From positions 1-46,674 of the IMG/VR virus record IMGVR_UViG_3300044695_000344: a stretch of DNA of 46,674 nucleotides; one strand, 5' to 3'. The notes beneath the pieces were generated by a model that ran no database searches, was not told the DNA's origin, and saw only the letters and a program-made list of their open reading frames with translations. This stretch comes from a virus. The position numbers were made by a program, and so were the translations under genes. This document shows positions 1 to 46,674 of the stretch, in pieces (positions within the stretch are counted from its first letter, which is position 1; each line of letters begins with the position of its first letter).

Positions 1-774
1 CCCAAGCTGTTGCAGGTGATCTTCACCCGGATGATGCTGGAGCGTATGGCTGGTGACGAGCCTCTGCCCACGGGCGCGGACGGTACTAAGTCCATCGTGT
101 TTGCAACATCTAACAACGCAAGCGACGGTGTGGGTGACTCCATGCTGGCCCATGCTGGTAACCGTGTGTGCATCATGCGTATGGCGAAGCCCAGCCCGAA
201 CGAGTGGTTGCAATGGGCATCGGAGAGCGGTATCTCTCGGGTCATCCGTGCGTGGGTCGCTATGTTCCCGCGCAGTCTCGCGTCGTACACCGAGGGCGAA
301 GACCAGAAGGACAACCCCTACATCTTCAAGCCTTCGATGACGAGTCTCTCATTCGTCTCGCCGCGCTCGTTGGCAAAAGCGGATGTGATCGTGCGTAACC
401 GGGACAAGATGACGGACAACGCTGTGAAGGTGGCGCTGGCTGGCACTATCGGTGCGGCGGCGGCAGGCGACATGGCGGCGTTCCTCTCGCTTGAGAAGTC
501 TCTCACCGATGTGAAGGACATTATCAAATCGCCCGAGTCCATCCCTGTGCCTACGGACATTAGCGCGCAGTTGATGATTATGTTTCAGGCGGTGGATGTT
601 CTCGCCACGCAGGACGAGTTGACCAAGTTCATGCAGTTCGTGGAGCGCATCCCTTCCAGCGAGGTTCAGGCTGTGTTCTTCACCATGATGATGCGTAACC
701 CCAAGGCGCTTCGCTTGGCGCGGAACAACCTCAAGATCGCAGAGTGGGCCAAGAACAACCACGAGATGTTCTGA
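1..774 (+). CDS. MoxR-like AAA+ ATPase, C-terminal part (cut by window edge)
   Basis: The reading frame is open from the first base, so the gene starts before the window and only its last 258 or so codons are visible; the TTG at 10 is unlikely to be the true start. Near the left edge the segment IVFATSNNASDG looks like the sensor-1 strand of an AAA+ module, followed by the GNRVCIMRM region that in MoxR-type ATPases precedes the helical lid. Walker A and B would lie outside the window. The next gene encodes a metallopeptidase/VWA protein, and MoxR ATPases are classically paired with VWA proteins, which supports the family call. The C-terminal 120 residues are helical and not recognised. Role inferred: ATP-driven remodelling of host or phage complexes together with the VWA partner. 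Confidence 0.65.
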   Translation, partial: PKLLQVIFTRMMLERMAGDEPLPTGADGTKSIVFATSNNASDGVGDSMLAHAGNRVCIMRMAKPSPNEWLQWASESGISRVIRAWVAMFPRSLASYTEGEDQKDNPYIFKPSMTSLSFVSPRSLAKADVIVRNRDKMTDNAVKVALAGTIGAAAAGDMAAFLSLEKSLTDVKDIIKSPESIPVPTDISAQLMIMFQAVDVLATQDELTKFMQFVERIPSSEVQAVFFTMMMRNPKALRLARNNLKIAEWAKNNHEMF

Positions 775-785
775 GCAAGTAACAG

Positions 786-805
786 CCCACGGCCTCGTGG
801 GTTTC
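786..805 (+). terminator. Stem-loop with short T-run between ATPase and VWA genes
   Basis: CCCAC (786-790) and GTGGG (797-801) form a 5-bp GC-rich stem around the loop GGCCTC, followed by TTTCT. It lies 12 bases after the ATPase stop and about 12 bases before the ribosome binding site of the next gene. The stem is short, so it is a weak or partial terminator at best. The inner CCCAC...CTCGTGGG pattern recurs in the larger hairpin at 5872-5909. Confidence 0.4.
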
Positions 806-825
806 TATTCAACCAAGGAGAAAGT

Positions 826-2157
826 ATGTCTAAGCAAGAGACCCGGATCAAACGCGCTCATGTGGCGCTGATGAAGCACCCAGAGACTGCCCTGTTCTCG
901 GGCGTGATGCTCATGGGCGAGACCACGGTAGAGGATCGGCAGTTCACCGCGTACACCGACGGTGTGAACAAGCGGTACAGCAAGCCATTCCTCAATGGGA
1001 TCACCGACGAGAGCAAGGTGCGTGGCCTCATCCTGCACGAGAACCTGCACATCGCGCTCAAGCAGATTCCGTTCGGTAAGAGTATGTTCAAAGAGAACGC
1101 GAAGATGGCGAACCTCGCCGCTGACTTCGTGGTCAATGACATCATCGTCAACATCAAGGGGTGCATCGGCAACTCATCCGAGCGCATCGTGGCTCTGCCT
1201 GATGGTGGTGTGTATGACCCCATGTTCCACAACTGGTCGATGCGTGAGGTCTACAACTATCTCAAGCAACACGCCAAGCCCAAGCCCAAGCCCAAGAAGC
1301 AAAAGCCCCAACCGGGCAAGCCCTGCCCCAACGGACAGAGTGGTGGCGGTGATGAGCAAGATAGCGACCCACAGGGGGGTGGGGAGCAAGGTGGGCAGGA
1401 GCAGGAGGAGTGGGACACCGTGGAGGTCAATGGGAAGGTGTATGACATTTCCCAGCAAGACGAGCACGACTTCGGCGAGATGCTCGACGGAATGACTCAC
1501 GAGCAAGTCAAGGAGATCAACGACGCGATAGATAAAGCTCTACGCGAGGGTGGGATGCTAGCTGGGCGGATGGGGGCCAAGATGCCCCGCGCCATTAGCG
1601 ACTTGCTTGAGCCAAAGGTGGATTGGCGCGATGCGTTGCGTGACTTCGTGAGTGCCTCTGTCAAGGGCAAGGACGAGTTCACTTGGCGTCGCCTCAACAA
1701 GCGTCACATGGCTAATGACATTTATCTGCCGAGCGTGGAGAACGAGACCATCGGCGAGATTGTTGTGGCTATCGACACTTCGGGTTCCATCGGTGGCAAG
1801 GAGCTTACCGAGTTCGCCTCGGAACTGGCATCTATTTGCGACCTTTGCTCTCCCGACAAGGTGCGGGTTCTGTGGTGGGACACGGCTGTGCATGGTGAGC
1901 AAGTGTTCCAGAGCGACTACCAGAACATTGCTGGGTTGCTCAAGCCGCTGGGCGGTGGTGGTACTCATGTCTCGTGTGTCTCCGAGTACATCAACAAGGA
2001 GAACATCAAGGCTGAGTGCGTCATCGTGTTCACCGATGGCTATGTCGAGGGGAACATCTCGTGGAACATCTCCAGCCCAACGCTGTGGATGATTACCTCC
2101 AACAAGAGGTTCGCCGCTCCGCAGGGGACCAAAGTTGTCTCTGTCGACAAAGACTAG
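826..2157 (+). CDS. Metallopeptidase-like / von Willebrand factor A protein (DUF2201/COG3864 type)
   Basis: A 443-residue protein with a clear AAGGAGAAAGT ribosome binding site before the ATG. The N-terminal part carries HENLH (H71-E72-H75), the zinc-binding HExxH signature, followed by AADFVVND, matching the putative metallopeptidase domain of the DUF2201/COG3864 family. A low-complexity linker rich in KP, then G, Q and E (about residues 145-200) leads to a helical segment and a C-terminal VWA-like domain with the MIDAS motif DTSGS (D317-S321) and a later FTDGYVEG segment. This domain order is typical of proteins encoded next to MoxR ATPases, and the ATPase lies immediately upstream. A chaperone or protease-like action on bound targets is inferred; substrate unknown. 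Confidence 0.75.
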   Translation: MSKQETRIKRAHVALMKHPETALFSGVMLMGETTVEDRQFTAYTDGVNKRYSKPFLNGITDESKVRGLILHENLHIALKQIPFGKSMFKENAKMANLAADFVVNDIIVNIKGCIGNSSERIVALPDGGVYDPMFHNWSMREVYNYLKQHAKPKPKPKKQKPQPGKPCPNGQSGGGDEQDSDPQGGGEQGGQEQEEWDTVEVNGKVYDISQQDEHDFGEMLDGMTHEQVKEINDAIDKALREGGMLAGRMGAKMPRAISDLLEPKVDWRDALRDFVSASVKGKDEFTWRRLNKRHMANDIYLPSVENETIGEIVVAIDTSGSIGGKELTEFASELASICDLCSPDKVRVLWWDTAVHGEQVFQSDYQNIAGLLKPLGGGGTHVSCVSEYINKENIKAECVIVFTDGYVEGNISWNISSPTLWMITSNKRFAAPQGTKVVSVDKD

Positions 2158-2176
2158 GATTCTCATAGGCAAGGCT

Positions 2177-2452
2177 ATGGAGGTCCCTCGGGTCCTCAGA
2201 ATCCAAACCTACATTGAGATTAGGTCCAAGCCCATTGCGTTTGCATCGGGCGTGGAGAACTACCGCATGACGACGACCATCGAACGACACCGCTTTTCGA
2301 AAGAGATAGCCGAGGAACTCTTGCTTGACGAGGGTGGCGATGGTGCGTACTTCTATTGCGTCCAAAGATTGGCAAGAGGCACAGAGAACGATAAGTTGTG
2401 GCGTGATGTATTAACTTGGTTGGATGAACTTAAAGGAGAAAGTAATGTCTAA
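2177..2452 (+). CDS. Hypothetical protein
   Basis: A 91-residue acidic protein that I do not recognise. The ATG at 2177 is preferred; a TTG at 2135 in the same frame would overlap the VWA gene by 23 bases. The sequence alternates short strands (RIQTYIEIRSK) with a C-terminal helix (KLWRDVLTWLDEL). Its stop overlaps the start of the next gene by eight bases, so the two are probably translationally coupled. Context: the run of small proteins downstream of the ATPase/VWA pair. No functional motif seen. Confidence 0.6.
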   Translation: MEVPRVLRIQTYIEIRSKPIAFASGVENYRMTTTIERHRFSKEIAEELLLDEGGDGAYFYCVQRLARGTENDKLWRDVLTWLDELKGESNV

Positions 2453-3467
2453 CTTTTCGTACGAGAGACTTTCGCGCATTGCGAATAGCGCCCCACCCTA
2501 CCGTGGGACGACAGATAGGTTCCCGCTGTACACCCGCAGGGAGAACACCAAGTACTTCTTTGCCCGACAGGAGAATGGGCAGACGGTGTTCGACCTCATC
2601 TACGGCAATCGTTGGGAGAACATCCATATCACGAAGGAGCAATACGATGCGTTCCCTCCGCGCAAGCAGAACGAGACGATTGTGAACTCGGACGGTTCGT
2701 ACATTCACTATGTACGCAAGGTCAATCGCTTGGCGACGGTGTACCCCGGGGATACGACCGCATCTTATGGCGATGGCGTGTTGGAGTTCAACGCCAAGCA
2801 CTACGGACAGGGCGAGAGGAAGTTCCTCAGCGATGGTATGCAAGGATGGTTCTCTACAGAGTCACGCAGGGGTGGGATGACATACAACTACCGTGTTGGA
2901 GGCAAGCGCCAAACGCATCCCATCTATCGGGGTATGCGGGTCAACGCCCGGACGATGGAACCCATCGAATCCTACGAGGTGCTGGTCAATCGCGTGGATC
3001 GCAAAGCGTCGAAGGAGCTGATGAAGCGGTACGAGCATTTCCTAACAGTATCTGAGGTGATGCTCAAGTCTATGACGCTCGAGAACGTGGTCCTAGTCGC
3101 CTCGCAACTCGTGGAAGGATCGCCGCGCAAGTTCGGTGTCGATGAAGAGATGCTCAACAAATCGAATCAACTCATGAACACCGCGCCGCTTGATGCGTTC
3201 TTGTTCTACACGATGGGTCACGATCTGCGGCAACTGAAGTACATGGCACACGCGAATGACACAACGCGCTGGTGGTATGGCGAGAAGGAATCCAACGCGT
3301 ACGACAGGCTGTATCCAGCTACCAAGCGCAGGCTGATAAGGGATCTCTACGAGCGCAATCCGGGCATCTTCAAGCCCAAGTCATATGCGTCCGGTGAGAA
3401 GTATTCGTCGTGCATATGGGGCATGACGATCATGGTCAATGGCAAACAAGTGGAGCAGTACGAATGA
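2445..3467 (+). CDS. Hypothetical protein, 340 aa
   Basis: The start at 2445 is chosen because AAGGAG lies seven bases upstream; the in-frame ATG at 2424 has no such site. The protein is rich in Tyr and Arg, with a first half that looks mostly beta and a helical section around residues 190-260. No nuclease, P-loop or DNA-binding signature is visible. It overlaps the small gene before it by eight bases and the next gene by four (ATGA), so it belongs to one polycistronic unit with the ATPase/VWA pair. Function unknown. Confidence 0.7.
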   Translation: MSNFSYERLSRIANSAPPYRGTTDRFPLYTRRENTKYFFARQENGQTVFDLIYGNRWENIHITKEQYDAFPPRKQNETIVNSDGSYIHYVRKVNRLATVYPGDTTASYGDGVLEFNAKHYGQGERKFLSDGMQGWFSTESRRGGMTYNYRVGGKRQTHPIYRGMRVNARTMEPIESYEVLVNRVDRKASKELMKRYEHFLTVSEVMLKSMTLENVVLVASQLVEGSPRKFGVDEEMLNKSNQLMNTAPLDAFLFYTMGHDLRQLKYMAHANDTTRWWYGEKESNAYDRLYPATKRRLIRDLYERNPGIFKPKSYASGEKYSSCIWGMTIMVNGKQVEQYE

Positions 3468-3640
3468 ACATCAATGTAGAAGTGCGTGATGTGTATGGGC
3501 AGACGGTTTACTACCCGATGTGCGACAAGGCCAAGCTGTTCGCACAGATCGCGGGAACTAAGACTCTCACGCCCGATGTGCTGAGGAAGATCGAATTGCT
3601 CGGGTATGGCGTGACGGCTACCCGGATCGTAACTTTTTAA
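3464..3640 (+). CDS. Small hypothetical protein, 58 aa
   Basis: The ATG at 3464 overlaps the previous stop as ATGA, the usual coupling in this genome. The product starts MNINVEVRDVYG and ends in a strand pair (YGVTATRIVTF), a small alpha/beta protein without recognisable motif. It is followed within 12 bases by a well-spaced ribosome binding site and the next gene. Confidence 0.6.
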   Translation: MNINVEVRDVYGQTVYYPMCDKAKLFAQIAGTKTLTPDVLRKIELLGYGVTATRIVTF

Positions 3641-3651
3641 GGAGAGACGCA

Positions 3652-4614
3652 ATGAGCGTCGAAAGATTTTTTCTTGAAGGCTTCCGTGACGAGGCAGAGT
3701 ACGAGAGGCTGAAGCAGTCATCTGCGTATCCACTGGTGCGTGAACTTGAATTTAAGTTTGGCCTCAAAGTCATCCGCAGGGTAGGGCTGATTAGGTACGA
3801 AGGCTCGGACCTCTCCGATGTGTGGGTCATGGGTCACACCAACGGCATCGCTGTTGGCAAGGTATTCGTGTCCCCCGCGAGTAAAAACTCTGGCCCTGAC
3901 AAGGCCAATGAGTATTGCTATCGCTCCCCTTACTATGCCAAGGAGCGTGGCAGTTCACGAGAGGACAAGGAGACTATCCGTAGCGTGAAGGTCTCATCGT
4001 TGATAGCTACTCTCACTCGCCACAAAGTTGTGCCATCCCGAGCGGACATGGAGCAGAGGAAGGTCAAGCAAGTTAGAGCGGCGCAGGAGCAACTCAAGCG
4101 CGGTATCGGCGACAGCAACAAGCCTAACGAGCTTCACTCTAATGAGATTCATGCGTTGCTTCTCATGGCTCTAGGTAAAAGTCCTAATAGCGAGTGGGTG
4201 AAAGTGGACCAAAATAAATGTCAAACCATTCTTGACAAATATGAGGAAGCTGATAGAGTCAGGAAGGTCAAAGCTGAGGAGTCCCAGCGTATGTTCTTCA
4301 ATCCGTTCTGGATGATCGGTGTGGATGGATTTGGCGACTACATCATCGGCAAGTACAAGCTAGTAAAGGTTGCAGATGAAACCATCCAGTATGAAACAGT
4401 CGAGCCATTCAAACGCTATCGCTCCTACGAGTCTGTCCCGGAGCTTGTACCGCTGATGACTATGGTCAAGGTCGCATACGAGAACGAACCCCACAAGGCC
4501 GGGGTACTGCCCACCACGGACAAGTACGATCCAAACCTTGACTCGGTGTTCTTCTACAACACGAGTACCACCCACTACGATCATGTGTGGATGGTTACTT
4601 CATGCAACACTTGA
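3652..4614 (+). CDS. Hypothetical protein, 320 aa
   Basis: The ATG at 3652 follows AAGGAGAGACGCA, a strong ribosome binding site. The protein has an N-terminal alpha/beta part (to about residue 75), a basic region around 125-150 (MEQRKVKQVRAAQEQLKRG, possibly coiled coil) and a C-terminal part rich in aromatic residues. Similar composition and size to the 340-residue protein two genes upstream suggest a related role, but I see no shared motif. Base composition falls slightly toward AT around 4180-4400. Function unknown. Confidence 0.7.
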   Translation: MSVERFFLEGFRDEAEYERLKQSSAYPLVRELEFKFGLKVIRRVGLIRYEGSDLSDVWVMGHTNGIAVGKVFVSPASKNSGPDKANEYCYRSPYYAKERGSSREDKETIRSVKVSSLIATLTRHKVVPSRADMEQRKVKQVRAAQEQLKRGIGDSNKPNELHSNEIHALLLMALGKSPNSEWVKVDQNKCQTILDKYEEADRVRKVKAEESQRMFFNPFWMIGVDGFGDYIIGKYKLVKVADETIQYETVEPFKRYRSYESVPELVPLMTMVKVAYENEPHKAGVLPTTDKYDPNLDSVFFYNTSTTHYDHVWMVTSCNT

Positions 4615-4964
4615 TCGGACACCTAAGCCCTGTTGTCCATACGAAAAAGTGGGATCTCATACGGTTGCCATTACGCAAGCTAGGTGACCAGTACGCGGTC
4701 TATGTAGCCGATGGTCTGGTGCGGTACTACGACGAAGCCACATTGCCTGACACCCTCAAAACGAAGATGGCAATGATCCTCGCCGCATCGACCCACCGAC
4801 TGGAGAACGAATCACGGATGCAAAAGATGCTCATCTATACGAACCCAATGTCGAGAGACTTTGATGACATTGGCTGGCGCGTGAGTGAAACATATTTTTG
4901 CCTAGTGGTCGACAGAGACACACTCGCATCCCTCAAAGGAGAACAGCATGGCGCAAACGCCTGA
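4602..4964 (+). CDS. Hypothetical protein, 120 aa
   Basis: The ATG at 4602 (MQHLIGHLSPVVH) overlaps the upstream gene by 13 bases; a GTG at 4587 in frame would add five residues. The product mixes strands and a central helix (TLKTKMAMILAASTHRLENE) and shows no known motif. It overlaps the nuclease gene downstream by 17 bases, so it is likely co-translated with it. Confidence 0.6.
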   Translation: MQHLIGHLSPVVHTKKWDLIRLPLRKLGDQYAVYVADGLVRYYDEATLPDTLKTKMAMILAASTHRLENESRMQKMLIYTNPMSRDFDDIGWRVSETYFCLVVDRDTLASLKGEQHGANA

Positions 4965-5259
4965 AGGCAAGGTGAAGGACAAAATCAAGACGATGCTCAA
5001 TCAGTACGGTGTTTATTACACGATGCCGATGGGCACGGGCTACGGAAGCGCGGGGGTTCCTGACTTCCTATGTTGCGTCCCACCCCACGGTGGGTTCCTA
5101 GCTATCGAAGCAAAGGCCAGCGGTGGCGTGACCACGGCATTGCAAGAGAAACACATCAGAGAAATTACTGCGCGAGGTGGACGAGCGCTCGTGGTGAACG
5201 AGGACAAGTTCCCGATGCTAGAGGAAGTATTGAAAGAGATGGGGGGATCGCATGACTGA
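4948..5259 (+). CDS. VRR-NUC domain nuclease
   Basis: A 103-residue protein that is essentially a single VRR-NUC fold, a branch of the PD-(D/E)XK nucleases found as stand-alone phage proteins and in FAN1. Visible catalytic residues are D39 in AGVPDFL, E54 and K56 in LAIEAKAS, and Q66 in ALQEKHI, in the right order and spacing. The ATG at 4948 follows AAAGGAGAACAGC. In phages such enzymes are placed with replication and recombination genes and are thought to cut structured DNA; that role is inferred here. It overlaps its neighbours on both sides. Confidence 0.85.
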   Translation: MAQTPEGKVKDKIKTMLNQYGVYYTMPMGTGYGSAGVPDFLCCVPPHGGFLAIEAKASGGVTTALQEKHIREITARGGRALVVNEDKFPMLEEVLKEMGGSHD

Positions 5260-5464
5260 TGAGGACCGAAGCAACTTGCGTGACCTCCACGCAGGCTTTG
5301 CCATGATTGGATTAATTATGAAAGGAGAGGAACCGCACAACATCGCGATGATGGCGTATCTATACGCTGATGAGATGCAATCCGCACGGAACCTGCATGG
5401 GGCAGGGATCGTGTCTGTTAAACGCCAAACCAAAAAGGAGAAGGCAGATGAAAAGCAAACTTGA
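5252..5464 (+). CDS. Small hypothetical protein, 70 aa
   Basis: Starts at ATG 5252, eight bases before the nuclease stop, and ends inside the next gene. The first 45 residues look helical and fairly hydrophobic (GFAMIGLIMKGEEPHNIAMMAYLYADEM) but too polar for a membrane span; the tail is Lys-rich. Not recognised. Confidence 0.55.
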   Translation: MTDEDRSNLRDLHAGFAMIGLIMKGEEPHNIAMMAYLYADEMQSARNLHGAGIVSVKRQTKKEKADEKQT

Positions 5465-5849
5465 TTTGACCGTCGAAATGCTTGAGGTTGACCCTGAGCT
5501 TTCGTCAAAGACGCTGATGCGTAAGCTGGGCGTGACTCGCCCTTATGCGTACAACTTGCTGTCCTTGGCGCGCAAGAAGATGCGCGAAGCTGTAGAGGAG
5601 TTGGCTGAGAAGGTGGCTGGTGTCGCGCCTCCTGCGCCCCCTGTTCCCACGCCCGATATGGTCAATCATCCCGCCCACTACAAGACAGGCGGCATTGAGA
5701 CGATTGACTTCATCGAAGCCAAGAAGCTGAACTACCACCTTGGCAATGTCGTCAAGTACATCACCCGCGCAGACCACAAGGGCGACCGCCTTGAGAATCT
5801 GAAGAAGGCGCAATGGTATCTTGAGCGAGAGATCGCTCAGGCTAGCTAG
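5448..5849 (+). CDS. DUF3310 protein with N-terminal helix-turn-helix
   Basis: The ATG at 5448 follows AAGGAGAAGGCAG and gives 133 residues. The C-terminal half carries the DUF3310 signature seen in many phages: VNHPAHYK, then IETIDFIEAKKLNYHLGN, VVKYITRA and ENLKKAQWYLERE. The family has been loosely linked with nucleotide kinases but has no firmly shown activity. Residues 1-45 look like a helix-turn-helix (MRKLGVTRPYAYNLLSLARK), so this copy may be a DNA-binding fusion. A Pro/Ala-rich linker (VAPPAPPVPTP) joins the parts. It is the last gene before a strong hairpin, so it may close a transcription unit. Confidence 0.8.
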   Translation: MKSKLDLTVEMLEVDPELSSKTLMRKLGVTRPYAYNLLSLARKKMREAVEELAEKVAGVAPPAPPVPTPDMVNHPAHYKTGGIETIDFIEAKKLNYHLGNVVKYITRADHKGDRLENLKKAQWYLEREIAQAS

Positions 5850-5871
5850 ACTATCCCTCCCTTCACCCCCG

Positions 5872-5909
5872 CAACCTAGCGTCCCACCCCCTCGTGGGTC
5901 GCTAGGTTG
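5872..5909 (+). terminator. 16-bp stem-loop after DUF3310 gene
   Basis: Left arm 5872-5887 and right arm 5894-5909 are complementary over 16 bases with one T-T mismatch, around the loop CCCCTC. It is the most stable-looking hairpin on this arm. No T-run follows, so it may be a factor-dependent terminator, an RNA processing or 3'-end stabilising structure. The apical CCCAC/GTGGG part matches the hairpin at 786-801. Confidence 0.55.
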
Positions 5910-5940
5910 ATACCAGTTCCCCCTATTTAGAGGAATAGCC

Positions 5941-6297
5941 ATGCAAACTGGCACAGTCGTTTTACTCGCGCGGATGAAAGACCATCCTGAAGAATTCTTT
6001 GGTGCGGGGTCCCATCGCTGGGACCGTATCGTCTCCGATGCCATGCCGTACCTTCCCGCAGAGGACAAGGCCGCGCTTGAGGGCGCACTTAGCGAACTCC
6101 ATGTCAACAGGTTCAACGAGCGCGTACTCAAGCGCATAGCAGGTGAGGAGGATGCAACATCGTTCTTCGGCACGCTTCAGCCAGCAGAGCAGCAAATGAT
6201 GAACATTCAGAACTCTAATTGGGGTTCGGTGCTACCCGGTCAGGCCGTAACGCTAACTCAGGGTGGATGGGGTCCGCAAATAAAGTCTCAAACATGA
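5941..6297 (+). CDS. Hypothetical protein, 118 aa
   Basis: The ATG at 5941 follows AGAGGAATAGCC and is the first gene after the large hairpin. The product has an acidic, helical N-terminal 75 residues and a Gly/Gln-rich tail ending in GGWGPQIKSQT. No motif recognised. It is coupled to the zinc-ribbon gene by an ATGA overlap. Confidence 0.6.
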   Translation: MQTGTVVLLARMKDHPEEFFGAGSHRWDRIVSDAMPYLPAEDKAALEGALSELHVNRFNERVLKRIAGEEDATSFFGTLQPAEQQMMNIQNSNWGSVLPGQAVTLTQGGWGPQIKSQT

Positions 6298-6464
6298 AGT
6301 GCCCCCTGTGTGGCGCTCCAACAGAAGTAAAACAAACGAGAGTCAAAAATGGTGTCCCCTACCGTCGACGCAACTGCTTCAACGACCACAGCTTCACTAC
6401 GAAAGAAGTCCCGATCACAAAACCAAAACCAATCCAAAGACGCAAAGGTTCTGACTCAAGATGA
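6294..6464 (+). CDS. NrdR-like zinc-ribbon small protein
   Basis: A 56-residue protein starting in the ATGA overlap with the preceding stop. The N-terminal 34 residues resemble the zinc ribbon of the NrdR repressor: MKCPLCG, then the YRRRNC block and the HSFTTKE block, where NrdR has an RRRxEC...CxxRFTTxE arrangement. The first CxxC is intact; the second pair is reduced to one Cys and a nearby His (RNCFNDH), which could still complete a zinc site. The ATP-cone of true NrdR is missing, so it cannot be a full nucleotide-sensing repressor. The basic Lys/Pro tail suggests nucleic acid binding. Confidence 0.55.
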   Translation: MKCPLCGAPTEVKQTRVKNGVPYRRRNCFNDHSFTTKEVPITKPKPIQRRKGSDSR

Positions 6465-6558
6465 GCTTAGGCGATGGTGGCCCTTCACGCGCCTTGACCT
6501 CAATCGGTTCCCTAAAACACCCCACGAGCGCGAGAAAGCCGAACCCGCGCTTTTCTAA
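6349..6558 (+). CDS. Possible small protein overlapping the zinc-ribbon gene
   Basis: An open frame whose first half is out of frame inside the zinc-ribbon gene. The second half (LTQDELRRWWPFTRLDLNR, then FPKTPHEREKAEPALF) has GC-rich third positions like real genes here and fills 6465-6572, which would otherwise be empty. The ATG at 6349 gives 69 residues but lacks a good ribosome binding site, so either the real start is nonstandard and further in, or the segment is reached by frameshifting from the zinc-ribbon frame. The alternative frame from 6461 gives Ser/Arg-rich text typical of noncoding frames. Confidence 0.4.
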   Translation: MVSPTVDATASTTTASLRKKSRSQNQNQSKDAKVLTQDELRRWWPFTRLDLNRFPKTPHEREKAEPALF

Positions 6559-6572
6559 AACAGGAGAGAAAG

Positions 6573-6692
6573 ATGGAATTCATTCTTGGAATCATCATCG
6601 GCCTTGCCGTTGGCGGCTTGCTGGTACACCTAGCGCACGAGTACTTCGATGCCATGCTTTCGAAGGACGAGGAGATGACCGATGCCAACTGA
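6573..6692 (+). CDS. Very small single-span membrane protein, 39 aa
   Basis: An ATG at 6573 preceded by AGGAGAGAAAG opens a 39-codon frame. Residues 2-19 (EFILGIIIGLAVGGLLVH) form one clear hydrophobic span with a GxxxG-like pattern, followed by an acidic tail. The gene overlaps the next start by 11 bases. The good ribosome binding site and the membrane segment support expression. Such peptides can affect the host membrane, but the role is unknown. Confidence 0.6.
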   Translation: MEFILGIIIGLAVGGLLVHLAHEYFDAMLSKDEEMTDAN

Positions 6693-6927
6693 GAGAGAGC
6701 TACTGGCCTTGTGCCTCAAGTGGATACAGCACCCGCAGGGTGACGCGTTCGACAAAGCAATGCTTATCGAAGCTGTGCAGGCCAAGCTAGCACCGCGCCC
6801 GTGGGTGGGACTGACGGAGGATGAGATAGCGCAAGCCATGTACAGAGCCGACGCTATCGTTACCGGCCCCATGCAATTTAAATTTGCCAGAGAACTTGAA
6901 GCCCTGTTGAAAGAAAAGAACCAATGA
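6682..6927 (+). CDS. Hypothetical protein, 81 aa
   Basis: Starts at ATG 6682 inside the end of the membrane peptide gene and ends in an ATGA overlap with the next. Predicted mostly helical; the central PWVGLTEDEIAQ segment resembles a motif I know from other phage hypothetical proteins without function. Likely a real, small cytoplasmic protein. Confidence 0.6.
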   Translation: MPTERELLALCLKWIQHPQGDAFDKAMLIEAVQAKLAPRPWVGLTEDEIAQAMYRADAIVTGPMQFKFARELEALLKEKNQ

Positions 6928-7559
6928 GCTACATCATCGCAAGCCTGCCGCCGCTCAAGTGTTTTGTGCGCCGTGAGTTTCTGTACAACCACACTAAGGG
7001 TCACGGTGAGCTAGAGCCCGCTATCTGGGTGAGCATCAAAGCTCTTCGAGGGCAAGTGTTCCGCATCGAATCCTTGTTGCCCAACTACGGCGCTCTATAC
7101 GACAAGTTGCCTCTTCATGCCTACGTTTGGCGCGAGGACTATGAAGGGGACTTGCCGATTGATGTTTTGCAACTGTGGGACTGCATGGGCTATCGATTTA
7201 CCGTCTGCGAAAAGATTGGTCTACGCAATCTCGGCGTGAAATTTCTTGGCAAAGACAGACAGTGGCACCACGGTAGGTATTTGTTCACTGTGGATTTCTG
7301 TGCTGATGAGCTTAGCGTAGACACGGGGTTCACGGAGCAGGCCGAGGAACATAAATCATTTAATTTTATTCGTTTGGACAACGGACAATTTGCTACGCAG
7401 CCGAACAACAGATGCTTGTGGTACGACCAGAGCTTGATTCCTGCGACGGTCAATTTCCCCGATTTTCAGGCGGCCAAGGATTTCTACACCGTGGACGGCA
7501 CTCGCAAATGGTCGGCAGGCGATGACTGGTTCTACGACATCAAAGAGAAAAACACATGA
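6924..7559 (+). CDS. Hypothetical protein, 211 aa
   Basis: Begins in the ATGA overlap at 6924 and ends in an overlap with the next gene. The protein is aromatic-rich and looks largely beta, with a DYEGDLPIDVLQLWDCMGY block and HHGRYLFTVDFC in the middle. I associate similar sequences with conserved, uncharacterised phage proteins, but cannot name a family with certainty. Located directly upstream of the DNA polymerase pair. Confidence 0.65.
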   Translation: MSYIIASLPPLKCFVRREFLYNHTKGHGELEPAIWVSIKALRGQVFRIESLLPNYGALYDKLPLHAYVWREDYEGDLPIDVLQLWDCMGYRFTVCEKIGLRNLGVKFLGKDRQWHHGRYLFTVDFCADELSVDTGFTEQAEEHKSFNFIRLDNGQFATQPNNRCLWYDQSLIPATVNFPDFQAAKDFYTVDGTRKWSAGDDWFYDIKEKNT

Positions 7560-7813
7560 CAGCTAAGAAATGTAAATGCAACCACGACAGCCCCTTCATG
7601 TGGAAGCATAACCACAGTCCGTCTGTGTTCTTGCAAGACGCTCACTTCCGAGGCCATGGTGCAACCATGTCGCAGAGCCAGACCCAAGTGGTCGAGCGCA
7701 ACCGCGTTCAGGGTATTGCTTTCGGCACCATCCCCAATCTGTCGAACAAAACGCAGGCCGTCATCAATGTGCGTCAGTTCACCGTCTACTCCAAGGCAGG
7801 CAAGGTTCTATGA
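7556..7813 (+). CDS. Small hypothetical protein, 85 aa
   Basis: Overlaps both neighbours by four bases (ATGA type). The N-terminus is rich in Cys and His (KKCKCNHDSPFMWKHNH), which could bind a metal, though the spacing does not match a known zinc finger. The C-terminal half looks like a short beta protein. Translationally coupled to the DNA polymerase, so possibly an accessory factor; this is inference from position only. Confidence 0.6.
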   Translation: MTAKKCKCNHDSPFMWKHNHSPSVFLQDAHFRGHGATMSQSQTQVVERNRVQGIAFGTIPNLSNKTQAVINVRQFTVYSKAGKVL

Positions 7814-9681
7814 GCCTAATCACTCTCGACTTTGAGACCTACTACGACAACAAGATCAAGCTGGGTTTCAAGTACCAGACGACCGAGGAGTATGTGCGGG
7901 ACTCGCGGTTTGAAGTTGTTGGCGTTGGTGTGAAGATCGACGACGAGCCGGAGACTTGGTTCTCGGGGACGCATGATGAGATCAAAGAACATCTGCTCAA
8001 GATTGACTGGAGCCGGGCGGCCGTACTGTGTCACAACACGCTGTTCGACGGATGCATTCTTAGCTGGCACTTCGATATCAAGCCTGCCTTCTTGTTCGAC
8101 ACTCTCAGCATGGCGCGTGCGTTGCACGGTGTGGAGGTGGGCGGGTCGCTGGCTAAGTTGGCAGAGCGATATGAGCTTGGCAAGAAGGGCGATGAAGTGG
8201 TTGCCGCTGAAGGCAAGAGCCGTAAAGACTTTGCGCCTGCGGACCTAGCGCAGTATGGTGAGTACTGCAAGAACGATGTGGACCTTACCTTTAGGCTCTT
8301 CCAAAGATTGTCGAGCGCGTTTCCAGAAGAAGAGTTTGAACTCATCGACATGACACTACGCATGTTCACCGAGCCTGTGTTCGAAGTCGATGACGCGCTA
8401 CTACACGAACGCCTTGCCGAAGTGCAGGCGGAGAAGAGCGAGTTGCTCAGGAGCTTGATGGAGAAACTCAAGTGCGACACCGAGGAGGCGGTACGCAAGA
8501 AGCTGGCTAGCAACAAGCAGTTCGCCAATATCCTCAAAGACAACGGTATCGACCCGCCCATGAAGGTCAGTAAGACCACGGGTAAGGACACCTACGCACT
8601 GGCTAAAAACGATGAAGGGTTCTTGGCGCTGACGGAACTGGAGGACTCGTTCATCCAGCAACTGTGCGCTGTGCGGCTGGGCACGAAGTCCACCATCGAA
8701 GAGTCTCGTATCGAACGGTTCATCGACATAGGCAAGCGCAACGAGGGCAAGCTGCCCATCCCGCTCAAGTACTACGGCGCACACACCGGGCGCTGGGCTG
8801 GCGTGGACAAGGTTAACTTCCAGAACCTGCCGAGCCGGGACAAGAAAAAGAAGGCGCTCAAGAACGCAGTCGTAGCCCCCGAGGGGCACATCGTCATCAA
8901 CTGTGACTCCTCTCAGATTGAGGCACGCATACTTGTTTGGCTGGCGGGGCAGGAGGATGTGGTTGAGCAGTTCCGCAAGGGAGAGGATGTGTACTCCATC
9001 TTCGCCTCCGAGGTCTACAACTATCCCGTGTCCAAGGCCAACCCCGTCGAGCGTTTCGTGGGCAAGACTTGCATCCTTGGGCTGGGCTACGGGACTGGCG
9101 CGTTAAAACTTCAGCACACGCTCAAGACAACTCCGCCGGGCGCCGTCGTTGACGACGAGGAAGCCAAGCGGATCGTGGGCGTGTACCGAGACAAGAACGA
9201 CAAGGTGATCGACTTGTGGAAGGAAGGGGACGATGTGATCGAGTCCCTTGCCGATTGGGGCAACACCAAGCCGTTCTATTACGGCAAAAACAAATGCCTC
9301 ATCATTGACAAGGAAGGTGTACATCTGCCCAATGGGTTGTACATCCGATACCCGGATCTAAAGTTAGACACGTCCGAAGCCAAGAGCAAGTATGTGTACA
9401 CGAGCCGCAAAGGGCCGGTGTCACTGTGGGGTGGGTCGCTGGTTGAGAACGTGGTGCAAGCCTTGGCGCGAATCGTCGTCGGTCAGCAGATGCTCAAGAT
9501 CAAAGAGCGATATGCGGTTAAGCTGACGGTCCACGATGCGGCGGTGGTCATCGTCCCGGAAGAGCAGAAGGACGAGGCGCTTGCCTACATCATTGAGTGC
9601 ATGTCTGTGCCACCGGCATGGGCTAGTGGTTTACCCGTAGCTTGCGAGGCAAAGTTTGCACAAAGCTACGGAGAGTGCTAG
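7810..9681 (+). CDS. Family A DNA polymerase with 3'-5' exonuclease domain
   Basis: 623 residues, the phage replicative polymerase. The N-terminal DnaQ-like exonuclease has Exo I LDFETYY (D7, E9), Exo II around CHNTLFDG and Exo III YGEYCKNDVD, so proofreading carboxylates appear present. The polymerase domain has TGRWAG and NFQNLPSR, motif A NCDSSQIEAR (D366), motif B R415-x3-K419-x7-Y427-G428 and motif C TVHDAAVV (H575, D576). Two deviations from the Pol I consensus are visible: Ser for the Tyr of DYSQIE and Ala for the Glu of HDE. The gene starts in an ATGA overlap with the preceding small gene. There is no 5'-3' exonuclease domain. Confidence 0.95.
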   Translation: MSLITLDFETYYDNKIKLGFKYQTTEEYVRDSRFEVVGVGVKIDDEPETWFSGTHDEIKEHLLKIDWSRAAVLCHNTLFDGCILSWHFDIKPAFLFDTLSMARALHGVEVGGSLAKLAERYELGKKGDEVVAAEGKSRKDFAPADLAQYGEYCKNDVDLTFRLFQRLSSAFPEEEFELIDMTLRMFTEPVFEVDDALLHERLAEVQAEKSELLRSLMEKLKCDTEEAVRKKLASNKQFANILKDNGIDPPMKVSKTTGKDTYALAKNDEGFLALTELEDSFIQQLCAVRLGTKSTIEESRIERFIDIGKRNEGKLPIPLKYYGAHTGRWAGVDKVNFQNLPSRDKKKKALKNAVVAPEGHIVINCDSSQIEARILVWLAGQEDVVEQFRKGEDVYSIFASEVYNYPVSKANPVERFVGKTCILGLGYGTGALKLQHTLKTTPPGAVVDDEEAKRIVGVYRDKNDKVIDLWKEGDDVIESLADWGNTKPFYYGKNKCLIIDKEGVHLPNGLYIRYPDLKLDTSEAKSKYVYTSRKGPVSLWGGSLVENVVQALARIVVGQQMLKIKERYAVKLTVHDAAVVIVPEEQKDEALAYIIECMSVPPAWASGLPVACEAKFAQSYGEC

Positions 9682-9684
9682 TAT
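9656..9684 (+). promoter_or_regulatory. Candidate sigma70-type promoter with extended -10
   Basis: TTGCAC (9656-9661), a 17-base spacer and TAGTAT (9679-9684) preceded by TGC form a plausible extended -10 promoter at the end of the polymerase gene, upstream of the nuclease. The -35 is poor (3 of 6). The -10 layout (TGN-TANTAT) matches the candidate at 29054-29082 on the other strand. Confidence 0.3.
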
Positions 9685-9708
9685 AAGTCAAACTTGATTG
9701 GACAATTT

Positions 9709-10365
9709 ATGAGTTTCAACTGGTCCTACTCGTCCCTCAAAGAGTACATCAACTGCCCCCGGCAGTACAACGAAGTGAAGATCCTCAAGAACTTCGTTAA
9801 GCGAGTCACTCATGAGATGACCTTTGGGACGCAGGTACACAAGTACTGCGAGGACTATGTTGGCGAGGGTAAACCCTTACCCAAGGACTACGAACACTTC
9901 CAGCCTGTGTTGGACGAATTGCTGGCTATCCCCGGTGAGCGTTACCCCGAGCATAGGATGGCGCTTGATGTGAAAGGCAACCCGTGCAGGTTTGGGGATG
10001 CGGACCGTTGGGTGCGAGGGATCGTTGACTTGCTGATCGTTGATGACGACCAAGGCTACATCATTGACTACAAGACAGGTAGCGACAAGTACCCTGACCC
10101 AAAACAATTGAAACTGATGGCGTTGATGGCATTCGCCCACTTCCCGCAGTTGCAGAAAATCAAAGCGGGGCTGTTGTTCATCACGCGCAACAGCTTCGTC
10201 GATGAGTCCTACACCCGAGAGCAGATCGCTGAACTATGGGACAACTTCCGGCCTGACCTTTTGCGGCTGGGGTCGTCTATGGAGACGGATGTATGGAACC
10301 CGAACCCAACCCCGCTGTGCGGTTGGTGCCCCGTAAAAACGTGCGAATTCTATAAGGACAGATGA
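9709..10365 (+). CDS. PD-(D/E)XK nuclease, Cas4/RecB-like with probable Fe-S cluster
   Basis: The ATG at 9709 is preferred over a TTG at 9694; neither has a strong ribosome binding site. The protein (218 aa) has the family order: SYSSLKEYINCPRQY, the FGTQVHKYCEDY helix, then the active site GIVDLL (D107) and IIDYKTG (D120, K122), then the QLKLMA helix. Four cysteines, C16 near the N-terminus and C204, C207 and C212 in PLCGWCPVKTC, match the arrangement that holds a 4Fe-4S cluster in Cas4, AddB and related nucleases. Expected role: DNA end processing or recombination with the polymerase and helicase. There are no cas genes nearby, so no CRISPR role is implied. Confidence 0.85.
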   Translation: MSFNWSYSSLKEYINCPRQYNEVKILKNFVKRVTHEMTFGTQVHKYCEDYVGEGKPLPKDYEHFQPVLDELLAIPGERYPEHRMALDVKGNPCRFGDADRWVRGIVDLLIVDDDQGYIIDYKTGSDKYPDPKQLKLMALMAFAHFPQLQKIKAGLLFITRNSFVDESYTREQIAELWDNFRPDLLRLGSSMETDVWNPNPTPLCGWCPVKTCEFYKDR

Positions 10366-10577
10366 TGAACACCGAGGTCGTGATCGACTATTCCTATCCG
10401 ATGATGATGACGGAGAAGGCGCTGAAAGAGGCCCATAATCACTTGCTGAACCACGACTACGACGACGCCATTGAGCAGTTGCTTGTCGCTATCGCAGAGG
10501 CTAGGCTGACACTCAACTCAGTCAAACACATGAAGGAGCAATCCCATGCCCTACGTAAACAAACCGAGGCCGTATAA
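10362..10577 (+). CDS. Small helical hypothetical protein, 71 aa
   Basis: Starts in an ATGATGA overlap with the nuclease stop. Residues 20-60 form a predicted pair of helices with a TPR-like look (ALKEAHNHLLNHDYDDAIEQ). Not recognised. Its end overlaps the HNH-like gene by 32 bases. Confidence 0.6.
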   Translation: MMNTEVVIDYSYPMMMTEKALKEAHNHLLNHDYDDAIEQLLVAIAEARLTLNSVKHMKEQSHALRKQTEAV

Positions 10578-10854
10578 AAAAGAGTACGAGCAGCAGAAGG
10601 CGCGAGGCGAACTTGATCGCCGCATGGAGCGCCAACGCGCACGAAGGAAGATAGACAAGCGTGATACTGGCACGGTGACGGAAGTATCTCCCGCTCGAAA
10701 GGGCAAGGATGTAGCGCATGTTGTTGCGCTTGACAAGGGCGGCATGAACAAAGACGGGCTACGCATCGTGTCGCCCTCAGCGAACCGCTCCTTCAGGCGT
10801 GACTCCAAGAGCAACCTCGTGTCTGAGACTAGCAAGCGGGAACGCAAGAAGTAA
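10546..10854 (+). CDS. HNH-like DNA-binding or endonuclease protein
   Basis: The ATG at 10546 follows AAGGAGCAATCCC. The first 45 residues are strongly basic (MERQRARRKIDKR). Residues 60-85 carry DVAHVVALDKGG and LRIVSPSANRSF, which resemble the HNH layout of DxxH, Gly-Gly, then N-L/R-x-V...NR found in phage HNH proteins. The core Asn region is imperfect, so catalysis is uncertain and it may only bind DNA. Placed between nuclease and helicase genes. It ends before a noncoding gap. Confidence 0.55.
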   Translation: MPYVNKPRPYKKEYEQQKARGELDRRMERQRARRKIDKRDTGTVTEVSPARKGKDVAHVVALDKGGMNKDGLRIVSPSANRSFRRDSKSNLVSETSKRERKK

Positions 10855-11013
10855 TCTTTGCTGTAAGGCATGAGTGGGCGGAGCCGGGGCAGTCGCAGTT
10901 AGCCACCCGGATTAACCATGTCAGTCAAGCGGCGCTGAACAACTTTCTCCGTGCTGGGCTTGACCGACTGACCCCCGTAAGGGGTCTCGTATATACACAG
11001 TGAAGGGTAGTTT
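10855..11013 (+). promoter_or_regulatory. 159-base noncoding gap with inverted repeats before helicase gene
   Basis: This is the longest gap in the left arm. GTCAAGC (10924-10930) and GCTTGAC (10958-10964) are complementary over 7 bases with a 27-base loop. GACCCC (10970-10975) and GGGGTC (10981-10986) are complementary around CGTAA. CTGACC (10968-10973), 16 bases, TATATA (10990-10995) is a weak promoter match that straddles the second inverted repeat, which could then be an operator. An origin or small RNA is possible but unsupported. Confidence 0.35.
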
Positions 11014-12570
11014 ATGAATGTGGTGGAGGACACAATTGTCCACATGCAGATACCATCGTCCGACTTGCAGTTCTTGGTCGGGCACATTGACAGGGTAGAG
11101 GTACTCAAGGACGACGGGACGACAGCCGAAGTCGCCGTGTATTGGGGCATCGAAGAGATGCAACGGCTTGTGAGACTCTATGGCGAAGCTCCAAGCCCGA
11201 TGGACAAGGACTACGACTGGCCCGGTCTCTACTCCCCCTTCGCTCACCAGAGAATCACCGCCTCATACCTAGCGTTGCGCGACCGTGCGTTTTGCTTCAA
11301 CGAGGCAGGCACAGGCAAGACTTCCTCCGTCATCTGGGCGGCTGACTACCTGATGAACCAAGGGCTGGTCAAGCGGGTGCTGGTCATCTGTCCGCTGTCC
11401 ATCATGTACTCCGCATGGCAGGCAGACATCTTCAAGACAGCGATGCATCGCACAGTCGGTGTGGCGCATGGCGCTACAGACAAACGGGTCAAGGTCATCA
11501 AGGGCAGCTACGAGTTCGTCATCATCAACTTCGATGGGGTGGGGACGGTAGCCGACGAGATTGGTAAAGTAGGGTTTGACCTTATTGTGATCGACGAGGC
11601 CAACGCCTATAAAACGGTTTCGACCAAACGCTGGAAAACCTTGGCAAAACTCATCAACCCTTCGACGCGCCTGTGGATGCTGACGGGGACACCCGCATCG
11701 CAATCCCCGCTGGATGCATACGGGCTAGCCAAGTTGGTCAACCCCGCTGGTGTGCCCAAGTTCTTCGGAGCATGGCGCGACAAGGTGATGATCTCTGTCT
11801 CGCGCTTCCAGTGGGCACCACGCAAGGACTCAAAGACAACCGTCTTCCAAGCTCTTCAGCCAGCGATCCGCTACGAGAAGGCCGACTGCCTAGACCTTCC
11901 CGAAGTCATGTACCAGACGCGCGAAGTGCCGCTGTCTCCGCAGGTCGAGCAGTACTACAAGCTCCTCAAGAAAGAGATGCTCATCAGCGCGGCTGGCGAA
12001 GAAATCAGCGCGGTCAATGCGGCGGCAATGCTGTCCAAGTTACTGCAACTGTCGGGCGGTGCAATCTATACCGACACCAAGGAAGTGGTGCAGTTCGACG
12101 CATCGCCACGGTTCAACGCGCTCATGGAAGTGCTGGACGAGACCGAGCACAAGGTCATCGTCTTTGTGCCGTACACCCACACCATCGAAATCGTATCCAA
12201 CTATCTCAGTCAGAAAGGAGTCACCAACGAAGTCATCAACGGAGCAGTATCAGCATCAGCGCGTTCGGACATCATCAACCGGTTCCAGACGCAAACAAAC
12301 CCACGAGTTCTAGTTATTCAACCACAAGCCGCATCGCATGGCGTGACGCTGACTGCCGCCAACACCGTCGTGTTCTGGTCGCCTGTCATGTCCGTAGAAA
12401 CTTATCTGCAATGCATCGCCCGTATCGACCGTGTCGGGCAAAAGAACAGCATGACAGTCGTCCACCTGCAAGGGTCGGAGGCCGAACGCAGAATCTACAC
12501 AATGCTTCAGAACAAGGTCGACATGCATGAGAGTCTGGTTGATCTGTACAAGCAGGAGTTAGGTCTATGA
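11014..12570 (+). CDS. SNF2-type superfamily 2 helicase
   Basis: 518 residues. Helicase core motifs in order: Q-like FAHQRITASYLA, Walker A AGTGKT (G99-T103), motif Ia VLVICPLSIMYSAW, motif II DEAN (194-197), motif III LTGTPAS, then in the second RecA fold KVIVFVPYTHTIEI, motif V HGVTLTAANTVVFW and motif VI ARIDRVGQKN (R470). The ARIxRxGQ form is characteristic of SNF2/Rad54-like enzymes, while DEAN replaces the usual DEAH. In phages these are thought to remodel forks or displace proteins from DNA. The ATG at 11014 lies after AGGGTAGTTT. It ends in an ATGA overlap with the next gene. Confidence 0.92.
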   Translation: MNVVEDTIVHMQIPSSDLQFLVGHIDRVEVLKDDGTTAEVAVYWGIEEMQRLVRLYGEAPSPMDKDYDWPGLYSPFAHQRITASYLALRDRAFCFNEAGTGKTSSVIWAADYLMNQGLVKRVLVICPLSIMYSAWQADIFKTAMHRTVGVAHGATDKRVKVIKGSYEFVIINFDGVGTVADEIGKVGFDLIVIDEANAYKTVSTKRWKTLAKLINPSTRLWMLTGTPASQSPLDAYGLAKLVNPAGVPKFFGAWRDKVMISVSRFQWAPRKDSKTTVFQALQPAIRYEKADCLDLPEVMYQTREVPLSPQVEQYYKLLKKEMLISAAGEEISAVNAAAMLSKLLQLSGGAIYTDTKEVVQFDASPRFNALMEVLDETEHKVIVFVPYTHTIEIVSNYLSQKGVTNEVINGAVSASARSDIINRFQTQTNPRVLVIQPQAASHGVTLTAANTVVFWSPVMSVETYLQCIARIDRVGQKNSMTVVHLQGSEAERRIYTMLQNKVDMHESLVDLYKQELGL

Positions 12571-12983
12571 GTGAAGAAACAGTCCAAGAAGTCAATCTTG
12601 AAGAGCTAGTCAAAACGTACCTGACGATCAGGAACGAACGAGACAGAATCGAGGCCGAGTGGAAGGTCGTCGATAGGGAACTGCATGCGGACATGCAGGC
12701 GCTGGAAAGTCAAATGCTCGTTGCTTGCAACGACAACAACGCCAGCAGTATCAGGACAGCAAGCGGCACTGTGATCCGCAAGCTTAACGAGCGATACACC
12801 GTGGCAGACGGGGACTCCTTCCGTCGGTTCGTCATGGAGAACGGAGTACCAGAGTTGTTTGAGCAACGCATTGCTCAGACAAACTTTAAAGAATTCATCG
12901 CCGAGCGCAAAGACACAAGTCTGCCGCCCGGTGTGAATGTGATGAGGGAATTCACGATTGTCGTGCGTAAACCCTCCAATTGA
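12567..12983 (+). CDS. Conserved-looking phage protein next to SSB, 138 aa
   Basis: Starts in the ATGA overlap with the helicase. The N-terminal 55 residues are a charged helix, likely coiled coil (TIRNERDRIEAEWKVVDREL); the C-terminal part is alpha/beta with SIRTASGTVIRK and PPGVNVMREFTIVVRK. The layout recalls Gp157- or Gam-like recombination accessory proteins, but I cannot confirm this by motif. Its position between helicase and putative single-strand binding protein suggests a role in replication or recombination. Confidence 0.65.
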   Translation: MSEETVQEVNLEELVKTYLTIRNERDRIEAEWKVVDRELHADMQALESQMLVACNDNNASSIRTASGTVIRKLNERYTVADGDSFRRFVMENGVPELFEQRIAQTNFKEFIAERKDTSLPPGVNVMREFTIVVRKPSN

Positions 12984-13011
12984 GTAAGTTCAGTCAACCA
13001 AGGAAACTTAA

Positions 13012-13872
13012 ATGAGCAACGATCTCGCAACCCTGTTCAGCGGCGCAGTGATGGCCCCCATTGAGGGTCTGGATGAAGACACCCTTGCGGTGGCAGGCGG
13101 CGCACGCCAGAACAAGCGCATCTCTATCAAGGGCGGTGTGTTCCGCAAGTACGCTGGCGGCAAGGAAATTGGCGCTATCGAAGATCGCCACATGAACGTG
13201 ATCTTCGTGAAGATGGCCCACAAAGCCTCGCGTATGTACTACGAGGGCGCGTACCAAGAAGGTCAGAAGGTCAGCCCCGTGTGCTGGTCAACCGACTCCG
13301 AGAAGCCCGATGCCGATGTGAAGAGCCCCTGCGCCGCATCCTGCGCCGACTGCCCCAAGTCCGTCAAGGGTTCTGGTTCGCAGGGCATGGGCACTGCCTG
13401 CCGCCTGTCTTGGCGTACCGCCGTGGTTCTGCCGAACGACCCGGCTGGTGATGTGATGCAGTTGGTCCTACCTGCTACCTCTGCCTTCGGCAAAGAGGAC
13501 AACGGTCGTTGGCCTTTCCGTCCGTACATCCAGCATCTCGCATCGCATAATGTGTCGGCTGGGCGCGTTATCACCCGCATGGCGTTTGACACCAAGTCTC
13601 CGACGCCCAAGGTGTTGTTCAGCCCCGCTGGCAAGGTGCCCGATGATGATCTGCAAGTGATCGCTCGGCAAGCCAAGAGCCCCGCCGCTGAGTCCGCTAT
13701 CAAGATGAACGTGTATCAGGCTGACAACTCTGGCGAAGCTGAGGTGGCTGCTCCTCAGAACGCACGGGAAGAAGTTGGCGATGTTCCTGAGCCGGTCAAG
13801 CGCGAGTCCACCAAGACTGCGGTTGACGAGAAGAACATCTCCGACGTGGTCAAGAAGTGGTCTAAGAAGTAA
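13012..13872 (+). CDS. Putative single-stranded DNA-binding protein with cysteine cluster
   Basis: 286 residues, ATG at 13012 after AAGGAAACTTAA. The central part carries a cysteine cluster C91, C107, C111, C114 and C130 (PVCWSTDSEKPDADVKSPC, then CADCPK, then the GMGTACR block), suited to zinc binding as in phage gp32-like proteins. It is followed by strands and, after residue 235, a disordered tail rich in Glu, Val and Lys. I recognise this cysteine pattern from phage proteins encoded among replication genes. The SSB assignment rests on that and on position next to helicase, primase and polymerase; it is an inference. High GC3 suggests strong expression. Confidence 0.6.
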   Translation: MSNDLATLFSGAVMAPIEGLDEDTLAVAGGARQNKRISIKGGVFRKYAGGKEIGAIEDRHMNVIFVKMAHKASRMYYEGAYQEGQKVSPVCWSTDSEKPDADVKSPCAASCADCPKSVKGSGSQGMGTACRLSWRTAVVLPNDPAGDVMQLVLPATSAFGKEDNGRWPFRPYIQHLASHNVSAGRVITRMAFDTKSPTPKVLFSPAGKVPDDDLQVIARQAKSPAAESAIKMNVYQADNSGEAEVAAPQNAREEVGDVPEPVKRESTKTAVDEKNISDVVKKWSKK

Positions 13873-13881
13873 GGACAGGGA

Positions 13882-14193
13882 ATGCCACGGACATACAGCG
13901 AAGCCTTTTTAATTGAGTTGCACAAGGCCAACCCCAACAGGGCTGGCATTGCTCTGGCACATGCTTGCGTGAAAGCAAATCTCCCGTCCAAGTACGTCGC
14001 CGAAGCGCTTGAAGTGACTCGCATGACTGTCTTTAGCTGGTTCCGTGGCAAGCCCATCCGCTACAAGAACATGCTGAAGGTCGAGACCTTCACCGAGCTA
14101 ATAGAGAGCGATACCGCGAAAGGCGTCCTTCCCGCCAAGAACACTGCGGCGGCTAAAGCCTACATCGAGGAGGTGATCGGGCGCAAAATTTGA
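13882..14193 (+). CDS. Small helix-turn-helix DNA-binding protein
   Basis: 103 residues, ATG at 13882 after AAGGACAGGGA. The segment SKYVAEALEVTRMTVFSWF (about residues 33-51) is a good helix-turn-helix with the recognition helix starting at TRMTV. The C-terminal region is helical. It may be a regulator of this arm or a replication accessory factor. Two hairpins follow directly, so it likely ends a transcript. Confidence 0.65.
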   Translation: MPRTYSEAFLIELHKANPNRAGIALAHACVKANLPSKYVAEALEVTRMTVFSWFRGKPIRYKNMLKVETFTELIESDTAKGVLPAKNTAAAKAYIEEVIGRKI

Positions 14194-14198
14194 TTCAA

Positions 14199-14214
14199 GC
14201 CAGCTAGAGCTGGC
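14199..14214 (+). repeat. Perfect 16-base inverted repeat
   Basis: GCCAGCT, AG, AGCTGGC: two 7-base complementary arms with a two-base centre, six bases after the HTH gene stop. With so small a loop it would pair as a cruciform or act as a dimer-binding operator rather than as a simple RNA hairpin. Confidence 0.5.
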
Positions 14215-14224
14215 CCCATTTCCC

Positions 14225-14247
14225 GAGCGGCCTAGCGCCGCTCTTTT
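14225..14247 (+). terminator. Rho-independent terminator-like hairpin
   Basis: GAGCGGC (14225-14231) pairs with GCCGCTC (14237-14243) around CTAGC, followed by TTTT. The perfect 7-bp GC-rich stem plus T-run in the 69-base gap between the HTH and primase genes makes this the best intrinsic terminator in the window. Confidence 0.7.
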
Positions 14248-14262
14248 CAACTCTGACGAGAC

Positions 14263-17094
14263 ATGTTAAAACAATTCTACGAGAAAGCATTACCAAGTCA
14301 GGGTGTCTATTGTGTCGGTGCCGCCATCAATGGACGGATGAAGCACCACTTCTCAAAGACGCTCGACGGAGTTCTCGAAACAATCGAGAAGCTCAAGAAC
14401 AAAGGCTATGACCTCTTCACAGCGATGGGGACATTCGAAGGGCATAGCCGCAAAGCCGACGACTGCTTGTATGTCAGATCATTCTTCATTGATCTGGATG
14501 TAGGCGAAGGCAAGGAGTACGCGAGTAAAGAGGACGCACACCTCGCGCTCTACAAACTGCAAGGGGCGGCGGACTTACCGGACCCCGTGGTAGTTGACTC
14601 AGGCGGCGGCATCCATGCGTACTGGATCATGGACACAGACATCCCCAAGGATGAATGGAAGCCAGCCGCAGAAGCATTCAAGGCGCTTTGCCTCCAGCAC
14701 ATTGCGATTGACCCCGCTGTCACGGCAGACACCGCGCGGATCATGCGGTGCCCGGAGACATTCAATCAGAAGACAGGCACTCCTCGCCCAACATCGGTCA
14801 TCACCGATGAGATACACGTCTATAGCTGGGAGGAGATGAAGAAGTTTCTGGGCGCACCGGAACCTCAGAAGCAGGATGTGTTGGCGACTGTCAGCAAGGG
14901 GTTGGACGACGACACCCGCGCCATGCTCAAGCTGGACAACTTCGCCAAGACCTTCGACACCTTGGCTGAGAAAAGTCTGAATGGTGTAGGTTGCCACCAG
15001 ATCACAAACATCCTGACCAATGCCGCAACGCTTGAGGAACCCCTGTGGTGGGCGGGGCTGTCGATAGCGAAGTTTTGTGACGATGGAGCCACCGCCATCC
15101 ACAAGATGTCTGAGGATCACCCTGAATACAACTATGAAAATACAGAAGAAAAAGCAAGTCGCTTTCCTGCTCCACGCACCTGCGAATGGTTCCTCAGCAA
15201 CTACCCAGACCACTGCGAGGGATGCCAGCACAGAGGAAAGATCACTTCCCCCATCGTCCTTGGCAAAGAGTTCAAGCCAGCCCCCGCGACAAATAAAGAG
15301 GAATCAGTTCGGCAGGACAAGGGTGCCCAAGCAGTTCCTGATTTCCCAGAGTTTCTGTACCCCTTCATGCGAGGGTTGAACGGCGGCATCTACTACCAGC
15401 CACCAGCGAAGTACAACAAGAAGGGAGAGAAGATTGAGCAAGACCCCATCCTTGTCTTGCCGCACGAGTTCTTCCCCGTCCGCAGGATGTTCAGCAAGCA
15501 CGACGGCGAATGCCTGTTGATGCGCTTGGAATTGCCCCGCGATCCGGTGCGTGAGATTCTTGTACCGATGAAGCATGTGTACGCGCAAGACCAATTCAAA
15601 GCGCTCATGTCCTCCAACGGCGTGTTTGCCTCAGCGGAGAAACTGCCACACCTTATGAACTACGTAATCAAGTGGGGTCAGTACATGCAACTGACCGACA
15701 AAGCAGAAGTCATGCGGATGCAGATGGGTTGGACTGAAGATATCAGCGACCCAGAGTGGGAGAACCGCAGCTTCGTGATCGGCAAGAAAGAGATACTGCC
15801 CACCGGCGAAATAATCGACGCGCCTGCATCGCCCTTTGTGCGCGGCCTCGCTAAGTTCCTCGTACCCCAAGGCACGTATGAGCGCTGGCGTGAGTCAGCG
15901 GACTACCTGAACAAGCCCGGCTTTGAGCTTCATGCGTTTGCGATGCTGTGCGGTTTGGCGTCTCCGTACATGCCATATACGTCCACTTCCGGCGTGACTG
16001 TGTGTCTTCTAGGAAAGTCTGGTACTGCCAAGACCGGTGCCATGTACGCTGGCCTGAGCAACTGGGGCAATCCCAAAGAGCTTAGCGTGTTGGACTCAAC
16101 GGACAACGGCATGGTGGGGCGCTTCCTTGGGTTGCACAACATCCCGCTTGGCGTTGATGAGATATCGAACAAAGACCCGAAGATTCTGGCGCAACTGATC
16201 CACAAGATTTCCCACGGCAAAGCCAAGATTCGGATGCAGGGGTCTGTCAACGCAGAGCGTGAGCACGAGATGTCTGCGTCGATGATCGGCCTCATGACTA
16301 CCAACCAATCCGCTTACGGCAAGCTAGAGGTGCTGAAGGCTAACCCTGACGGTGAAGCTGCGCGGATGATTGAGATGTTCATCAGACGCCCCGCGCTGTT
16401 GGAAGGCGACGGCGGCACCACTCTTGGCAAACACATCTTTGATGCCTTCAGGCTGAACTACGGACACTCCGGGCCTCGCGTCATACAGGCTGGCCTACGC
16501 ATGGGCGACAGCTACATCAGGGAGCGGATCAACTATTGGGATGAGCGCTTCGTCAAAGGTTTCGGTGAGGATGTGACTTACCGCTTCTACCAGAACCTGA
16601 TGAGCGTGGTCGGCATGGTTGGAGAGCTAGCGCACAAGGAGAACATCATTGACCTCGACGTTGATCGCGTGTTCCACGAAGCCGTGCTGGAGATGATTAC
16701 CATCAGGGACAAGGTCGTCAAGGTCAACCGCACCGACTACCCGTCTGTCTTGGGCGACTATGTGAACAAGAACTTGGGCAACATTCTGGTTATCAAAGAT
16801 GGTAAGGTGGCTATGGAGCCGCGTGGCCAGATCGTAGGGCGCATCGTCAGTGACGAGAACCTCATGCAAATCTCCAAGACGGACTTCAAGAAGTACTTGG
16901 CAGAACGCCAGATCAGTTCCCGCGAGTTTGAGTTTGAGATGCGCGAGAAGAACCTGCTCATCGACGATAAGAAAGGGCGCTTGACCACCGGCTGGAAGGC
17001 CGCGATCCATGTGGACCCCGCCTACTTGTACTGGTTCAAGACGGAACTGCCTGATGATTTCTTTGCTAACGCCAACGCAGATAACGGAGCCTGA
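14263..17094 (+). CDS. Primase-helicase (AEP-like primase plus DUF927-type P-loop helicase)
   Basis: 943 residues. The N-terminal 200 residues look like an archaeo-eukaryotic-type primase: FFIDLDVG (D77, D79), SGGGIHAYW (H118) and ARIMRCPETFN. A zinc-binding stretch C307-x10-C318-x2-C321-x-H323 followed by GKITSPIVLG is typical of this phage family. The C-terminal part is a P-loop motor with Walker A GKSGTAKT (584-591), Walker B PLGVDEIS (D632, E633) and sensor-1 MIGLMTTNQS. It would both unwind the fork and lay primers for the family A polymerase. The start at 14263 has only a weak ribosome binding site. The end overlaps the next gene by 41 bases. Confidence 0.85.
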   Translation: MLKQFYEKALPSQGVYCVGAAINGRMKHHFSKTLDGVLETIEKLKNKGYDLFTAMGTFEGHSRKADDCLYVRSFFIDLDVGEGKEYASKEDAHLALYKLQGAADLPDPVVVDSGGGIHAYWIMDTDIPKDEWKPAAEAFKALCLQHIAIDPAVTADTARIMRCPETFNQKTGTPRPTSVITDEIHVYSWEEMKKFLGAPEPQKQDVLATVSKGLDDDTRAMLKLDNFAKTFDTLAEKSLNGVGCHQITNILTNAATLEEPLWWAGLSIAKFCDDGATAIHKMSEDHPEYNYENTEEKASRFPAPRTCEWFLSNYPDHCEGCQHRGKITSPIVLGKEFKPAPATNKEESVRQDKGAQAVPDFPEFLYPFMRGLNGGIYYQPPAKYNKKGEKIEQDPILVLPHEFFPVRRMFSKHDGECLLMRLELPRDPVREILVPMKHVYAQDQFKALMSSNGVFASAEKLPHLMNYVIKWGQYMQLTDKAEVMRMQMGWTEDISDPEWENRSFVIGKKEILPTGEIIDAPASPFVRGLAKFLVPQGTYERWRESADYLNKPGFELHAFAMLCGLASPYMPYTSTSGVTVCLLGKSGTAKTGAMYAGLSNWGNPKELSVLDSTDNGMVGRFLGLHNIPLGVDEISNKDPKILAQLIHKISHGKAKIRMQGSVNAEREHEMSASMIGLMTTNQSAYGKLEVLKANPDGEAARMIEMFIRRPALLEGDGGTTLGKHIFDAFRLNYGHSGPRVIQAGLRMGDSYIRERINYWDERFVKGFGEDVTYRFYQNLMSVVGMVGELAHKENIIDLDVDRVFHEAVLEMITIRDKVVKVNRTDYPSVLGDYVNKNLGNILVIKDGKVAMEPRGQIVGRIVSDENLMQISKTDFKKYLAERQISSREFEFEMREKNLLIDDKKGRLTTGWKAAIHVDPAYLYWFKTELPDDFFANANADNGA

Positions 17095-17272
17095 GTGGGT
17101 GTTCCCATTTCAGGGCATGGCTGTGGGGGACAGCTTCTTTATCCCCACACTCCGTCTAGCCGAGATGATGTACGCCATAGACAGCGGAGCCAAGCGCGCC
17201 AAGATCAAAGTGAAGTGCTACATCACAGTCAAGGATGAGCACATCGGGATTCGAACTTGGCGCACTGGCTAG
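17054..17272 (+). CDS. Small conserved phage protein, 72 aa
   Basis: The ATG at 17054 is chosen, though ATG 17009 is also in frame. The product contains WVFPFQGMAVGDSFFIPT and a basic AKRAKIKVKCYITV strand segment, a compact small fold that I recall from many phage genomes as an uncharacterised protein. It is the last gene of the + strand arm, and its TAG shares the CTAG at 17269-17272 with the stop of the giant - strand gene. Confidence 0.65.
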   Translation: MISLLTPTQITEPEWVFPFQGMAVGDSFFIPTLRLAEMMYAIDSGAKRAKIKVKCYITVKDEHIGIRTWRTG

Positions 17273-20200
17273 CGGTCTAGGCCGTAGGCTTTGAAGTCCT
17301 GCACCATCTGGTGCTTAAGGATGTTCTGTTCCATCGTAGCCATACGCAGCATGCTTTCGCGGTCTTTCGGGGACAATTCGCGCATGTTGCGAATCTCTTT
17401 GGCCTCGTTACGCAGCTTGTTCAGCTTACCCTGCCGCGCCCGGTACGCATCAACTATGTATCCGTGCAAAGGGTTCTCAGCTTCGTACTCTGCATACAGT
17501 GCCGGGTGCTGAGTCTTGAGCGTGTTCATACGTTTATCAAGCTCAAGAATCTTCTTCTCCATCTCGCCGTACTCGCGGGAGTCTACGTTGACCTTGGCAC
17601 CAAAGAACGACCCGAATAGCGGTAGGTCAGTTTTGATGTTGAAAGCCTTCTCTTTCTTGTCCAGATCGACCCAAGAGTAGCTAATCTCGCCCACTTTTGC
17701 CAGACCATCAAGGTAGCTGTTAGCGAAGAAGTAAAGAGTGTTGGGCGAGATGTCTATATAACCAAGGCTCTTCCTGAAGAAGAGGTCCGATGCGTCTTTG
17801 TACGCTTCAGGGATGCGGTCACCACCTGTATAAGCATCGCCCATGCGCCGGGTAGATGCACTGTTGATGGCTTGACCGATACCGTTGGTGTTCATCACCC
17901 ACTCAACACCGGGGCGAAGAATGCTAGGAGTTATGGTGTCAATCGCCCATTTGGCTGGAGACTCAGTAGGGGGAATCCTAGACAGCGGCAAAGGCAGGAA
18001 CGAATCAGCGAGAGAGGTGACTATGTTGCCAAAAGCCTCTTTGAACGTAGACGCGCCCGCCGTCAGACCCGCAATTTGCGCCCCGATTGCTGCAAACGCG
18101 CCAAGACCGAAGCCCCACGGAACTTGGAACACAACATCGCGCCCGATACCCACAGTCTGCGAGACGCTGTTGGGGATATGGAAACGCACGAAGCGAGTCC
18201 ACTGCGACATGTTGTCATTCTTGACGTTGTTGCGTTTCCACTCGTCGTCAGGAGACATGAGCATCGACATGTAGTACAGCATCATACCGGAACCAATCAA
18301 TGCCCCAACCATGATCTGCGCGCTACGCTGTTGCTGAGCGTAGTTGGTCTTGAACTCAGCTAGGGCTTGTGGGTTATCGCGTATGTTAGCTGGCAGATCT
18401 TTAAGGGCCATGCTCAGCGGTCGGAACGCAGGCAAAGTTGCCTCAGCCGCACGCACGGCACCCGTTGCCGAGGCGCGGATAAACATGTACATAGCGCCCA
18501 TCCCCCGTGCGTACTCACCGGCTTTTTCAAAGTTGGCAAGGTTCTTAGTCCAAGCCGCTGCTTGAACACCTGCGGCACGGTCAGCCGCTCCCTCTGTCAT
18601 CCCTTTAGCAATGTTCTTTTTCACAAGCTCCTGCTTGCGCAGCGAAAAGGCAGCGGCGCGGCTAGTGAACTCAAACATGTTGTTCCACACGTCGACGAAC
18701 TCGTTGAAGCCATCAACCTTGTCCATGATTCGGCGCTTGCCTAACTTGGTATTCAGGTCTTGCAGATTGGACTTGAGCGAGAAGCTCTCCAGATAAGTCG
18801 TCTTACCACCCCGCCGCAGGTACTCAACCATGTCCCGAACAAACGGGTCTTTGCTTGCTAGGTCAGCAAGCATGCGGCGACTCACGGGATCGCCCTTCTC
18901 ATGCAAAATGGCTACCTCTGCTGCTTTGCTAAGCCCGTTCTTGACCACTGCTGCGCTAATAGCCTTGATGTACTGAGCGGACTTCAGCGGCCCAAGCTCA
19001 GCGCCCATAGTCCATGCGTTGGTCAACGCATCGCGCACAAAGTTCAGCGGGGCAAAGTTGTAGTTGTACCGGGTGTGCATTGCACCGAAGAACCCCGTCA
19101 TGGAGTTCAGCATGTCAAGCGTAGGCGCCGCTTCCCGATATGAATAGCGCAGCGCGTTCAGAAGCTTCGGGTCTCTGATTCTGACAATGTCAATCGACCC
19201 GTCCGGATTGTAGACAAAGATGTTGTTGCCACCCTTGAACTCCGTCAGGTCAACGGTGTTGCGCTCCGCAAACTCAATGTGCTTAGCAACTTCACCGTCA
19301 ATTACACCCGTACCAGTTGGGTTGAGCTTGTTTGAATTAAGCGCGTTTTTAATCGACTGCATGTAGTTGCGGCGACCAGCGCGACCAGCGGAGCGGAAGG
19401 CATCGCTCATCATCTGCAAGAACGGGTTGTCAGAAGTGCTGAAACGCCCATCTGCCGCGTGTTCAATTTCCTGCAACTCTTTGCCGGTAGCCTTGTTATC
19501 AAACGATGTGTACTCGTCGACCACAGAGTGCTTGGACACGCCCTTGAACGGCATGTAGTGTTGGTAGTTGTACATGCCCACCAAGTTCGACACAGGGTAT
19601 GACCAGTAGTTGCCGATCTTGTTTAGTTCGGAAGTGATCTGTGTGATCTCCCTTGCCTCAGCAAAGATTCTGTCTAGCACTTCTCTTTGTTTGTCGGGCA
19701 GCGCTTGGTACTCTTGCCTACGCAAGTTGACTTCGTCTTGGTTGATACCCAACACGTTATAGAGAGACGAGTCCTTATTGATGTCCATGACCTTGATGCG
19801 TTGGCGCATGCGGTCGTTCTTGATGCGAGGACTGTCACCAGCAGGGTCTGCGTGGTTGTTGGCTAGGGCGGTCAGCTCAGCCCACAGTTGTTTTTGCTGT
19901 GCTTCAGTCAGTTCAACACGGTCTTTAATACCGGGCTTGCCTGTGCGGGGGTCTCCCATGATGTCGATACGGCGCTGCGCAGCACTGATCTTCTTGCCGT
20001 TGTGCATCAGGTTCGCAACAGTACTCAGCGGCACGGAAAGAACCCACTTCACTTCACGGCGCTCAGGTTCGTGGAACATCTCCGAGAACATGTGCAGATC
20101 AATCATTGCGTCATCAAGAGATTTTTTAGCCACCTCGATGTATTCACTGACGGACTTCTTGAGGTTGTCCATCGGCACGCGCAGATAGTTGTTCACGAAG

Positions 20201-23200
20201 TTACGCGCTTCGCCAGTTGCAAGGTCTTTTTGCTCGTCGAAGTTGTTGAACGCACCATCCATGTCTCGGTTGATAAGACCAGCCATGTCCTGCTTCTTGA
20301 ACAAACTACGAGACTCAACAGTTTTGTCTTGGAACCGACGGACAATGTCGCGCCACCCGGGAGCGGTAGTCACCGCTCTCCAAATTCTTCCGGGCGCAGA
20401 AACAACTTTTTCCTTGGCGCTGAGCTTGTAGAACTGTCGCGTCTGAGCGTTGTTGACGCCACCCTTGCGAACCTCTTCCTCACTAGGGGTAGGTTGTGCC
20501 GCAGCAGGGGCAGGGGTAGCGGGGGCGGCAGCCGAGACTTTCTTCGGCCTCTTAGCGTACAACTCAGCGTCGATACCTTCCTTACCCGCCAGCCGTTCGA
20601 TGTTGCCTTCGGGTGCCTCAAGGATCACGCTGACCATCTCTGACGCTTCCAGCAGCAGATTGCCCTTGTAGCCGGGCTCGCGCAAGATGCCGCGCTTGAG
20701 GTTCGTGATACCGTTTTCGTAAGCAACGTACTCTGCGCTGTCAATGTCCTTGATCTTGGCTTCGTATTCTTCGCCTTCTTTCTCAAACAGCCCTTCGATA
20801 TCAAGCGCAGCCTTTTCGTCAGCGGTCAGCTTGCGTTCTTTTTCCAGTTTGCCAATCGCTCGGTCAAACTTGTCGGCTTCTGACAGAACAGGTTTTTTAG
20901 TTGCCCCAGCTTCGTCTTCTCCAACTTCGTCTTCAATTTCTTGAATGGCTTTCTTGAGCTTCTCCTCAAAAGCCCGCTTCTCTTCCCCCTTGCGCTGGAT
21001 GTCTCTTTCTTTTTCTTCTCTGAGTTTCTTGTTGAACGCAGCAATGGCGGCTTCTCTGGCTTTGCCAGTAAGGTTGCGCCCGGGATTTTGCACCTTGTTC
21101 TTGATGCCTTCGCCCGACGATGTGGGGACAAGGAACAGATACTTGGTCGCAGTCTGGCCCGGTTTGAACAGCTTGTACAAGTAGGCTATCGTGCCGGTGT
21201 ACGCATTGAACAAGTTGTCCATGAAGGCGTCGTATACCTTTGCGCCTCCTGTTTGCTCACGATGCTTGGAGAGTTCGGTCTGCTCTTCATCTTTTGCGGT
21301 GACCGTCGCTATCTTGCCGACTTGTTCCTGCGCCAACGCAAGTTGGAAGTCCATGTCCGTCTGGGAGTAAGCGACGAACTCGTACAGGTTTTCAAACGCA
21401 GGAGCGAACTTGGGGTTAGAGCCAAGCCGGGCCTTAGCCATAGCCGCAATCTGGACAAGGTGCTCGACTGCTTTGCGTGCATGCGGGGCCAGCTTAGAAG
21501 CATCCGTATAGAACTGATGGATGATCTTTACCGTGGCAGCATGCAGTAGCTCGTGCAGGATAGTGGCTTCATCCAACCCGTTCGGGCCAACAAACATTGT
21601 GTTGGTTTTCGCGTCGTATCGTGCAAGTTGGTCATAGACCATGTTCTCGTCATACACGACGTTGACTTTGAGTCCTTCCACATCCAACAGCCGCGCCGCA
21701 AGGTTGCGAAACACGCCCATAGCGATGGAATCGCGGATTTGGATCTGCTTGCCCTCCGCATCGTAGAGCTTCATCCGCTTGCCGGTAAAAGATATCCTGC
21801 TCTTTACCAGCTTCAGGCCATTGCCTTCCTCTTTGATGTAGTCCAGTACGGCAGCGATATCACCAGCCAGCAGCTTCTTAAGAATGTTGTCCGGGAGAAT
21901 CTCTCCCTTGCCTGCGGGCTGAGACTTGCGGGCACGCTCCGCTGCATCCAGCATTTGGCGAGTCGCGTCGGTCTCCGCTTGAGACAAAGCTTCCGTAGAA
22001 GCCTGCTCAGCTTTCTCTTTTTGGATTTGCGCTTTGATAGCGCGAAACGCCATGTCCTGCTCAAGCGCGGTGTCAGTTTTGTTGATTGCGGCGTAGAGCT
22101 TCTTGCTGGCGTCCGACAAAGAGAACCAAGCAGGGAACGAATACGACAGGCCAGTCTTGCGCCCAAACGCGCCGCGTTCACGGTTATAGGATTCACGTGC
22201 CCCCGCTTCTCCTTCAAAAGACCCTTCTTGCACCCTACTACGGTACTCAGCTAGCTTTTTTGCAGCAGTAGCGTGTTGAGCGGCAGTGCCAGCGCCGGGG
22301 CGGGGCAAGCCTTCTTGGAAGTAAATACGGCGGTCTTCTGCGGAGAGTTCCTTGTACGCAGGCAAGTATTGGTCTTGCTCGTCCTTTTCCAACTGGTCGT
22401 TGTGAATTTTCCGAGCTTCTTCGTACGCTTCAATCTGAAGGTCAGGCGGCACATAGGCACCGTCTTCACGCAGAGTCTGTTTAGCGATGTCCTTCTCAGA
22501 GACCTCAGACAGCGGTTTGTCTTCCCGCAGCTTTTCAAAGTCGATGGCTTCTTGAATACGGGCGCGGAACTGTTTCGCAGTTTCATCGGCGCTGCGGTTC
22601 AAACCAAAAAGCTTGCCAAGCTTGTCTAGCTTCTGGTCACGAGCGATCTCCGCATCGGTGCGACGCGCAGACAAAGATGATTCATCGTCATCAAAGAGAC
22701 TGTTAAGTTCATCTTCGGCAGATTGCGCAGCGCTTTTCTTGGCGGGGGCTTTGCGTCGTTGCAGTTCTCGCGTGGCCGCTTCCCGAACTTCAGGAGAAGA
22801 GCTGTGCGATAAAAGAGATTGAATAGTAGCGTCGGGCAACCCAACGTATAAATCGGCGAGCAAGTCCACACTAGTGGGAGCTACTGGAGCGGGCTGTGCT
22901 CCTTTTCTTCCAGCAGGTTCTCCAGCAGGTGGTTCAGTAAGACCCACTCCACTTGGTTCAATCCTTTGAGTTCCTGCGGCACCGGGTGCAAATGAGGGCT
23001 CGCCAGCCACGCGAGGGCCTGTTCTACCTGCTGGGACGACAGGCACTGTAGTTGCGACACTTGGCGCTCCTTGTTGTGTGAGATGCCCACGGACGATGTC
23101 TAGCTTGGCTTGGTTGGAAGAATTAAACGGGAACGTGAGACCCAGCCCTTTGCCAATAACTTTCAGTTCGTCCCGCGTCATCTTGCCGCCAGCATCGACC

Positions 23201-24585
23201 TTGGCAATCAGGTCGTTGGCTTTCGTAGTGGCCTCGTCAAGACTGAGCTTGGCTGCTTGTGCAACGGCTGCGGCGGTGGCGTCTGCTTGCGCTTTGAGAG
23301 TAGTAGTCTCAGGGGCTGCGGCAGTTAGCGATTTGCCAGCCTTGTCCGTAGCTGGGACAAGCAGGTTTGCATCATCGGCGCTAGGCGCGGCAGGTGCGCG
23401 GCGTTTATCTTCTCCAGCGGTCGTGAAGTAAGTATCTCTTAGCGCCTCGTCATCCGGCTTGGTGGTGGGCTGTGACTCAAAGAACTCGCGCTTGGCCTTG
23501 TACGCCTCGCGGCCACCAGCCACAACTCCCATGCCAAGACCAGCAAGACCTTCAAGCGTGCCTTGCCCAACCACACCGCGCATGGTTGGTGTATCGAAGC
23601 CTTCGCGTTGCTGGGCGATGTTCTGAGCCATCTGCTCTTGGCCGCCCTGCAAAAACTCGGTGCCAAACTCTTTGCCGCCAGCAATAGCTGCTTGCTTGGT
23701 AACACCTCGCTTAGCCGCCAACTCAGCGGCTTGCTTAGACGACGCAGCAAGAGCGGTTTCCGTGGCGTCTTTCTTAACCGACTCACCGACAATGCGCTTG
23801 GCCAACTGCCGGGCAATGATGGGTTCAGCGCCAGTAGAACTAGAAAGCGCGCCAAGAATCGACCCGGCGAGGATCATGTCGGTGTTCTTGCCACCGTACT
23901 CTTGCGCTTCAACCGCGATCTTTTCGATCTGGGCCGGTGTCAAGCCCAGATTTTTTTGCTCTGAAAGAATCTGCTTAGTCGCGTCATAGACGGAACTCTT
24001 GACCGTGCCCGAACCCATCAACGCGCCAATACCAAGACCAGCAGCAGTCGTAACAGCAACAGGAGCGCCAACCACGAAAGCAGCCATAGACGCCAAGATA
24101 GCTGGCGCAGAAGTGCCTAGCGCGTTTACAACCAGATCAACAGGCGCTTCTTTGAAAGCCCGAACAGCAGCTATGACGTTAGAAGCGACACCTTGGTCTT
24201 CTGCCTCCTTCATGATCTGCGCCATGCGCTTGCTATCTTGCTTGGACTGTGCGCTGTAGAGTTCAGCGATCCAATCTTCAGCGCCTCGCAAATTCTTGGA
24301 CGCAGCAGAATCCGCACCAAATGCATCGGCGATCATGCGCACGCCGGTAACAGCGCCGCCGGTCAACTTCAGCGGAACGTCAGCGAACTGACGGAGCACA
24401 TTCTGATCTTGCGGCCTTGGCGGGGGCGCTGTAATGCCCCCCGTGGGAATTTGATCTACCGCAGACACAGGTGCAGTAGGTTTAGCTTCTTCGGTGAGCG
24501 GCACAAGTTCTCCCGTGAACTCACGGAAGGTTGGCTTTTTTGTCTCCAGCGGCTCTAATTCGCCAGTGAATTCTCGGACAGCCAT
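17269..24585 (-). CDS. Giant polyvalent / internal virion protein with HExxH and LPD38-like region
   Basis: 2438 residues, the largest gene here, with AAGGAG before the ATG. Residues 5-12 and 21-28 repeat EFTGEL(E/V)PL. Residues about 155-260 and 305-365 hold hydrophobic, Gly/Ala-rich segments that could insert into a membrane. A long charged Lys/Glu-rich middle follows. Residues about 985-1030 carry ILHELLHAAT (H1011, E1012, H1015), a zincin signature. The last 600 residues (FAPLNFVRDALTNAW at about 1847, hydrophobic segment near 2090-2112, Lys-rich coiled tail) resemble LPD38 of phage polyvalent proteins. Such proteins are thought to be packed in the virion and ejected with the DNA, like T7 gp16. 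It is the last gene of the structural operon. Confidence 0.75.
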   Translation of the reverse strand: MAVREFTGELEPLETKKPTFREFTGELVPLTEEAKPTAPVSAVDQIPTGGITAPPPRPQDQNVLRQFADVPLKLTGGAVTGVRMIADAFGADSAASKNLRGAEDWIAELYSAQSKQDSKRMAQIMKEAEDQGVASNVIAAVRAFKEAPVDLVVNALGTSAPAILASMAAFVVGAPVAVTTAAGLGIGALMGSGTVKSSVYDATKQILSEQKNLGLTPAQIEKIAVEAQEYGGKNTDMILAGSILGALSSSTGAEPIIARQLAKRIVGESVKKDATETALAASSKQAAELAAKRGVTKQAAIAGGKEFGTEFLQGGQEQMAQNIAQQREGFDTPTMRGVVGQGTLEGLAGLGMGVVAGGREAYKAKREFFESQPTTKPDDEALRDTYFTTAGEDKRRAPAAPSADDANLLVPATDKAGKSLTAAAPETTTLKAQADATAAAVAQAAKLSLDEATTKANDLIAKVDAGGKMTRDELKVIGKGLGLTFPFNSSNQAKLDIVRGHLTQQGAPSVATTVPVVPAGRTGPRVAGEPSFAPGAAGTQRIEPSGVGLTEPPAGEPAGRKGAQPAPVAPTSVDLLADLYVGLPDATIQSLLSHSSSPEVREAATRELQRRKAPAKKSAAQSAEDELNSLFDDDESSLSARRTDAEIARDQKLDKLGKLFGLNRSADETAKQFRARIQEAIDFEKLREDKPLSEVSEKDIAKQTLREDGAYVPPDLQIEAYEEARKIHNDQLEKDEQDQYLPAYKELSAEDRRIYFQEGLPRPGAGTAAQHATAAKKLAEYRSRVQEGSFEGEAGARESYNRERGAFGRKTGLSYSFPAWFSLSDASKKLYAAINKTDTALEQDMAFRAIKAQIQKEKAEQASTEALSQAETDATRQMLDAAERARKSQPAGKGEILPDNILKKLLAGDIAAVLDYIKEEGNGLKLVKSRISFTGKRMKLYDAEGKQIQIRDSIAMGVFRNLAARLLDVEGLKVNVVYDENMVYDQLARYDAKTNTMFVGPNGLDEATILHELLHAATVKIIHQFYTDASKLAPHARKAVEHLVQIAAMAKARLGSNPKFAPAFENLYEFVAYSQTDMDFQLALAQEQVGKIATVTAKDEEQTELSKHREQTGGAKVYDAFMDNLFNAYTGTIAYLYKLFKPGQTATKYLFLVPTSSGEGIKNKVQNPGRNLTGKAREAAIAAFNKKLREEKERDIQRKGEEKRAFEEKLKKAIQEIEDEVGEDEAGATKKPVLSEADKFDRAIGKLEKERKLTADEKAALDIEGLFEKEGEEYEAKIKDIDSAEYVAYENGITNLKRGILREPGYKGNLLLEASEMVSVILEAPEGNIERLAGKEGIDAELYAKRPKKVSAAAPATPAPAAAQPTPSEEEVRKGGVNNAQTRQFYKLSAKEKVVSAPGRIWRAVTTAPGWRDIVRRFQDKTVESRSLFKKQDMAGLINRDMDGAFNNFDEQKDLATGEARNFVNNYLRVPMDNLKKSVSEYIEVAKKSLDDAMIDLHMFSEMFHEPERREVKWVLSVPLSTVANLMHNGKKISAAQRRIDIMGDPRTGKPGIKDRVELTEAQQKQLWAELTALANNHADPAGDSPRIKNDRMRQRIKVMDINKDSSLYNVLGINQDEVNLRRQEYQALPDKQREVLDRIFAEAREITQITSELNKIGNYWSYPVSNLVGMYNYQHYMPFKGVSKHSVVDEYTSFDNKATGKELQEIEHAADGRFSTSDNPFLQMMSDAFRSAGRAGRRNYMQSIKNALNSNKLNPTGTGVIDGEVAKHIEFAERNTVDLTEFKGGNNIFVYNPDGSIDIVRIRDPKLLNALRYSYREAAPTLDMLNSMTGFFGAMHTRYNYNFAPLNFVRDALTNAWTMGAELGPLKSAQYIKAISAAVVKNGLSKAAEVAILHEKGDPVSRRMLADLASKDPFVRDMVEYLRRGGKTTYLESFSLKSNLQDLNTKLGKRRIMDKVDGFNEFVDVWNNMFEFTSRAAAFSLRKQELVKKNIAKGMTEGAADRAAGVQAAAWTKNLANFEKAGEYARGMGAMYMFIRASATGAVRAAEATLPAFRPLSMALKDLPANIRDNPQALAEFKTNYAQQQRSAQIMVGALIGSGMMLYYMSMLMSPDDEWKRNNVKNDNMSQWTRFVRFHIPNSVSQTVGIGRDVVFQVPWGFGLGAFAAIGAQIAGLTAGASTFKEAFGNIVTSLADSFLPLPLSRIPPTESPAKWAIDTITPSILRPGVEWVMNTNGIGQAINSASTRRMGDAYTGGDRIPEAYKDASDLFFRKSLGYIDISPNTLYFFANSYLDGLAKVGEISYSWVDLDKKEKAFNIKTDLPLFGSFFGAKVNVDSREYGEMEKKILELDKRMNTLKTQHPALYAEYEAENPLHGYIVDAYRARQGKLNKLRNEAKEIRNMRELSPKDRESMLRMATMEQNILKHQMVQDFKAYGLDR

Positions 24586-24594
24586 GCCGTCTCC

Positions 24595-26763
24595 TTAGTC
24601 TTGAATTAGTTTTCTGCCGTCTGGAGTTTGATACACAGTCCTGCCTGTAGCCCGATCTTTGCCTATAGGTTTAGACCCCGCTGGAATACCTTCTGGAAGC
24701 GCCGCAGACCCAGAAGTCCGCGTGGCGGTAGTGGAGGGACCAGCGGGACCCGCTTCACCTTCAATACGCCTTCTGGCCATCTCTAGATTTCTCTCTGCTT
24801 CTTGACGGCGTAGCTCCCAGTTTGCTTCCGCTTGCGTTATCCGCGCTTTCGCCGCCTCAACTCTGGTCTTCAACGCTTCTGGCACAGTGCCATCGTCGGC
24901 CCTCATGGAAGCATCTTTCAAGACCTGTTGATACTCTGGGTTGTTCTTTTCTCTTGCAATCGCTTCGTCTACCCGTCGCAATTGATCCGATGCTACTTGA
25001 TACTTTTGGAATTTCTTTTCGTACTGATTACGCTCCTCTATGGCTCGACGAGAAGCGGCTTGCTCTGCGGTATTGGCACGCGAAGTCTCAGCATTTAGCT
25101 CAGCAGTGAACTTGTTAGTAGCCGCCGAGAGACCCTGACCAGCCATCGTAGCTTGGAGAGACGCCTGTTTACCGAGCACATCACGCTTGGCATCCAGTGC
25201 CTTGACACGCAGGTCTTCTGCGGACTTGTACAGCGTAGTAGCCTTGTCAAACTGACCATCGGCACGGGCTTGTTGTGCGCTAGCAAGTTGAACCTGCGAC
25301 GCGAGCAACAGGCGATCGGCTTCTTCTTTCTCCTTAGTCAGTCGGCCCACCTCGGAGCCAAACTTAGAGATCCCTTTGCCAATGCTGCCCAGCCCACGGC
25401 CTTGAAGCATCTCACCTGCCGCAGCAAGCGCGGCCAACCCTTTAGCTTGACCTCCGCTATCTTTTAGCTCTCGACGTTTCGTAGCCAGCTCCTCCAAGAA
25501 AGGAGCCATCTTGTCCGGGCCCATCATCTCTTGGACTAGCCCGCGCTGCGCTCTAATGCCCGCAGCCGTTTCTTCTTGAGTAGGGGCCTTGTACATAGTA
25601 TTGGGCAGTTCGCCGGAAAGTCTACTTGCCTCGTCATACATCTTTTTGTAGTCAGGCAAAGTAAATTCCGGAGCTTTCACCAAGCCCCTATCTGCAAAGG
25701 CAACAACACCGCCGTTGGCGGCTTCAAACATCGCGCCCTGCGACTCAGCGGGGAGTTGGTTAAACGCAGCGCTCATCCCGCGCGCTTCCGAAGCCCGTTG
25801 TGCAAGCTCGTCGTCAATCATCTCCACACGAGCCCTGTCGCCGTTTGCTACGGCAATCTGCCTAGACTGCTTCAGTTGCTCAACGCTCAGGTTGTCCAAA
25901 ATACCTTCGACGTTTTGATCGCTAGTGACGCTACCGCCCTCGGCAAACAGCCCCAACTTGCTAAGGCCGTAGGCTCCCATACCCAAAGAGCCAAGCGTTT
26001 GTGCCATGCTGGGGCCCGGGCTATATATGGTGCTAGTGCCGCCCATCGGAGTGCCGCGCAGGATGTCAGAGAGGTACCCGATCTGCTGCATCGGAAACTT
26101 CTGCTGGTTGACGAAGTCTTGATACGCCGTATCCAGCGCCTTTTGAATTTGCCCTTGTTGCTGCGTACCAAACTGCGCCTGCTGCTGACCCACAGCCATC
26201 TGCTGATTGATGCCCTGACGGAACTGATCCGCAGCGCGGTCATACGCTGCCTGAGAACCACGGGTCTGGATGTCTTGCATCTGGGAGCGCAAACCACGCT
26301 CACGCTCCGCACGCTGGATACCTTCACGATAGCCGCCAAACGCACCCGCTTGGGTAGCCTGCGCTTGTTGTTGCTGACCTAGCAACTGGGAGGCACGAGC
26401 AGCCTCCATCTTCTCCCGGTCAATGACGTTCTGCTGGTACGGCGACATGTACGTACCAATGTTTTGCGCAAACCCTTGGGGGCCTGCGTCCATGCCATAT
26501 GCATTGCCGTACGCTTGCTGCTGCAGCGGCGTAAATTGCGCGGTGCGTTCCCCACCATACTGCTGATACGGCTGGAACCCCGTGATCTTGCCGCTGGGGT
26601 CTTTCTGAAATACCGTGCTCTCTGCGGCACCAAGCACGTTCTTTGCCGTGCCCTTTGCCCAATCCGGGAGGTCTTGGATAGAGGTCTGAGTGCTGCCACC
26701 CCCGCCGGAGTCTTGCGGGTTGCCCAAGGGCAACAGTTTTTGTTTAAAGCGGAGCAAGTCCAT
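24595..26763 (-). CDS. Putative internal virion protein, Gln-rich with coiled coils
   Basis: The ATG at 26763 is preferred: AGAGG lies just upstream and the previous stop overlaps it; an in-frame ATG at 26856 would intrude 92 bases into that gene. The 722-residue product starts MDLLRFKQKLLPLG, has a Gln/Ala-rich helical part (QLLGQQQQAQATQAG, GSQAAYDRAADQF), a repeat of FAEGGSV-type and FADRGLV-type turns, and a long coiled coil in the second half (about residues 450-670). The pattern AFGGYREGIQRAE...MQDIQ is shared, in my recollection, with podovirus-type virion proteins of aquatic phages. Likely an ejection or core protein. Confidence 0.65.
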   Translation of the reverse strand: MDLLRFKQKLLPLGNPQDSGGGGSTQTSIQDLPDWAKGTAKNVLGAAESTVFQKDPSGKITGFQPYQQYGGERTAQFTPLQQQAYGNAYGMDAGPQGFAQNIGTYMSPYQQNVIDREKMEAARASQLLGQQQQAQATQAGAFGGYREGIQRAERERGLRSQMQDIQTRGSQAAYDRAADQFRQGINQQMAVGQQQAQFGTQQQGQIQKALDTAYQDFVNQQKFPMQQIGYLSDILRGTPMGGTSTIYSPGPSMAQTLGSLGMGAYGLSKLGLFAEGGSVTSDQNVEGILDNLSVEQLKQSRQIAVANGDRARVEMIDDELAQRASEARGMSAAFNQLPAESQGAMFEAANGGVVAFADRGLVKAPEFTLPDYKKMYDEASRLSGELPNTMYKAPTQEETAAGIRAQRGLVQEMMGPDKMAPFLEELATKRRELKDSGGQAKGLAALAAAGEMLQGRGLGSIGKGISKFGSEVGRLTKEKEEADRLLLASQVQLASAQQARADGQFDKATTLYKSAEDLRVKALDAKRDVLGKQASLQATMAGQGLSAATNKFTAELNAETSRANTAEQAASRRAIEERNQYEKKFQKYQVASDQLRRVDEAIAREKNNPEYQQVLKDASMRADDGTVPEALKTRVEAAKARITQAEANWELRRQEAERNLEMARRRIEGEAGPAGPSTTATRTSGSAALPEGIPAGSKPIGKDRATGRTVYQTPDGRKLIQD

Positions 26764-26764
26764 A

Positions 26765-27190
26765 TCAAACCTCTTTGAAAAACTTCTGGTATGTAACGCT
26801 CTGCACTTCGTAGCCATGGCTCTCGGCAGACTTCTTCCAGCCGGGACGGCCAACAAACTCTATGCCCACAGCGCCCGTTTCCTTGGCTAGATTGTCCAAC
26901 AGAGCGTACATCTCGTCCTCAATAAATTGCATGTGGTTTGGTTCCCCGGCGCAGTACTGAACAGTCAGCATCTTGCACTGGGGGTAGGACTTGACCTCAC
27001 AAATCACATGCCCGTATACCGTACCTTTATCGTGTACGACTAGCAGCAGCATCTGCCCGTTGAGCAGAAAGCGAAAGATGTCTTCTGTGATAGCTCGTCC
27101 CCGCGTCCATCTGGCAGACTCCTCCAGATAAGGCATCAGCGTCGGAAGGACGCTGAGCAGTTGGCTTACGGGAACAATGTCTATCTTCAT
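26765..27190 (-). CDS. GNAT-fold-like virion-associated protein
   Basis: 141 residues, starting in an ATGA overlap with the upstream gene. Strand-rich centre (MLLLVVHDKGTVYGHVICEV, then CKMLTVQYC) and the C-terminal FVGRPGWKKSAESHGYEVQS segment follow the pattern of GNAT acetyltransferases, in which the last strands carry G-x-x-G-W-x-K...GF. The acetyl-CoA loop is not clearly conserved, so the protein may have kept only the fold. Phages of this type often encode such a protein among internal virion genes; its role is unknown. Confidence 0.55.
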   Translation of the reverse strand: MKIDIVPVSQLLSVLPTLMPYLEESARWTRGRAITEDIFRFLLNGQMLLLVVHDKGTVYGHVICEVKSYPQCKMLTVQYCAGEPNHMQFIEDEMYALLDNLAKETGAVGIEFVGRPGWKKSAESHGYEVQSVTYQKFFKEV

Positions 27191-29025
27191 GCAGGTAGGT
27201 ACTTATCGGAGCGGCTATTGACCGCTACTTTGTTCCTACCGATACTTTTGCGGCGATTCTTCTGCACGCGGTCCATCATGGCGTAGAGCTTACGCGCACC
27301 AGCTTCAGTCGAGCCGTTACCCAACTCAGACACGATGCGAGCGGGAACCACGAACTCACCATCGGCAAGGCGTGCGGGACGCTTTCTGCCAATTGATGCG
27401 GGGATCGAGTCGCTCACACCATCGCCGGGGCCACGAAGGAGCCTGCCGCCATCGGAGTAGTCGCCAAGGTTGTATCCACCACGGGCAAAAGCAGCGAGAG
27501 AGGAAAGACCACCGCGCGCAAATTCACCAGCATCGATACCAGCGCTAATACCCGCATCAGTAGCTGCGGCAACGTCAGCAGCAACGCCCGGATCAATACC
27601 GCCAAAACCACTTGGATCAATACCAATGTTGGCATCAATCAGGCCAATGTTGGTTCCAACCAGATTACTGAGGTCCATCGGGCCACCTACCTCAACAGCG
27701 GGAGCAGCGGGAGCAGCGGGAGCATTCAACGAGGCGTTGATTGTGGGCACTGTATCAAGACCAGACATCATGCCTTCTTGAATAGAAACTGGCACTGTGT
27801 TTAAGTTAAGCCCGGGAGGCAACCCCGTGGCCGGATCAAGACCTTGTACAATAAGCAATCTATCATTGGTGCCTTTGGGGTCCAGTGCGGCTTGAATCTT
27901 TCCCAGAATGGTTCCTGCAAAAAGATTTGACATTGTTTTTGAAGCAGCAGAGGCCCCGGGGTTGTTAGCGTAAAAAGTTGCTTGCTGTAGCGGGGTCAAG
28001 TTGCCGAAACTGTTAGGGTTCTGCGGGTTGTTTGGATCGTCAAGCGCCATGCTGTCAGAGTAATTGTCATCACGGCGTGCAGCCATCGGGTTGGTGACAG
28101 TCAGCGGGGCAGTATCAGCTTGAGTCGCGGCGGGAGCCGTGTACGGGCGAGGAGCCGGAGCAAGACCCATTAGGTAACGGTAATACTCATCCGACTGGCC
28201 GGTCATGCCGGTGCTGCCACCCTCGGCCATTTGCCGCAGGCGCGGCCTGAAGTAGCTGACCTCACCAATCCCCGGGCGTTGAATAGCGCCCGTAGCGCCA
28301 GCATCAAACTCAAACCGATTTGGGAGATCAGCCGGACGTAGGGCGGCTTCACCCGATTGCGCCATCATCAACGGGCTAAGCGCAGCCGCGCCGTACCTCA
28401 TCAAGCCTTTAGTCCCGCCAATGTTCTGCATGAACGCATCGCGCCCAGCCTCACCCCCAAGCCCCTTTACACCGGCGGTCAGTTTGTCCGTCATGGACAT
28501 CTGCACCGGGTCCGCATTCAATGCTTGCATGGCAGGCCCCGCAGACTGAGCCCCCCGTGCCAACAGAATATCTTTGGCGTTAGCCCCCTCACCAAGAGTT
28601 TGCGCAAGGTTAGCGTTTGTACCAGCCAATTCAGCCGCAGCAGCATTACCTGCTTGGGTTGCACCCACACCCGCCAGAGCCCCGCCGATACCAGCGCCAC
28701 CATAAGCACCAAGACCGGCCATCAAGCCTTTCTTCAGGCTACCGGTTGCAGCGCCAGTAACTCCGCCGGTGATAAGACCCGCCATCATTGGGGAAAGCGC
28801 ACCACCAGACATTGCCGTCAAACCCACACCCGCAATCATTGGCAGGATGGACGACAGAAAGCCTGCTTCAGGCAGGCCAGTGTCGGGGTTGATAGTTAGT
28901 GATCCACCATGCGCTTTAGCCACCGTTTGGAGGGCGTTCACCTCACTTGGGGCCATATGGACGAGCATCGTATCCGGCCCCCGACCACGGGAAGCCATGT
29001 GTTGTGCGGCGAGTTGCAGGCTCAT
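27187..29025 (-). CDS. Putative ejection protein with glycine-zipper region
   Basis: 612 residues, ATG at 29025 after GTGAGGCCTCA. Residues about 55-130 are a glycine-zipper-like hydrophobic stretch (ILPMIAGVGLTAMSGG, GLITGGVTGAATGS, GAYGGAGIGGALAGVG), as in proteins that insert into membranes. A Pro/Asn/Ala-rich centre follows. The C-terminus has FARGGY, GPGDGVSDSIPAS, ARLADGEFVVPA and NGSTEAGARKLYAMMDRV, a set of motifs I know from phage virion proteins of this type, without assigned function. Its gene leads the ejection-protein block after a candidate promoter. Confidence 0.65.
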   Translation of the reverse strand: MSLQLAAQHMASRGRGPDTMLVHMAPSEVNALQTVAKAHGGSLTINPDTGLPEAGFLSSILPMIAGVGLTAMSGGALSPMMAGLITGGVTGAATGSLKKGLMAGLGAYGGAGIGGALAGVGATQAGNAAAAELAGTNANLAQTLGEGANAKDILLARGAQSAGPAMQALNADPVQMSMTDKLTAGVKGLGGEAGRDAFMQNIGGTKGLMRYGAAALSPLMMAQSGEAALRPADLPNRFEFDAGATGAIQRPGIGEVSYFRPRLRQMAEGGSTGMTGQSDEYYRYLMGLAPAPRPYTAPAATQADTAPLTVTNPMAARRDDNYSDSMALDDPNNPQNPNSFGNLTPLQQATFYANNPGASAASKTMSNLFAGTILGKIQAALDPKGTNDRLLIVQGLDPATGLPPGLNLNTVPVSIQEGMMSGLDTVPTINASLNAPAAPAAPAVEVGGPMDLSNLVGTNIGLIDANIGIDPSGFGGIDPGVAADVAAATDAGISAGIDAGEFARGGLSSLAAFARGGYNLGDYSDGGRLLRGPGDGVSDSIPASIGRKRPARLADGEFVVPARIVSELGNGSTEAGARKLYAMMDRVQKNRRKSIGRNKVAVNSRSDKYLPA

Positions 29026-29053
29026 TGAGGCCTCACGGAAGAAGGGTTAGTGG

Positions 29054-29082
29054 ATAGTATCATGGGGGTTTAAATTAGCCAA
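29054..29082 (-). promoter_or_regulatory. Candidate sigma70-type promoter for ejection-protein genes
   Basis: Read on the - strand: TTGGCT (29082-29077), 17 bases, then TACTAT (29059-29054) preceded by TGA, an extended -10. Four of six bases match in each box. It lies in the 49-base gap and the last codons of the upstream gene, about 30 bases before the ATG at 29025. Confidence 0.4.
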
Positions 29083-29422
29083 CCTTCCAGTTGGTTCCGT
29101 CAGAATAGACGGGCGTGAAGACAGCGCCTCCGCCAGCGACGGTAGAGCCAAAGGTGGGAGTCAGGGCGTTTGTCACAAAAGTGCGGGCACCTGCACCGGA
29201 TGTAGTCGCGTTGGGGAGCGTGGCGACGGTATAGCTTGTAGTCGGCGGGACTACAGCCGACGTGTTCAACTGCCCCAGAATGTTGTCTAGCCGGTTGAAG
29301 TACAGCCGCAGAATGTCGGAAAACTGATCGTGGTAGCGCTTCTCATACAACTCCGGCGCGTTCGGTAGACGAGGCGCAACAGCCCTGTTGAATTCAAACT
29401 CTGAGGTAACAACAAGGGTCAC
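29075..29422 (-). CDS. Small virion-type hypothetical protein, 115 aa
   Basis: GTG start at 29422 behind GGGAGGAGA, immediately after the stop of the nozzle-like gene. The N-terminal half is helical (APELYEKRYHDQFSDILRLY, FNRLDNILGQL), the C-terminal half Thr/Gly/Ala-rich and strand-like, ending FTPVYSDGTNWKVG. I recall similar N-termini in small proteins encoded beside podovirus tail genes. Probably a minor virion component. Confidence 0.6.
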   Translation of the reverse strand: MTLVVTSEFEFNRAVAPRLPNAPELYEKRYHDQFSDILRLYFNRLDNILGQLNTSAVVPPTTSYTVATLPNATTSGAGARTFVTNALTPTFGSTVAGGGAVFTPVYSDGTNWKVG

Positions 29423-29425
29423 AGG

Positions 29426-31771
29426 TCATCTCCTCCCATCAGGTTTGATGTCGATACGGGGAGCGCCAAGCTGCCACTGAAGCCCCACTTGGTTGCCCTG
29501 AACTTTGATGGACATCTGCCGTCCGCGCACCCGGATCAGCACTTGCCCGGTGTACTGCTCAACAGGAACCACCGCAGAGCGAACCACTGAAGCGTTGTCC
29601 GTTCCGCCAACAGAAGGCGGGACGTTGTAGCCAGAGCCGGAGTTCTGCAGTGGCAGGAGCGTCATGGTCACCTGCGGGTTGGCAGCGGAGGACCCCCGGA
29701 ACGTCATGTCAGGCAGCAAGCGCCAAACGAACCCAAAGTTGTGCCCGTCACCAATATCAAACTCAGCAGAGGTGATATAGGAGTCGATAGCTGCCGGGGT
29801 CCCGGTCACGTTGTCGTCCACCCCAAGTTCATGGAACACAAGGTTCTCACTGTACGTGGCAGCCAGTGGGTGCTCATTTAAACCAGAGTCGATCCAAGCT
29901 GTCCGGGCCATATCGCCGTAGTACCAAATATCTTCGGCATAGTTGTAGACGACATACTTATCGACAGTGGTCGAATCCGCAGAGCAGTAGAACCACCAGA
30001 CCTCATTGAAGCCTTCGTTGGTTCCAGCAAAGAACTGATCCTGCTGCGTGAGGTTGATGTCGCCAAAGACATGCTGCCGCAGGTCACAGCGCAGGGTCTG
30101 AAGGCGACCGTCGTACTTGTAGAACTTGTCCACGCCCATCCAGTACAAGACGCTGGAGGCTGTGGTAATCGCATTGACCCCCGCCATAGAGATGTTGTCG
30201 CCAAGAAGCTGAACACCCCAGACAAACGGAGGGCCAAGATATTGAAGCGAGTAAATTGCCGAGTTCGTAAAGACTGCGATCTCCTGACGGCTTTGCACAT
30301 AGGTGCGAATCTCAGAGCCGTGCGACAGGCGCACACCACCAGCTTGGTTATTGGCCGCAGGGGTCCAGTTAACCGCCGATTCTTGATCCGACCAGCGGAT
30401 CAGCATGGGGTCAATCTCTGTCTCACCGATAGCGTTGCATCCAAAACAAATCACAAACCGGCTGACATCCGAGACAATCATGTTGTTCACCACTGTTGGC
30501 ACATCCGATGCGCCAGACAGACTGGTAAGCGGTATGCCGCGCACAGAAATAGTGTGCGTTCCGGACTGCGTCCCGGTAGTGGTAATTGCGGCCCCACCAG
30601 AAGTGGCCGCCAGATTGAACGATGCACCCGTGGCGTTTACCACGTAGTAGACAGTACCGGCAGTGAGCCCGGTGGGAAGTGCCCCGGTAGTCTCCAAGAC
30701 AACAGCCGTGTTATCCAGTAGTAGCAAACCCAGATATGTCACCACCCCCGGGGATGCGATGGTTACTGTAAATGCCTGCGCAAAGGTCCCAAACAGGGCG
30801 TTCCAGTAATAAAGCTCGCCACCCCGGTAGCCATAGATCAGGTCTTCACCAAAGTTACTCTGATACCAAAGGCGAGCGCCTTGCGTGCTGGACGTTCCAA
30901 TGCCCCACGCACCCGATCCCCATGCCCCCGCGCCCCAGCCAGTTAGCGGTGTTGGCGTTGCGTTACCAACGGGGATTTCATAAGTGGCGTTGACGCTAGT
31001 ACCACCCCCTCCAATATCGTACGCAGTGGCGGCAACAGGAGTGGTAATGGTGTAGGTGTTAGCGGTGAGGACCGTGACTTGGAAGTTCTGATTCAGAACC
31101 GCTGCCGTGATGCCCTGATTAACCTCCAGCGAGAACGTCCCCGAACCCGCCGTGGTTGTGGTGATGGCCGCACCACCTATGTTGTTGGTGAAGCTGACTG
31201 TGGTGCCAGACACCACAAGGATGTAATAGACCACCCCGGCGGTCAACCCTGCTGGTAGAGAGCCACCAGAAGAGACAGACAAAACCACCGGCGTGCTGGT
31301 AGCCAGTGCGGAAGTCAAAATAAACTCAGTAGCCGTGGAGCGTGTAAACGTCTGATAGCTAAGACCCAACGCACCGGCGAAGGTAACAAAGTCGCCCGTG
31401 GTGCAGCCGTGTGCCGTGTCCGTGACGGTGACGGTTGTAGAACTTGTGGTGGCTGCAAAGGGGTTGCTAAGCGCCCCGGAGTTTGCCCGGATGGGGGTGA
31501 TGTCGTTGTAAGCGCCACCCTGTTCAATGTAGAACTTGAGGTTTGTGCCGACCCCCGTCACCACCGACGGGTTGCTGATCAGCGACCATGTCCACAAAGA
31601 CCGGCATACGCCCTCAAATGTGTAGGCAGAAATCTGCTCCCAGCCGCCAATCTTCTCCGGGGTGCCTTGACGGAACCGTACCTTGTCGCACGAGTACCAG
31701 CCGCCTTCGTTGGTGTAGCGGGTGTTCTCTTGGTTTACACCGGGCTTAAGAAGAATTTTTTGGAGCGGCAT
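29426..31771 (-). CDS. Tail nozzle / packaged-DNA stabilisation-like beta-propeller protein
   Basis: 781 residues, ATG at 31771 after AAGGACGCACTC. The N-terminus (PGVNQENTRYTNEGGWYSCDKVRFR, given in part: GGWYSCDKVRFRQGTPEKIGG) and C-terminus (VRGRQMSIKVQGNQVGLQ, then LGAPRIDIKPDGRR) resemble the P22 gp10 / T7 gp12 class of proteins that form the nozzle of short tails. Blade-like segments include VYNYAEDIWYYGDMAR and QEIAVFTNSAIYSLQ. Two copies of an inserted module (around residues 165-215 and 360-410) share G-x-LP-x-GLTAGxVYY...GGAAITTT. It closes the tail-fibre and lysis section and precedes the ejection-protein genes. Confidence 0.7.
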   Translation of the reverse strand: MPLQKILLKPGVNQENTRYTNEGGWYSCDKVRFRQGTPEKIGGWEQISAYTFEGVCRSLWTWSLISNPSVVTGVGTNLKFYIEQGGAYNDITPIRANSGALSNPFAATTSSTTVTVTDTAHGCTTGDFVTFAGALGLSYQTFTRSTATEFILTSALATSTPVVLSVSSGGSLPAGLTAGVVYYILVVSGTTVSFTNNIGGAAITTTTAGSGTFSLEVNQGITAAVLNQNFQVTVLTANTYTITTPVAATAYDIGGGGTSVNATYEIPVGNATPTPLTGWGAGAWGSGAWGIGTSSTQGARLWYQSNFGEDLIYGYRGGELYYWNALFGTFAQAFTVTIASPGVVTYLGLLLLDNTAVVLETTGALPTGLTAGTVYYVVNATGASFNLAATSGGAAITTTGTQSGTHTISVRGIPLTSLSGASDVPTVVNNMIVSDVSRFVICFGCNAIGETEIDPMLIRWSDQESAVNWTPAANNQAGGVRLSHGSEIRTYVQSRQEIAVFTNSAIYSLQYLGPPFVWGVQLLGDNISMAGVNAITTASSVLYWMGVDKFYKYDGRLQTLRCDLRQHVFGDINLTQQDQFFAGTNEGFNEVWWFYCSADSTTVDKYVVYNYAEDIWYYGDMARTAWIDSGLNEHPLAATYSENLVFHELGVDDNVTGTPAAIDSYITSAEFDIGDGHNFGFVWRLLPDMTFRGSSAANPQVTMTLLPLQNSGSGYNVPPSVGGTDNASVVRSAVVPVEQYTGQVLIRVRGRQMSIKVQGNQVGLQWQLGAPRIDIKPDGRR

Positions 31772-31781
31772 GAGTGCGTCC

Positions 31782-32303
31782 TTACGCCGCAGACTCGGTC
31801 ATCTTGGCGGCAGTGACTTGGACCTCTTGGACCCGGCGACCCCACCCCTTACCAAAGGTGTTCCAAGTTGACAGGGACCGCAGAAACTCCAAGCGGGTTT
31901 GCTGGTATTTTTCCACAATATCGTCCGCAGGCATAGCCGCCACCTTGCCCAGCGTTCCGGGGCCAATAGCCCCGTCTGGAGTCGCCCCCACGGTTTGCTG
32001 TAGCCACTTAGCCGCCCGACCCGGGCCAGAGTTAATAGCGGCATCAAACACGATGTAGTCCACCCCGGCAGGGAGATCGTCACCCTTGATCTTGTCCCAG
32101 TACTTGGCGCGGTACATGGGACCAACAATCTCAGGGGTCAGCGCCCGCATGGTTTTCTCATCCACCTCGTGGCCGACCCATTCTTCCCAGACGCGCTTTG
32201 TCACGCCCAGATTGGTCATGCCGCCGGGGTCAGCCGGGTGATTTACATACCCACCCTCGTGGTGGAGGATGGCTTCAAGAGCGGAGTCGAAGTTTTCTTT
32301 CAT
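31782..32303 (-). CDS. Endolysin: GH108 muramidase with peptidoglycan-binding domain
   Basis: 173 residues. The N-terminal HHEGGYVNHPADPGGMTNLG (with catalytic E16 in EGGY) is the diagnostic motif of glycoside hydrolase family 108; the C-terminal part (GRAAKWLQQTVGATPDGAIG) matches the PG_binding_3 domain fused to it. The enzyme cuts the peptidoglycan glycan strand at lysis. There is no signal peptide, so it depends on the holin encoded just upstream, whose stop overlaps this start as ATGA. Confidence 0.93.
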   Translation of the reverse strand: MKENFDSALEAILHHEGGYVNHPADPGGMTNLGVTKRVWEEWVGHEVDEKTMRALTPEIVGPMYRAKYWDKIKGDDLPAGVDYIVFDAAINSGPGRAAKWLQQTVGATPDGAIGPGTLGKVAAMPADDIVEKYQQTRLEFLRSLSTWNTFGKGWGRRVQEVQVTAAKMTESAA

Positions 32304-32797
32304 TTGATTGCTGGTGCCTTAGAGAGAAGATCGGTTTTGGCTTGGGAGCCTGCGCTAGAGCCAAAGTAGTATGCAATGATACCGGTCCATGCGGTGCCAA
32401 GGGAGCCCAACATCATCAGGATAGCGGGGTTGTTGGAGTCCACCTTGCCCAGCAGCATCATGACCATGATGCCGAAGAACCCGACGGTGACAATCGCAGC
32501 CAGCGCCGGGGGCACGATAGACCGGGTCGTGGCCTGCATCTCCCGAGCGGATTTGCGGTCTTCCACCGACAGCTTTTCAAAGTTCAGCCCTAGCTCTTGC
32601 GCCTGCTTCTGAAGTTCAATCTCAGCGATCTTGACCTGCGCGATCTGCTCGGCAGTAAGTTTGTTGTTGGAGATCATGTCTCCGACCTTCTCCGGCTCCA
32701 CGCCAATAGCCTTGGAGATTGCAGAGACGGCCATACCGGCCAAGGGGCCACCCATCGCGGTAGCAATAGTGGGGGCGATCTGTTTAAGCCATTCCAT
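32300..32797 (-). CDS. Holin, three-transmembrane type
   Basis: 165 residues. One hydrophobic N-terminal stretch (IAPTIATAMGGPLAGMAVSA) and two clear C-terminal membrane spans (IVPPALAAIVTVGFFGIMVM, then ILMMLGSLGTAWTGIIAYYF), separated by a charged helix with EDRKSAREMQ. The YYFGSSAGSQAKTDLL end is characteristic of the GTA/phage three-TM holin family (PF11351-like). It lets the endolysin cross the inner membrane. Starts within a TAATG junction with the gene before it. Confidence 0.85.
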   Translation of the reverse strand: MEWLKQIAPTIATAMGGPLAGMAVSAISKAIGVEPEKVGDMISNNKLTAEQIAQVKIAEIELQKQAQELGLNFEKLSVEDRKSAREMQATTRSIVPPALAAIVTVGFFGIMVMMLLGKVDSNNPAILMMLGSLGTAWTGIIAYYFGSSAGSQAKTDLLSKAPAIK

Positions 32798-33414
32798 TAC
32801 TGTTTGCTCCTAGATAACATGGTTGCTGCGATTTGCAGAAGGACACGGTACTGATCAACATCCGGGGGCTCTTCTTTCCAGCCTACCGTAATCTGCCCGA
32901 TGAACTTGCCCTGCTCAGGCGGGACACTGATGCGGCACCCGTAAGTAACGCCCTTTTCGATATACCACAGCCCGATCTCAGACTGCGCGGTTTTGTACGC
33001 GCCGCAGGGAATCTCACTTGCCATCAGCGCCACGACATCTCTGTTGTTTGCGGCGTTGGCAGTAAAGAGGCCGACATCCAACCCTTCGTGGGTTTTGTCC
33101 CTGCCGTCCTTGGTGTACGCCCTATGCAGCACGCGAGTGCCAAACATAGGGTTGACCTTGAAGATGGCGACCACCGCAGCGTCAGTGTTTTTGAACAGAT
33201 GCGCCGCCACGTCCTCCGCCCTGTCCTCTGCAATCGTGGGCAGCTTTCTTTGTTCCTTGTAGGCACCGATCAGAAACTCTTGGTTTTGCCAGACAAAGTA
33301 CCCCACGAACGCGAAGACGGCCATCAGCACGATGGCAAACAATTTAAACGGCGAGTCCACATACCCGAGGACCTTGTCAATCAGGCTGTTGTGGTTGATC
33401 TTCTCGTCGCTCAT
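32797..33414 (-). CDS. Single-span membrane protein in lysis cassette
   Basis: 205 residues. Residues about 23-42 (KLFAIVLMAVFAFVGYFVWQ) form one N-terminal membrane anchor, leaving some 160 residues on the far side. That domain has alternating strands and a Cys pair (SEIPCGAYK, TYGCRISV) and looks somewhat GAF-like (AVVAIFKVNPMFGTRVLHRA). Position beside the holin suggests a lysis role such as spanin partner or antiholin, but the large globular domain does not resemble known spanins. Overlaps neighbours by four bases or fewer. Confidence 0.6.
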   Translation of the reverse strand: MSDEKINHNSLIDKVLGYVDSPFKLFAIVLMAVFAFVGYFVWQNQEFLIGAYKEQRKLPTIAEDRAEDVAAHLFKNTDAAVVAIFKVNPMFGTRVLHRAYTKDGRDKTHEGLDVGLFTANAANNRDVVALMASEIPCGAYKTAQSEIGLWYIEKGVTYGCRISVPPEQGKFIGQITVGWKEEPPDVDQYRVLLQIAATMLSRSKQ

Positions 33415-33866
33415 ACCTGCATGATGATGTAAACGAAGCCGATGAGGAAAGCAACAAACCCAACGGTGATGCAGGTGTACAGGATGAACATTGCTGTCTC
33501 CTGCCTACGCTTTAGCTTCGCCGCCTTCTCCTCCGCCTCCCTCTTCTTCCTTGCCCTCTGAATCTCCATGTGCTTCTGGAGAAAGAGGGTCCACAACTCT
33601 GGGTAGCCGCCGTACACCAACTGGTGCTTTAAATGCTCCATGTCCTCACGCAGCTTGTTTTGCTGCATGACAATTTCCATCGCCTGCGCCGCGTCTGACT
33701 TTCCAGCGTTGGCATCGTTCGCTGCCTTGTTGATAACGTCGGCTGATTCAAAAAGCGCCGAGAACTCCTTGATGCAGCCGGTAATGTCCTTTCCCAGCTT
33801 GAGCGCTTTTTGGATGCCCGCCACCGCAGCTTGCGCAGTGGCAAATGCGGTGATTGGGTCGATCAT
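33411..33866 (-). CDS. C-terminally anchored coiled-coil membrane protein in lysis cassette
   Basis: 151 residues starting MIDPITAFATAQAAVAGI, a beginning I know from conserved phage proteins of unknown function near lysis or tail genes. A long amphipathic and charged helix (residues 60-120, ending KKREAEEKAAKLKRRQE) precedes one membrane span (FILYTCITVGFVAFLIGFVY). The tail-anchored, coiled-coil build could act as part of a spanin or as a holin regulator; this is inferred only. Confidence 0.6.
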   Translation of the reverse strand: MIDPITAFATAQAAVAGIQKALKLGKDITGCIKEFSALFESADVINKAANDANAGKSDAAQAMEIVMQQNKLREDMEHLKHQLVYGGYPELWTLFLQKHMEIQRARKKREAEEKAAKLKRRQETAMFILYTCITVGFVAFLIGFVYIIMQV

Positions 33867-33868
33867 GA

Positions 33869-34141
33869 TTAGACAGAGGCAAAGACATTCACGAAAACCG
33901 TGCCGTTTTCAAGCGCTTCAATCTCATGCCACTCGCTGCCCACAAGGTTCACGGGCTGGGTGTCCTTGGTCATCTCCAACTGACGGCCTTCCTTGCGGAT
34001 GATGCAGCGCCCGGCGGTGCAGATGGTTAGATGAGAGTACAGGTGCTCATGGCGTGGTAGCCCCTGCCCAGCGTCGGCATGGTAGACGGTAAGCGTCGTC
34101 CCGTTCTGCGTGACGGTGAAGCGGGGAGCGACCGGGATCAC
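33869..34141 (-). CDS. Small cupin protein, copy B
   Basis: 90 residues, ATG in an ATGA overlap with the gene before it. The cupin signature is visible: GQGLPRHEHLYSHL (HxH) with CIIRKEG, then PVNLVGSEWHEIEALEN, where W-H-E-I-x3-E-N resembles the second cupin motif. A metal-binding single-domain cupin is likely; its ligand is unknown. It is by eye more than 80 percent identical to the gene at 35436-35705 and shares the same upstream partner, so the pair was duplicated. Confidence 0.75.
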   Translation of the reverse strand: MIPVAPRFTVTQNGTTLTVYHADAGQGLPRHEHLYSHLTICTAGRCIIRKEGRQLEMTKDTQPVNLVGSEWHEIEALENGTVFVNVFASV

Positions 34142-34434
34142 AGCGTCTGCGCCCCTTGCGTGGTGGGCTGCTGCGGTTGAGGCTGGCCTGTCACTGGGTC
34201 AACGCCGGGCGCAAGCTGGGTGATCTGGCCTTCGATGTTGCCGTCAACGATCTGCTGGTACACCCACTTGCCAGTCTTGGCGTAGTCGTCAGAGCGAGCG
34301 CAGTACAGGCAGACCTCAAACGGGAACCCTTCATCTGGGGAGATTTCTACATCTGCGAAATACACGCCTTCTTCGTCGCCCGACTTGCGGACGTTGCGGA
34401 TCGCGCCAAAAGTAATGGTGCCGATGGTATGCAT
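34138..34434 (-). CDS. Small protein paired with cupin, copy B
   Basis: 98 residues; the ATG at 34434 (MHTIGTITFGAIR) is chosen because AAAGGAG lies nine bases upstream. The tail PQQPTTQGAQTL closely matches the tail of the protein at 35702-35998 (PTQPATTGAQTL), although the rest differs, so a C-terminal exchange or ancient duplication is likely. The middle looks like a small beta protein (EGVYFADVEISPDEGFPFEV). Position in the fibre cluster suggests a tail accessory protein. Confidence 0.6.
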   Translation of the reverse strand: MHTIGTITFGAIRNVRKSGDEEGVYFADVEISPDEGFPFEVCLYCARSDDYAKTGKWVYQQIVDGNIEGQITQLAPGVDPVTGQPQPQQPTTQGAQTL

Positions 34435-34445
34435 GATTTTCTCCT

Positions 34446-35426
34446 TTAGGCGGTGCGTTGCATTAGGATTAAACCTAAACCATAACTGCAAGGATAACCT
34501 TGGGAAATGCTAGCTACCCCTCGGGATCGCCATGTTCCAGCTAGAGCTGTTGAACCACCACCAGAGAAAAAATTAAAATCATAAGCCGTAGAAGAATTAA
34601 AATAAACAGACGCTGATTGATTTCTGTTAGGGAAAGTAGATTGATCATTAACAAATACATAAGAACCAATCGGAAAACTGCTATTAGAAGTAGAACTACC
34701 CGTGTAGTAGTCCAGCGCAATAGTCCCGCTGGTAGTAATGGTGCCGCCGGTCAGGCCAGCACCTGCGGTAATGGATGTAAGTGCAGCGGTTGAATTTACA
34801 GTGACTGCGCCAGTAGCGCCGCTAACACTAATGCCCGTGCCCGCGATAAGGCTGGTGACCCCAGAGTTCGTGAAGGTCACTGCGCCGGTGGCACCGCTGA
34901 CACCAATACCTGTCCCAGCAACTGCGCTGGTAACGCCCGTGTTGGCTACCGTCACTGCGCCGGTTGAAGCGCTGACACTTACCCCCGACCCGGCAGTTAG
35001 GCTCGTAACACCTGCCGCCGCAGCAACAAAATCTCCAGAGTTGGAGTTCCAAGCAATTAGAGAAATCCCAGCAGCTACAACAGTTACACCCGTTGTCGGG
35101 GAGGTGGGGCCGCCCTTGAGAACTACGCTGCTGTCTGAGTTGTTGATAACAACGTAGACCTTGTTCTGCTTGGGCGCATAGATGTTGCGTGTCGTGCCCG
35201 GAGTCCCCGTAGCAATCAGGATCGCACTACGCGCTTGGTTGGCAGCGCCGCCGCCATCAGTAGTCAGCGTCCAATCGCCAGCCGTCACGCTCTGAGTGGA
35301 GGCGGAAGCAATCGCGTCCTCAACCAAATCGGTAAGCTGGGTGTTAACAACACCGCCCCACGTATTCGTGAGTTCCCCCGGTGATGGCTGAACAAATCCC
35401 AACAGAGGGGTATAGGAAGAAGGCAT
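34446..35426 (-). CDS. Tail fibre protein with 25-residue repeats
   Basis: 326 residues. The N-terminus (PLLGFVQPSPGELTNTWGG) is the kind of attachment segment I know from phage fibre genes. Residues about 139-213 hold three 25-residue repeats of the form GVTS-x3-GxGxxVSxxTGAVTxxN. The C-terminal 80 residues (Ser/Asn/Phe-rich, ending GLGLILMQRTA) form a distinct tip encoded by AT-rich DNA between 34470 and 34730, unlike the GC-rich rest. The tip is probably the receptor-contacting part and may have been acquired separately. The gene lies between the two cupin modules. Confidence 0.7.
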   Translation of the reverse strand: MPSSYTPLLGFVQPSPGELTNTWGGVVNTQLTDLVEDAIASASTQSVTAGDWTLTTDGGGAANQARSAILIATGTPGTTRNIYAPKQNKVYVVINNSDSSVVLKGGPTSPTTGVTVVAAGISLIAWNSNSGDFVAAAAGVTSLTAGSGVSVSASTGAVTVANTGVTSAVAGTGIGVSGATGAVTFTNSGVTSLIAGTGISVSGATGAVTVNSTAALTSITAGAGLTGGTITTSGTIALDYYTGSSTSNSSFPIGSYVFVNDQSTFPNRNQSASVYFNSSTAYDFNFFSGGGSTALAGTWRSRGVASISQGYPCSYGLGLILMQRTA

Positions 35427-35435
35427 ATAGTACCT

Positions 35436-35705
35436 CTAGGCGGCAAATACGTTGATAAACACAGTCTCATTTTCCAGCGCTTCAATCTCATGCCATTCGT
35501 TGGCCGTAAGGTTGACCGGCTGCGTGTCTTTGGTCATCTCCAACTGACGGCCTTCTTTGCGGACAACGCAACGCCCGGCGGTGCAGATGGTTAGATGAGA
35601 GTACAGGTGCTCATGGCGCGGTAGCCCCTGCCCCACGTTGGCATGGTATACGTTCAGTGTGGTGCCGTCTTGCGTGACGGAGAACCGAGGAGCGACTTGG
35701 ATCAC
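35436..35705 (-). CDS. Small cupin protein, copy A
   Basis: 89 residues starting at GTG 35705, inside a GTGA overlap with the preceding stop; the longer frame to 35831 is just the read-through of that gene in another frame. It has the same cupin motifs as copy B (GQGLPRHEHLYSHL; EWHEIEALEN) and about 15 substitutions against it, mostly conservative (for example Ile to Val). Metal-binding His residues are kept in both copies, so both are probably functional. Confidence 0.72.
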   Translation of the reverse strand: MIQVAPRFSVTQDGTTLNVYHANVGQGLPRHEHLYSHLTICTAGRCVVRKEGRQLEMTKDTQPVNLTANEWHEIEALENETVFINVFAA

Positions 35706-35998
35706 AGTGTCTGCGCTCCAGTGGTGGCAGGCTGCGTCGGAGTAACAGGCTGTGGCTCGTTGGTGGTCAGGTAGGTTCCGTCCCATGTGAAGCCAATCTG
35801 GCCTGCGCCAACTTGAACGCCAAGGCTCCAAGTCTTAGCCACAGAGTCGTACTCCCAGACCTTTGCTGGGGTAGCGGCTTGAACAAGCATCAAGTGGTCA
35901 GGCGGCGGAGTCCAAGTATTAGGATTGCCGTCCCACATCACCACATTGTCACAGATGTTAGAGGTCGTATCGACCATGCAATAAGGTTGTGCATTCAT
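35702..35998 (-). CDS. Small tail-accessory-type protein paired with cupin, copy A
   Basis: 98 residues from ATG 35998, which has GGTGAT eight bases upstream, a match to the anti-Shine-Dalgarno; ATG 36010 in frame has none. It contains CMVDTTSNICDNVVMWDGN and GQIGFTWDGTYLT, motifs I associate with small phage proteins next to fibre genes. The C-terminus ends in PTQPATTGAQTL as in copy B. Confidence 0.6.
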   Translation of the reverse strand: MNAQPYCMVDTTSNICDNVVMWDGNPNTWTPPPDHLMLVQAATPAKVWEYDSVAKTWSLGVQVGAGQIGFTWDGTYLTTNEPQPVTPTQPATTGAQTL

Positions 35999-36003
35999 GT
36001 TAA

Positions 36004-36801
36004 TCACCATTCAATTAAAACTACACCGGCGGCACCGGCACCGCTAGAGCGAGAAGTGACAGCACTCGCCGATCCGCCACCACCACCACCATAGGCGCGG
36101 CCTGCGTTTCCATTACCGTCGGTAACCGCTGCTCCTCCACCACCCAAAATGGAAGAACCTCCAGTGCCACTGAGAACATAAAAAGTACAACCGTCGCTAA
36201 TGCCAAACCCACCCCCACCACCAGTGCCGCCAATATTTAAATCACCATTAGAGCCAACGCCCCCAGTCCCTCCTACAGCACTGAGAAAATTGTTATTAGT
36301 TGCGTTAGCCCCGCCAGTTGCAGACACGGTAGTGATTGACTGAGTACCAGAAGCCACACTAGATGTGCCTGCCGCAGCACCAACTGTTACTGTGAGCGTG
36401 TTTCCGGGCGTAAGACCGGTCAAAAATTTAATAGCCGCACCCCCGCCACCACCGCCACCTTGAGTGCCAGAACTCGATGTAGACCCCCCCGCACCACCTC
36501 CACCAACAATCGTCATCTTGATCGCTGTGATGCCTGTAGGAATGGTAAAAGTGCCGCTGGAAGTAAAGGCTTGTCCTTGACCGCCGGGTAGGCCCCCCAC
36601 AACAGCCGCAGCAGTCAGCGTTCCGGCAATAGTGACGTTGCCCGCGTTCGTAGCGGTGATCACGTCCGAAGTTGTAGCCCCCGCATTACCCACGCCCAGC
36701 CTCACGGTACCGTCTGGAGTGGCAGGCTGATACAGCGTGAAGTTGTTGGTGGCGGTGGCGCTCTGGCCCACCTGCACGTTGTTGGTTTTTAGGGTGCTCA
36801 T
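36004..36801 (-). CDS. Glycine-rich tail fibre adhesin
   Basis: 265 residues. The N-terminal 75 residues carry fibre-like repeats (TLYQPATPDGTVRLGVGN, TNAGNVTIAGTLTA). From residue 80 the protein has the phage glycine-rich domain: FTSSGTFTIPTGITAIK and MTIVGGGGAGG, then several poly-Gly runs (TQGGGGGGGAA, GTGGGGGFG, AYGGGGGGSA) and the closing GAAGVVLIEW. Such domains form packed polyglycine helices in the S16 gp38 adhesin, with variable loops between them binding the receptor. Host-range determinant is inferred. The gene lies after another fibre gene in the same operon. Confidence 0.75.
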   Translation of the reverse strand: MSTLKTNNVQVGQSATATNNFTLYQPATPDGTVRLGVGNAGATTSDVITATNAGNVTIAGTLTAAAVVGGLPGGQGQAFTSSGTFTIPTGITAIKMTIVGGGGAGGSTSSSGTQGGGGGGGAAIKFLTGLTPGNTLTVTVGAAAGTSSVASGTQSITTVSATGGANATNNNFLSAVGGTGGVGSNGDLNIGGTGGGGGFGISDGCTFYVLSGTGGSSILGGGGAAVTDGNGNAGRAYGGGGGGSASAVTSRSSGAGAAGVVLIEW

Positions 36802-36804
36802 GGG

Positions 36805-37392
36805 TTACTCATACAAGATGTTGATAGAGCCCGCGTCAAACGTATCGGTGCCGCCCACAGTGGTGATGCGGACGCGGTCGAGGGCACCGGAAAGAGTGAC
36901 AGCCCCAGATGTGGTTGTGGTTTCTGCGGAAAGTCGCGTAAAGACTCCAAAAGCTGTCCAAATATTAGAGCCTAACAAGCACAGAACTATGACTCCCGAC
37001 ATGGTGTAGGAGGCGTTACCCGTATTGGATAGCCCAAATCCGGTTGTATAAGCAGTTGCGGCAACGGTAGACGCAACAAGAGTGCCTGAGCCAAAGTAGC
37101 CCGAGGCTTGTACAGAACCGGCCCCAATTTGCAAAAGTTGTGCCGATGATCCATTTGTACTCACTCCATTAAACATCACCGTCACTCGTTTGACCCAAGA
37201 TGGTATTCCAGTGAAGTTGATGCTGGTGCCAGAGGTGGACGCGACAGAAGTACCCGAGACAATATTCGAACTCAGGCCGTTGACGGCAACAGTGCCAGTG
37301 CCTTCCGGAAAAGTTAGCGTTCCATTAGTGGCCGTGGTCGGCTCTTGCAGGGTAACGCTGCCGCCGCTGCTGGAGTTGAGTTTCAAGCTCAT
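36805..37392 (-). CDS. Tail fibre-like protein, 195 aa
   Basis: ATG at 37392 after AAAGGACAAAC. The N-terminal segment (LNSSSGGSVTLQEPTTATNG, TLTFPEGTGTVAVNG) is a repeat type typical of fibre trunks. The rest is Ser/Thr/Gly-rich beta sequence with few charges, ending FDAGSINILYE. It probably forms a trimeric fibre section. Its start overlaps the stop of the 23-codon frame before it. Confidence 0.65.
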   Translation of the reverse strand: MSLKLNSSSGGSVTLQEPTTATNGTLTFPEGTGTVAVNGLSSNIVSGTSVASTSGTSINFTGIPSWVKRVTVMFNGVSTNGSSAQLLQIGAGSVQASGYFGSGTLVASTVAATAYTTGFGLSNTGNASYTMSGVIVLCLLGSNIWTAFGVFTRLSAETTTTSGAVTLSGALDRVRITTVGGTDTFDAGSINILYE

Positions 37393-37460
37393 GTTTGTCC
37401 TTTATGAAGCGCCGAGGATGTAGTGCCGCTGGGGTTTCCAGAGACTTTTACGAGACTCAT
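37389..37460 (-). CDS. 23-codon mini-gene or fibre-gene remnant
   Basis: An ATG at 37460 within the ATGA overlap of the preceding stop opens a 23-codon frame whose TGA overlaps the next ATG, so it fits the operon tiling exactly and fills an otherwise empty 64-base gap. The product begins MSLVKVSGNPSGT, which resembles the N-terminal motif of phage fibre proteins (SGNPSGTGxFTI). It may be the truncated start of a lost fibre gene, or a real short peptide. Confidence 0.45.
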   Translation of the reverse strand: MSLVKVSGNPSGTTSSALHKGQT

Positions 37461-37678
37461 GCCAGCGCCTCTTTAATCTCATCAGCCGTGGTGGCTGCGT
37501 CAATAGCCGTTTGAATTGCAGCGTATTTGTCCCGAACACCCTGCCGCGCAGATTCAGCAGCCGCCGCCTCCGACGGGATGGTGGCCTTAATATCCAAAGG
37601 AACAAACTCTTGTAAACGAGCAGCGCGGCGCATACCGTGACCGATAGCTTTGGCCTTGTCGATGTTGATCGTAATCAC
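37457..37678 (-). CDS. Small fibre-accessory-type protein, 73 aa
   Basis: GTG at 37678 is preferred over ATG 37693: GGGAG lies eight bases upstream, and the GTGA overlaps the previous stop. The product would start MITINIDKAKAIGHGMRRAAR and continue with a helical GVRDKYAAIQTAIDAA segment. This small protein type is, in my recollection, found at the end of phage fibre genes together with the 104-residue partner upstream. Possible fibre assembly factor. Confidence 0.6.
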   Translation of the reverse strand: MITINIDKAKAIGHGMRRAARLQEFVPLDIKATIPSEAAAAESARQGVRDKYAAIQTAIDAATTADEIKEALA

Positions 37679-37989
37679 TCTTGGTACTCCCATGCGTCAC
37701 GGAAAGTGCGGTCGGTTGGAATGTCAGCGACATCCACGATCTTGTAGGGCCGTGCAGTGGACGAGATTACGGAATTCTCGGGGCCGAACACAACGACGGG
37801 AGGAACATCCTTGGCCGCGACCCACGCAATAAACTCGTCGTCCGTTTCATCGCGGTACACAGCCTCTTGCACTAGCTCTTCTCCGTCATAGACAGCGTCA
37901 GTAACCAGCACCCTGCCGCGAGCATCGGGGGCAGGAACAATGATCGCCACTCCGCCTTCGTCAGTAGGGTAAATGATGCGTAGGTTCAT
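37675..37989 (-). CDS. Fibre-accessory-type protein, 104 aa
   Basis: Begins MNLRIIYPTDEGGVAIIVPA and ends IPTDRTFRDAWEYQE, a layout I know from small proteins encoded after phage tail fibre genes (some act as fibre chaperones). The middle is acidic with alternating strands (YRDETDDEFIAWVAAKD). Coupled to the next gene by a GTGA overlap. Chaperone role is inferred. Confidence 0.6.
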   Translation of the reverse strand: MNLRIIYPTDEGGVAIIVPAPDARGRVLVTDAVYDGEELVQEAVYRDETDDEFIAWVAAKDVPPVVVFGPENSVISSTARPYKIVDVADIPTDRTFRDAWEYQE

Positions 37990-37998
37990 GGTCGGGCC

Positions 37999-38508
37999 TT
38001 AGCGGAAAACGGCAACTTGTACGATTGGGTTATCTTCCGTTGCACCGGTAGATGAGCGATATGTAGCAAGCCGATAAGCAGAAGTTGTTGGTGTTCCTTG
38101 CACAGACGATCCCTGTCCGTTTGTGCCGCCAGTAGAAGAAGATGTCGTAACGGCTGCGTAATTCGCATCCGGCATCGCAGTCGTGAAGTTCACCGTGTAG
38201 TCACCAGCGCCGTTGTCCGTGATCGAACTCACATTCCCAGACGCGCGGATCGCCACAGTACCAGTGCCGTTGAAGTTCACCCAAGCACGGCAACCATAGG
38301 CAGTAGCTACGGAGCCGTAGCCGCTGTTAAACTGAAAGTTGCCGGAAGAATCAAACTCACCACGTTGAACACCATTGGTAGAAAAACCAATTCGATCGGC
38401 AGCGGGAAAGAAAACGCCGGTGTTGGTGTCGTTGCCTTGGAAGGCGGGCGTAGAGGCCGAGCCGTCAATAGCAGAGACACCCGTAGTGCCATTAAGTACA
38501 AGGGTCAT
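37999..38508 (-). CDS. Tail fibre protein, 169 aa
   Basis: ATG at 38508 within the ATGA overlap of the previous stop. The N-terminal half (TPAFQGNDTNTGVFFPAADR, IGFSTNGVQRGEF) is a standard phage fibre motif. The C-terminal half (WVNFNGTGTVAIRASGNVSS, ITDNGAGDYTVNF) is a domain I know from many aquatic phage fibre tips. Likely a short trimeric fibre. Confidence 0.75.
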   Translation of the reverse strand: MTLVLNGTTGVSAIDGSASTPAFQGNDTNTGVFFPAADRIGFSTNGVQRGEFDSSGNFQFNSGYGSVATAYGCRAWVNFNGTGTVAIRASGNVSSITDNGAGDYTVNFTTAMPDANYAAVTTSSSTGGTNGQGSSVQGTPTTSAYRLATYRSSTGATEDNPIVQVAVFR

Positions 38509-38960
38509 GTCACAGTCCAAGTAGAATCAGAAGGCACCGTGACCGTGATGCCCGAGGCAATGGTCACCGGACCTCCGGAAATGGCGTTGTTGCCTGCGTT
38601 GATCGTTGAGGAGACGGAGATGGTGGCGGAGTTCTCTATGTACCCCTGAGCGCCTTGTACGGCGCGGACGGCGGGGTAGTCGCAGAACACATCCTTGGTG
38701 CCCGCAGAAAAAGACACCAGCGAACCGGAGTTGCTCGATGCCAGCACCGTGTCCCGAGATAGTAGGGTGCCCGAAGACGTGTACGTGCCGATGCCCACTT
38801 CCCACTCGGTCGTGGGTCCAACGATGGCGTAGTAGGTGGTGTTGGCGTTACCAATCGCCGCAAAAGACTGATACCCCGACACTGCGCCTAGCAGCGTAAT
38901 GGTGCCGGTGCCTGTCGTGGTAGTCGTCTCTTTAACGCGGTCTGCTAGAACAAGTGCCAT
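38505..38960 (-). CDS. Tail protein, 151 aa
   Basis: ATG at 38960 after AGGATCGAAG. The protein begins MALVLADRVKETTTTTGTGT and continues with SGYQSFAAIGNANTTYYAI, WEVGIGTYT and SRDTVLASSNSG, features of a phage structural protein family I recognise by sequence but whose exact role is not known to me. The C-terminal 50 residues are fibre-like repeats. It immediately follows the 48-repeat gene. Confidence 0.7.
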   Translation of the reverse strand: MALVLADRVKETTTTTGTGTITLLGAVSGYQSFAAIGNANTTYYAIVGPTTEWEVGIGTYTSSGTLLSRDTVLASSNSGSLVSFSAGTKDVFCDYPAVRAVQGAQGYIENSATISVSSTINAGNNAISGGPVTIASGITVTVPSDSTWTVT

Positions 38961-38968
38961 CTTCGATC

Positions 38969-41900
38969 CTATGTTGTGTCAACCAGAATCCAAGAATTGG
39001 TCTGGGCGGTGCCAACCGGAGTCCAGCCAGCGTCAGCGGCGGTATTTACATTTTGCCAGCTTACGCTTTGGCTGTCATCAATCAAGACCCACGGCAGCCT
39101 GACATTGCCTACGACACCCTGAGCAATCACGCCCAGAATTTCCTTGGTTCTCTGGACTCCCAAATCGCCAACTTCGGCCGTTGCCTGCGCCCCCGATAGA
39201 GCAACTCCGACAGCTTGGGCAACAGTGCCGACTTGCCCAGTAGCCGCATTGCCGGTGATTGCTTGACCCAGCGCCGTATTGACGATGCCTGCTTCTGCCG
39301 TGCCCGACACGCCAGAAAGCTCAATTGTGACGTTCGTGCCGACTGAGCCAATCTGACCGGTAGCTTGCGCCCCTGCAATCTCAATGACACGGACAACAAC
39401 GCCAACTTGGCCTGTGGCCGCAACGCCAGACAAGCCGATCGTGACCGCTGGACCGACGTTACCTACTTGTCCGGTTCCGACAACGCCGTCTTCCTGCGAA
39501 GAAGTGCTGTCAGTGACGTTGCCAACTTGGCCCTGAGCCTGCACACCGGCCAGAGCAACAGTCCGTTCTCCCGTCGCTACAAAACCGGCTGCGCTGGAGG
39601 CTTGGACGCCCGTCAAAGCTATGGAAGTAGAAACAGCAACCAAACCTACCGCGCCCGTTGCCTGAACACCGGACAAGCTAATGCTAGGCGCATGAACAAC
39701 GGAACCTACCGCGCCCGTTGCCTGAGCACCAGTAAGGGCAACCGTGCGAGATGTAGTGACACTGCCTACCGCGCATGTGGCGCTGTTTCCGGTAATCGCA
39801 ACAGAAGGGCTCTTGCCAACTGAGCCAACCGCGCCTGTGGCTGCAACGCCGGTAAGGGCAACCGTGCGGGACGTAGTAAGGCTGCTCACCTGCCCGGTAG
39901 CAGAAACACCCGTAAGCGCCTGCGCATACTGAACACTGCCAACTTGCCCCGTGGCCGCAATACCATTCAGCGCTATAGATACAGACGCCCCGACGTTGCC
40001 GACCTGACCCGTACCTACAACGCCATTTTCTTGAGCGGACGTGCTGTCAGTGACGTTGCCAACTTGGCCCTGAGCCTGTACGCCCGTTAGCGCAATGGAC
40101 CGCGTACCAACTGCTACGGAACCGGCAGCGCCAGTAGCTTGTACGCCCGTCAGGGATATAGTTGTGGTATCGGCAACAGAACCTACAGCGCCAGTAGCTT
40201 GTACGCCCGTCAGCGAAAAAGACCGCGCTCCGACCGCAACGGAACCGACTTGCCCGGTAGCCTGAACTCCAGTAAGAGCTATGGTTCTGGTGGCCGCGAC
40301 TGAACCAACAGCGCCGGTAGCTGCAACACCGGTAATTGCTATGGATCGCGCTCCGACCGCTACAGACCCAACCTGTCCAGCAGCTTGAACTCCGGTAAGC
40401 GCACCCGAGGTAGAAGGCGCGACGGAACCAACAGCACCTGTGGTCTGAACGCCGGTCAACGCAACGGACCGCGCCCCAACAGCTACAGAACCTACGGCAC
40501 CTGTAGCCGAGACACCGGCCAATGCAACAGAGATAGAGACGCCGGTATTACCAACTTGGCCGGTGGCTACAACGCCGTTCTCTTGAGCGGTTGTGGAATC
40601 CGTAACGTCACCAACTTGGCCCGATGCCTGAACTCCCGTGAGGGCGATAGAACGAGCACCAACTGCCACTGATCCCACAGCGCCAGTGGCCTGCACTCCG
40701 GTAAGGGCAATAGAGGTAGAAGGCGCGACAGAACCAATAGAACCTGTTGCCGCAACTCCCGTGAGCGCAACAGATGTGGATACGCCAACCGAGCCAACTG
40801 CCCCTGTTGCTTGAACACCCGTGAGGGCGACGCTCTGAACGCCAATAGGCGTGACATTTCCTGCGTTACCTGTGGCCTGAACGCCTGTCAGGGCAACTGA
40901 GACCGAAACCCCGGTGTTGCCCACCTGCCCCGTACCGACGACCCCGTCCTCTTGTGCAGTAGTGGAGTCGGTAACAGAGCCGACTGCACCGGTGGCCTGA
41001 ACTCCAGTCAGCGCAATTGAACGCGCCCCGACGGCAACGGAGCCGACTTGTCCGGAAGCTTGAACTCCAGTCAGCCCAACAGCCAGCGTCCTGCTAACTG
41101 ACCCCACCGCTCCGGTGGCCTGCACCCCCGTAAGCGCGACCGATGTAGATACGCCCGTGTTGCCAACTTGGCCCGTGCCGACAACGCCGTTTTCTTGGGC
41201 GGTTGTTGAATCCGTGACATCGCCAACTTGCCCGGATGCCTGAACACCACTGACAGCGACAGAGTTGGAAACACTCAGCGTACCAACGCTGCCGGTAGCT
41301 GCAACACCCGTCAGCGCAATAGAACGAGCGCCAACTGCCACAGAGCCCACGGCCCCAGTTGCCTGAACCCCCGTAAGGGCTACAAAGTTGGAAGCTGCTA
41401 CAGAGCCTGTTGCTCCTGTAGCCACAACACCCGTAAGAGCGACGGAACGAGAGACGGTAACCGTGCCTACCGCGCCGGTGGCTGCAACGCCAGTGATTGC
41501 AACAGTCTGAACACCGATGGGGGTGACCGTTCCTGCCGTACCCGTAGCCTGCACTCCAGTGAGTGCAACAGTGACAGAAACTCCGGTATTGCCTACCTGA
41601 CCGGTGGCTACGACACCGTTTTCTTGCGCAGTGGTTGAGTCAGTGACATCGCCAACGGTGCCCGTAGCTGCGACACCCGTAAGAGCAATAGACCGCGCAC
41701 CAACAGCCACAGAGCCGACTGCACCCGTAGCTGCAACCCCCGTGAGAGCGACAGAGGTTGAAACCGCAACAGAGCCGACCGCTCCAGTAGCCGCAACACC
41801 CGTAAGAGCGACGGAATTTGTGCCACTAACAGAACCGACCGCTCCCGTTGCCTGTACGCCCGTGAGAGCAACGGTAGTAGAGTCAGCAACAGACCCTACC

Positions 41901-42058
41901 TGACCGGTGGCAGATACACCGGTAAGAGCAACGGAAGTAGCAGGCGATACTGTACCAACCGCACCAGTAGCAGTTACACCGGTGAGGGCAACAGTAACAG
42001 GTCCCCCGCCCGCAAGCGAGCTAAAGGGGACGTCTGAAAACGGGGCGTTGCTAAACAT
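38969..42058 (-). CDS. 1029-residue protein of 48 tandem GxxATGxVG repeats
   Basis: Residues 1-20 (MFSNAPFSDVPFSSLAGGGP) are followed by 48 units of 18-22, mostly 20, residues with the consensus VALTGVQATGAVGSVAVSTS (residues 21-989), then a C-terminal 40 residues rich in Trp (VLIDDSQSVSWQNVN, WTPVGTAQTNSWILVDTT). Gly, Ala, Val, Thr and Ser dominate; a beta-solenoid or fibrous shaft is likely. Similar GVxATGxVG units occur in other phage structural genes that I recall. Units near the N-terminus are nearly identical and those near the C-terminus diverge. Position among tail genes suggests a fibre shaft or surface protein. No Shine-Dalgarno is visible; a hairpin sits directly before the ATG. 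Confidence 0.8.
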   Translation of the reverse strand: MFSNAPFSDVPFSSLAGGGPVTVALTGVTATGAVGTVSPATSVALTGVSATGQVGSVADSTTVALTGVQATGAVGSVSGTNSVALTGVAATGAVGSVAVSTSVALTGVAATGAVGSVAVGARSIALTGVAATGTVGDVTDSTTAQENGVVATGQVGNTGVSVTVALTGVQATGTAGTVTPIGVQTVAITGVAATGAVGTVTVSRSVALTGVVATGATGSVAASNFVALTGVQATGAVGSVAVGARSIALTGVAATGSVGTLSVSNSVAVSGVQASGQVGDVTDSTTAQENGVVGTGQVGNTGVSTSVALTGVQATGAVGSVSRTLAVGLTGVQASGQVGSVAVGARSIALTGVQATGAVGSVTDSTTAQEDGVVGTGQVGNTGVSVSVALTGVQATGNAGNVTPIGVQSVALTGVQATGAVGSVGVSTSVALTGVAATGSIGSVAPSTSIALTGVQATGAVGSVAVGARSIALTGVQASGQVGDVTDSTTAQENGVVATGQVGNTGVSISVALAGVSATGAVGSVAVGARSVALTGVQTTGAVGSVAPSTSGALTGVQAAGQVGSVAVGARSIAITGVAATGAVGSVAATRTIALTGVQATGQVGSVAVGARSFSLTGVQATGAVGSVADTTTISLTGVQATGAAGSVAVGTRSIALTGVQAQGQVGNVTDSTSAQENGVVGTGQVGNVGASVSIALNGIAATGQVGSVQYAQALTGVSATGQVSSLTTSRTVALTGVAATGAVGSVGKSPSVAITGNSATCAVGSVTTSRTVALTGAQATGAVGSVVHAPSISLSGVQATGAVGLVAVSTSIALTGVQASSAAGFVATGERTVALAGVQAQGQVGNVTDSTSSQEDGVVGTGQVGNVGPAVTIGLSGVAATGQVGVVVRVIEIAGAQATGQIGSVGTNVTIELSGVSGTAEAGIVNTALGQAITGNAATGQVGTVAQAVGVALSGAQATAEVGDLGVQRTKEILGVIAQGVVGNVRLPWVLIDDSQSVSWQNVNTAADAGWTPVGTAQTNSWILVDTT
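39092..41998 (-). repeat. 60-bp tandem repeat array with higher-order structure
   Basis: 48 units of 54-66 bp coding for the repeats above. A composite block ending in TDSTTAQENGVVGTGQVGN recurs six times (unit pairs 6-7, 13-14, 17-18, 23-24, 32-33 and 41-42), so the array has a larger period of about four to nine units on top of the 60-bp one. Confidence 0.9.
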
Positions 42059-42064
42059 CCGCTA

Positions 42065-42083
42065 CACGGGGGTTCGCCCCGTG
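42065..42083 (-). promoter_or_regulatory. Hairpin immediately before the repeat-protein start codon
   Basis: CACGGGG and CCCCGTG form a perfect 7-bp stem around a 5-base loop in the 30-base gap between genes. Only six bases (TAGCGG) separate it from the ATG at 42058, so it covers the place where a Shine-Dalgarno would be. No T-run follows. It may lower translation of the repeat protein or act as a partial terminator. Confidence 0.5.
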
Positions 42084-42088
42084 CCCCG

Positions 42089-42547
42089 TTACGCGATTCG
42101 AATCAGTGCGTTCGTCGCGTCGTTAGTCGGCATGGTCAGGGTGAACGTACCAGCGGTCACGGTCTGCGAACCGAAGGTATGAGCGCTCACCGCACGGTTG
42201 GTCTGCGAGTTGTTGTAGACCAGCACACAGTCAAACGCAGTGCTCAGCGTCACGTTGGTGTACGTGAAGCTGGCCGTGGGCGTGGTAAACCCAGTCGTGC
42301 CCGACGTGGTCGGAGCACTAAAGCTAGTAATCGCAACGCCGCCAGCGGTGTAGTTTGTGCCCGTCACTTCACCCGTGGAGCTGTACGCGGTGGTGGTAGC
42401 GTTGACCGTTGCCGAAGCAAGATACAGCGCGGCCTTGAACGAGTCAGCGGTGTTGATGGTACGCGCCGGGTTGGTGGCGCTAAAGTTGTGATACGCATTC
42501 AGCAACTCGCCCTTGAACGAGGTTGCCATTGCTTGGGTATTTGCCAT
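42089..42547 (-). CDS. Decoration- or tail-type structural protein, copy 1
   Basis: 152 residues, ATG at 42547 after AAGGAGTTCTATC. After a helical N-terminus (SFKGELLNAYHNFSA) the protein is Thr/Ser/Ala-rich beta with FKAALYLASATVNATT, YSSTGEVTGTNYTAGG and a closing NALIRIA. The TTAYxxTGEV-x3-YTAGG core and the (A/N)xxIRxA end are shared with the gene at 43481-43903, so these are paralogues. Abundant low-charge beta sequence points to a virion surface protein. Confidence 0.65.
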   Translation of the reverse strand: MANTQAMATSFKGELLNAYHNFSATNPARTINTADSFKAALYLASATVNATTTAYSSTGEVTGTNYTAGGVAITSFSAPTTSGTTGFTTPTASFTYTNVTLSTAFDCVLVYNNSQTNRAVSAHTFGSQTVTAGTFTLTMPTNDATNALIRIA

Positions 42548-42565
42548 GATAGAACTCCTTATCGG

Positions 42566-42760
42566 TTAGGCCAGCATTGCGGCTACGCCATCTGCAAAGA
42601 CATTTTTCTTGAGCGTCACATGGACGGAGCGGTGAACCAGTTCACCCTCATGCCAATACTCAACCCAAGCCGTATTTTCGTGGTCATTGTCCACGAAACC
42701 TTCCCTCTTTTCAAGGAGAGATTCTTCCATTTCGCCTTTAGTGGTCGTTACAAGAGCCAT
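42566..42760 (-). CDS. Small hypothetical protein, 64 aa
   Basis: ATG at 42760 preceded by GAGG five bases away; the GTG at 42766 is less likely. Starts MALVTTTKGEMEESLLEKRE and continues with WVEYWHEGELVHRSVHVTLKK, a strand-rich acidic protein that I recall as a common small neighbour of such structural genes. Function unknown. Confidence 0.6.
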   Translation of the reverse strand: MALVTTTKGEMEESLLEKREGFVDNDHENTAWVEYWHEGELVHRSVHVTLKKNVFADGVAAMLA

Positions 42761-42767
42761 GCGCACC

Positions 42768-43484
42768 TCACTGTGTTACGGGGATAACAGAACCTTCAAA
42801 TAAGTACGTCCCGGAATGGCCCAAACGTACCCACGGAGCAACATGGATTTTAAGCCCATGCTGTCTGCACAAGCGGCAGAAGGCGTAGTCTTCAGAAAGC
42901 TGCTTCCCCGTCTCCGGGTCCTTCATCAGGAAGAAGAAGCTGTGGATTTCTGACTCACTGTTGCTGTCGATGTACTTCTCAACATGCGGGGCAAGGCCCT
43001 CAAAAACATGCTTCTTGATGAGCATGAACCCCGTACCCGCCCCAAACACTTCAACCGGTTCGTTGCGCTTGACGACACGCTCTTTCTCATAGTCCACCAA
43101 GTTCACCACCAAAGAGCCGGTGTAGTTGGTCAACTCTTCTGGCTTGGCCCCCTCAAGAGCCTTCTGATGCACCATGTGCCAGTTGATCTCTTTCTTCGGG
43201 TAGATGCCTGCAATGACATCCTTGTCCGCCTTCATCATGGAGACAATATCAGCAGCATCAAACTTGATGTCCGCGTCAATGAACAGCATGTGCGTGAAAT
43301 CGTTGGTCAGGAAGATGTGGGCCAACTGATCCCGCGCACTCGTAATGAGACTATTGTTGTAAATGTAGGCGAAGGACGCGCTGATCCCATTGGCCTGAAG
43401 CGTGGGGATGATTCCCAGAGATGACCGAGCATATTCCCCGGAGCACATCCCGCCGTACATAGGAGTCGCAATTAGAAGTTTCAT
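42768..43484 (-). CDS. GT-A fold glycosyltransferase
   Basis: The ATG at 43484 (MKLLIATPMYGGMCSGEY) overlaps the previous stop as ATGA. The 238-residue protein has a GT-A N-terminus, the metal/nucleotide-sugar DxD motif D70-A-D72 in HMLFIDADIKF, FGAGTGFMLIKK and a C-terminal SEDYAFCRLCRQHGLKIHV block as in GT2-like and ANP1/MNN9-like enzymes. It transfers a sugar from a nucleotide donor. Position between two structural paralogues suggests glycosylation of virion proteins; glycosylation of host surface is an alternative. No signal peptide or membrane span. Confidence 0.82.
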   Translation of the reverse strand: MKLLIATPMYGGMCSGEYARSSLGIIPTLQANGISASFAYIYNNSLITSARDQLAHIFLTNDFTHMLFIDADIKFDAADIVSMMKADKDVIAGIYPKKEINWHMVHQKALEGAKPEELTNYTGSLVVNLVDYEKERVVKRNEPVEVFGAGTGFMLIKKHVFEGLAPHVEKYIDSNSESEIHSFFFLMKDPETGKQLSEDYAFCRLCRQHGLKIHVAPWVRLGHSGTYLFEGSVIPVTQ

Positions 43485-43903
43485 GCAACGCGGATGATTG
43501 CGGATGTGTTGGTGGCTGCGGGGAACTGCACCGTGAACGTCGTCGTGGAAGTCTTGTCGCTTCCAAAGTCCAGCACACACATAGCCCCATTATCGCCGGG
43601 CTTGTAGATGAGCGCACCGCGTGCTGTAAACGCTGCGGTCCACGAGACATTACTGAACGAGATGTAGGCCACCGTCCCGGTGGTCCCGGTTGTCGGGGTC
43701 ACAGTTACCGTCAGAGGCTCCCCACCTGCGGTGTATCCAGACGCAACCACCTCGCCCGTCGTGGTGTAGGCCGTGGTTGTGTAATCGAACGAGGCTGCGT
43801 TGGTGTACAGGGCGATGTAATAGGTATCGACATCGAAGTCGAAGGTGCCCTTCATCAACCCCGTCTTGAACGTGTTGCAGGCAAAGTTACCTGTGAAGGC
43901 CAT
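43481..43903 (-). CDS. Decoration- or tail-type structural protein, copy 2
   Basis: 140 residues; ATG at 43903 in a TGATG junction. Begins MAFTGNFACNTFKTGLMKG and has YYIALYTNAASFDYTTTAY, TTTGEVVASGYTAGGE and a closing TSAIIRVA. Same layout as the protein at 42089-42547. In the family I recall, these are found beside adaptor and tail genes. Likely an outer virion protein and a candidate target of the neighbouring glycosyltransferase. Confidence 0.65.
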   Translation of the reverse strand: MAFTGNFACNTFKTGLMKGTFDFDVDTYYIALYTNAASFDYTTTAYTTTGEVVASGYTAGGEPLTVTVTPTTGTTGTVAYISFSNVSWTAAFTARGALIYKPGDNGAMCVLDFGSDKTSTTTFTVQFPAATNTSAIIRVA

Positions 43904-44613
43904 CAGGCAACTCCGTTATTCTGCGGCAGGGGCATCAGACGAGCCTGACCACTGCGATATGCATCGCTGCGCTCCAGACCATCACCCAGACGCTTGGCCT
44001 GCGACAGAGCCTCGCTGTACCTCTGGGAGTACAGGGCCATCATGTCCGTCTCACCCTTCATGTAGGTGTACGCCTCCACCAGCGAACCGTAGAGCAGCAC
44101 CGTGTCGAAGTTGTCACCCAGCCAAGTCTGGCCGTCCGCAGCGACCGTAATCGACTCCGGATAGAAGAAGTAGTGAAGCTCCACCACGTACGCTGCATCG
44201 GGCGTGGGACCAAGGATAAAACTCAATTCATCGGTAAGCGCAGGTGGTGACCCTGAAGTGGTCGTGGGGCCAAACAGCGCGTAGTACTTGGGGATGCCGA
44301 CGCTGGTGGTCGGGTTCGGGTACGCCTGCCGGATGAAGCTCACATCCTTGTTGAGCAGGTACTCGTAGTTCCCAGAGGCATCAATGACCGCCATGGAGTA
44401 CACGGCAAGAAAGTCATCTGGGCAAGACAGGTACTTGTTCGACGTGCTCACCGCGCCCGTCACGTTCTTACGCAAAGACGGGAACTGCACCGTGTTGTAG
44501 ATGCGCTGCTCGGCCTGCTTGATGAACGTGTTGATGATCGACGGCGTCGTCGAGTAATCGAACGTGTTCTCAGTGTAGTCCTGAATAGCGGTAACCAACG
44601 CGGCGTAGTTCAT
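43903..44613 (-). CDS. Tail adaptor / gatekeeper-like protein, 236 aa
   Basis: The N-terminus (AIQDYTENTFDYSTTPSIIN, TFIKQAEQRIYNTVQFP) is typical of adaptor proteins of the gp11/SU10-adaptor type that join portal ring and tail nozzle. Conserved turns CPDDFLAVYSM and PKYYALFGP, then LGDNFDTVLLYGSLVEAYTY, follow the family's helical closing region. The C-terminal 35 residues are basic. Ring assembly role inferred. ATG at 44613, preceded by GAGGTTTAA. Confidence 0.7.
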   Translation of the reverse strand: MNYAALVTAIQDYTENTFDYSTTPSIINTFIKQAEQRIYNTVQFPSLRKNVTGAVSTSNKYLSCPDDFLAVYSMAVIDASGNYEYLLNKDVSFIRQAYPNPTTSVGIPKYYALFGPTTTSGSPPALTDELSFILGPTPDAAYVVELHYFFYPESITVAADGQTWLGDNFDTVLLYGSLVEAYTYMKGETDMMALYSQRYSEALSQAKRLGDGLERSDAYRSGQARLMPLPQNNGVA

Positions 44614-44620
44614 TTAAACC

Positions 44621-44818
44621 TCAAGCCATAGGCCCGCGAGCCATCACACCTTTGGTAGCCGCGCCAGTGCCACGAATCTTGATGCCCGAGGTCTTCACCC
44701 CGTCGTATTCGTTTGAACGCTCGTTAGCCACGGAGACGTTCTTCTTGAGCGCTTCCTTGACCGGCATCTGGCCCACAACAGGAGCCGCCATCTTCTTGGG
44801 TTGCTTGTACGTTGCCAT
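44621..44818 (-). CDS. Small basic virion-type protein, 65 aa
   Basis: Starts MATYKQPKKMAAPVVGQMP and ends KIRGTGAATKGVMARGPMA. A short, positively charged and probably disordered protein; the C-terminal RGTGAATKGxxARGPM is a signature I recall from small genes in such phage structural clusters. Function unknown, possibly DNA- or capsid-associated. Confidence 0.6.
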   Translation of the reverse strand: MATYKQPKKMAAPVVGQMPVKEALKKNVSVANERSNEYDGVKTSGIKIRGTGAATKGVMARGPMA

Positions 44819-44819
44819 A

Positions 44820-44984
44820 TCAGCCCCCCTTGCGACCGGTGCTGCGCTGGTTCATGACCTTAGCCATGTTGCGCCCGTACTTGAGCATGTCGGCGTTGGT
44901 CTTGCCACCCGCCTTCATCTTCGTCGGCTTCTGGCCGGGGTGCATGTTCTTTTCGTGCTTTCGCACGGCGGTCTTTCCGTCCAT
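44820..44984 (-). CDS. Small Lys-rich protein, 54 aa
   Basis: ATG at 44984 after AAGGAGTCGATC; the ATG at 45023 would overlap the upstream gene. The product (MDGKTAVRKHEKNMHPGQKP, then MKAGGKTNADMLKYGRNMAK) is strongly basic with no hydrophobic core, suited to binding DNA inside the capsid or neck. Not otherwise recognised. Confidence 0.6.
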   Translation of the reverse strand: MDGKTAVRKHEKNMHPGQKPTKMKAGGKTNADMLKYGRNMAKVMNQRSTGRKGG

Positions 44985-44994
44985 GATCGACTCC

Positions 44995-45384
44995 TTATGT
45001 CGTTGCAACCGTGACTGCGCCAATTTGCACAGACAACACTAGATTGTTAGGTGTCAGTGCTGCATCAAAAAACGATGATCCACCTACGGGATTCCATCCC
45101 CACTGGATAACCCGGCTACCCCCCGTAGTGTAACCATCAGGGCCTGTACCGGCAATCTGATATGTACTGTCCGGGCGGGGGTTCCTGAGCGCCTGTGGGT
45201 CGTCTACAGGGTACATACCCAACTGAAGCTGCGGATGGTCCGGGTCCCAGCACTCGTGGCAAACCAGCAGTTGATACCGCTTGGTCTTGACGATCTCGGT
45301 CTTGAGCTGGGACAGCTTAAAGCGCTGCCCGCAGCGATCACACATGGCAATCGCGTTCTTACCGGACGCGAACCGATTCGCCAT
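44995..45384 (-). CDS. Zinc-ribbon structural-cluster protein, 129 aa
   Basis: Start in a TAAATG junction. Two CxxC pairs (AMCDRCGQRFKLSQL and LLVCHECWDP) form a classical four-cysteine zinc ribbon at residues 15-45. The rest is Pro/Gly-rich (MYPVDDPQALRNPRPDSTYQ) and ends in a strand pair (LVLSVQIGAVTVATT). I recall similar small proteins beside adaptor genes in aquatic podovirus-like phages. Probably a minor virion or assembly protein. Confidence 0.65.
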   Translation of the reverse strand: MANRFASGKNAIAMCDRCGQRFKLSQLKTEIVKTKRYQLLVCHECWDPDHPQLQLGMYPVDDPQALRNPRPDSTYQIAGTGPDGYTTGGSRVIQWGWNPVGGSSFFDAALTPNNLVLSVQIGAVTVATT

Positions 45385-46083
45385 TTAGGTGGTGCTCCCG
45401 ATATACGCCCGGCGCGGAACAAACCGTACGGCGGCCTTCTCGCGGTCTTCCTCAGCGGCCAGCGCCCACGCTTCGTCGTATTGCTGCTTCAGCACGGGCA
45501 TGCGCGCCTCAGCCCCCGTAACCTTCATCGACAGGTAGTAGGCCAGTCCAGCCACCATGCAGGGGATGAACCGGAACGGCATGTCCATGGTGTTGGTGCC
45601 GTTGCCCGCGTCTTGGATGCGGCGCAGCCGCCAGTAGACGAGCTGGTAGGTCTGAGAGCTGTCCGGCACAGGCCAGACAGTGAACTGCGGGGTGTTCAGG
45701 CGCTCAATCCAAATCTGGATAGGCCGGGCCTGCTGGAGCTTGTTGGGGATCGTGGCGTAGGTCGAGACGCTGATCCGGGTGATGGTCAGGTCAGCCTGCG
45801 TGGCGGCATTCCCAGCACCGGTACGGATGACGTGTTCAAGAAGATCAACCGTGTCGGCAGGCAGGGTGTAAGTTGCCACTCCCGGAGTCAGGGTCTGCGT
45901 GCCCTGCTCGAACGTCCACATGTTGATGCCACGGTTGGCCCAGTCAGCGAACATTAGGTTCAAGGACCGCCGAGCGGTCTTGAGGTCATAGCCCGTGCGT
46001 AGTTCTGAGCCGCAACGCTCAAACGCCTCTTCAACGATCTCGGAGAGGTCGAGGTTAAAGCTTGAGGTCCCAGAGGTTGCCAT
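45385..46083 (-). CDS. Adaptor / head-completion-like protein, 232 aa
   Basis: Starts in a TAATG junction. The N-terminal helical region (DLSEIVEEAFERCGSELRTG, ARRSLNLMFADWANRGINMW) and the following TPGVATYTLPADTVDLLE strand segment match the P22 gp4/T7 gp11-like adaptor class. The second half has WIERLNTPQFTVWPVP and a helical end. With the 236-residue protein at 43903 it gives two adaptor-type proteins in this cluster. Confidence 0.7.
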   Translation of the reverse strand: MATSGTSSFNLDLSEIVEEAFERCGSELRTGYDLKTARRSLNLMFADWANRGINMWTFEQGTQTLTPGVATYTLPADTVDLLEHVIRTGAGNAATQADLTITRISVSTYATIPNKLQQARPIQIWIERLNTPQFTVWPVPDSSQTYQLVYWRLRRIQDAGNGTNTMDMPFRFIPCMVAGLAYYLSMKVTGAEARMPVLKQQYDEAWALAAEEDREKAAVRFVPRRAYIGSTT

Positions 46084-46316
46084 TATCGATGCCTCGCCGT
46101 TTTTGCCGCCACTTTAGGTGGCTGCTTTACGAATTGTTTTCCGGCGGCTTTGCCCGCTCTTTTGGCCCGGGTTGTAGCAGCGTATTCAGACGGAGTGAGA
46201 CTTTTAATAGCAGCCTCCGGAAGATACCGTTCACCTGTGTCAGAAGAGCGTTTGCCACTTTTAGTCCTCCACTTTTGAGCGGTCCAGTCCTTGAGCGATT
46301 GCTGTGGGGCTTTCAA
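46083..46316 (-). CDS. Small basic conserved phage protein, 77 aa
   Basis: Contains LKDWTAQKWRTKSGKRSSDT, GERYLPEAAIKSLTPSEYAA and KAGKQF-type basic tail text (RAKRAGKAAGKQFVKQPPK). This is a recognisable small, basic phage protein family (DUF5872-like), of unknown function. Overlaps both neighbours by one or four bases. Confidence 0.7.
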   Translation of the reverse strand: MKAPQQSLKDWTAQKWRTKSGKRSSDTGERYLPEAAIKSLTPSEYAATTRAKRAGKAAGKQFVKQPPKVAAKTARHR

Positions 46317-46588
46317 TCTCGATAACCCCCGCCCTTGGCCTTGTACTTCTTAGCCAAAAGCTGCGCTTTTCTCGCGCTCCACTGGCCTGCTGCGGTGCCC
46401 TGTACCGCCTGAGACTTGATGGACTCAAACAGCGACTTGCGCATACCGGGCTTGGTGTAATTCCCAGCCGCGTTGACTTTGCCACCCTCAGCATATTCCG
46501 TAAAATCCGTGTCGTCTCTCCGGGATTTACGGACTCCCTTGGGCATCTTGCTACGGGCGATAGCGCCCATGCCACGGCTGGCCATCAT
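46313..46588 (-). CDS. Small basic protein, 91 aa
   Basis: Starts MMASRG at 46588 (46585 is also an ATG). The sequence is rich in Lys, Arg and Gly, with TDFTEYAEGGKVNAAGNYT and a C-terminal LLAKKYKAKGGGYRD. It is always next to the 77-residue basic protein in my recollection of related phages. Function unknown. Confidence 0.65.
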   Translation of the reverse strand: MMASRGMGAIARSKMPKGVRKSRRDDTDFTEYAEGGKVNAAGNYTKPGMRKSLFESIKSQAVQGTAAGQWSARKAQLLAKKYKAKGGGYRD

Positions 46589-46590
46589 GG

Positions 46591-46668
46591 TTACACCATC
46601 TTCCCACGGGTCTTACCCCGCTGGGCGCAACCATCGGCGCGGCTAGAAGCGGAACCGCCTTTGGCCAT
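46591..46668 (-). CDS. 25-residue small phage protein
   Basis: A short frame at the right edge: ATG at 46668, stop TAA at 46593-46591, product MAKGGSASSRADGCAQRGKT followed by RGKMV. The pattern GGSAS-x-RADG-x-AQRGKTRG is one I know as a recurrent tiny gene in phages with this structural layout, so a real gene is likely despite its size. The stop is two bases before the next start. Confidence 0.65.
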   Translation of the reverse strand: MAKGGSASSRADGCAQRGKTRGKMV

Positions 46669-46674
46669 AGCCTT

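Follow-up and report, generated by a model that had tools for sequence, protein, structure and literature searches.

A DUF3150-like third gene accompanies the AAA+ ATPase and metallopeptidase-like/VWA genes at the head of a phage replication arm

Genes at the head of the replication arm

The window, i.e. the whole stretch of DNA analysed, has 46,674 nt and corresponds to positions 1-46,674 of the IMG/VR record IMGVR_UViG_3300044695_000344. Its replication arm lies on the + strand (1-17094) and its structural genes on the - strand, from 17269 to the window end. A sequence-only reading had proposed that an AAA+ ATPase and a metallopeptidase/VWA protein lead the replication arm as a pair of the MoxR/VWA type. 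Both genes are indeed found at the start of this arm. Together with a third gene, located upstream and beyond the window, they form a trio, and the structural genes lie on the other strand. The features considered here are the following:

L004:35-967 (contig L004, beyond the window, upstream of the ATPase gene), DUF3150-like gene, 310 aa, assigned by profile comparison
1-774, + strand, AAA+ ATPase, residues 119-375 of 375 (PHROG_1297; completed from the identical contig L004)
826-2157, + strand, metallopeptidase-like/VWA protein, 443 aa, N4 gp25 family (PF13203, PF09967, PHROG_1314)
853-1737, + strand, DUF2201_N metallopeptidase-like domain, residues 10-304 (Pfam range)
1036-1050, + strand, HExxH motif HENLH, residues 71-75 (H71, E72 and H75 in 53/53 relatives)
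1759-2139, + strand, VWA-like domain, residues 312-438 (PF09967; structure comparison)
1774-1788, + strand, MIDAS motif DTSGS, residues 317-321, with T380 and D404 further on (invariant, 53 relatives)
2135-2452, + strand, small downstream gene, in 42/110 eligible loci, linked within the group only
2424-3467, + strand, downstream gene, 347 aa (95/107 loci)
3652-4614, + strand, downstream gene, 320 aa (88/103 loci)
4587-4964, + strand, downstream gene, 125 aa (84/95 loci)
4948-5259, + strand, VRR-NUC-like nuclease, 103 aa, start of the replication module (PF08774; 85/87 loci)

The frame at 1-774 (+) runs off the left edge of the window and encodes 257 aa, the C-terminal two thirds of the ATPase, which match the PHROG_1297 "ATPase" profile (E 1.8e-31, profile positions 115-352 of 356). 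The sequence-only reading had advised extending upstream to recover the Walker motifs. This was possible with the IMG/VR contig L004, which agrees with the window at every base of a 5,914-bp overlap (0 mismatches) and adds 1,375 bases upstream. The start of the ATPase gene (L004:1022-1375) supplies the 118 residues beyond the window edge and with them both Walker motifs, SEPGCGKT (Walker A, 32-39) and LLDE (Walker B, 111-114). The full ATPase of 375 aa matches PHROG_1297 with an E-value of 5.9e-47. Its sole Pfam match is AAA, below the cut-off (14.2 bits), and AAA_5 is matched by 11 of its 58 relatives (best 3.4e-7). K38, D113, E114, N156 and R173 are invariant across these 58 relatives, and the family has Walker A, Walker B, the sensor 1 Asn and a conserved Arg, as MoxR ATPases do. 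Compared with solved structures, the profile of homologous ATPases (A8) matched midasin (E 4.1e-19) as well as CbbQ and NorQ, each of which works with VWA domains or partners. Once the ATPase is completed from L004, the Walker motifs, sensor 1 and the pairing with a VWA gene in 100/100 loci support the assignment of the pair to the MoxR/VWA type.

The 443-aa protein contains both PF13203 DUF2201_N, a putative metallopeptidase (E 4.2e-22, 79.5 bits for a cut-off of 23.2), and the VWA-like PF09967 DUF2201 (E 3.1e-17, 63.3 bits for a cut-off of 26.4); its match to PHROG_1314 reaches 2.8e-82. A low-complexity linker (about residues 153-195) splits the DUF2201_N domain; its residues 167-191 have a pLDDT below 50. 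H71, E72 and H75, and the MIDAS residues D317, S319, S321, T380 and D404, are invariant in 53 relatives whose mean column identity is 55%, so that the HExxH (H71-E72-H75) and the MIDAS (D317-S321) had both been correctly read as intact. The predicted structure (pLDDT 78.7) confirms the VWA domain: VIA-align superposes it on I-domain/VWA structures with Z about 12 over 130-136 residues, and the Foldseek matches include chain 9qhd_G of NorQD. The list of VIA-align matches was filled by this VWA domain.

For the N-terminal domain, a profile search of the PDB with A4 gave nothing but linker-driven matches, and one with the profile A7 gave weak matches to the M48 family around the HExxH (E 0.0035). 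In M48 peptidases the third zinc ligand is the Glu of an ExxAD-type motif. N96 and D100 are invariant in the phage VWA family, as N-x-A-A-D, and the M48-like third-ligand position of DUF2201 is presumably this Asn (N96); the metallopeptidase domain may therefore be inactive, and an HExxH by itself does not prove catalysis. Counting nine residues on from H71 of the HExxH leads to residue 80 (1063-1065), a Q in 36 of the 53 relatives and an H in the other 17; the plasmid relatives, N4 and EcP1 have a His at this position.

Relatives of the VWA protein are present in 675 phage records. PHROG_1314 is labelled "HNH endonuclease", a name that this VWA protein also bears in many RefSeq phage records. 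Searches with N4 gp25 and with the 443-aa protein returned DUF2201 metallopeptidase/VWA matches and no match to an HNH model; the label is probably a propagated misannotation.

Other genes of the window were also inspected. A Schitoviridae (N4-like) identity was rejected for the phage, as no vRNAP match was found and, of the N4 genome between 8 and 45 kb, only gp25 was matched. The giant ORF at 17269-24585 (-, 2438 aa) was considered as a vRNAP and rejected for want of a tblastn match in the phage collection; its sole Pfam match is an LPD38 "large polyvalent protein" domain near the C-terminus. The product of 6924-7559 (+) matches PHROG_3704 "ferredoxin" over its full length (E 4.5e-75) and no Pfam family, and this name is doubtful. 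A Cas4-like exonuclease (9694-10365, +) and an SNF2-type helicase (11014-12570, +), both in the replication arm, have relatives in Pseudomonas phage Rollin, and the helicase has one in phage DSL-LC04 too.

The upstream gene is DUF3150-like

The 310-aa protein scores 10.5 bits with PF11348 DUF3150, below the cut-off of 24.9 bits; at E<=1, the same model matches 14 of the 48 members of its family (best 0.0016). As the Pfam cut-off is not reached we call it "DUF3150-like". By tblastn the 310-aa protein finds the annotated DUF3150 protein of cyanophage MinM2 (E 5e-8). We compared the profile of the phage 310-aa family (A3) with that of the DUF3150-like proteins of MinM2 and plasmids (A6): hhalign aligns them with a probability of 99.9 (E 3e-34). 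Searched against 8,518 ORFs, the A6 HMM recovers 142/144 phage third genes at E<1e-3, the best other ORF having an E-value of 0.81. When the predicted structure of the 310-aa protein (pLDDT 80.3) was compared with the viral models of BFVD, the top-ranking fold was that of a DUF3150 protein (E 2.6e-16); the PDB gave generic helical matches only (Foldseek best E 0.3; VIA Z at most 8.7 over 95 residues). Profile comparison thus argues strongly for homology of the third gene to DUF3150, below the Pfam cut-off. PF11348 matched no control genome when run over whole genomes; since it is too insensitive, A6 was used in its place.

The third components of the VMAP, iSTAND, FtsH and beta-propeller systems gave no significant match to the 310-aa family (VMAP-M1 appears in 2/48 members, best E 0.022). 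In our literature search, which may have missed subscription papers, DUF3150 is not mentioned in any paper found.

Linkage within the viral group

Scans of IMG/VR gave 554 stretches with VWA relatives and 263 with ATPase relatives; from either set the 80 best were examined, and linkage was counted over dereplicated loci with enough sequence. In 100/100 loci the VWA gene is immediately preceded by the ATPase gene, and in 120/120 the ATPase gene is immediately preceded by the DUF3150-like gene. Pairwise dN/dS values of 0.09-0.19 indicate purifying selection on all three genes. The distance matrices of their products correlate at 0.97 over 64 trios, a value to which shared group structure contributes. 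No terminator-like site was found on the + strand between the trio genes, in a scan that gave promoters and terminators in numbers equal to those in shuffled sequences.

The sequence-only reading had proposed to look for conservation of the neighbourhood 1-4964 in other phages, and to consider the downstream genes as clients or partners of the pair. Conserved linkage was found: the genes at 2424, 3652 and 4587 are present in most loci (95/107, 88/103 and 84/95 respectively). This linkage is however confined to the viral group of the window. HMMs of g2135, g2424, g3410, g3652 and g4587 matched none of 8,720 ORFs around AAA/VWA loci of other phages, plasmids and bacteria, so that downstream genes were rejected as members of the system outside this group. 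The syntenic run extends through the nuclease to PolA, and a homologue of the PHROG_236 "nucleotide kinase" is present in 61/61 loci; the downstream linkage fits plain operon conservation. The nuclease itself matches PF08774 slightly below the cut-off (E 7.7e-5) and has a relative in Rollin, without the trio. The pair does appear to belong to a multi-gene system, as had been suggested; across lineages, it is the DUF3150-like gene upstream, cut off by the window edge, that is conserved as its partner.

The trio in other phages, plasmids and bacteria

In MinM2 the order is ATPase, DUF3150, VWA, with small genes in between, and plasmids of Burkholderiales (Cupriavidus, Caballeronia) and of Rhodovastum have the ATPase, DUF3150-like and VWA genes contiguous. 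The order of the trio elsewhere (AAA, DUF3150, VWA) thus differs from that of the window group (DUF3150-like, ATPase, VWA). Profile comparison with these trio proteins gave E-values of 9.4e-48 for VWA and 6.9e-28 for the ATPase. The plasmid pCAR1 carries an AAA-DUF3150-VWA trio as well (DUF3150, E 8.3e-92); its ATPase is of the NorQ/CbbQ type (CbbQ_C, E 3.2e-8), and its VWA protein of 604 aa is annotated NorD and gives no match with the window VWA HMM. Miyakoshi et al. noted the MoxR and VWA genes of pCAR1 and suggested a role in transfer, ORF100-103 being conserved in R478, Rts1, SXT and R391 (PMC2642839). Transfer of SXT was lowered no more than 10-fold when bet, exo, s067, s068 and s070, which may or may not include trio genes, were deleted (PMC2791158).

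Among 80 loci of GTDB genomes fetched by VWA alone, 50 have the full trio, all in one order, and 24 have the ATPase and VWA genes with no DUF3150-like gene detected. Two "binary" loci, in Limnoglobus (L190:6939-7865 and L206:6936-7865), have a 308-aa ORF between the two genes; it reaches E 0.13-0.17 only with the DUF3150-like HMM and is possibly a more divergent third subunit. Searched alone, the DUF3150-like profile occurs in 16/200 genomes of the family of genome G003, where nearly all intact loci have both partners adjacent and on the same strand, the exceptions being fragments. Elsewhere it is rare, with 3/247 and 1/398 genomes in two phyla respectively. The trio thus occurs sporadically in bacterial genomes.

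With A6, no DUF3150-like gene was found in the whole records of N4, EcP1, phiFa, S-TIM5, RaK2 and V18, MinM2 and two plasmids serving as positive controls. The N4-like and jumbo phages examined carry the pair only, so the third gene is not universally needed. In the tree of VWA proteins the window group forms one clade (100*), whose position relative to the binary and ternary relatives has poor support. The DUF3150 label switches 6 times on this tree; given the poor support and these 6 changes, gain and loss of the DUF3150 gene are indistinguishable.

The genome of the window is a mosaic: its replication arm has 7 genes in common with Rollin and its structural arm 11 virion genes in common with DSL-LC04. 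Neither Rollin nor DSL-LC04 has a DUF3150-like gene, an ATPase match or a VWA match; MinM2 has virion genes in common with the window, and the trio. Thus the trio is a separate cassette, obligatory to neither the replication nor the structural module. Sequence families, invariant motifs, linkage of the three genes in separate lineages despite altered gene order, and a similar pattern of divergence of the three proteins are what is observed for this cassette.

Discussion

We lean, at slightly better than even chances, towards the view that the three genes encode one ternary ATP-driven protein-remodelling machine, most likely acting early and not in virion assembly. Complex formation, ATPase and peptidase activity, timing and client are what we infer for it. 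The ATPase, presumably a member of the AAA+ clade of midasin, NorQ and CbbQ, would assemble into a ring on which the VWA domain would dock, its MIDAS metal holding a client peptide. The client would be held by the VWA domain while the ring pulls, a model drawn by analogy with NorQD, where the NorD VWA plugs the NorQ ring and the MIDAS is needed for client activation and not for NorQ binding (PMC9976466). The zincin-like N-terminal domain of the VWA protein would cut or position the client. The mainly helical DUF3150-like protein could be a dedicated third subunit, providing a scaffold or client specificity.

In the phage such a machine would act early, on replication or recombination proteins or on host proteins. 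An early role is favoured by the position in the replication arm, by several Schitoviridae in which the pair stands directly before helicase and polymerase, and by the presence of the trio on plasmids. The trio is not obligatory for the replication module, since Rollin shares 7 replication genes without it. More tentatively, and with the chances rather against it, the AAA+-DUF3150-VWA trio may represent a further class of MoxR-vWA ternary machine, common to lytic phages, cyanophages, conjugative plasmids/ICEs and some bacteria. Such a machine might remodel or cut an early target common to these mobile elements, in replication, recombination or establishment in a new cell.

A role in the virion, the pair acting as an assembly chaperone and maturation protease for capsid or tail proteins, is the alternative we take most seriously, though we hold it to be unlikely. 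It was proposed by Iyer et al. (2021) for the pair of group 2.2 jumbo phages, with a precedent in the tail assembly of an archaeal virus (PMC7824862). In cyanophage S-TIM5 (L175:2514-5149), Hsp20 directly precedes the pair and a virion/packaging gene follows it soon after, and MinM2 combines the trio with virion genes shared with the window; these two cases temper the preference for an early role. But the trio heads the replication arm and is read from the other strand than the structural genes, and conjugative plasmids, which make no virions, carry it. DSL-LC04, with 11 shared virion-arm genes, does without it. The occurrence of the trio on non-viral elements, and its absence from a phage whose virion arm is related, weaken the published guess. 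Metal insertion into a phage or host metalloenzyme, as by NorQD, seems to us very improbable: NorQD puts FeB into cNOR (PMC9976466; PMC13036017), and the pCAR1 trio associates a NorQ/CbbQ-type ATPase with a VWA protein annotated NorD, but the N-terminal domain of NorD is unlike the DUF2201 metallopeptidase domain and no metalloenzyme is linked across lineages.

The sequence-only reading had mentioned that VWA/AAA pairs also occur in conflict systems. We consider it improbable that the trio is one more MoxR-vWA ternary conflict system, turned against host defences or rival elements. Four such ternary systems are known, VMAP with a strict three-gene order (PMC7159879), and the sporadic distribution of the trio in bacteria (3/247, 1/398 and 16/200 genomes) and its presence on mobile elements would suit this role. 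No variable effector domains are seen on the VWA or the DUF3150-like protein, unlike in MoxR-vWA conflict systems, and PADLOC models matched neither the pair, nor the DUF3150-like protein, g2424 and g3652, save one marginal ATPase match (E 0.0076), which leaves the conflict idea without support. The trio is moreover near-universal in the checkable loci of the viral group, and conserved rather than fast-changing (dN/dS 0.09-0.19). That the genes at 2424, 3652 and 4587 serve the pair as dedicated clients or partners, the DUF3150-like gene being incidental, is harder still to credit. Within this viral group they are linked in 84-95 of about 100 loci, but around the AAA/VWA loci of other phages, of plasmids and of bacteria they have no relatives, and synteny runs on through unrelated replication genes, whereas the DUF3150-like gene stays adjacent across lineages despite changed order.

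The third gene, which travels with the pair across phages and conjugative elements, defines a complex to purify and a route to the client of the early-acting machine favoured here.

Comparison with known systems

The pair itself is already published, in jumbo phages (PMC7824862) and among the core genes of N4-like phages, where it appears as gp24/gp25 of N4 (PHROG_1297/PHROG_1314; PMC7650795); our literature search found no function for this N4-like core pair. In the viral group of the window, a large set of uncultured bacterial viruses, the pair is really a trio with a DUF3150-like third member. N4 gp24 and gp25 align with the window ATPase and VWA proteins; they are the same two families by direct homology, in the same order and in an early/replication region. 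N4 and EcP1 are however without the DUF3150-like gene, and the window phage is not a Schitovirus. The pair of the group 2.2 jumbo phages, for which virion assembly was proposed, has the same domain architecture, with the VWA fused to an N-terminal metallopeptidase (PMC7824862), and tblastn finds relatives in RaK2 and Munch; RaK2 differs by having no DUF3150-like gene.

The pCAR1 ORF101-103 form an AAA-DUF3150-VWA trio next to conjugation genes, but with a NorQ/CbbQ-type ATPase, a 604-aa NorD-like VWA protein and another gene order. The NorQ/NorD system (PMC9976466, PMC13036017) resembles the trio by its AAA+ ring with a VWA partner and its MIDAS architecture. It differs in having two components and cNOR as its client, and the N-terminal domain of NorD gave no match to DUF2201_N. 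Finally, the VMAP, iSTAND, FtsH and beta-propeller systems (PMC7159879) share with the trio an AAA+/vWA core accompanied by a dedicated third gene; compared with them, the trio of the window has a DUF3150-like third component, a metallopeptidase fused to the vWA and no effector domains seen.

Follow-up and report, generated by a model that had tools for sequence, protein, structure and literature searches.

Tandem tail-fibre cassettes of a freshwater virus, with a shared C-terminal tail and a cupin, point to a candidate two-piece fibre-assembly or fibre-tip system

In Cyanophage Pam3, the fibre gp24 has a Gly-rich tip and is served by the chaperone gp25 (full length Met1-Phe162), in which residues 1-60 belong to a fibre-binding beta-sandwich (PDB 7ypx, PMC9608196). 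The cassettes described here are alike in combining a Gly-rich distal fibre tip with a small cognate protein, and in joining a variable N-terminal part to a conserved C-terminal part (PMC9608196). Unlike gp25, which carries a fused helical C-terminal trimerisation domain, the small proteins end in a short peptide and are accompanied by a separate cupin, and the cupin-linked small proteins belong to many families. Two of these families, D and E, are fused in other viruses to the domain of tail-fibre assembly proteins of the Phage_tail_APC (PF16778) / phage Mu Tfa kind, whereas the cupin-linked versions lack the APC domain and end in the tail. For Alteromonas phage A5/V22, the available extracts of the report on 'transient chaperone caps' (PMC10579305) likewise describe a fibre and its cognate chaperone exchanged as a host-recognition module, and these extracts mention neither a cupin nor a shared tag. 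No paper joining cupins with tail-fibre assembly chaperones was found in the open-access PMC literature. Sequence comparisons point to a two-piece fibre-assembly or fibre-tip system that would be previously undescribed.

The window was a 46,674-nt stretch of a freshwater virus (IMG/VR record IMGVR_UViG_3300044695_000344) and contained two tail-fibre cassettes in tandem, with all six genes on the minus strand in the order GLY265-SM2-CUP2, then FIB326-SM1-CUP1. GLY265 (36004-36801) is fibre-like, with a Gly-rich C-terminal domain ending GVVLIEW, and matched Pfam PF21722 (E 8e-12) and PHROG tail fibre and tail fibre assembly families. Its partner SM2 (35702-35998, 98 aa, small protein family B, specific to the Gly-rich fibre C-terminus) ends in the tail QPATTGAQTL (35705-35734) and overlaps the GTG start of CUP2 (35436-35705, 89 aa) by GTGA (35702-35705). 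FIB326 (34446-35426), also fibre-like, ends LMQRTA and is followed by its partner SM1 (34138-34434, 98 aa, family A, specific to the QR[TVI]A fibre C-terminus), with the tail QPTTQGAQTL (34141-34170) and a GTGA overlap (34138-34141) with CUP1 (33869-34141, 90 aa, GTG start). The true unit is three genes, fibre, small protein and cupin, and the window holds two of them. The first-pass annotation had described two copies of the same two-gene module flanking one fibre gene. One fibre-like gene (34446-35426) does lie between the cupins and a four-base stop/start overlap was correctly seen in each copy, but the fibre belongs to the unit, and the small-protein bodies are unrelated, with only the last ~10 residues (QPxxxGAQTL) matching. 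BLASTP of SM1 against SM2 aligned only this C-terminal stretch and profiles of the two bodies gave no match; homology of SM1 and SM2 was rejected except for the tail.

The long runs of high DNA identity noted earlier correspond to a 299-nt direct repeat (D1; 33878-34176 and 35442-35740) with 83% identity between copies, each containing a cupin gene. Since SM1 and SM2 are alike only at their ends, D1 consists of the cupin together with ~12 codons from the end of the gene that precedes it. CUP1 and CUP2 were 84% identical as proteins, in line with the previous estimate of above 80%, and 82.6% identical as DNA (dN 0.083, dS 0.65). Elsewhere in the window (38969-42058), a 1029-aa protein made of ~13-residue repeats (SVALTGVQATGAVGSV) was observed, which is partly present in the relative L010.

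The AlphaFold model of CUP1 (pLDDT 96.7) was a single cupin barrel with one jelly-roll domain. Foldseek matches in the PDB were cupins (E down to 8.5e-6), and VIA-align gave Z of about 12; HP0902, KdgF, ADO and TM1459 tied, with many cupins at Z 11-12.6. Pfam returned Cupin_2 and AraC_binding, both below cut-off. The best PDB sequence-profile matches were a cellulose oxidative enzyme (9bwf, 7.6e-5) and KdgF (1e-4), a weak similarity. Identity to TM1459, KdgF and 9bwf is about 15-28%, and unlike these proteins the cupin of the window, here termed alpha, is phage-encoded and tied to candidate fibre chaperones. The putative metal ligands H31, H33, H37 and H72, which had been reported as kept in both copies, indeed are, and were invariant in 104 cupin sequences. 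The HxHx3H motif aligned with HSHPWEH of TM1459 in the HMMER alignment, and the fold is common to many other cupins. H72 we take to be the equivalent of the fourth His of TM1459. No alpha cupin relative was present in 84,980 bacterial and archaeal species genomes (one genome per species), and one was present among 50,697 phage records. Prophages in this set accordingly gave no host assignment. Two alpha cupins (L034:3951-4382 and L035:1715-2146) had an extra C-terminal extension of ~50 aa.

A second cupin type, scoring 25-40 bits to the alpha profile and also with HxHx3H, was observed after D or E bodies that end in another tail, [IV]Px[SE][VI]L or IPxTxI (xIPxxVL), at loci L402, L403, L406, L407, L410, L411 and L390 and at L321 and L323. 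It was also observed after complete APC chaperones at L330, L354, L356, L363, L368, L369 and L377.

Close relatives of the alpha cupin were encoded on 50 viral contigs, and within this virus group, contrary to the first-pass annotation, a cupin in a fibre cluster is not unusual. Single-module relatives were looked for: of 40 records searched whole, 37 had exactly one cupin gene, one had a single gene split over the contig ends and two had none, IMG/VR contigs often being fragments and some counts being inflated by near-copies. Both cassettes were present in L002, a 4.5-kb contig with 99-100% protein identity to the window, so the two-cupin state is probably no assembly error. L092 had two complete cassettes with other small-protein bodies. 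L001, L004 and L006 carried FIB326-SM1-CUP1 only. In L010, GLY265-SM2-CUP2 was followed by a different 334-aa fibre without a second small/cupin pair, so that the enclosed fibre gene does vary among relatives. L007 had a chimeric fibre (FIB326 N-terminus and Gly-rich C-terminus), then SM2 and a CUP1-like cupin, and the fibre of L005 and L009 was longer and joined the FIB326 end to a different N-terminus.

Nucleotide comparison of the cupin copies with these relatives ruled out a recent duplication in place, as which the two modules had initially been interpreted. Besides the dS between the copies, CUP1 DNA was 97.4% identical to that of the single-cassette relatives L003, L004 and L006, and CUP2 DNA 95.2% identical to its nearest relative L010. 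With closer relatives elsewhere for each copy, the CUP1 and CUP2 alleles split before those viruses did, and were most likely united by recombination; several cupin alleles were mosaics. The proposed role as a host-range cassette stood in so far as the locus is a variable host-recognition cassette, with differing fibres, chimeras and mosaic cupins, but the direct repeats were not seen to drive the swaps. Of the recombination junctions seen, some fell within fibre genes and others where the body of a small protein meets its tail.

Most small-protein families went with one C-terminal class of the preceding fibre. Fibres ending QR[TVI]A were paired with family A, [LV]RIS with D, GVV[IL]xEW with B and C, GNSNITWxxTGTRFGSI with the SITYSYE family and LRGYNIKNTA with the XkdW-like family. 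Family E was the exception, being preceded by a different ~100-codon ORF. As expected of a chaperone, the small gene thus came straight after its cognate fibre gene and showed specificity for the distal fibre domain, family E excepted. Pam3 gp25 had been named as the expected target of SM2 before the structure search. Of 114 PDB chains compared with the AlphaFold model of SM2 (pLDDT 90), a single one then reached Z>=2, chain a of 7ypx (Cyanophage Pam3 fiber). This weak match (Z 4.8, rmsd 2.7 A) covers 58 residues and falls on positions 1-60 of the chain, which is 162 residues long. Since the chain length fits that of gp25, the matched chain was read as gp25, and on this model SM2 may resemble its N-terminal fibre-binding beta-sandwich. 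Foldseek with the same model gave nothing at E<0.001. A search of solved structures with small-protein profiles B, C and D gave nothing significant and no sequence match to solved chaperones; the family D profile matched PHROG tail fibre proteins. Pfam and PHROG returned nothing for SM1 and SM2, and no APC or helical trimerisation domain.

Many tail-less homologues of families D and E extended into a domain of 65-85 aa. In family D the extensions matched PF16778 Phage_tail_APC (E down to 1.6e-23); in family E they were below the Pfam cut-off or without PF16778 match, and matched a profile built from the whole extension set. No protein with both APC and the alpha tail was found, and only one of 21 APC proteins had an alpha cupin within 1.5 kb (L404, cupin at +856 nt). 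The alternation of APC and tail may partly reflect distinct body lineages within D and E.

The small proteins before cupins form separate families, and in nearly all of them a Pro-rich linker leads to the ending Q-P-x-x-x-G-[AT]-Q-T-L or one close to it. A scan of viral contigs with tail DNA alone, without the cupin, gave at least 116 matches; among the matches listed, 108 of 116 had a cupin (E<1e-3) within 400 nt, and two of the remaining eight were at contig ends. The bodies upstream of the listed matches comprised families A to F, the XkdW-like and SITYSYE families, and those of L096, L161, L191 and L204. Profiles of A and D were weakly similar (hhalign E 0.0018) and the other family pairs compared gave no match. 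Judged by these profiles, the tail is common to about ten small-protein families, most of them unrelated, with A and D perhaps distantly related. Starting from the cupin, 47 of 48 were preceded at no more than 260 nt by an ORF with the tail; only the divergent L049 was not.

For scans with the bodies of families B, D and E alone, a tail was defined by Gly at -5 and an extension, which covers variants such as GTVTA, and a cupin was counted if adjoining the small gene or within 1.5 kb downstream. A cupin was present for 37/40 family B proteins with tail versus 1/27 without, for 31/34 versus 1/32 in family D (Fisher 3e-14) and for 28/29 versus 3/32 in family E (Fisher 7e-13). The single family B exception, L216, has a tail-less SM2 beside a cupin, and two other small proteins of that locus have the tail. 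Conversely, the available sequence of L190 (24 kb), L159, L162 and L454 contained a tail and no cupin.

Several further variants were observed around the tail. A family F small protein (L201:4720-4986) ends IIDEAQTL, the tail minus its glycine, in a virus with two normal tail-bearing ones. A protein of ~50 aa (pattern PEFRxLVKxxGxQxLQVRYxxxxxYTGKWxxVP) often lies between tail-bearer and cupin (L159:7611-7769, L218:3748-3909, similarly in L038, L046, L094 and L140). Just after the family B gene of L240, L277, L278 and L283, deletion scars were found: the tail and almost the whole cupin are missing, and what is left is an ORF of 17-22 codons, 'MIK..LEDGTVFVNVFAEGKY' (the last cupin strand), that overlaps the small-gene stop as ATGA.

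The reading that we favour, at about an even chance, is that each cassette encodes a fibre and a two-piece (split) tail-fibre chaperone or tip complex, in which a tag recruits the 4-His cupin. The body of the small protein would hold its fibre, the product of the gene just upstream, by the distal C-terminal domain: SM2 would bind the Gly-rich end of GLY265, and SM1 the QRTA end of FIB326. The portable C-terminal peptide, QPxxxG[AT]QTL, would be presented on a linker that is Pro-rich and flexible. Its recognition would fall to the common piece, the alpha cupin, a jelly-roll with 4 His that is presumably translated by stop/start coupling with the small gene and would serve every fibre with a chaperone bearing the peptide. 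Many homologues in families D and E have a fused Phage_tail_APC domain in the place that tail and cupin would take. The second fibre-small-cupin unit would have been added to the window by recombination between related viruses. Tag, cupin and APC are all missing from many family B proteins, which suggests that the cupin may be an optional extra and not a necessary half; the second cupin type after full APC chaperones means that replacement of APC is not general; and the invariant metal ligands, which suggest chemistry beyond a simple hub, weaken the split-chaperone reading.

Across 125 distinct tail/cupin pairs, the conserved tail residues had entropy near 0 at codon positions 1 and 2, rising somewhat at A-4, Q-3 and L-1, which admit substitutions, and 1.1-1.9 bits at position 3. 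Pairs from different families that agree in their last five residues differed at a mean of 3 out of 15 nucleotides, their cupins diverging by up to 58%. Such free synonymous variation around fixed amino acids argues against a cause at the DNA level, in which a mobile unit containing the cupin would have the tail as its 5' border (an overlap with the start codon, a ribosome-binding site or a recombination joint) and the tail would be translated by accident. This explanation accounts for the tail normally overlapping the cupin start, for tails travelling with cupins, for bodies swapped just upstream and for deletion scars that remove tail and cupin together, but we consider it improbable, as tails also persist away from the cupin. 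The tail was kept in L223 with the cupin at +586 nt and one ORF between, in L218 with the cupin at +1089 nt and in L237 with the cupin beyond another fibre and cut at the contig end; L201 and L148 have a second tail-bearing small protein and one cupin, and L216 is a further case. At L218:2501-3748, unrelated small proteins of families B and D have matching tails (GTVTA, GTTTA) and share one cupin, which only one of them is near. Given this synonymous variation and these non-adjacent tails, a ribosome-binding site or a recombination joint is unlikely to account for the tail entirely. Tail distance followed cupin distance across unrelated bodies (r 0.48, permutation p 0.0005), and the cupin tree required 50 switches of small-protein family (minimum 11): bodies are often exchanged, and tail and cupin stay together. 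This association is partly explained by adjacency and co-inheritance; the protein-level constraint is not implied by adjacency. Co-variation of the last tail residue with the cupin peaked around ELVMTKDTQPVNLV, a figure that includes clade effects and was not counted as evidence. Least probable is an ordinary accessory gene of unrelated role whose position, with fibre genes on one side and lysis genes on the other, is conserved. The neighbourhood with p151, p205 and lysis genes is conserved in near relatives, but cupins occur in varied neighbourhoods, and both the shared tail on unrelated proteins and its absence where the cupin is absent would be left unexplained.

The main rival keeps the docking of cupin and tag, and holds that assembly is not the point: the small protein would stay on the fibre tip and the tail would moor a cupin, either a metalloenzyme or a cap that binds sugar, whose target would be the surface polysaccharide of the host. 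The first-pass annotation had already raised binding of sugar or metal at the tip of the tail, which is possible. The carbohydrate-active proteins among the best PDB profile matches (9bwf and KdgF), the four invariant His with the HxHx3H motif of TM1459 and the dispensability of the cupin for many relatives are consistent with a tethered tip metalloprotein. A given cupin, however, goes with freely varying fibre C-terminal classes and small families, as would be expected more of a common part than of a receptor-specific one, and no signal sequence or depolymerase domain was seen; on balance this alternative appears unlikely, if a serious one. A cupin that acts as a metal-dependent oxygenase on the C-terminal peptide of the chaperone would make the tail its substrate, in keeping with the invariant His set and the invariant tail glycine. 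Human ADO, a thiol dioxygenase, was among the best VIA-align matches (Z 12.2, 24% identity) but was not distinguished from the many cupins that tie with it, and the chemistry of the tail varies (GAQTL, GAENF, GTTTA), leaving such modification with little probability.

The split-chaperone reading extends to a broader proposal, which we make tentatively and at somewhat less than an even chance: freshwater phages may use a portable C-terminal peptide code, in which tails on unrelated chaperone bodies recruit cupins in place of a fused domain, with at least two tail/cupin pairs. The two proposed pairs are QPxxxGAQTL with the alpha cupin and xIPxxVL with the second cupin type. The ten-residue signature provides a way to find fibre/chaperone pairs in metagenomes, and a testable role is offered for a cupin family so far without function. 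Should the tail prove to be a docking tag, one partner would serve many exchangeable fibre chaperones through a natural peptide code, which would explain how receptor-binding proteins can be swapped without losing the assembly or finishing machinery.
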